A DNA stretch of 23,331 nt from a virus. The stretch covers positions 1 through 23,331 of the IMG/VR virus record IMGVR_UViG_3300027233_000150. One strand, given 5' to 3'. A program made the translations under genes and the position numbers. Under the pieces are notes generated by a model. That model ran no database searches. It saw only the letters and a list, made by a program, of their open reading frames with translations, and was not told the DNA's origin. Positions within the stretch are counted from its first letter, which is position 1. Each line of letters starts with the position of its first letter. Shown in pieces: positions 1-23,331 of the stretch.

Positions 1-90
1 TTCAGAGAAGGGGCCATACATGCGATCTTTTTCTTCTGAACGATTATTAATAAGCTCGTGAGCTTCTAGTGCAATTGATTTGTTTTCCAT
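1..90 (-). CDS. 5' end of a small phage protein, cut by the window edge (possibly DUF6378-like)
   Basis: Thirty codons are visible, starting at ATG (88-90) and running off the left edge. The peptide begins MENKSIALEAHELINNRSEE and continues with KDRMYGPFSE. The pattern of a helix ending in RSEE-(K/R)-x-x-x-YGPF resembles the N-terminus of small phage proteins often annotated as DUF6378 or nucleotide-pyrophosphohydrolase-like; I base this on recall of the pattern only. It lies 15 bases downstream of the glycosylase gene and is probably co-transcribed with it. No catalytic residues are in view, so the function is open. Confidence 0.55.
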   Translation of the reverse strand, partial: MENKSIALEAHELINNRSEEKDRMYGPFSE

Positions 91-105
91 ATAGATTATA
101 CGTAA

Positions 106-795
106 TTAAAGGTGTTTAGTTTCATTGACCCACTCGGGTTTTCCATTGGCGAGACCCATGATCTTGATGTGCTTGCCGCCTGCAATTCTCTTGGTCTTTT
201 CAATTGCCTCTCTGTGAGTTCGAGCCCACACGCAACAAACGAAATCTTGTCTTTTACTCCACGCTGATTGCATTTCACGCTCATCTTCGTAGTGTAAGTA
301 ATAGACCACAGTTGCTTTGGGTTCGTTTTGCTCTCGTTCAATCTTTTCAACCTCTTGACGAGCCCAATCGATGTACCAGTTCAAAACGTGATCTTCCGGA
401 TCAACTGAATAATCATACAGCTGGAAGATCTTCCATGAATCGAGGGCGTACTTACCAACTCCTGTTAAATCTCCCAACCGATCCACAGGGATGGTGACAG
501 GATCTTTGAAAGTGTCTGTTAATTCGAGCCACTCGCGGCTAAATTGTTTCCATTGTTTAGCTCGTCGATTATAGAATCCAAGAGATCGAATGATTTCAAT
601 GATCTCTTCATCTGATGCAAACATCAATTCCTCAGGCGTTGGAAATCGATCAAAGAAGTTATACCGTACTTTTTCTACCTGTTTGTAGTTGGTTTGATTC
701 AACATCATACAGACGATCATCATCTGCCATGGGTTGTCTCTAAGTTGTTCTTGGCGGGTGTTCCAGGGTGATGTCTCAAGCCTGATTCTCAGCAT
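106..795 (-). CDS. MBD4-like HhH-GPD DNA glycosylase
   Basis: This 229-aa protein matches the glycosylase domain of eukaryotic MBD4 over residues 20-150. The first helix is NPWQMMIVCMMLNQT, like the PWKLLIATIFLNRT helix of MBD4. The helix-hairpin-helix is LTGVGKYALDSWKIF (110-124). The catalytic segment is DPEDHVLNWYIDW, where D135 aligns with Asp560 of human MBD4. The iron-sulfur cysteines of endonuclease III are absent, as in MBD4. MBD4 removes T or U opposite G, so base-excision activity on mispaired or modified pyrimidines is the expected role. Residues 160-229 form an extra C-terminal domain (HYEDEREMQSAWSKRQDF and onward) that I do not recognise. The ATG at 795 lies inside the end of the upstream membrane-protein gene (20-nt overlap). 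Thymidylate synthase is encoded about 2 kb upstream. Confidence 0.85.
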   Translation of the reverse strand: MLRIRLETSPWNTRQEQLRDNPWQMMIVCMMLNQTNYKQVEKVRYNFFDRFPTPEELMFASDEEIIEIIRSLGFYNRRAKQWKQFSREWLELTDTFKDPVTIPVDRLGDLTGVGKYALDSWKIFQLYDYSVDPEDHVLNWYIDWARQEVEKIEREQNEPKATVVYYLHYEDEREMQSAWSKRQDFVCCVWARTHREAIEKTKRIAGGKHIKIMGLANGKPEWVNETKHL

Positions 796-1072
796 CGTCT
801 TCCTTTTTAAGATCTTCTAACTTCTTTTTCTCGGCTTCAACTTTATTTTCTAAGTCTTCAACTGTTGTTCCATTAAAAAGGGTTAGAATGACTGAATAGA
901 TTACCAATGGCCAAACCAAAATCATGTATAGTCTTTCAGCCGTAGTGTATCGATTCTTTTCGTAGGTTTCTTCATCAACTACATTGCGAATGTTGTAATG
1001 CATTAGATCCATCAATAGTGAAAAGAAGATGCCTAGGCCAAGGTAGATTTGTGCGTATGTTAGAATACTCAT
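776..1072 (-). CDS. Small two-helix membrane protein, unknown function
   Basis: This 98-aa protein has two hydrophobic segments, about residues 4-24 (TYAQIYLGLGIFFSLLMDLM) and 47-66 (RLYMILVWPLVIYSVILTLF). A charged, probably coiled-coil tail rich in Glu and Lys follows (about 70-98). It is likely an inner-membrane protein with a cytoplasmic tail. It starts at ATG 14 nt downstream of a perfect 10-bp hairpin and overlaps the downstream glycosylase gene by 20 nt. Nothing identifies a function; a phage membrane or superinfection protein would be a guess. Confidence 0.7.
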   Translation of the reverse strand: MSILTYAQIYLGLGIFFSLLMDLMHYNIRNVVDEETYEKNRYTTAERLYMILVWPLVIYSVILTLFNGTTVEDLENKVEAEKKKLEDLKKEDDAENQA

Positions 1073-1085
1073 AGAATAGAGATAA

Positions 1086-1110
1086 GAAGAGCGGCACTAG
1101 GCCGCTCTTC
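1086..1110 (-). terminator. Perfect 10-bp hairpin after the DUF932-like gene
   Basis: The arms GAAGAGCGGC and GCCGCTCTTC are perfectly complementary around a 5-nt loop, 8 nt after the stop codon of the DUF932-like gene. On the minus strand it is followed by TTATCTCTATTC, only moderately T-rich. It may be a weak or partial terminator, or an RNA-stabilising 3' structure. The next gene starts 14 nt downstream, so read-through is likely. Confidence 0.6.
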
Positions 1111-1118
1111 AATTAGAA

Positions 1119-2252
1119 TTAGTTGAGCAATTCTCCAACTTGGGTTCCAAAACCGGAGAAGGGAGATCGAACCTGATTGCCAAGGTTCCAATCTTTACCA
1201 AGAATGTTACCGGCTTGAACCATCAAGCGAGTACCATCGTGTGCTTGTACACCTTCAACGATGTCTTGACCGTGAGTTGCAAAGTGAGTGACTCCGTTAA
1301 CGATAGACCAGATAGATTGGTCAGTTGTTGCGTTAGCAAGTTCTTTAGAGTTCAACTCGCTAGTTGAAACTCCAGCACGAGAGTAAGCTAATTCATTTTG
1401 TGCCAAAGGAATCCAGTTGTCTGCACGATCACCTGCACCTGCATCTTTAATCAACTTGTGAGCCCATTGCATTTCCTTCAAAGAAGCTGCAGTGTTCTTG
1501 GCCTTCTTAACCAATGAGTCAAACTCAGTTGGCATGAATTGGCGCTTAGCAAGATCACGAAGGTACTCGTTGAACTTTTCCATTGAATCAGCTGTCAATG
1601 AAGTCAAGTTGTAAGTGTCAGCTGCCATTGAGGTGGTCAAGCCATTAGTACACCACATACGATTTACGTAAGGAGATACTTGAAAACCCGTGATAGGTGA
1701 GTTCTTAAGAGTGATACCCGCTTGGAACACTTCTGTTTCATCACCAGGAACAGCCCATGAAGCATTAGGATTGAATGCATTGATGGTAATGATACCAGTT
1801 CCAGGATCAGTTGTCCAGTTTACTACTCCAAACTTACCGCGATCAATGATCTCTTCTGCATTCTCAATGAACTGAGAGTTTGAGATCAACTCGTTAGAAT
1901 GTTTGGTAAAGTTGACAATCAACTTAGAAACTGGATTCAAAACCAAAGTGATTTGGCTTAAGTTACCGCGGTTAGAAGCCATAGCGTTCTTAACCGTGTT
2001 GATGAATTGAGCTTTAGCTTCAGCATTGAACAGTCGTTCAAAGCGATCAGCAAATTGCTTGCTCATTCCAATGATTTTCATCAAGGACTTGAAAGCACCA
2101 TTAGTGATTCCAATGCGGTGACCTTGATACTCGATCGTCTTTTCGTCGATCAATTTGATGTCTCGAACTGGCACAGTCTTACGAAGAGCTTGTGCATTCA
2201 GTGATTCCTCTTTCCGCGTGAGGATTGCGTCGTTAGATAGTGTTGCTACCAT
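1119..2252 (-). CDS. DUF932-like conserved phage protein
   Basis: This 377-aa soluble protein has no signal peptide or membrane helix. The central block resembles the DUF932 (phage/plasmid-related TIGR03299) family. In it, a segment ending in SPYVNRMWCTNGLTTSM (about residues 193-209) corresponds to the conserved R-x-x-C-x-N-G element. A preceding beta-rich region (about 110-190) includes TGIITINAFNPNASW. The C-terminal half is helical. DUF932 proteins are common in large phages and plasmids, and their biochemical role is unknown to me. The ATG at 2252 follows an A/T-rich leader containing AAATAAATATAAT. A strong hairpin follows the gene. The family assignment is tentative. Confidence 0.6.
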   Translation of the reverse strand: MVATLSNDAILTRKEESLNAQALRKTVPVRDIKLIDEKTIEYQGHRIGITNGAFKSLMKIIGMSKQFADRFERLFNAEAKAQFINTVKNAMASNRGNLSQITLVLNPVSKLIVNFTKHSNELISNSQFIENAEEIIDRGKFGVVNWTTDPGTGIITINAFNPNASWAVPGDETEVFQAGITLKNSPITGFQVSPYVNRMWCTNGLTTSMAADTYNLTSLTADSMEKFNEYLRDLAKRQFMPTEFDSLVKKAKNTAASLKEMQWAHKLIKDAGAGDRADNWIPLAQNELAYSRAGVSTSELNSKELANATTDQSIWSIVNGVTHFATHGQDIVEGVQAHDGTRLMVQAGNILGKDWNLGNQVRSPFSGFGTQVGELLN

Positions 2253-2283
2253 GGTTTTAATTTATTTTAGGTTTAGATTATAT

Positions 2284-2475
2284 TTATTTACTTGATTTTG
2301 TTTCAAAAGACATTGTGAGAGACGCGATACCGACCATTCCAAGAAGGGCGGCGGTAAAGAGTTCGTTAATGGGGTCAGCGAAGTGAATGAATTCCTGAAC
2401 GGAACCTTTCATTAAGCCAGCTACGATCAGAAAACTGAGAGCTGAAACGGCGAGAGATTTGAGATTTACTTTCAT
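2284..2475 (-). CDS. 63-aa two-TM membrane protein, holin-like in architecture
   Basis: I chose the ATG at 2475 (protein starts MKVNLKSLAVSALSF) over an upstream in-frame TTG at 2490. There are two hydrophobic segments, about residues 7-22 and 37-54 (FTAALLGMVGIASLTMSF), a short polar turn between them, and a charged tail ending ETKSSK. Size and topology fit a class II holin-like protein, but no lysis enzyme is visible nearby, so this is architecture only. Its leader carries a sequence block shared with another gene start at 12482, described separately. Confidence 0.65.
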   Translation of the reverse strand: MKVNLKSLAVSALSFLIVAGLMKGSVQEFIHFADPINELFTAALLGMVGIASLTMSFETKSSK

Positions 2476-2502
2476 AGTGTCTATTACCAATTGTTATAAG
2501 TA

Positions 2503-2526
2503 AATATAACCAATAAATCTGACCCG
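2503..2526 (-). promoter_or_regulatory. Shared upstream element, copy 1
   Basis: In plus-strand reading this block begins AATATAACCAA and ends CTGACCCG. It is followed by AAAAA. Nearly the same block, with the first 11 bases identical, lies at 12489-12513 before another minus-strand gene. Read on the minus strand it becomes CGGGTC, then a T-rich stretch, then TTGGTTATATT, with ATG 27 nt further on. A promoter or operator is likely. TATATTTA differs by one base from the Bacteroidota -7 element TAnnTTTG. Confidence 0.4.
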
Positions 2527-2532
2527 AAAAAA

Positions 2533-2560
2533 CTTTTTGTGAAAAAAGTGCAACTTTTTT
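2533..2560. promoter_or_regulatory. A/T-rich palindromes between divergent genes
   Basis: AAAAAAGT (2542-2549) and ACTTTTTT (2553-2560) form a perfect 8-bp inverted repeat around GCA. CTTTTT (2533-2538) can pair instead with AAAAAG (2543-2548). It lies in the only divergent intergenic region of the window (2476-2604), between a minus-strand membrane-protein gene and the only plus-strand gene. An operator or curved promoter DNA is more plausible than a terminator because the stem is almost entirely A/T. Confidence 0.35.
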
Positions 2561-2604
2561 TCGAATAGATAGCTCATAAACCCAAATAACACACTTATGT
2601 AGAA

Positions 2605-2748
2605 ATGGCAAAAGCAAGTGCATCAGTAATGTCTCTTGACAAACCTAAAAGAAAGAGACCGGGCGTTCACGCTAAAAAGAAGAACTCTGTTCACAAGACG
2701 GGTAAAAACTACAAGAAGAAGAACAGAGGCCAAGGTGGTCGTCGCTAA
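2605..2748 (+). CDS. 47-aa highly basic protein, the only plus-strand gene
   Basis: The ORF from ATG 2605 to TAA 2748 encodes a 47-aa protein with about 40% Lys or Arg and a single acidic residue. It starts MAKASASVMSLDKPKRKRPG and ends NYKKKNRGQGGRR. The order 'LDKPKRKRPG-(V/I)-HAK ... KNYKKxxRGQG' is a pattern I recall from small hypothetical proteins of Bacteroidota phages. Charge suggests nucleic-acid or ribosome binding, which is inference. It is transcribed against every other gene here, from the divergent region at 2476-2604, and meets thymidylate synthase tail to tail with a hairpin between. No clear Shine-Dalgarno precedes the ATG (TTATGTAGAAATG). Confidence 0.75.
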   Translation: MAKASASVMSLDKPKRKRPGVHAKKKNSVHKTGKNYKKKNRGQGGRR

Positions 2749-2757
2749 GCCCTAAAA

Positions 2758-2777
2758 AAGCCTGATCTCTCAGGCTT
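2758..2777 (-). terminator. Rho-independent terminator of the thymidylate synthase gene
   Basis: AAGCCTGA and TCAGGCTT form a perfect 8-bp stem with a 4-nt loop. On the minus strand the hairpin is followed by a run of six or more T, the classic intrinsic terminator. It lies 16 nt after the thymidylate synthase stop. It also sits just after the converging plus-strand gene, but in that direction the trailing sequence (ATTCTAG) is weak. Confidence 0.8.
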
Positions 2778-2793
2778 ATTCTAGTGTGTTAAG

Positions 2794-3837
2794 TTAATTA
2801 CTTAACGGTGCTTTGATTTGCTCATGACATTGATATTCGAACAATCGAATATGGTCATGTGTCAAATCCTCTATTTTGCCAGAGATTGGCATGTCAACTG
2901 TGACGTATGGTAAGTCAAATGGCTCACGTCTAATTTGCTGACTTGCCTGTGAAAGGTGATTGAGATACAAATGAGTATCTCCCAAACTTCCAATCAATTC
3001 ATCTGGGATCATGTTAACGGCCTTACCAAGGATGGTAAGTAGAAGTCCGTACGACGCGATATTAAATGGTAGACCCAAGAACGTGTCAACTGAGCGTTGA
3101 TTCCACATCAATGAAATCTTACGGCGAGGAAAATCTCTTTCATCAAGATCTTCATGTTCTAGGTTAACTGCATAATAATCATTGTGCCCGATTGATTCAG
3201 CCCAGCGCGATCTACGCTCTTTAATACTCATTTCGGTGGTGTAAACTTGAAACCCATAGTGACACGGTGGAAGAACCATATTAGGCAACTGCTCAACGTT
3301 CCATGCATTAACCATCAATCTGCGAGAATCTGGATTAGTCTTCAAGTCGTCAATCAACTGTTGGATCTGATCTATGCCTGGTTTTCTTTTGGTTTGAGTG
3401 CCTAAAATGTAATTGGTTTCATATTGACTGCCCCATTCACGCCACTGATTACCATAGATTGGTCCTAACTCACCGTTTATTTCAGCAAATTGTTCATTGG
3501 TTTTGATAAGTTCAATGAACTCATCCATAGACATTTGATTATTGGTCCTACTTTTGTATGCTTTATATGCATCACCGTTCCAAATGTTGCACCCATTTTC
3601 AACGAGGAACTTGATGTTAGTATCTCCCCGAAGGAACCATAGCAGTTCAGTCACCATTGTTTTCCACGCCATCTTTTTAGTGGTCAACAATGGAAATCCA
3701 GTTCGCATGTCGTGGCGAACCTGCCTTCCAAACAAGCTCTTTGTTCCAGTGCCGGTTCTGTCTTCTTTGATCTTACCGTTTTGAACGATATCGCTCAACA
3801 GTTTTTGATAGTCTAAATCTAACCAATTTGTCATCAT
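2794..3837 (-). CDS. td: Thymidylate synthase (ThyA family) with insertions
   Basis: It methylates dUMP to dTMP using 5,10-methylene-THF. I chose the ATG at 3837, which forms an ATGA overlap with the upstream 50-aa gene, giving 347 aa; an in-frame TTG lies nine bases further upstream. Visible family motifs are DRTGTGT near the N-terminus (phosphate-binding Arg), the active-site PPCHYGFQVY (Cys about 192), SRRLMVNAWN, QRSVDTFLGLPFNIASY and GDTHLYLNH. E. coli ThyA is 264 aa and T4 Td 286 aa. The surplus sits mainly in a segment after WNGDAYKAY, in a KRKPG loop, and in a charged segment at about 205-240 (KERRSRWAESIGHNDYY and following). The core catalytic residues are intact, so it should be active. 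A terminator follows. Confidence 0.95.
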   Translation of the reverse strand: MMTNWLDLDYQKLLSDIVQNGKIKEDRTGTGTKSLFGRQVRHDMRTGFPLLTTKKMAWKTMVTELLWFLRGDTNIKFLVENGCNIWNGDAYKAYKSRTNNQMSMDEFIELIKTNEQFAEINGELGPIYGNQWREWGSQYETNYILGTQTKRKPGIDQIQQLIDDLKTNPDSRRLMVNAWNVEQLPNMVLPPCHYGFQVYTTEMSIKERRSRWAESIGHNDYYAVNLEHEDLDERDFPRRKISLMWNQRSVDTFLGLPFNIASYGLLLTILGKAVNMIPDELIGSLGDTHLYLNHLSQASQQIRREPFDLPYVTVDMPISGKIEDLTHDHIRLFEYQCHEQIKAPLSN

Positions 3838-3986
3838 TTTACCCAATCTTGAAATGCTAGTTCGTACGATTCAACTCTTTCGATTCCTTCTTCCATGAAT
3901 TTTTTAGCGGTTTCAATCACCTCTAGACGAAGGCCGTATGCATCAGCCTCCATTAGAATTTCTTCAATTTGATTTTCAGCACCCAT
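3834..3986 (-). CDS. 50-aa protein coupled between two genes
   Basis: The ORF starts at ATG 3986 in a TAATG overlap with the upstream 70-aa gene. It ends at TGA 3834-3836, overlapping the thymidylate synthase ATG as ATGA. The protein begins MGAENQIEEILMEADAYGLR and ends ELAFQDWVK; it is acidic and predicted helical throughout. Exact end-to-end coupling with both neighbours is the main evidence that it is translated. I do not recognise it. Confidence 0.7.
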   Translation of the reverse strand: MGAENQIEEILMEADAYGLRLEVIETAKKFMEEGIERVESYELAFQDWVK

Positions 3987-4198
3987 TAACTTAAAAGTTT
4001 TTTTGCGGTTGAAAGTTCAGCCATCAACGTATACATGTGCCATTCATGGTCATAGTTTTCGTCTTCTTTAACAAAAGATAATTCCATGTCAATATATTGT
4101 TGCATCACGGACTCTGCAACCGCCAATTGAGTCATGTTTTCACATGACCGAATAGTGTTCAGGGCCTTTAAAAAATAGAGTTGTTGATTGACTGCCAT
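3986..4198 (-). CDS. 70-aa helical protein, unknown
   Basis: This is a small acidic, helix-rich protein (starts MAVNQQLYFLKALNTIRSCE) with no membrane segment. It is the first gene of a short coupled set with the 50-aa protein and thymidylate synthase, so it may be co-expressed with nucleotide metabolism. The leader contains GATATAAATTACATG, one of several T/A-rich motifs found just before starts in this window. I do not recognise the family. Confidence 0.6.
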   Translation of the reverse strand: MAVNQQLYFLKALNTIRSCENMTQLAVAESVMQQYIDMELSFVKEDENYDHEWHMYTLMAELSTAKKLLS

Positions 4199-4233
4199 GT
4201 AATTTATATCGCAGTCGTGAGGAAAGTTTCAGA

Positions 4234-4794
4234 TTAATTGTTAGCAATGCCAATAATTTGACGAACCTTGCTAAGCATATTTCCTTTTTCGATCATTTCT
4301 TGATCTGGAATGGGAACTGAGCCCTTTTCATAATCTCCACCGCCAACAGATTCTTCTTCTGGTTGATCAGGTGAAAATGCCTTTAATTGTTTTTCAACAA
4401 TGAATTCCTCCATTGTCATTAAGAGTTTACGTCTCTTTTTCTTTTTCTTACGATACTCTTCCTTAGCATCGCCTTGGCCGGCAGGTACATCTCCTGAACC
4501 ATCGGAGCCGGCATCGGGTAAAACAGGGTCTCCCATCCCACCCAACATACCTGGACCAAGATTCGATAAAGACGCTCCACCCAACGTGCTGAACATCGTA
4601 TCTTCCTTAACCTCTGGAAGACCTTCATGGCTTGTTTCTGCAAAATCTTTAAGTTGTTTAAGTGTCATACTGTCTACTAGATCTGACACCTTATTTCTGT
4701 AAGTCGCGTCAACGTCTGAAAGTTGCATATCGCCCTTCTTGACGGCGTATGCAACTCCCATTAAACGTTGTTGTGATTTACTAGTGCTTGGCAT
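4234..4794 (-). CDS. DUF3008-like protein with an internal targeting-like motif
   Basis: Residues 1-62 match the small phage family I know as DUF3008: SKSQQRLMGVAYAVKKGDM, then a helix, then KQLKDFAETSHEGLPE. Usual members are about 60 aa, but this one is 186 aa. Residues 65-110 form a Gly/Pro/Asp-rich linker, followed by a basic cluster (EEYRKKKKKRRKLL) and then MTMEEFIVEKQLKAF (about 126-140). That last segment resembles the capsid-targeting peptides of the neighbouring genes (YEQFI-x-E), here in the middle of the protein. The tail (145-186) is acidic. It is the last gene of the cargo-like cluster, and a head-internal role is an inference from this motif and position. Confidence 0.65.
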   Translation of the reverse strand: MPSTSKSQQRLMGVAYAVKKGDMQLSDVDATYRNKVSDLVDSMTLKQLKDFAETSHEGLPEVKEDTMFSTLGGASLSNLGPGMLGGMGDPVLPDAGSDGSGDVPAGQGDAKEEYRKKKKKRRKLLMTMEEFIVEKQLKAFSPDQPEEESVGGGDYEKGSVPIPDQEMIEKGNMLSKVRQIIGIANN

Positions 4795-4820
4795 TTTAAT
4801 AGCTCTATATTGTTTAGAGA

Positions 4821-5513
4821 TTAGACTCTAACGCCAGCAACTTTTGCCAATTCTCTTAACTTAGCTTGAGCTTGTTGAAATTTAGAAAATACTTCGTCGT
4901 ATGTCTTTTTACGAGCTGCAACTTCATCGCAACCCTTTTTAAGATCTTTACAAGTCTCTTTTACACCTTGTAATGCTGATCCTGCTTTCATAAAAGCTTT
5001 TCTTGATGATTTATATTCACCTTTAGCAAAAGAATATAGCGCTAACATATCCGATGACATTTTATCCTCTAACTTATCGCATTTAGCAATCACCTTTTCT
5101 GCAACTGCATCTGCTTTCGTCTCCTCTGCTTCGTCTCTCTCTTTCAAAGATTTCATCAAATTTTTCTTATCTGATGGAACGTGTTGCAACATTGCAGACC
5201 ATTTAGAAGATTGATAACTCAATTCTCCAATAATTTGAATTGTTTTTGCAACAACTGGTCTAACTTTCTCTTGATCTTTGTCTTTATCACCACCTTTAAG
5301 CTTTTCTAATTCAGCTTCTAGATCTAGTTTGTTACCGTCTAGATCATTTAGGCGAAGTTCAGCCTCATCTTCATCAAAGTCGCCATTGTCCATAGCGTCT
5401 TGAACATCTTCCATTTCTTTTTCGATGTCCTGCAATTCTGCTTGAATCTCTTTAATTCTCTTCTCGTTAGAAGCTTCGAAGATGAATTGTTCAAATAGTT
5501 TTACGTGTTTCAT
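4821..5513 (-). CDS. Coiled-coil candidate capsid-internal protein with targeting peptide
   Basis: The N-terminus MKHVKLFEQFIFEASNE closely resembles the T4 capsid-targeting peptide (MKTYQEFIAEA), with a candidate prohead-protease site IFE|A at residues 11-13. The rest (230 aa in total) is almost entirely helical and highly charged. Residues 17-75 form an acidic coiled coil (EIQAELQDIEKEMEDVQDAM) and 110-225 further helices rich in Lys and Ala. This fits an internal head or core protein analogous to the T4 IP or core proteins, not an enzyme. The leader reads TCTATAAATAATG. The targeting peptide is nearly identical at DNA level to that of the gene starting at 12482. Confidence 0.75.
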   Translation of the reverse strand: MKHVKLFEQFIFEASNEKRIKEIQAELQDIEKEMEDVQDAMDNGDFDEDEAELRLNDLDGNKLDLEAELEKLKGGDKDKDQEKVRPVVAKTIQIIGELSYQSSKWSAMLQHVPSDKKNLMKSLKERDEAEETKADAVAEKVIAKCDKLEDKMSSDMLALYSFAKGEYKSSRKAFMKAGSALQGVKETCKDLKKGCDEVAARKKTYDEVFSKFQQAQAKLRELAKVAGVRV

Positions 5514-5551
5514 TATTTATAGATATGTTTAATCTTTAGTTGGTTTAATGA

Positions 5552-6559
5552 TTACCAAGCGTAATCCATGTCATTTACTTTTTTAACCTTGTCTTTAATG
5601 CTCTTAGCGTAGGTAGAAGCTTCTCTTGTGTAGTATTTACTACCTTCAGGATTTTTAGCATCGTTAGTGTATCTAACATAACTTTGATACATGTCAAGTA
5701 TATTAGAAATAACGTTAGCGGCATCTCTCATAGAGATTTCGCGACCTTTCTTGTCGGTGCCAATGATCATTGACTCGTATCTACCCGCAGTCTTATTCTT
5801 AAGAGCGCTTTGAATATGTCCAGTTACAGTTTCAATTGCCTTTTCAACCATACCGTCAATATCATCACTGGCTGCTCTAGTTGCAAGAATCATTTTGTAT
5901 CTGTTCATGTTCTCCTGTTTGAATTCCTTATCTGTCATGAATGCTGTTGCGCCTGCTTTAGCAGCTGATCTGCTAGCTTTTTGATCTGCAGCGCTTGGAA
6001 GAATAGATGGATCAAACATTAGAACTCTATCTGAAACCTCAGAAATTCTCTTGATGTTTGATAGACCTGAAGCACCATAACCAGAATGTTGCTTGTCAAT
6101 GCCTATAGATGAAGCTTCTTTACCGTATTTACCGGCATTCTTTAGTTTTGGTTCGTAAGGAGCTGATCTATTCCATCCTCTAGTGTAATCCATTGCAAAC
6201 ATTTCATTTTTACCATTTGCAATGGCCAAAAGAGTGTTACCTGGAATAGTACCGTAACCGGTGTATTTAGATTGACTGTGATCAGCGTATGGGTTTCCTT
6301 TCTCATTATCGGAGATATAGAAAAAGATAGCGTTAGGGTGAGCTTTGGTCTTATAAGCCTCAGCTGGGTGTAGTTCAACCACTTGATCGTCAGTAATTTC
6401 ATCTAGCTTAACCTTAGTGAAATTATAAACTGCTTTCATTATGTCCTTCCTAGCCGAAGATAGGCCAAGAATAGAAGCCAACTTTGAAGACTTGAATGCT
6501 TCGTTAACCTCTAATGACTCATTAACAAAGCTTTCGAATGTTGTGTGAATCTTATTCAT
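5552..6559 (-). CDS. 335-aa candidate capsid cargo protein, unknown fold
   Basis: It begins MNKIHTTFESFVNESLEVNE, a targeting-like peptide with candidate cleavage sites VNE|S and VNE|A within the first 21 residues. The remainder looks like a folded globular protein: a mixed region (about 40-130) including HPNAIFFYISDNEKG and GTIPGNTLLAIANG, and a helical C-terminal half (about 200-335). No catalytic motif is evident. The ATG overlaps the upstream gene by 8 nt (ATGAATAA). An enzyme carried in the head, as Alt is in T4, is possible, but I see no ADP-ribosyltransferase signature. Confidence 0.75.
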   Translation of the reverse strand: MNKIHTTFESFVNESLEVNEAFKSSKLASILGLSSARKDIMKAVYNFTKVKLDEITDDQVVELHPAEAYKTKAHPNAIFFYISDNEKGNPYADHSQSKYTGYGTIPGNTLLAIANGKNEMFAMDYTRGWNRSAPYEPKLKNAGKYGKEASSIGIDKQHSGYGASGLSNIKRISEVSDRVLMFDPSILPSAADQKASRSAAKAGATAFMTDKEFKQENMNRYKMILATRAASDDIDGMVEKAIETVTGHIQSALKNKTAGRYESMIIGTDKKGREISMRDAANVISNILDMYQSYVRYTNDAKNPEGSKYYTREASTYAKSIKDKVKKVNDMDYAW

Positions 6560-7571
6560 TTTCGTTTACTGTTTTAATTTTAGATAGGATTCTCTGGCCG
6601 TACTTCGACAGTGAGATACCATCTTCTGAAACGTTGAAGTAGTGACGATTTGATTTCGCCCATCTTCTAGAAGCAGTAGAGAATTCCTTAATGATTGTTT
6701 CAAATTCTTCAGTCGTTACTTTACCGTCTGCAATTGCTTCGATGATCTTGTCTCTGACTGGACCAAACTTAGATACTGTGATCTGTGGATAGTTGTCAGT
6801 GTAACGTCTTTTTAGAGTGATTTTACCTTCGGTGATTTGTTCACCTTCTAGGATTACGATAGATGTAAGGCCACCCTTTGTGAATGAATCAACGTCCATT
6901 TTGAACTCGTGACCCATGATTTCGCTAAACATCTTAATCATGCCATAACCTTCAAGGGAAGATGGAGACATGTACGATGACATGTTCATTTGGAAACCAC
7001 CTTTAACTTTAGAGATTCTTTTCAGAGCTTTATCAAAGCCAACCTCACTGAACACTTGTTGCATCGCATATCTGATGTCTTCCATGTTGTAACCTTTAGC
7101 TTCGTCAATTTCGCCTTCAATCTCAACTTCGTTTTCTAGAGATTCTGGTACGCCCATTGCAAATTTGCTTAGATCTGGTTCGTAGTCCATACCAAAGCCG
7201 TATCTTACGTAATTAGCGCCTTGAGTATCAACGAAAACACATTGACCGTAGTAGTCCTTAAGTTCACCTTGTTCGTGATTCAACCAAAGAATAAAGATCG
7301 TTTCAGTAGGTGTGTTTGCAAAATTAGCATAGATTCCTTTTGGTGCCATTTTACCCCAAACATCCTTAGATGTATAAACTGGAATGTGGGTTAGGTCTAG
7401 TTCTTTTTGCTGTGCGTCTTTCAGCTGAACAGCGTTTGAACCAAAAAGATCAGATGTGTAAGCTGGCTTTCTCTCAATGTTTCTACCACCATAAGTTTTG
7501 AACAGGGTATAAGCCTGATCTTCGTTGTAGAATTCATTTAAGAATGTTCCAAATGACTCAAATACTCTCAT
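6552..7571 (-). CDS. 339-aa candidate capsid cargo protein, unknown fold
   Basis: The N-terminus MRVFESFGTFLNEFYNE is targeting-like, with a candidate site LNE|F. Residues 20-130 appear beta-rich (TETIFILWLNHEQGELKDYY). An acidic linker at about 140-158 (ENEVEIEGEIDEAKG) could separate two domains, and a second, mixed domain fills 160-339 and ends KTVNENE. The acidic linker contains further Glu-rich sites, so the mature protein may be processed. I do not recognise either domain. The leader between this gene and its upstream neighbour is very T/A-rich (AATATATAAAATAAG on the minus strand). Confidence 0.75.
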   Translation of the reverse strand: MRVFESFGTFLNEFYNEDQAYTLFKTYGGRNIERKPAYTSDLFGSNAVQLKDAQQKELDLTHIPVYTSKDVWGKMAPKGIYANFANTPTETIFILWLNHEQGELKDYYGQCVFVDTQGANYVRYGFGMDYEPDLSKFAMGVPESLENEVEIEGEIDEAKGYNMEDIRYAMQQVFSEVGFDKALKRISKVKGGFQMNMSSYMSPSSLEGYGMIKMFSEIMGHEFKMDVDSFTKGGLTSIVILEGEQITEGKITLKRRYTDNYPQITVSKFGPVRDKIIEAIADGKVTTEEFETIIKEFSTASRRWAKSNRHYFNVSEDGISLSKYGQRILSKIKTVNENE

Positions 7572-7609
7572 TTTTAAGTGTTGTCTTTTTTAATATCTTA
7601 TTTTATATA

Positions 7610-8761
7610 TTACGCATCTTCTCTTACTCTTAGTAGGGCTCCTGACATACCAAAGATGGCTTCTTTACCAGCTCCGTATTGTGATGCAATATCGGTTCCT
7701 TGAACCTTCTTCAACCCTGAAGTAATGTTCATTGCCTCTTTTCTAAAGACAACGAATTTCATTTTAGCGTATTTCTTTTCAACATTTGCAAGACCATCAT
7801 TGATGTCTTTAACTAGCGATTCAACGCCTGCTCTAACATATTCGTTCTTTGCAAGCATTCTGTATAGTGCTTCTTCGTTTGAAACGTCAGCCATATTAAC
7901 TTGCTTAATGATCTTAAATTTACCTGCTTTAATATCTGCTTCCTTTGCGGGTTCGATAATAAAAGACATGTTTGGATTACCGGGTGAAGTTGATTTCACC
8001 TCAATGATATCGTATCCTGTAGACCTATTCGCTAATTGCTCTTTTGCAATCTTAATGAAATCAATCACAGAGCTAATAAGTTCTTTTGATACTTCACCTC
8101 TAGAAAAATCAGAAGCTGCTGATTTACCTTCACCTCTTGAATTTACGGTCGCAGCTGCATTGAAGATTTCAGGGTGCATATCTTTTAGACCTGGAATTGC
8201 AACAATCTCTTCTGTGATTTCGGCAACGTGTCTCATTTTTCTCAACCATACGAATTGAGAAGCTGCACCTGCATTACCCAATCTGAATGGAGAATGAGAG
8301 TCAGCGTATGACTTAACTTCGTATTGTCCTTTTTCATTGTGTGTTACGTCAAAGGATTCTCCGCCGCCTGAGATTCTAACACCATCAACCACCCAAGCCA
8401 ACCACAATTCACCAGGACCAATACCCTTTGATTGCGTATTGAATAGACCATTTGAGAACGAAGATGAATTAACTTCTTTAAGATAGTTAGGCTGTAGGGC
8501 CTCAAGGCTCGAATACTTTCCAAGTCCTTCAACGAAGATTGCAAGATCCTTACCTGACAGGGAATTAAGTGTCTTAATCATGTCGGCAAAAGGTGAACCT
8601 CCTGTCCTTTGTAGGTTTTGAAGGTACTTATCAAATTGTGCCTTCTTAGAAGAAACCGCTTTAGTAAGAGCAGGGTTCTTAATTCCGTATGCTGTGTATT
8701 CTTCAGTCTCGTTGATCAGCTGAAGTTCTCTTGCAAAATTAGATCTAATTAAATTACTCAT
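7610..8761 (-). CDS. PD-(D/E)XK nuclease-like candidate capsid cargo protein
   Basis: I chose the ATG at 8761, which overlaps the upstream stop (ATGAGTAA), over an in-frame TTG at 8788; the product is 383 aa. The N-terminus SNLIRSNFARELQLINE|TEEY ends in a candidate prohead-protease site. Residues 113-165 carry the pattern GIGPGE (E118), then SFDV (D138), then EVKSY (E148, K150), then FRLG. This E...D...ExK arrangement with a downstream Arg is that of restriction-endonuclease-fold enzymes. The rest is helical and unrecognised. By position it lies between the two-domain nucleotidyltransferase and further targeting-peptide genes. Nuclease activity is an inference from the motif. The protein could instead be an inactive structural relative. 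Confidence 0.65.
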   Translation of the reverse strand: MSNLIRSNFARELQLINETEEYTAYGIKNPALTKAVSSKKAQFDKYLQNLQRTGGSPFADMIKTLNSLSGKDLAIFVEGLGKYSSLEALQPNYLKEVNSSSFSNGLFNTQSKGIGPGELWLAWVVDGVRISGGGESFDVTHNEKGQYEVKSYADSHSPFRLGNAGAASQFVWLRKMRHVAEITEEIVAIPGLKDMHPEIFNAAATVNSRGEGKSAASDFSRGEVSKELISSVIDFIKIAKEQLANRSTGYDIIEVKSTSPGNPNMSFIIEPAKEADIKAGKFKIIKQVNMADVSNEEALYRMLAKNEYVRAGVESLVKDINDGLANVEKKYAKMKFVVFRKEAMNITSGLKKVQGTDIASQYGAGKEAIFGMSGALLRVREDA

Positions 8762-10619
8762 TGCTAAACTTGTTGATGAACTGTTCAAAGGTCATCAATT
8801 CTTCATTTACTTTTGACTCCGCAGCTGTCATAGCTTTTAAAAGCTCAGACTGTAGAACTGGGTACATTCCGTGAAGTGACTTTGGTGTCATTCTTTGAAA
8901 CTCTGTCTTATTATCGGACATCATTGCGTTTCTAACCGCAGTTGCTGAGATGTCATCATCTGTTCTGTGAATTTCATGCATACCAAACTCAGGTAGAACG
9001 TTCAATTGTTCTCTGTACGTTTCTTTGTATGCCTGTGAAGAGTAAGCTGCCATTCTATCTGTACCTGTACCCCATAAGACTGGTTCGTACTTAGGTCTTA
9101 ACTCATTGAATAGGGCGTCAATTGCAGCGAATGGAACAACAATAATATCTTTTAGGAACTTGTATTCCCTTTGAACTGCCTTAAACATTTTCATTTGCAT
9201 TGCCTCGTCATAAGGTCTTTTGAATGCATCTTCCTTTTTAGCCGTCTTTGACTTAACTAGGAATACTACAACTGGTAGGCCGTTCTGATCATGTAGAGAC
9301 TGAAGAACTTTAGCGTGACCTAGAGTAAAAGGTTGGAATCTGCCAACAAACATATTTACTTTTTGTTTACCATGTTCTAGGGTCTTAACCTTTAGGGCTT
9401 CATTAACTTCTCCTTCTGGAGCATCTTCCTGAATTGAAGACCACTTCTTAAATGATGTAAAGTCCATTACGTCGTTCTCTTCTAATTTTGCGTCAATCTG
9501 CTCGTAAATCTTATCGATGATCTCGTTTAGCTGTGCAACCATGTCCTCGGTTAGAATATCACTTGCCTTCTCTCTTTTATTTCTAAAAGAAGATAAAACA
9601 ATTTTGAAAAGCTCAGATAGGATTGGGTTGTTGACGTATTTTAAGGTTTGTTCGTTTTTCAAAAACGCGGTGTTTAGATTAAAGGCTTCATTCTTTGCGA
9701 AATCAGCTGTCTCAAACTTAACACCAATATATTTTGCGGCATTAGCCTTAATGTAATCGTTAAATGATTCAGACATGATTTCTATAAATCTTCTGTCTTT
9801 CTTTTCTTCAACTAGTTTGTATTGTGAAAAATCATGGTTTGTGAAGTATTCAATAACGTCTACCATTGTGATTTGATAAACATCAGAAGACTTTCTTTCT
9901 GTTTCTTCATTCTTTCTTCTATAATCTTCTAGCTTGAAAGACTTCATTGATTTGCCATCAACAAACGAAACAACTAAACCATCAATTTCTTCATTAACTG
10001 ATTCATTCAGCGCAGTTCTAGACATGCCTGAATTAAAAATGTTATAGATGTCTCTGGTGAATGAACGATTTTCGTATACTTTTTCAAATTCATTATCGTT
10101 CATTTCTAGAATTTTGATCAATTGCTCCTTCTGGAACATCGTCAGCATGCCTTCGAAGATCACAGGTGGCTTTTGAACATCAAGTTTCTTTGCCCACTTG
10201 TTTAGGACCTCAGTGTCTCTAATCACCTTAGAAACCCTGCCTGATTCGTTAAGAACCTGGATATGCGTTAGAATTAAATTATTCTTAGGAAGAAGAGCGT
10301 ACTTAAAATTTGGAGTTTCATTTTCAATCAGATAATCAAAACCAAACTTCCAATCCTTCGGCATGTCGCTCTTCATTTCATCACCTAAACCTTGAAAGTG
10401 ACGAATAGCATTTTCATAAAATCTAACGATAGTACGATCTACAATATCCATAGCTCTTTCAGAACCTGATTTGTAGTACTTGTTGGTTAGATCATCTCTT
10501 CTGACGTGAAATGATGAAGCAGCGATCTTCTCAACAGCGTGAACCTTTTGGGTTAACATTGCCATGAAGTTTTCGCGATTCGTATCGTTGAAGTGATCTC
10601 TAAGTTTAGGTAGTGCCAT
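8754..10619 (-). CDS. Two-domain protein: diverged RNA-ligase-like N-half plus HIGH-type nucleotidyltransferase
   Basis: This protein is 621 aa. Residues about 30-240 resemble a covalent nucleotidyltransferase (RNA/DNA ligase superfamily): WKFGFDYLI (90-98), PKNNLILTHI (111-120), a motif-IV-like DGLVVSF (213-219) and a motif-V-like SFKLEDYRR (227-235). A canonical KxDG motif I is not visible, so activity of this half is doubtful. Residues 240-395 are helical. Residues 420-595 are a clear HIGH-superfamily nucleotidyltransferase: GRFQPFTLGHAKVL (426-439), WGTGTDR (516-522) and DISATAVR (556-563), as in NMN and other adenylyltransferases. A VNE|A site (405-407) lies between the halves. The C-terminus, VNE|ELMTFEQFINKFSNE, looks like a targeting peptide placed at the wrong end. 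The substrate is unknown. Confidence 0.8.
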   Translation of the reverse strand: MALPKLRDHFNDTNRENFMAMLTQKVHAVEKIAASSFHVRRDDLTNKYYKSGSERAMDIVDRTIVRFYENAIRHFQGLGDEMKSDMPKDWKFGFDYLIENETPNFKYALLPKNNLILTHIQVLNESGRVSKVIRDTEVLNKWAKKLDVQKPPVIFEGMLTMFQKEQLIKILEMNDNEFEKVYENRSFTRDIYNIFNSGMSRTALNESVNEEIDGLVVSFVDGKSMKSFKLEDYRRKNEETERKSSDVYQITMVDVIEYFTNHDFSQYKLVEEKKDRRFIEIMSESFNDYIKANAAKYIGVKFETADFAKNEAFNLNTAFLKNEQTLKYVNNPILSELFKIVLSSFRNKREKASDILTEDMVAQLNEIIDKIYEQIDAKLEENDVMDFTSFKKWSSIQEDAPEGEVNEALKVKTLEHGKQKVNMFVGRFQPFTLGHAKVLQSLHDQNGLPVVVFLVKSKTAKKEDAFKRPYDEAMQMKMFKAVQREYKFLKDIIVVPFAAIDALFNELRPKYEPVLWGTGTDRMAAYSSQAYKETYREQLNVLPEFGMHEIHRTDDDISATAVRNAMMSDNKTEFQRMTPKSLHGMYPVLQSELLKAMTAAESKVNEELMTFEQFINKFSNE

Positions 10620-10621
10620 TT

Positions 10622-11911
10622 TTATCTTCCGTATTTAATAATACCCATTAGCTGGTTGATTGCAGCAAAGGTGCCAGTTAGCTTATATATTTTACCCTTA
10701 TACTTGAACACTAGACCTTCAGAAGGAATGATTGAATCAATTCCACCAATTCTTGAAAGTCTGTCAAGTTCAGCTTCAACCTTTTGAATTTGCTTAACGT
10801 CTCCGCCTTTCTTAATCTTACCCGCCTCTGTTCTAATCTGATTGTGAAGTCTTTGCATTTCCTGATCAGGTGAAGCAGCCAAGAAGTTTGAAGCATTCTT
10901 TAGAACCTCAGAACCAAACTCTAGGAAAAGATCTTCAAATGGTCTAATGTTTTCTTTGTATTTCTTACCAGCATCCATCTTATCGTATTGCTTGATCTTA
11001 TCCATACCTGCAGCGTCAACGAGTTTGGCCATGGCTCTAAAGTCCATGCCTTGTTTGTTGTTATAGGCCCATCTCTGAAGAAGACCTTCTTTTACGTCTT
11101 GTGTAAGGTTAGGGAATGAAGCATCGATCTCTTCTCTCCACCACATTTCATGATAACGTGAAACCTCGTCTGAATCAGAAAGCTTGTAACGATTCTTAAG
11201 GTCTTCAATCTTCTTCATGAAATAAGGTAGCTTGGCAGAAAAGTCTTGGTGCTTTCTCAGAACAAGAACCTGTGGAGGAATGATCGTGAATGTTTTACCA
11301 ATGTGAGCATTAACGTCTTGTAGAATCTTTGTAAGCTCTTTAGCTGCTCCAGGACCAGACTCACCAGTAATGTTTCCGTTACCGTCAGTGTATTTAATTC
11401 CGTGGAACTGAATTACATCTTTATCGTAATTGATGACATTAGAGTTACCCGAAAAGATTAACTCCATATTCATGAAGTTCTTACCGCCGTCAAAGTATTT
11501 TTCTTGTGAATCTGACTTCAATTTGCCTAGGGCTGAAGCTAAATCATTAGCTGCCATAGTAAATGTCTTACGAACTCCCTCTGAAGGGTGATCAGCAAAC
11601 ATTGAAGTAACTCCACTAAGGTCCAATGGGTTTTTCAACTGACCTGCATTTCTTGCAAACATTGTAACGCCATCTTTAACTGTTGCAAAGATGTTTTGAC
11701 CATCTGTTTTTTCAGTTGGATCTTCTTCGAAGTTCAATTCTCCCTTTAGACCTGCTTCAATCATGGCTTTAAAGTCGCCAAACGTTAGATCTTTGTCATC
11801 AAACGGATGTGACATGTGACCAGCAGCACCACCCTCTAAAACGAGGTCAGAGCCGGCCAAGCTTTGACCTGCTCTTTCAACGATGAATTGGTTATAAGTT
11901 AATAATTTCAT
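10622..11911 (-). CDS. RNA-ligase-like covalent nucleotidyltransferase with capsid-targeting peptide
   Basis: This protein is 429 aa. It begins MKLLTYNQFIVE|RAG, very close to the T4 targeting consensus, with an IVE cleavage site. Downstream are the nucleotidyltransferase motifs in order: motif I EKTDGQN (K68-x-D-G), a motif-Ia-like MFARNAGQL (84-92), motif III region NMELIFSG (148-155) with FHGIKY (169-174), motif IV EGLVFKY (398-404) and motif V YKLTG (409-413). These define ATP-dependent RNA and DNA ligases and capping enzymes. The long gap between III and IV (175-395) is mostly helical. T4-like phages carry related genes near head genes, but I cannot name the subfamily. Expected chemistry is lysyl-AMP formation and strand sealing. 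It starts at a TAATG overlap and ends 2 nt before the next gene. Confidence 0.8.
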   Translation of the reverse strand: MKLLTYNQFIVERAGQSLAGSDLVLEGGAAGHMSHPFDDKDLTFGDFKAMIEAGLKGELNFEEDPTEKTDGQNIFATVKDGVTMFARNAGQLKNPLDLSGVTSMFADHPSEGVRKTFTMAANDLASALGKLKSDSQEKYFDGGKNFMNMELIFSGNSNVINYDKDVIQFHGIKYTDGNGNITGESGPGAAKELTKILQDVNAHIGKTFTIIPPQVLVLRKHQDFSAKLPYFMKKIEDLKNRYKLSDSDEVSRYHEMWWREEIDASFPNLTQDVKEGLLQRWAYNNKQGMDFRAMAKLVDAAGMDKIKQYDKMDAGKKYKENIRPFEDLFLEFGSEVLKNASNFLAASPDQEMQRLHNQIRTEAGKIKKGGDVKQIQKVEAELDRLSRIGGIDSIIPSEGLVFKYKGKIYKLTGTFAAINQLMGIIKYGR

Positions 11912-12183
11912 TAGATTTTATCTTGAAATACTATTTTACCGGTAGCATCTTCAAGTGTGAAATGATAACCGGACGTTGGGTAACGCTTTTTAAGAGTTGT
12001 CCAGTTCGCTGGAACGGCGTCGGGAATGTTAATTACTTCCTGATGAATGACTGCTCCAACCTGGGCGCCTTTAGCGTGAACTACTAGTGTCACTGGGAAG
12101 GCAGCATCTTTCAATGATTTCTTAATCTTTGAGAAAGATACTTCTTCATTAACAAATGCTTCGTACAATTTTACGCGTTTCAT
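11911..12183 (-). CDS. 90-aa candidate capsid-internal protein with targeting peptide
   Basis: I chose the ATG at 12183: it forms an ATGA overlap with the upstream gene and places the targeting-like peptide MKRVKLYEAFVNE|E at the N-terminus. An in-frame ATG at 12192 would add only MVT. The remaining 75 or so residues look like a small beta-rich domain (FPVTLVVHAKGAQVGAVI, then GYHFTLEDATGKIVFQDKI). There is no known catalytic motif. It belongs to a run of coupled genes ending in the ligase-like gene. Confidence 0.75.
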   Translation of the reverse strand: MKRVKLYEAFVNEEVSFSKIKKSLKDAAFPVTLVVHAKGAQVGAVIHQEVINIPDAVPANWTTLKKRYPTSGYHFTLEDATGKIVFQDKI

Positions 12184-12482
12184 AGTGACCATGGGTGATT
12201 TTTAGCAACAAACTTTTTACCGTGAATAAGGCCTAGAACATCTCTGTCCTTTTCACTGTGTTGTAATTTGAATGTATCGTGATCATATTTCCAATGAGCC
12301 TCTTTAGAACCTTTACGAAAACCGTATGTCATATCCTGCTTCTTGTCATAAGATACCATGTTATCAGGGTGAAGCTCCTTGTATGATTCAACAAATTTGT
12401 TGTACTCATAAGGAGTCATCTGATTATAGGTCATGAAAATACCTTCAGAGATGAACTGTTCATATAGTTTAACGTGTTTCAT
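12180..12482 (-). CDS. 100-aa candidate capsid-internal protein with targeting peptide
   Basis: The N-terminus MKHVKLYEQFISE|GIF carries a near-ideal ISE|G cleavage site. The body contains a helix (YEYNKFVESYKELHPDN) followed by beta-prone segments (GFRKGSKEAHWKYDHD, then GKKFVAKNHPW). It is the first gene after a strong terminator, so it probably has its own promoter. Its leader shares a sequence block with the 63-aa membrane-protein gene at 2475. The function of the mature domain is unknown. Confidence 0.75.
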   Translation of the reverse strand: MKHVKLYEQFISEGIFMTYNQMTPYEYNKFVESYKELHPDNMVSYDKKQDMTYGFRKGSKEAHWKYDHDTFKLQHSEKDRDVLGLIHGKKFVAKNHPWSL

Positions 12483-12488
12483 AGGGCT

Positions 12489-12513
12489 AATATAACCAAA
12501 AAAACCGACCCGG
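12489..12513 (-). promoter_or_regulatory. Shared upstream element, copy 2
   Basis: In plus-strand reading AATATAACCAA (12489-12499) is followed by A-rich sequence and CGACCCGG. It matches copy 1 at 2503-2526 at nearly every position. On the minus strand TTGGTTATATTAG ends 7 nt before the ATG of the 100-aa gene. It partly overlaps the terminator hairpin at 12506-12527. This suggests an element combining termination and re-initiation, or a promoter placed directly after a terminator. Confidence 0.4.
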
Positions 12514-12527
12514 AAAAATCCGGGTCA
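12506..12527 (-). terminator. Rho-independent terminator after the 614-aa modular protein gene
   Basis: GACCCGGA and TCCGGGTC form a perfect 8-bp GC-rich stem with a 4-nt loop. On the minus strand this is followed by GG and a run of seven T. It begins 9 nt after the stop codon at 12536. It separates the UvsW/614-aa unit from the downstream targeting-peptide genes. Confidence 0.85.
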
Positions 12528-12535
12528 GATTATTT

Positions 12536-14380
12536 TTATCCTTTAGCGATCTTTGCAAGCTCTTTAGCAACGTTCTTTGCTTCAGCGCCTTTTAGACCAC
12601 CTTCTGTTTGAACAAGATTGAATAGCTCGTCTTCTGACATTGATTGAAGTTCAGACTCAGAGTGCTTACCTTTCTTTAGATCAACTAGAGACACATAAAG
12701 TTCCATTGCCTTTTGCTCGTCCTTAGCTGCCTCTTCGACCTTGTAAGTCTTACCATCGAATTCAAACTCTTCTTCGCCAGCTTCTTTAGCCTTTCTTACT
12801 GCGTCACCGAAAGCATTGCCTTCTTCAACTTCATCAGACTCGCGAACTGGAACAATACCTAGTTTGCTAGATGCTTTGCCAAGGTTGTTTTCAACTGCTT
12901 CAACGTTTTTAATGATATTCTGAATGGCCTTTCTCCAAGCTGCGTCGGTTGTTTCTTCAGCTAGATCATTTAGCTTTGCGTATAGATCTTCAATTAGACC
13001 GCCGACTTCGTCGTAAATATCTACTTCAGCTTCATATACTTTTGATTCTTTAATGTATTCTGCTAAGTCTTCGTCACACCATCCATAATCACAATCTGCT
13101 AATACAGTTTCAAGGTCTTTTCTCTTACCTTGCATTAAGATAACTGGGTGACCACCTGCTGGACCGTCCATTTGCTTGTTAATAATTTTAACATTATTCT
13201 TCTTTAAGAATTTTAAGAAGTCTTTATTGTCTGGATCCATTGCGTCCATTTCAACTTCTGCTTCGAATAATTGCTCATTCTCTTCATTGACTACTGCTTC
13301 AAAAGCTGGAACAAGATCTCTATCTCCATAAAGGTCGATCATGTACCACTTGCCGTCTCTTTCGTCATAAAGGTATGCATATTCTGCACCATTAGCGTCA
13401 GCGTCGTTGATATACTTCTTCAAATTCTTAACTGAACCCTTAAGAGGTGTCATAGAGTTTTTATCGTTATAGAACTTAATCTTATTGATGTCAGCCTCTA
13501 GACCTGAATTATCTCCCTTTGTGATAACTGCATCAACATCAGAACCAGATTTGTAACCTTTCTTAATAACTGGCAACATGTGTTCTGGGTAAGAATCGTA
13601 GTGAGTGTATACTGATGCAATCTCGCCTGACTTATAAATCTTACCGAATTGGCCTCTTGTACCTTCTTCAATGATTTGCTCTAGAGAGTTTAGGTTAACT
13701 GACTCGTTAAGATTGAATTTTGTGATAGCGTTAAGAAGCTTATCAGCCGCGTCATTTTCACCAATTTCTTTTAGGTAATCTACTGTGCCGTTAGCGATTG
13801 CATAACCGTCCCACTTAGCAGCGTTAGCGATGTCTGAATAAACTTGACCTTGGCCCTTTGCTCTCGATGCAGAACCGATTGCCTTTGACGTAACGATTTC
13901 TTGGTGAAAGTTAGCATCTTCCATTGCATCAGCGTAAACCCTAGCGATTGCATTTAGTTCTTTAACGCCTGACTTTTTCCAAGCATTGACTACTGAACTA
14001 CGCTCTCTTTTGCCTTCGTTAACTTCTTCGGTTTCCTTTGCTTCCTCTGTCTCAGATTCTTTCAAAGTGATTGGGTATTTCTTACCGTTCCATTCGAACT
14101 CTTTTTTACCCTCTCTTTTTGCCTTTGAAGCAGCGAAAATGAAAGCTCTACCTTCAGCAATTCCAGCCTCTTCTTCGTTTAGATCGAATAGTTCGGCGGT
14201 GAAAGCCTCTAACTGATCTTCTGTAAGTTCAGAAGCTCTAGTTACGTTATATTTCTTCAGAAGCCCATTAAATGAAGCGGCCGCTTCACCTCTTGAAACT
14301 TCTTTTTGTTGGTTCTCGGCCTCTTCTCTAAGCTGTGTTTTTAGCGTAGAAAATGACTTGAAATTTTGAATACGTTCCAT
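12536..14380 (-). CDS. 614-aa modular head-internal protein with many candidate prohead-protease sites
   Basis: I use the ATG at 14380, not an in-frame TTG at 14386. The N-terminus MERIQNFKSFSTLKTQLRE|E is targeting-like. Several modules follow. A Lys/Glu-rich module at 76-106 (EGRAFIFAASKAK, then EFEWNGKKY) recurs at 520-550 (EGNAFGDAVRKAK, then EFEFDGKTY). Residues about 125-220 are helical. Residues 240-365 contain a domain with SVYTHYDSYPEHMLPVI, which resembles a widespread phage family with a YxHxDGYP motif. Residues 378-445 form a small alpha/beta domain, followed by a helical segment (452-510). Acidic linkers between modules carry (I/L/V)-x-E sites such as LKE|S, VNE|G, LNE|S, VNE|E, LFE|A, IKE|S and VRE|S. 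A head core or polyprotein-like cargo role is inferred. A terminator follows. Confidence 0.75.
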   Translation of the reverse strand: MERIQNFKSFSTLKTQLREEAENQQKEVSRGEAAASFNGLLKKYNVTRASELTEDQLEAFTAELFDLNEEEAGIAEGRAFIFAASKAKREGKKEFEWNGKKYPITLKESETEEAKETEEVNEGKRERSSVVNAWKKSGVKELNAIARVYADAMEDANFHQEIVTSKAIGSASRAKGQGQVYSDIANAAKWDGYAIANGTVDYLKEIGENDAADKLLNAITKFNLNESVNLNSLEQIIEEGTRGQFGKIYKSGEIASVYTHYDSYPEHMLPVIKKGYKSGSDVDAVITKGDNSGLEADINKIKFYNDKNSMTPLKGSVKNLKKYINDADANGAEYAYLYDERDGKWYMIDLYGDRDLVPAFEAVVNEENEQLFEAEVEMDAMDPDNKDFLKFLKKNNVKIINKQMDGPAGGHPVILMQGKRKDLETVLADCDYGWCDEDLAEYIKESKVYEAEVDIYDEVGGLIEDLYAKLNDLAEETTDAAWRKAIQNIIKNVEAVENNLGKASSKLGIVPVRESDEVEEGNAFGDAVRKAKEAGEEEFEFDGKTYKVEEAAKDEQKAMELYVSLVDLKKGKHSESELQSMSEDELFNLVQTEGGLKGAEAKNVAKELAKIAKG

Positions 14381-14421
14381 TTGCAAATGATTATGTATTT
14401 TTGTAGTATGTTATCTTAAGA

Positions 14422-15930
14422 CTATATATCACCCTCAAAGGTTACCCTTTTAATTTCATATCTAAACTTTTCTTGTCTATAGATCTTTTGGCGGGCAATA
14501 CCGTGTTTATATAGGTAGTTGTGATGGCCTTCGTATGTAATATCGTCAACGAAGTCAATGATATTTACAGCATCCTTTGATTCATGTTGTCTAAGGCCAC
14601 GACCAATTGACTGTCTAATAATGATCTCGGATTTGAAAGACTCGGTGAAAAAGATGTTGTGAATCTTTTTAATTGAGATACCTGTCGAGAACGTTCCATA
14701 AGACGCGACGATGATAATGTCATCACCTTGTTCCATCTTCTTTTTATATTCTTCTCTAATATCCTTATCAGTTCCTCCATCAACATAGTAGACTGCCTTG
14801 TTACTTCTTCTACGAAGTTCTTCGTATAGTCTTTTACCGTGTTCAATTCTATGGAATAGCACAAGTGAGTTGTTTGGAATCTTAGCGATTACTTTACTAA
14901 TAAAGTTTAATCTTCCAGGTGATTGTATAATGTAGTTTTGTTCAAGCTGAAATACGTCTTTATTTTCGTATCTGTTTGTTGACAATTCCATAAACGCCTT
15001 ACGTGCTGTTTCTGGTGCGTAATTCATTTCAATTACTTTCACATTACACTTTGCAATATGACCTTCATCTTGTAAAAAAGCGGCCTTAACCTCAGTGATA
15101 AGAGGTCCAGTATGTGACATTAAGGTTAAACGATCTAGTGTGTTATCCTTTGGAATAGTACCTGATAAACCAAACCTATAGGTCGCGTTTTCACACTTCT
15201 GTAGAATGGTTTTGATTGAGGCTGATTTGGCCTTGTGCGTTTCATCGACAATCACACAATCAAACTGTTCAAAGAAGTCTTTTCCCTTTTTAACTAGCGA
15301 TTGATATGTTCCTATAACAATGTTTCTAGAGTCTTTAATCTTTTGACCAGCATAAACTTGCTGAATCATCATTTGAATTCTATTCTCGTAATTGTATTCT
15401 CCAAAGTCCTCAGTTGCTTGAACAACCAGGGATACGTTAGGTACGATAAACAAAATCTTTTTTGCCTTTTGTTTCTCTAGCATATATGCAACTGCCATGA
15501 AAGAAATCATTGTCTTACCGGCTGATGTAGCAAGCTCAGATAGAGAGCGTCTGAATTTTAGAATGTTAAATGCGGCTTCTATTTGATAGTCCCTTGGAGT
15601 CATTTCTGATCTTTCAAAAAACTCAAGAGACCATTCTTCGAATCCTTCTGATGTTATGTCTCTGTCAAACAGCCGAGTAATGCCATTGATCTTAAGCTCA
15701 TAGTTGTAGCTCTTACAGATCTTCATCACTTCTTGCCATAAACCGGAAGGAATCCACTTATCGTCTTTTACATACGAGATGTAACCGTCCCAAACACCCC
15801 TTTTAACTAGGGGGTTGAAACGCCAACCCTCGATTCGACGAGTCATCGATATGTTCAACTGCTCAAGTTCAAGATCAGTTGCCTGATCAATTCTTAAGAA
15901 CTGAGCGTTGTCAGTTAAAGTTAGCTCCAC
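14422..15930 (-). CDS. uvsW: UvsW-type recombination/repair helicase
   Basis: This 502-aa protein is essentially the length of T4 UvsW. UvsW is an SF2 helicase that unwinds branched DNA and R-loops and helps switch from origin- to recombination-dependent replication. Motifs: a UvsW-specific N-terminal domain (1-100, including GWRFNPLVKRGVWDGYI), Walker A LATSAGKT (133-140), Walker B DETH (229-232), motif III FGLSGT (253-258), IIIVASYGTFSTGISIKK (motif V region) and motif VI QSIGRGLRQH. The start is GTG at 15930; the codon before it in frame is a stop, which fixes the start. It follows uvsY, and the pair matches T4, where uvsW and uvsY are close. Confidence 0.95.
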   Translation of the reverse strand: MELTLTDNAQFLRIDQATDLELEQLNISMTRRIEGWRFNPLVKRGVWDGYISYVKDDKWIPSGLWQEVMKICKSYNYELKINGITRLFDRDITSEGFEEWSLEFFERSEMTPRDYQIEAAFNILKFRRSLSELATSAGKTMISFMAVAYMLEKQKAKKILFIVPNVSLVVQATEDFGEYNYENRIQMMIQQVYAGQKIKDSRNIVIGTYQSLVKKGKDFFEQFDCVIVDETHKAKSASIKTILQKCENATYRFGLSGTIPKDNTLDRLTLMSHTGPLITEVKAAFLQDEGHIAKCNVKVIEMNYAPETARKAFMELSTNRYENKDVFQLEQNYIIQSPGRLNFISKVIAKIPNNSLVLFHRIEHGKRLYEELRRRSNKAVYYVDGGTDKDIREEYKKKMEQGDDIIIVASYGTFSTGISIKKIHNIFFTESFKSEIIIRQSIGRGLRQHESKDAVNIIDFVDDITYEGHHNYLYKHGIARQKIYRQEKFRYEIKRVTFEGDI

Positions 15931-15959
15931 TCATTGGTTGAGCATTTTTATTCTCGCAA

Positions 15960-16388
15960 TTACAGACCGTTCAACTGTAATTTATTGCGAACGGCCCAAC
16001 TCATATTGTCTAGAGTCTTAACCGATTCACGCATGAAATCCATCTGTGTTTCTAATAGGGATAGAATCATGCTCTCATCTGACATATCGGCTTTTAAGAA
16101 CGATTCCCTTTGTTTGTCAGTGAGTTTATAATCATATTCGTAATACTTGATGAAAGACTCTTTATAAGTCTTTGACAGTTTACGTTCCTGTTCCTTGATC
16201 TTGATGTTCAGTTGTGCTATCTGTTCAATGATGATTTGGCGATAAGATGGAATTGTCACCATTGCATCATTTAAGTCATCAACATTCTTAAAGGCCTTTG
16301 CAAGCTCTCTAATCTTTGAAGTCCATTCTGATCGCTGATTTCCAAGGTACTGATCAACTTGTACTATTTTGTTTTTCTCTACTTGCAT
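15960..16388 (-). CDS. uvsY: UvsY-like recombination mediator
   Basis: This 142-aa, helix-rich protein is close to the 137 aa of T4 UvsY, which loads UvsX recombinase onto gp32-coated ssDNA. The match is in pattern: a central helix with basic and aromatic residues (KTYKESFIKYYEYDYKLTD), then 'sFLkADMSDESMILSL', then a C-terminal helix with a conserved spacing of hydrophobics ending NKLQLNGL. T4 UvsY has the analogous YEKSEMKTVLSADKDVL and a C-terminal helix. Position next to uvsW and downstream of gp32 and gp61 supports the call. Sequence similarity alone would be weak. Confidence 0.7.
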   Translation of the reverse strand: MQVEKNKIVQVDQYLGNQRSEWTSKIRELAKAFKNVDDLNDAMVTIPSYRQIIIEQIAQLNIKIKEQERKLSKTYKESFIKYYEYDYKLTDKQRESFLKADMSDESMILSLLETQMDFMRESVKTLDNMSWAVRNKLQLNGL

Positions 16389-16397
16389 TGGTTACAT

Positions 16398-16607
16398 TTA
16401 AAAAAGTTGACCTTTGTTGTTTTTCAACGGGGTCCATGGATTTGCAGTTAACTTCTTTTTCATCTTTGGCGTGCTAAATTCTAATCCTACCTCGCTAAAT
16501 GAAATATCGATTTGATCGAAATCAATCAACGCTTTCATGTTTTTGCGACCATCGTGGTCTTCGTGAAACTGGTCAAGTTCCTTTTCCATCCAATCAAAAC
16601 TAATCAT
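16398..16607 (-). CDS. 69-aa small protein between primase and UvsY
   Basis: It starts at ATG 16607 in an ATGA overlap with the primase stop. The protein begins MISFDWMEKELDQFHEDHDG and contains IDISFSEVGLEFSTPKMKKK, ending NNKGQLF. It is acidic at the N-terminus and basic at the C-terminus. Its place in the gp32-gp61-uvsY unit suggests a replication or recombination accessory, but no family is recognised. Confidence 0.65.
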   Translation of the reverse strand: MISFDWMEKELDQFHEDHDGRKNMKALIDFDQIDISFSEVGLEFSTPKMKKKLTANPWTPLKNNKGQLF

Positions 16608-17686
16608 ACGTACAAGGCATCTAAACGTGAATCTGTAAAATACTGATTGATTTTGCTTAGAGGTGAGGTGTTCTTAATTTCAAAACACTTCTTAACCAGA
16701 TCGTTTAAATCCTTTATACTATCTGAATATATATTCATTTTCGTATCGTCTAGGAATTTAGACCACATGAAAACCTGTTTACCCTTCTTTAGTTTCTCTA
16801 ACATCTTCTTTTTACCCGTTTCGTCATTATCAAACATGTAACGGATTGTTGGAATCTCGTCTAGCTCGGTAGTTGAACGACCAGCCGTTGCAAGAGCAAT
16901 CGAATTGCTCATAAACTTTGCGTCAAGAGGTCCTTCAAACACTGTTACTGGACGACCCATATCAGCGTACATTAGACCAAACAGAGTTGATAGTTTATTA
17001 ACGGCAATGACATCATCTCCTTCAACTGGAAATGGACGATTCATTTCTTCATACAATTTTTCAAGATCATACGTCAAATACTTTGATCGTGCATTCTTGC
17101 CTAATTGACGACTTTGACAACTTAAGATTTTGCCGTCAGGTGTCTTGTTTAGAATCCACAATCTTTTGCCCATATCTGAAAAAAGAAAGTCATCGATGTG
17201 ACGATGTAACAATCTTCCTCTTAGATAGAACCATGCAAAATCGCCAGGTTGAATAGATTTGGCCTTAAAGAAGGCCTTGAAATCCTGTACGGGTATTGCA
17301 AGTTTTATTGCATTATTATAAACCGAATGCTGAAGAGTTTGAATGTCTTTAACGTCAATCTTCTTTTCCCTAATGTATTCGATGATTTGAACTGTTTCAT
17401 CAGTTGAACCTGCTCGTAAACCATGATCCTTTAAGAATGTATTCAGATCAGTGTGATGACTACAATTATAACAGTGAAACTGAAGAGTATCCCAAAAAAG
17501 ATTACCTCTCTTTTTGGTATGATCCTCTGTGGAATCCCCACAATAAGGACATGCCAGGTTCAAACGACCTGACATTTCCTTAATCATTTGTTTGGGAGAG
17601 GCAGAGTGGTTTTCTACAACCACCTGCTTCACCAAACTTCTGATTTTTTGCTTTAAATCTTCTGATAAATTAGATGTCGAGGTCAT
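16604..17686 (-). CDS. 61: DNA primase, gp61-like
   Basis: This 360-aa protein (T4 gp61 is 342 aa) makes RNA primers with the gp41-type helicase. The N-terminal zinc ribbon is C46-PYC49-GDST and C72-YNC75. The catalytic TOPRIM domain has VFEGPLDAKFM (Glu about 251) and YMFDNDETG (284-292). These are the DnaG-type signatures in the expected order. The gene overlaps the end of gp32 by 17 nt and is coupled to the following 69-aa gene. No replicative helicase (gp41) is in the window. Confidence 0.9.
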   Translation of the reverse strand: MTSTSNLSEDLKQKIRSLVKQVVVENHSASPKQMIKEMSGRLNLACPYCGDSTEDHTKKRGNLFWDTLQFHCYNCSHHTDLNTFLKDHGLRAGSTDETVQIIEYIREKKIDVKDIQTLQHSVYNNAIKLAIPVQDFKAFFKAKSIQPGDFAWFYLRGRLLHRHIDDFLFSDMGKRLWILNKTPDGKILSCQSRQLGKNARSKYLTYDLEKLYEEMNRPFPVEGDDVIAVNKLSTLFGLMYADMGRPVTVFEGPLDAKFMSNSIALATAGRSTTELDEIPTIRYMFDNDETGKKKMLEKLKKGKQVFMWSKFLDDTKMNIYSDSIKDLNDLVKKCFEIKNTSPLSKINQYFTDSRLDALYV

Positions 17687-18593
17687 TCAAGAATGATTCC
17701 AAGTCATCATCATCGCTCACCTTAGCAGTGCTTCCTGCTGGTTCTGAAGATACATTATCCAAGTCGAACGCAGCTTCTACTTCAGGAGTATATGCTTTCT
17801 TTGCAACGGGAGCTGATTTTGAAGTCACAGCTGTCATTGCTTCGCTTGGGTTAACGTATTGACCAAGTACTGAATTTACAAAGTCACGTGTTTGATCGTC
17901 CCATACTTTGTATTCATATACTTCTAGCTTTGGAGCCTTATCCAATTCAGTCTTGATGGATGCCATCGCTTCCTTGGTACGTTCAGCTGCTTTACCATCT
18001 ACGATAACTGCAGATCGAGAAGAAGAGAACTTAGACTTATCATAGTTGTTGTACTCGCCTTGGCGTGTAATAATCAACTCGAAGTTCTTACCTTCAAACA
18101 AGTCAAATACTTGAGTTGACTCGCCGAATGAAGGCTTCAATTCCTCATCAATCTTTTCTTTGATCTTGTAACCAAATTTGAAGATCATGTATTGACCTTC
18201 TAGCTCAGGACGTTGTGGATCCTTGATGATTTTAATGAGCGAATAGTACTGCTCACGGCGCTTTAGCTTTTCAGACATCTTGCGATCAACGGCTGAGTCT
18301 GATTTGCGAAGGCGAAAGAATGCATCCTGAATTGGACACTTTTCACCGACTGATGCAGGTGAATCGATCAAACGACCAGTGCCAGAGGCGTCAGTCATCC
18401 AATGGACATACTTGCGAACCAGTGATTTACGTGGGTTTTCAGGGTTTGGTACGAAGCGAATAAGTGCTTTGTAAGTACCGTCTTTACCGTCATCTGCGGT
18501 AGGTTTGTAGATAACCTCTTCTCGTGTGTTTGAGGCTGTCTCGTGTGTGTCTACGTCTGAGACACTCAGATTAAAAATGTCAAAATCTGCCAT
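17670..18593 (-). CDS. 32: Single-stranded DNA-binding protein, gp32-like
   Basis: This 307-aa protein (T4 gp32 is 301 aa) coats ssDNA during replication and recombination. Matching blocks are YKALIRFVPNP, YYSLIKIIKDPQRPELEGQY with FKFGYKIKEKI (T4: [29 protein letters not shown] region), FEGKNFELIITRQGEYNNYD, and the acidic tail DDDDLESFLNDLDI, equivalent to the T4 tail that binds partner proteins. T4 gp32 holds zinc with H64, C77, C87 and C90; here H64 and C86 are present but C86 is the only Cys in the protein, so the zinc site appears lost. It has a real Shine-Dalgarno (AAAGGAAACATG). The leader contains an inverted repeat that might serve autoregulation. Confidence 0.9.
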   Translation of the reverse strand: MADFDIFNLSVSDVDTHETASNTREEVIYKPTADDGKDGTYKALIRFVPNPENPRKSLVRKYVHWMTDASGTGRLIDSPASVGEKCPIQDAFFRLRKSDSAVDRKMSEKLKRREQYYSLIKIIKDPQRPELEGQYMIFKFGYKIKEKIDEELKPSFGESTQVFDLFEGKNFELIITRQGEYNNYDKSKFSSSRSAVIVDGKAAERTKEAMASIKTELDKAPKLEVYEYKVWDDQTRDFVNSVLGQYVNPSEAMTAVTSKSAPVAKKAYTPEVEAAFDLDNVSSEPAGSTAKVSDDDDLESFLNDLDI

Positions 18594-18606
18594 GTTTCCT
18601 TTAAAA

Positions 18607-18660
18607 ATTGTTAAACTTAAATTATCCCGTTAATGTGTCTTTTAGAGAAACTTTAACAAT
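18607..18660 (-). promoter_or_regulatory. Inverted repeat in the gp32 leader, candidate translational operator
   Basis: ATTGTTAAA (18607-18615) and TTTAACAAT (18652-18660) are perfect 9-nt complementary arms around 36 nt, 14 nt upstream of the gp32 start. T4 gp32 represses its own mRNA by binding a structured, A/U-rich leader. A comparable role here is inference from position and structure only. Confidence 0.3.
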
Positions 18661-18671
18661 ACTTATATCTA

Positions 18672-18679
18672 CAAACCTA
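18672..18679 (-). promoter_or_regulatory. Candidate Bacteroidota-type -7 element upstream of gp32
   Basis: The minus strand reads TAGGTTTG, an exact match to TAnnTTTG, about 80 nt upstream of the gp32 ATG. No convincing -33 TTTG partner is present. It overlaps a short palindrome (ACAAAC...GTTTGT). If used, the leader would contain the inverted repeat described above. Confidence 0.3.
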
Positions 18680-18702
18680 AGTTTGTTTCATAAGCATAGA
18701 AA

Positions 18703-18888
18703 TTACTTACTCCCGTTTGTCTCGTGTACCGTACCGTCAGGTGCATGATATCCCGTGTCGCTAATCTTGACATAACCTGTCTTAGCTATGAAGGCTTCTG
18801 CTTCATCTTGTGTGATTAGCTTATAATTGAGCATGCTGTCGACTATGTATAGCAGACGAAAGAACTCTACGGAAGTTAGTGTTTTCAT
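18703..18888 (-). CDS. 61-aa small protein, unknown
   Basis: ATG at 18888; the protein begins MKTLTSVEFFRLLYIVDSML and continues NYKLITQDEAEAFIAKTGYV. It is probably a small soluble helical protein with a short beta C-terminus (ISDTGYHAPDGTVHE). It stands alone between two intergenic regions that each contain an exact TAnnTTTG, so it may be separately transcribed. The leader reads GATATATAGAATATG. I do not recognise it. Confidence 0.6.
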   Translation of the reverse strand: MKTLTSVEFFRLLYIVDSMLNYKLITQDEAEAFIAKTGYVKISDTGYHAPDGTVHETNGSK

Positions 18889-18995
18889 ATTCTATATATC
18901 CCGCCCGTAGAGATTTGTTTACACCAAACTTATTATCTGATTATATTTAATGGTCTCTGAAACAATCGGGCCCAGGAAGCATAGAAGGATTGGTT
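18889..18995 (-). other. Structured intergenic region between resolvase and the 61-aa gene
   Basis: The 107-nt gap contains a candidate -7 element TAAGTTTG (18925-18932). It also contains a CCCAGGA/TCCTGGG stem (18971-18977 with 19000-19006) that straddles the resolvase stop codon. A second stem, AGGATT/AATCCT (18986-18991 with 18998-19003), would compete with the first. I see no T-run typical of a terminator and no tRNA. Confidence 0.35.
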
Positions 18996-19631
18996 CTAAT
19001 CCTGGGTTGAAGGTTGCAACGACAGTAAATACATTAAGAGGAAGGCAGCGTCAACCAAGTCATCTAAAGGTTTCACTAGTTTTTTCTCATCACGAAAGGG
19101 TTGACAAAAAGAATGAAATTCAGAGGACTGAAAGGAGTCACTGTCAACAAATGCTTTCCACATCGCTTCTTTGTTCATGTTACCTTTGCCAGCAAACTTC
19201 TTGATTGCGGTTGGAGCAATAACGTCAAGGTCTTCAACGATTAAGGTTTCAATCAATTTACATTTAAGGATTGATGCAGCTGCTTGAAGATCCAGTAGTG
19301 AATTGGTACCAAATCTAGAAGTACCATAAGAAGCACCCTCAAAATAAATCCTGTAAGGTTTAGATGGATCAGTGTGCTCAATGATCATTGCCATTAGATT
19401 TTCGGCAATGTTAATATGTCGATTAACTCTAGTGAGTTCGTGTTTAGAAATATCAGGTTCGTCTTGAAAAACAAGACTAACGTCCGATAGCTTGGCCATC
19501 TCTTGTTGAGCGGCTTTATCCTTCTTTGTAGATTTTGTAGAATTTAGGTATGAAATCCAATGAGGTTTCCCATCCTTTAAAACACAAACACCTGGAGAAT
19601 TAATAGAAAAGTCGATTCCGACGTAGTTCAT
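18996..19631 (-). CDS. RuvC-like Holliday junction resolvase
   Basis: This 211-aa RNase H-fold nuclease has the RuvC/poxvirus A22 acidic residues in order: D7 in VGIDFSINSPGVCV, E98 in IYFEGASYG, and D190/D191/D194 in PLDDLVDAAFLL. APTAIKKFAGKGNMNKEAM (139-157) is the typical RuvC basic segment that precedes the last helix. It should resolve branched DNA before or during packaging. T4 uses the unrelated endonuclease VII (gp49) for this, so this is a non-orthologous replacement, assuming no gp49 elsewhere. It starts with a TAATG overlap on the upstream gene. Confidence 0.85.
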   Translation of the reverse strand: MNYVGIDFSINSPGVCVLKDGKPHWISYLNSTKSTKKDKAAQQEMAKLSDVSLVFQDEPDISKHELTRVNRHINIAENLMAMIIEHTDPSKPYRIYFEGASYGTSRFGTNSLLDLQAAASILKCKLIETLIVEDLDVIAPTAIKKFAGKGNMNKEAMWKAFVDSDSFQSSEFHSFCQPFRDEKKLVKPLDDLVDAAFLLMYLLSLQPSTQD

Positions 19632-20002
19632 TAGAACATGTTTTTACCAAGACTTGCACCTAGAGCGGCGCCGACAAGTCTTGAAGTTAATAGATCGTAC
19701 ATCAAGCCCTTTTCAATACCAAGCGTCTTAGCCAGAAGTTTACCAACAGATTTACCAAGTGCAAAACCAGTTAGACCTCCTAAAATAGAACCCAGAACAC
19801 CTTCATTCGTAAGTTCAACGTTAAACTTATCGATATCGTACGTACCGTCTTCGTTTTTATATTCAGCAAGAAATGCGTCAACAGCTGCGTCAACTCTTTC
19901 TTCGAGTTCGTCAGTCCATTCAGATTGCAATGACTCGTTAAGGGCATTCAATTCTGCCTCTGTAACGTTCTGTGCTTCAAGATATTCGATAAAAGTTCTC
20001 AT
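19631..20002 (-). CDS. 123-aa protein with targeting-like N-terminus and glycine-zipper segment
   Basis: The N-terminus MRTFIEYLEAQ resembles the capsid-targeting peptides found further along. A candidate LNE|S site lies near residue 24, though the first site is less typical. Residues 30-66 are acidic and helical. Residues 68-123 contain small-residue-rich hydrophobic helices, GVLGSILGGLTGFALGKSVG and LVGAALGASLGKNMF, which resemble glycine-zipper, membrane-active segments. It could be a head-internal protein that interacts with membrane on injection, or a small structural protein. The leader reads AATATATAGAGTATG. Confidence 0.65.
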   Translation of the reverse strand: MRTFIEYLEAQNVTEAELNALNESLQSEWTDELEERVDAAVDAFLAEYKNEDGTYDIDKFNVELTNEGVLGSILGGLTGFALGKSVGKLLAKTLGIEKGLMYDLLTSRLVGAALGASLGKNMF

Positions 20003-20012
20003 ACTCTATATA

Positions 20013-20564
20013 TTAGTCTAATTCGTTAATCAAATTAAATTTGTTATAATAGAACCCACAATCAAACGTAGTGAATTCAGCAACATTCTGACTCATGTTT
20101 AATGATAGCTCATTGATACTGTTGTAAATTGGCTTCTCAAAAACGGCGCTCATCACATGAAGACCCTCCGAATCTAGGATCTGAAGTTTCAAATCGTCAG
20201 TATAAGATTCTTTATTGTCACGGTTATAATAGTACAATAGAGTGTCCGTCATAATCCAATAATTAATGAAACCATCAAGGAGTTGCATAGTTACAGTGAA
20301 CTGCCTTGTGACTAGATTTTGAATTGGAATCAAACCACGCTTATAAGTAACGGTACCATCGTTAGGTGATTGTTCAACTGGATCGAAGGTTACACCTGGA
20401 ATTGATATGCCTTGAATTGCATAGTTAATGTAATCAATAGGTTCAGTGATCAAGTTACCTGGCATCCTATTCAAATAAGGACGGTACTTATCAGCCACCT
20501 CCTTAGGAATGAAGTTTCTTGGAAACTTAAAGTTGTATAAATTACTACGTGAATTTAAGATCAT
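20013..20564 (-). CDS. Tail-tube-like structural protein
   Basis: This 183-aa protein follows the layout of phage tail-tube or related baseplate proteins. A loop with GISIPG (about 51-56) corresponds to the 'LPG' of the T4 gp19 type. It is followed by RQFTVTMQLLDGFINYWIM (strand then helix), DDLKLQILDSEG, and a final strand pair ending NVAEFTTFDCGFYYNKF. Similar spacing exists in T4 gp19 (FTFQCKATALPAG and DDWTVTVMND). It is slightly longer than T4 gp19 (163 aa). The assignment is by pattern, and a gp54/gp48-type baseplate protein is an alternative. It is coupled to the upstream structural gene by an ATGA overlap. Confidence 0.5.
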   Translation of the reverse strand: MILNSRSNLYNFKFPRNFIPKEVADKYRPYLNRMPGNLITEPIDYINYAIQGISIPGVTFDPVEQSPNDGTVTYKRGLIPIQNLVTRQFTVTMQLLDGFINYWIMTDTLLYYYNRDNKESYTDDLKLQILDSEGLHVMSAVFEKPIYNSINELSLNMSQNVAEFTTFDCGFYYNKFNLINELD

Positions 20565-22582
20565 ATCACACTGTAAGTTCCGTGGTGAACTAATGTTTTA
20601 GTGCTACCATTCATAATAGAAATGGTGTATGTTACCGGGGCAGTTGATGCATTCTGCAACGACTTAGCAGTGGTAGCCTGATCTTGAGTTACTTTAAACA
20701 TTACTTCTCCTTGGCTCAAATCAACATCATCATAATTCATTTGATTTTCTATAGTTGCTCCAGAAATATCTAGAATAACTTTATCAGCACCTTCAAGCGA
20801 GATTGCAATCAAACTATCTCCATCCTTCTTAGCAATTTTGAATTTGATGAAGTTATCGTATGGACTAAGCATGAGATTTGATTGACCATCTGCGAAATAA
20901 GTTATTTCTGAAGAGTCAATAACTTCATTATCTACTATAGTGACGTTAGTTGAACCCGTAACGATGTTCATTCTTTCAATAAATGTTGGAACGAATCTAA
21001 CTTGTGTTTGAGGAAGAGCGTTTAAATTAGATGAAATCTCTCTACTTTCCAATACGTTTGGTAGAGTATTATAAATCTTGAACAATCTATTTGAGGAAGG
21101 TAGGTTAACCTTTCTTAGTGATTTGCCATACTTTCCAATCTCATAAGATGTGAATGAAGCTCTCTTAACAATTTGAGAATTATTCTTTTCATTATAAATT
21201 CTCAAAGTGTAGTCAATATTATATGCTACAGCATTAGAAGAGTTCTGAATTACTGGTCTAAATGGAATTGACTGATCAAAGTTTTCTGCTTGAACAATTG
21301 ACATCTCATACGTCTTATCAAAGAAAGATGCAATCTGCTCATAAACTGAAATGTCATGGAAAACAGTGATGTCATCTCCTTGAGTTTGAATTCTACCATT
21401 AATGTAATTATCAAACTCAACAATTGAACCGTTAATTGCACCGTACATTTCAAAGTAATCTCCATCAGAAGCTGGTTGTAGTACTGCCGTTATATTAGCA
21501 TACTCATCTTCTCTAGAAAGAGTTAGAGTTACTTCTTCGCCCGTGTTAATGTAATCGAATCCTGTTGAAGTTTCAAATGAATCGATTAACTTATATGTAA
21601 TCTCATAGTTAGCTGTAGGATCTACTGCATCAGCCCCAGTTCCAAAGAACCAATTCGCAAAATCAGGATCCATATTAACTAGTGATGGAATCTTAACCTC
21701 AATGAACTTTGAGTAAAGTGTTTCACCAATAATAAATGGCTTTGGGTTTTGAATCTCAAATGAAGATGAATTCAAATAAACGATTGAAGTAAAATATGAT
21801 CTAACTCCAGAAACTCTAGGCGCTGCAACTTGGAAAAGGAAACCCTGGTACCCTCTGGCAGCGAATGAATAACCCGATTTAAGGTGAAGTCTTACTGTAT
21901 CGTATGTAATTGTATTAGATGGAATATCTACTGCATCTGCTTGGTCAATAGTGGTTGAATCATCACCTGTCCAATCAACGTTATTATCAATGTAATTGTT
22001 AGTTGAATCTAGTAAAGCGTATTTTGAACCAGCTGTATCTGCCGAAACTGCTTGGTATCTTTCAACTTGACCAACTCCGGTTTTAATATCATTACCTGTT
22101 TCCTCATCAGCCGTTGCGTACAAAGGATTTGCGGTATTTTGAACAGTGATCTTACCACCTATGAAATCATCGTATGTGTATTGATAGATTCCATTCACAG
22201 TTGGAGTGAATGTTAGAACTGAACCTAAAAGAATGGCTGAACCGCCACCTGAAATAGTGAATAGCGTAGGATCTGCTAATGTTGCTAGGTTAAACTTATA
22301 CGTCTTACCATTTTCGAGCGTTAATGGTCTAGCTGCGAAGTTTTCAACTAATACATAAGCACCTGATGTCGTAATATCAAAGTTAACAACATTAGAACCT
22401 AACTCGTGAATCAAATGACGAGTACCTGATATAGAAGTAGTAGTATTTAATGCCTTAACATGAGAACCATTATCATCAATTTCAATCTGATAGTTCGCAA
22501 TAGTGGCGACAGTTTGATCGTGATAAATGAACTCTAATAGAACATCCTGATCTAATCTAGCGTATTTTGATGATTGTGCCAT
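20561..22582 (-). CDS. 673-aa beta-rich virion structural protein (tail or baseplate), unassigned
   Basis: The protein is long, beta-rich and low in Cys, with many Asn, Thr and Ser, typical of tail-fibre, neck or baseplate components. Residues about 89-150 (ENGKTYKFNLATLADPTLF, then GSVLTFTPTVNGIYQYTY) look like a cupredoxin/plastocyanin-type sandwich, but without the Cys and His copper ligands. The remainder contains several Ig-like strand patterns (TYEMSIVQAENFD, RLFKIYNTLPNVLESREIS). I cannot match it to a T4 gene with confidence. It is coupled (ATGA) to the tail-tube-like gene and preceded by an A-rich leader without a clear Shine-Dalgarno. Confidence 0.6.
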   Translation of the reverse strand: MAQSSKYARLDQDVLLEFIYHDQTVATIANYQIEIDDNGSHVKALNTTTSISGTRHLIHELGSNVVNFDITTSGAYVLVENFAARPLTLENGKTYKFNLATLADPTLFTISGGGSAILLGSVLTFTPTVNGIYQYTYDDFIGGKITVQNTANPLYATADEETGNDIKTGVGQVERYQAVSADTAGSKYALLDSTNNYIDNNVDWTGDDSTTIDQADAVDIPSNTITYDTVRLHLKSGYSFAARGYQGFLFQVAAPRVSGVRSYFTSIVYLNSSSFEIQNPKPFIIGETLYSKFIEVKIPSLVNMDPDFANWFFGTGADAVDPTANYEITYKLIDSFETSTGFDYINTGEEVTLTLSREDEYANITAVLQPASDGDYFEMYGAINGSIVEFDNYINGRIQTQGDDITVFHDISVYEQIASFFDKTYEMSIVQAENFDQSIPFRPVIQNSSNAVAYNIDYTLRIYNEKNNSQIVKRASFTSYEIGKYGKSLRKVNLPSSNRLFKIYNTLPNVLESREISSNLNALPQTQVRFVPTFIERMNIVTGSTNVTIVDNEVIDSSEITYFADGQSNLMLSPYDNFIKFKIAKKDGDSLIAISLEGADKVILDISGATIENQMNYDDVDLSQGEVMFKVTQDQATTAKSLQNASTAPVTYTISIMNGSTKTLVHHGTYSVI

Positions 22583-22598
22583 TTACTTTTTAATTTCT

Positions 22599-23331
22599 TT
22601 AGAACTGTAGCCATTTAGGTGACCAGCCCAACATAATACCAACGGTTGGAGTTACTGCAAGTCCAGTGGTACCGTTAGGAACAACTCCTAATCCGATTCC
22701 TGCACTTATGTTCCATCTACTTTTCTTTTGGTATGTATTCAAATCTTTATTTACAAGTTCAATTCCTTGAATATCAAAACTGTCAAATGGATATTTTGTA
22801 GCAAGCTTTAGAGACTTAACGCCTTTAATATCTTCAACGGCCATCCATAATCTGATGCTTTGGTCAAGTGTGATAGTACCATTGACGGTTGAATCTTGAA
22901 TCTTTCCAGTTACTTTTATATTTCTATAACTTCCATCTCCATAGTCCTGATTATCAGATAAGATAAATGTTGAATCTGGCATTAGAGTTCCGTTAGCTAA
23001 AATACTATCTTTATCTCTTAATTCAGCTCTCAATAAAGAGTTAACATTCTTAAGATTTCTATTAAGGCTTAAAGATGAAACATAATCCTTGGTTAGTTTT
23101 GCATTAGCATTCTTTAATCCTTCAGCTGAGATCTGATAAGTTTTGATTTCAGCCTCCAAGAATCCTTTTCTATTCTTATAAACCTCAACCGTATCGTTAG
23201 CTGCGGCAATGTTAGCGTTAGACGCGTTTAATTCAACTGTGATTTCATCAATCTTTTGATTAAGCGTAGCGTTGCGGCTGCATTGTCCAAGCAGAAGAAG
23301 AACAACAATCACCAATCCGATGAAAGTTAAA
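22599..23331 (-). CDS. Membrane-anchored coiled-coil protein, 5' end outside the window
   Basis: The reading frame stays open to the right edge, so the start is outside the window; an internal TTG at 23315 is not convincing. The visible N-terminal segment (LTFIGLVIVVLLLLGQC) is a membrane helix. It is followed by a long coiled coil (about 20-115 visible, including EITVELNASNANIAAANDTV), a mixed domain with SVNGTITLDQ-type strands, and a C-terminal Gly-rich hydrophobic segment (ISAGIGLGVV, then TVGIMLGW). This order resembles proteins of Bacteroidota phages that end in a porin-like or 'VGVGYG' segment. A spanin-like or lysis role is possible but unproven. Q before Cys makes a lipoprotein site unlikely. 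Confidence 0.6.
   Translation of the reverse strand, partial: LTFIGLVIVVLLLLGQCSRNATLNQKIDEITVELNASNANIAAANDTVEVYKNRKGFLEAEIKTYQISAEGLKNANAKLTKDYVSSLSLNRNLKNVNSLLRAELRDKDSILANGTLMPDSTFILSDNQDYGDGSYRNIKVTGKIQDSTVNGTITLDQSIRLWMAVEDIKGVKSLKLATKYPFDSFDIQGIELVNKDLNTYQKKSRWNISAGIGLGVVPNGTTGLAVTPTVGIMLGWSPKWLQF

Follow-up and report, generated by a model that had tools for sequence, protein, structure and literature searches.

Phage T4 is known to carry three internal proteins, IPI-IPIII, and Alt. One account (PMC9026906, excerpt) describes the T4 tag, MKTYQEFIAE, as a peptide in which residues 4 and 7 serve targeting and residues 8 and 10 serve processing, with cleavage at L/I-x-E. According to the same account, Alt undergoes a further cut close to the C-terminus, and processing at both ends of a protein therefore has precedent. 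The Dar proteins of phage P1, which counter restriction, are likewise packaged into the head and have an N-terminal signal, and the N-terminal 30 residues of DarB suffice for packaging, according to an excerpt of PMC9024508. In phages of the phiKZ/SPN3US type, a prohead protease strips propeptides from several inner-head proteins, and two SPN3US paralogs have identical N-termini, as related in an excerpt of PMC5694885.

The locus described here lies in a 23,331-nt stretch of viral DNA (IMG/VR record IMGVR_UViG_3300027233_000150), hereafter the window. As with the gp21-cut IPI-IPIII and Alt proteins, its genes carry a short N-terminal peptide in the same register, ending in a predicted L/I-x-E cut site, ahead of mature parts that are diverse and swappable, and the phages have T4-type portal, protease and gp23 genes. 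Unlike T4, they have far more families of such proteins (about 128 over all loci examined, chance members included). Their fused cargo is long and has sites at module edges, one gene has a C-terminal tag that is conserved, and a single open reading frame (ORF) encodes both protease and scaffold. The predicted sites also include V at P3. Whereas a BLAST search of the P1 Dar N-termini found no consensus in the excerpted account (PMC9024508), one consensus here heads many unrelated proteins. In SPN3US the cut falls at A-x-E, and several phiKZ/SPN3US-type propeptides exceed 100 residues (PMC5694885, excerpt), which again differs from the present case. We consider it very probable that the peptides are capsid-targeting sequences of T4-type head assembly, and that they belong to a system of cassettes by which heads are loaded with proteins for host takeover and anti-defence. 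The evidence for capsid targeting is strong at the level of sequence.

Ten genes and their terminal peptides

An earlier note on this DNA had listed a ten-gene cluster, and its genes and coordinates were correct. The features are as follows.

12536..14380, minus strand: gene A, 614 aa; weak N-terminal tag MERIQNFKSFSTLKTQLREE (14321-14380); phrog_1987
12180..12482, minus strand: gene B, 100 aa; tag MKHVKLYEQFISE at 12444-12482
11911..12183, minus strand: gene C, 90 aa; tag MKRVKLYEAFVNE at 12145-12183
10622..11911, minus strand: gene D, 429 aa; tag MKLLTYNQFIVE at 11876-11911; RNA ligase-like covalent nucleotidyltransferase
8754..10619, minus strand: gene E, 621 aa; N-terminal domain and NMN-adenylyltransferase-like domain (423-564)
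8757-8795, minus strand: C-terminal tag of gene E, MTFEQFINKFSNE, conserved
7610..8761, minus strand: gene F, 383 aa; weak N-terminus MSNLIRSNFARELQLINE (8708-8761)
6552..7571, minus strand: gene G, 339 aa; tag MRVFESFGTFLNE at 7533-7571
5552..6559, minus strand: gene H, 335 aa; tag MNKIHTTFESFVNE at 6518-6559
4821..5513, minus strand: gene I, 230 aa; tag MKHVKLFEQFIFE at 5475-5513
4234..4794, minus strand: gene J, 186 aa; DUF3008 N-terminus; internal tag-like MEEFIVE at residues 128-134 (4393-4413)
19631..20002, minus strand: 123-aa protein outside the cluster, a further candidate; start MRTFIEYLEAQNVTE, degenerate in the window

The tag pattern, [FYWLIM]xx[FYW][ILVM]xE, was set from T4 prior to scanning and corresponds to the register of T4 residues 4, 7, 8 and 10. 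Eight genes had been credited with a T4-like N-terminal tag. Six of them match the pattern strictly at the N-terminus (B, C, D, G, H and I, starting at 12482, 12183, 11911, 7571, 6559 and 5513), and the claim weakens for genes A (14380) and F (8761), whose peptides are looser yet reach an aliphatic-x-E. Among homologs, a tag occurs in 14/14 for gene B and the strict form in 7/10 for C, 56/66 for D, 13/84 for A and 0/4 for F. The gene D homologs of Mel-JY01 and LR756508 lack the tag. Two further genes, said to carry the motif at the C-terminus or internally, do so. The first is gene E, whose terminal (M/L)TFEQFI.. is kept in 60/65 homologs, with no fixed cut site in the alignment of this tag. 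The second is gene J, in which a looser copy sits at the extreme C-terminus of 19/58 homologs. The 123-aa protein has a strict N-terminal tag in 40/44 homologs (e.g., MKTFxxYLxE). The earlier observation is confirmed in part; across relatives the candidate cargo set exceeds ten and spreads beyond one locus.

Chance does not account for the pattern's position. The first 20 residues were ignored in judging redundancy. Among 918 non-redundant proteins of the window and its relatives, 87 have it at residues 3-12, compared with a mean of 4.7 and a maximum of 11 in 500 shuffles. An earlier, looser motif had occurred at 39.6 per 1000 positions at residues 6-10 and at 2.3 beyond residue 50 (455 proteins). 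Tagged genes also neighbour one another, giving 106 adjacent pairs versus a mean of 57 and a maximum of 73 in 1000 permutations over 118 loci that overlap and are related. Whole-record scans with a loose motif gave a modest excess (17, 16, 13 and 12 observed versus 10.1, 6.1, 5.4 and 9.9 expected). Over all loci examined there are 417 distinct tagged proteins. The figure of about 128 families is an upper one for these loci, because the filter passed chance members, namely a T4 Rnl1-like protein (L203, 3699-4766) and probably a 50-aa ORF (L140). Family scans aligned 110 of the 128 representatives; the other 18, omitted by hand, comprised the D family, six from the L170 minus strand and several that were short or doubtful.

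Structure models place the tags ahead of folded protein, with pLDDT below 50 at residues 1-10 and 12-32 of gene D and 1-6 of gene H. A second aliphatic-x-E site in gene D ends at codon 26 (11834-11836), and a conserved VNE site in gene H ends at codon 20 (6500-6502).

Candidate cargo in the window and its relatives

The product of gene D resembles an RNA ligase. K68, D70, G71, E398, G399, F402, K410, T412 and G413 are invariant in 36 sequences, and we take the KxDG motif I and the later EG.VF and KxTG elements to be RNA ligase/covalent nucleotidyltransferase motifs. In a fold comparison, ligases, tRNA/RNA-editing ligases and capping enzymes fill the first 43 places among the matches listed (best Z 9.1, rmsd 4.1, 183 aligned). 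Foldseek gave a best E of just 0.044, and Pfam and PDB sequence searches returned no ligase or nucleotidyltransferase family match.

Gene E has a putative C-terminal NMN adenylyltransferase-like domain, which matches PF01467 at 36.6 bits (cut-off 21), 1f9a, named a hypothetical protein, at 3e-05, and 2qjo, a bifunctional NMN adenylyltransferase/Nudix hydrolase, at 2.4e-04. Its GRFQPF..GH is presumably the motif of nucleotidylyl-transferase domains. To our eye, motifs in the N-terminal half are reminiscent of a second ligase-like domain; the profile search named the other half only.

PDB profile searches with gene D, gene H and the gene G module gave nothing usable, and no relatives of gene G or gene H appeared in the phages collection at E 0.01. 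Comparison of the gene H fold with PDB, BFVD and VIA-align, in which its helical part alone was matched, yielded nothing interpretable. Gene F has what we take to be the look of a PD-(D/E)xK nuclease, an assignment that Pfam and PHROGs do not support.

Tagged proteins of relatives include the anti-Thoeris protein Tad3, a 2H phosphoesterase near Acb1, a GNAT protein and a zeta-toxin-like kinase. The Tad3 proteins (L173 and L249) match PF25185 at 77.5 and 71.8 bits (cut-off 27) and PDB 9b7d at 4.2e-35; residues 48-246 of the tagged protein align to 7-190 of solved Tad3, and a SINE site ends at its residue 42. The phosphoesterase (L249, 5077-5616) matches the Acb1 profile at 27.4 bits versus a cut-off of 27, but 2_5_RNA_ligase2 at 30.5, and against PDB Acb1 appears at a weak E of 0.5, behind POP6 at 0.22. 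It has two HxT motifs, presumably those of 2H phosphoesterases. This family has both tagged and untagged members, and other tagged genes make up 47/325 (0.145) of the neighbours of tagged copies versus 10/621 (0.016) for untagged copies, the gene itself excluded. PADLOC gave weak matches only for the cargo (best 1.2e-4), which were not used.

Head genes, module edges and the destination of the tag

The window, a 23-kb fragment, lacks the protease gene, which lies in a near-identical 62.6-kb contig (G058, of L003) whose copies of genes A and D have 99.3% and 100% identity to those of the window. This contig has a fused prohead protease-scaffold ORF, at about 14960-17080, that matches PF03420 at 46.8 bits (cut-off 27). 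Long relatives have PF03420 in 10/15 of one set and 12/15 of another, and the ten contigs closest to the window, which are mostly short, in 2 only. A search for a gp21-like protease gene, which the earlier note had advised, thus succeeds. Since G058 and most of the long relatives carry a prohead protease, the contrary case that the note had named, a genome lacking one, does not apply.

The gene is equally common in contigs with untagged homologs (7/10 contigs with the tagged 2H phosphoesterase versus 12/19 with the untagged one), which rules it out as a marker of tagged contigs. The protease alone is therefore no proof of packaging. The capsid-targeting reading offered earlier gains its support in combination, from the T4 register, the protease-scaffold gene and tag-like N-termini on some head-operon genes. 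In seven head operons, the gene after gp23, or a gp67-like gene, often has a tag-like start, which is strict on the gene after gp23 in 2/7 (G003 and G006), and the protease ORF contains several Y[LIV]xE sites. The gp23 proteins themselves lack [FY][ILVMF]xE near the N-terminus and have L-Y-E only.

The gp67-like and post-gp23 genes, with similar, mostly looser N-termini, leave room for tagged proteins that are core components of head building, packaged and cut but serving assembly rather than host takeover. A morphogenetic role of IPIII in T4, noted in an excerpt of PMC9026906, also fits that explanation. We find it unlikely, given that the cargo includes enzyme-like and anti-defence proteins and varies between close relatives, unlike core parts.

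Gene A is modular and its domains recur within fused cargo of relatives, and the gene H module is, in most relatives, the final part of a fused protein. In gene G, a KRxYT module starts at residue 249, directly after an ITE at residues 246-248 (codon 248, 6828-6830), and gene E has a conserved aliphatic-x-E at residue 407 (9399-9401), between its two domains. In two counts from which duplicates, short H matches and any protein lacking the KRxYT string were dropped, [ILVMF]-x-E occurs at 63/66 (31/33 internal) and 59/64 (49/54 internal) module edges versus a background of about 0.17. The same edge windows contain [ILVMF]-x-x-E in 33/66 and 21/64, and polar-x-E in 3/66 and 18/64. Conserved aliphatic-x-E also falls within folded parts (gene E residues 30, 336 and 549; three columns of gene G). 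Because [ILVMF]-x-E marks module edges, some cargo looks like a polyprotein.

A short recurrent N-terminal peptide cannot by itself reveal a destination, and the tag might address proteins elsewhere in the infected cell, such as a replication compartment, the membrane or the ribosome. Tenacibaculum phage PTm1, which has the same head genes, including a fused scaffold-protease, shows no tag excess (12 versus 11.7 expected), for which reason it was dropped as a cultured model; this and the lack of specificity of the protease to tagged contigs are compatible with another address. The T4 register, the sites at module edges and the tag-like head-operon N-termini speak against it, as does locus L170, where a tagged run adjoins gp23-like and protease-scaffold-like ORFs. 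We judge this explanation slightly less likely still than the previous one.

Under capsid targeting, fresh cargo would bind the scaffold core via the tag, M-K-[HKR]-[IV]-K-L-F-E-x-F-[VIL]-N-E, and then be enclosed in the prohead, where the protease would cut the tag after its Glu. In fused cargo the same protease might also cut aliphatic-x-E at module edges, yielding several mature proteins per precursor. These would be packaged together with the DNA, reach the host cell upon infection and act ahead of any phage gene expression. Core binding, cleavage, packaging, delivery and an anti-defence role are what we infer from the tags, sites, protease gene and swaps that the DNA itself displays.

Cargo swaps and wider implications

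Relative L004 has a different gene at the position of gene F, and at that of gene I a different gene with a similar tag. It also has an extra gene whose DNA matches that of the window through the gene C tag and not beyond, which makes this tag the joint. The tag may thus act as a detachable cassette end, kept while mature parts are swapped. That the common start is a mere recombination handle for gene shuffling, its peptide without a role, is very improbable: the L004 homology does stop with the tag and same-locus tag codons agree more than codon usage predicts (0.69 versus 0.57, 1641 positions), but about 31% of identical tag residues have differing codons, P3 varies among I/L/V/M while the P1 Glu is fixed at the D, E and H sites, and the tag occurs at C-termini too.

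The cargo suggests that phages of this group bring a large and exchangeable set of proteins, both enzymes and blockers of the immune system, into infected bacteria. A broader reading, to which we give an even chance, is that widespread T4-like, probably Bacteroidota-infecting phages share a general head-loading system, with one address peptide at either protein end, about a hundred cargo families, and fused cargo as a polyprotein cut in the prohead. Tag DNA would be the joint for swaps, and each phage would therefore have its own tuned set of immune blockers, together with enzymes for nucleic-acid/NAD repair, available as soon as it infects. If so, the proteins injected by a large and mostly uncultured group of phages could be found with a simple peptide search, and unknown genes that follow the tag would be ranked candidates for anti-defence proteins acting before phage gene expression. 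Tagged Tad3 would then be an anti-Thoeris protein that arrives alongside the DNA.

The genome contig collection contained no exact match to the tag pattern, so the host was not found that way. The gp23 neighbours of one relative, and the lack, by eye, of clear Shine-Dalgarno sites before most genes, point to a host among the Bacteroidota.

Tag-like termini in the window and its relatives

An earlier note proposed that ten neighboring genes (here A to J on the minus strand, from position 14380 down to 4234) form a cluster encoding candidate capsid-targeted proteins, eight of which begin with a peptide like the T4 capsid-targeting sequence (MKTYQEFIAE) that would be cut after its Glu. According to one account of T4 (PMC9026906), the first ten residues of IPIII are enough for packaging, residues 4 and 7 of the tag weigh most in targeting and residues 8 and 10 in processing, and gp21 cuts after L/I-x-E. 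The pattern [FYWLIM]xx[FYW][ILVM]xE, set from the T4 register ahead of the scan, matches the N-termini of B, C, D, G, H, and I, and an internal position in J. The N-terminal tags claimed for A and F are weak, as both carry looser peptides only.

Among 918 nonredundant proteins, taken from 2397 called in relatives and the window, the pattern occurs at residues 3-12 in 87, compared with a mean of 4.7 and a maximum of 11 in 500 rounds of shuffling residues 2-25. Its rate past residue 40 is 12 times lower. The consensus of the N-terminal matches is M-K-H-[IV]-K-L-F-E-Q-F-[VIL]-N-E, with A, G, K, or S mostly next. The original observation, with six matching N-termini in the window, is real and correct in kind, and it is likely that tagged proteins are targeted to the capsid and cleaved. 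Compared with T4 internal-protein packaging, this variant would be new, larger, and more modular, with a proposed polyprotein step. In the part of the capsid-targeting literature that was consulted, no account of this phage group was found.

Relatives of D are plentiful (at least 596 confirmed stretches, of which the best 80 were used), and the exact DNA pattern of the tag alone matched 103 stretches of viral contigs. The collected loci encode 613 tagged proteins, 417 of them distinct, whose mature parts fall into 128 families, chance members included. Tagged genes form runs in which as many as seven of eight neighbors have a strict tag (locus L249). At locus L170, a tagged run adjoins ORFs that look, on inspection by eye, like gp23 and protease-scaffold; the prohead protease profile PF03420 gave no score there.

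Some tags appear to lie at the other end of the protein. The C-terminus of E reads (M/L)TFEQFI in 60 of 65 homologs, and a C-terminal pattern of this kind is present in 19 of 58 J homologs (e.g., the tail KMKHVKTFESFLADSK); such a pattern lies within the last 22 residues of 64/918 proteins, some of which are E and J themselves. Divergent forms occur on D, on two small neighbors, and on the J tail in the partly syntenic LR756500 (462 kb). A C-terminal tag on E and J is plausible because C-terminal processing is reported for T4 Alt (PMC9026906). No cut at this tag is visible in the sequences compared.

The 23.3-kb viral record carries T4-type genes for a gp32-like single-strand binding protein, primase, UvsW-like helicase, RuvC-like resolvase, tail tube, and thymidylate synthase. 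Between the RuvC-like and tail-tube genes, the gene at 19631-20002 encodes a small protein of 123 aa whose C-terminal half is rich in glycine. Its product is a candidate for a further head or ejection protein, since 40/44 homologs have the tag at their start. We infer a Bacteroidota host because most window genes lack a clear Shine-Dalgarno site (judged by eye) and because of the neighbors of gp23 from the related contig G001, which among the matches listed are a 462-kb uncultured phage, followed by other huge phages and by Tenacibaculum and Prevotella phages.

Candidate cut sites within the cargo

H is a free-standing gene in the window, and in most relatives among the matches listed it forms the last part of a longer fused protein (442-1076 residues). 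An [ILVMF]-x-E site lies within nine residues of the H module start in 59/64 proteins (49/54 where the start is internal), at the start of the KRxYT module of G (from residue 249) in 63/66 (internal, 31/33), and at its end in 54/65; these counts are not probabilities because homologs are not independent. Random windows in the same proteins have such a site at 0.165-0.219. Control patterns gave 9 for [ILVMF]-E, 33 for [ILVMF]-x-x-E, and 3 for polar-x-E in the G windows (n=66), and 8, 21, and 18, respectively, in the H windows (n=64). The Glu spacing at module edges matters.

D has a second invariant aliphatic-x-E site ahead of its conserved GGAxGHM, E has one between its two domains at E407 (P3 is I/L/V/M in 34/34), and H keeps the site at its start in 48/48; P2 is free at all of these. 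As a counter-check, fixed aliphatic-x-E columns were also found within folded parts, three in E (30, 336, and 549) and three in G, and D has no such column among its 12 remaining conserved Glu positions. The predicted models of D and H fit the proposed sites, with pLDDT <50 at residues 1-10 and 12-32 of D and 1-6 of H, and folded structure beyond. On balance, a polyprotein step in the cargo seems somewhat more probable than its absence.

Head genes and the prohead protease

PF03420 was found in 10 of 15 long relatives reached through D. A second set of 15 long contigs, reached through the tag (13) or Tad3 (2), has it in 12; all of these contigs are fragments. It is also present in two of the ten contigs nearest the window, most of which are short. 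One of these two, G058, includes locus L003, whose copies of A and D share 99.3% and 100% identity, respectively, with those of the window, and a 718-residue ORF of G058 matches the protease-scaffold fusion of G001. A prohead protease gene, for which the earlier note proposed a search, is present on the contig that carries the near-identical A and D.

The head operon of seven relatives consists of portal, a protease fused to a segment that contains several Y[LIV]xE sites, gp23, and a further gene. The N-terminus of this last gene is a strict match to the tag in G003 and G006 and a looser one in the other five. A small gp67-like protein follows portal in 4/7. This order resembles the 20-67-21-22-23 of T4. 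The gp23 of relatives has L-Y-E near residue 45, and [FY][ILVMF]xE was not found near its start.

Protease presence is no specific sign of tagging: PF03420 occurs in 7/10 contigs with a tagged 2H phosphoesterase, counting L281 (start miscalled) placed by hand among the tagged, versus 12/19 with an untagged one. Protease and scaffold appear to share one ORF at L107 7160-9622 and L241 42853-44547 (G001; PTm1 by its annotation). In G018, G019, and G021, a frame of 132 residues gives another PF03420 match, which is partial (31.2 bits).

Cargo exchange and proposed functions

In L004, a close relative of the window, an extra gene lies between B and C. It resembles the window's C in upstream DNA (58/60 bases) and tag (39/42), but the bases after the tag do not match (13/33). 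L004's own C differs from the window's in its tag (35/42) and is identical in its continuation (33/33). At the place of I the tag is similar (33/42) and the part beyond is unrelated (11/33); a sharp left joint is not seen there because upstream spacing differs as well. F is replaced by a different gene.

Among 80 listed relatives of the L249 2H phosphoesterase, 24 are tagged and 56 untagged, under a loose filter that admits a few other N-termini. Other tagged genes make up 47/325 neighbors of the tagged enzymes versus 10/621 of the untagged. In other clades (L286-L300, L302; contigs of 10-322 kb) this enzyme has other short N-terminal extensions, such as MIKLKDLITE, MNLNEELSKMK, and MSKKIIKENLRKILLE. 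Among 647 distinct proteins of L272-L338, a set that includes some tagged loci, [LI][ILVM]xE occurs more often at residues 5-12 (12.4 and 9.7 vs. 2.7 per 1000), an excess that may reflect other head tags.

Relatives carry tagged Tad3, a tagged 2H phosphoesterase whose match to Acb1 is borderline, and tagged zeta-toxin-like kinase, GNAT, ATP-grasp, and HD proteins. Most tagged families have no known Pfam relative: a scan of 110 members gave hits to 40 families at E 0.01, and every family listed was hit by one member alone, in many cases with a score well under the family's cut-off. Earlier reports state that the T4 protein IPI inhibits a restriction enzyme (PMC3012670), that T4 clones without ipIII are unable to infect ECOR17 and two were rescued there by host-made IPIII minus its tag (PMC9391042), and that P1 packages Dar proteins, DarB through an N-terminal signal (PMC9024508). 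No paper linking Tad3 with inhibition of Thoeris turned up in the literature searched. A mainly anti-defense and takeover role for the tagged cargo is moderately favored.

In structural comparison, D best matches RNA ligases and related nucleotidyltransferases, with Z no higher than 9.1, and its K-x-D-G and E-G-x-x-F are invariant. E has an NMN-adenylyltransferase-like domain behind an N-terminal domain common to huge phages. This N-terminal half (window 8754-10619, residues 1-400) also occurs in 634-735 kb phages, the match ending before the NMN-adenylyltransferase half. Microcystis phage Mel-JY01 encodes a protein whose annotation is cytidylyltransferase-like and whose second half resembles D, an arrangement that, by annotation, suggests that D and E act together. 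Phages are reported to restore NAD+ against NAD+-depleting defense (PMC12774641), and a tie of E to such restoration is a guess. A D-like ligase domain lies behind another domain in one untagged ORF at L137 11243-13162 (Mel-JY01) and L247 18483-21230. The huge phage LR756500 (L246 16405-24419) retains the gene order UvsW-like, D, E, small tagged gene, J, small tag-like gene.
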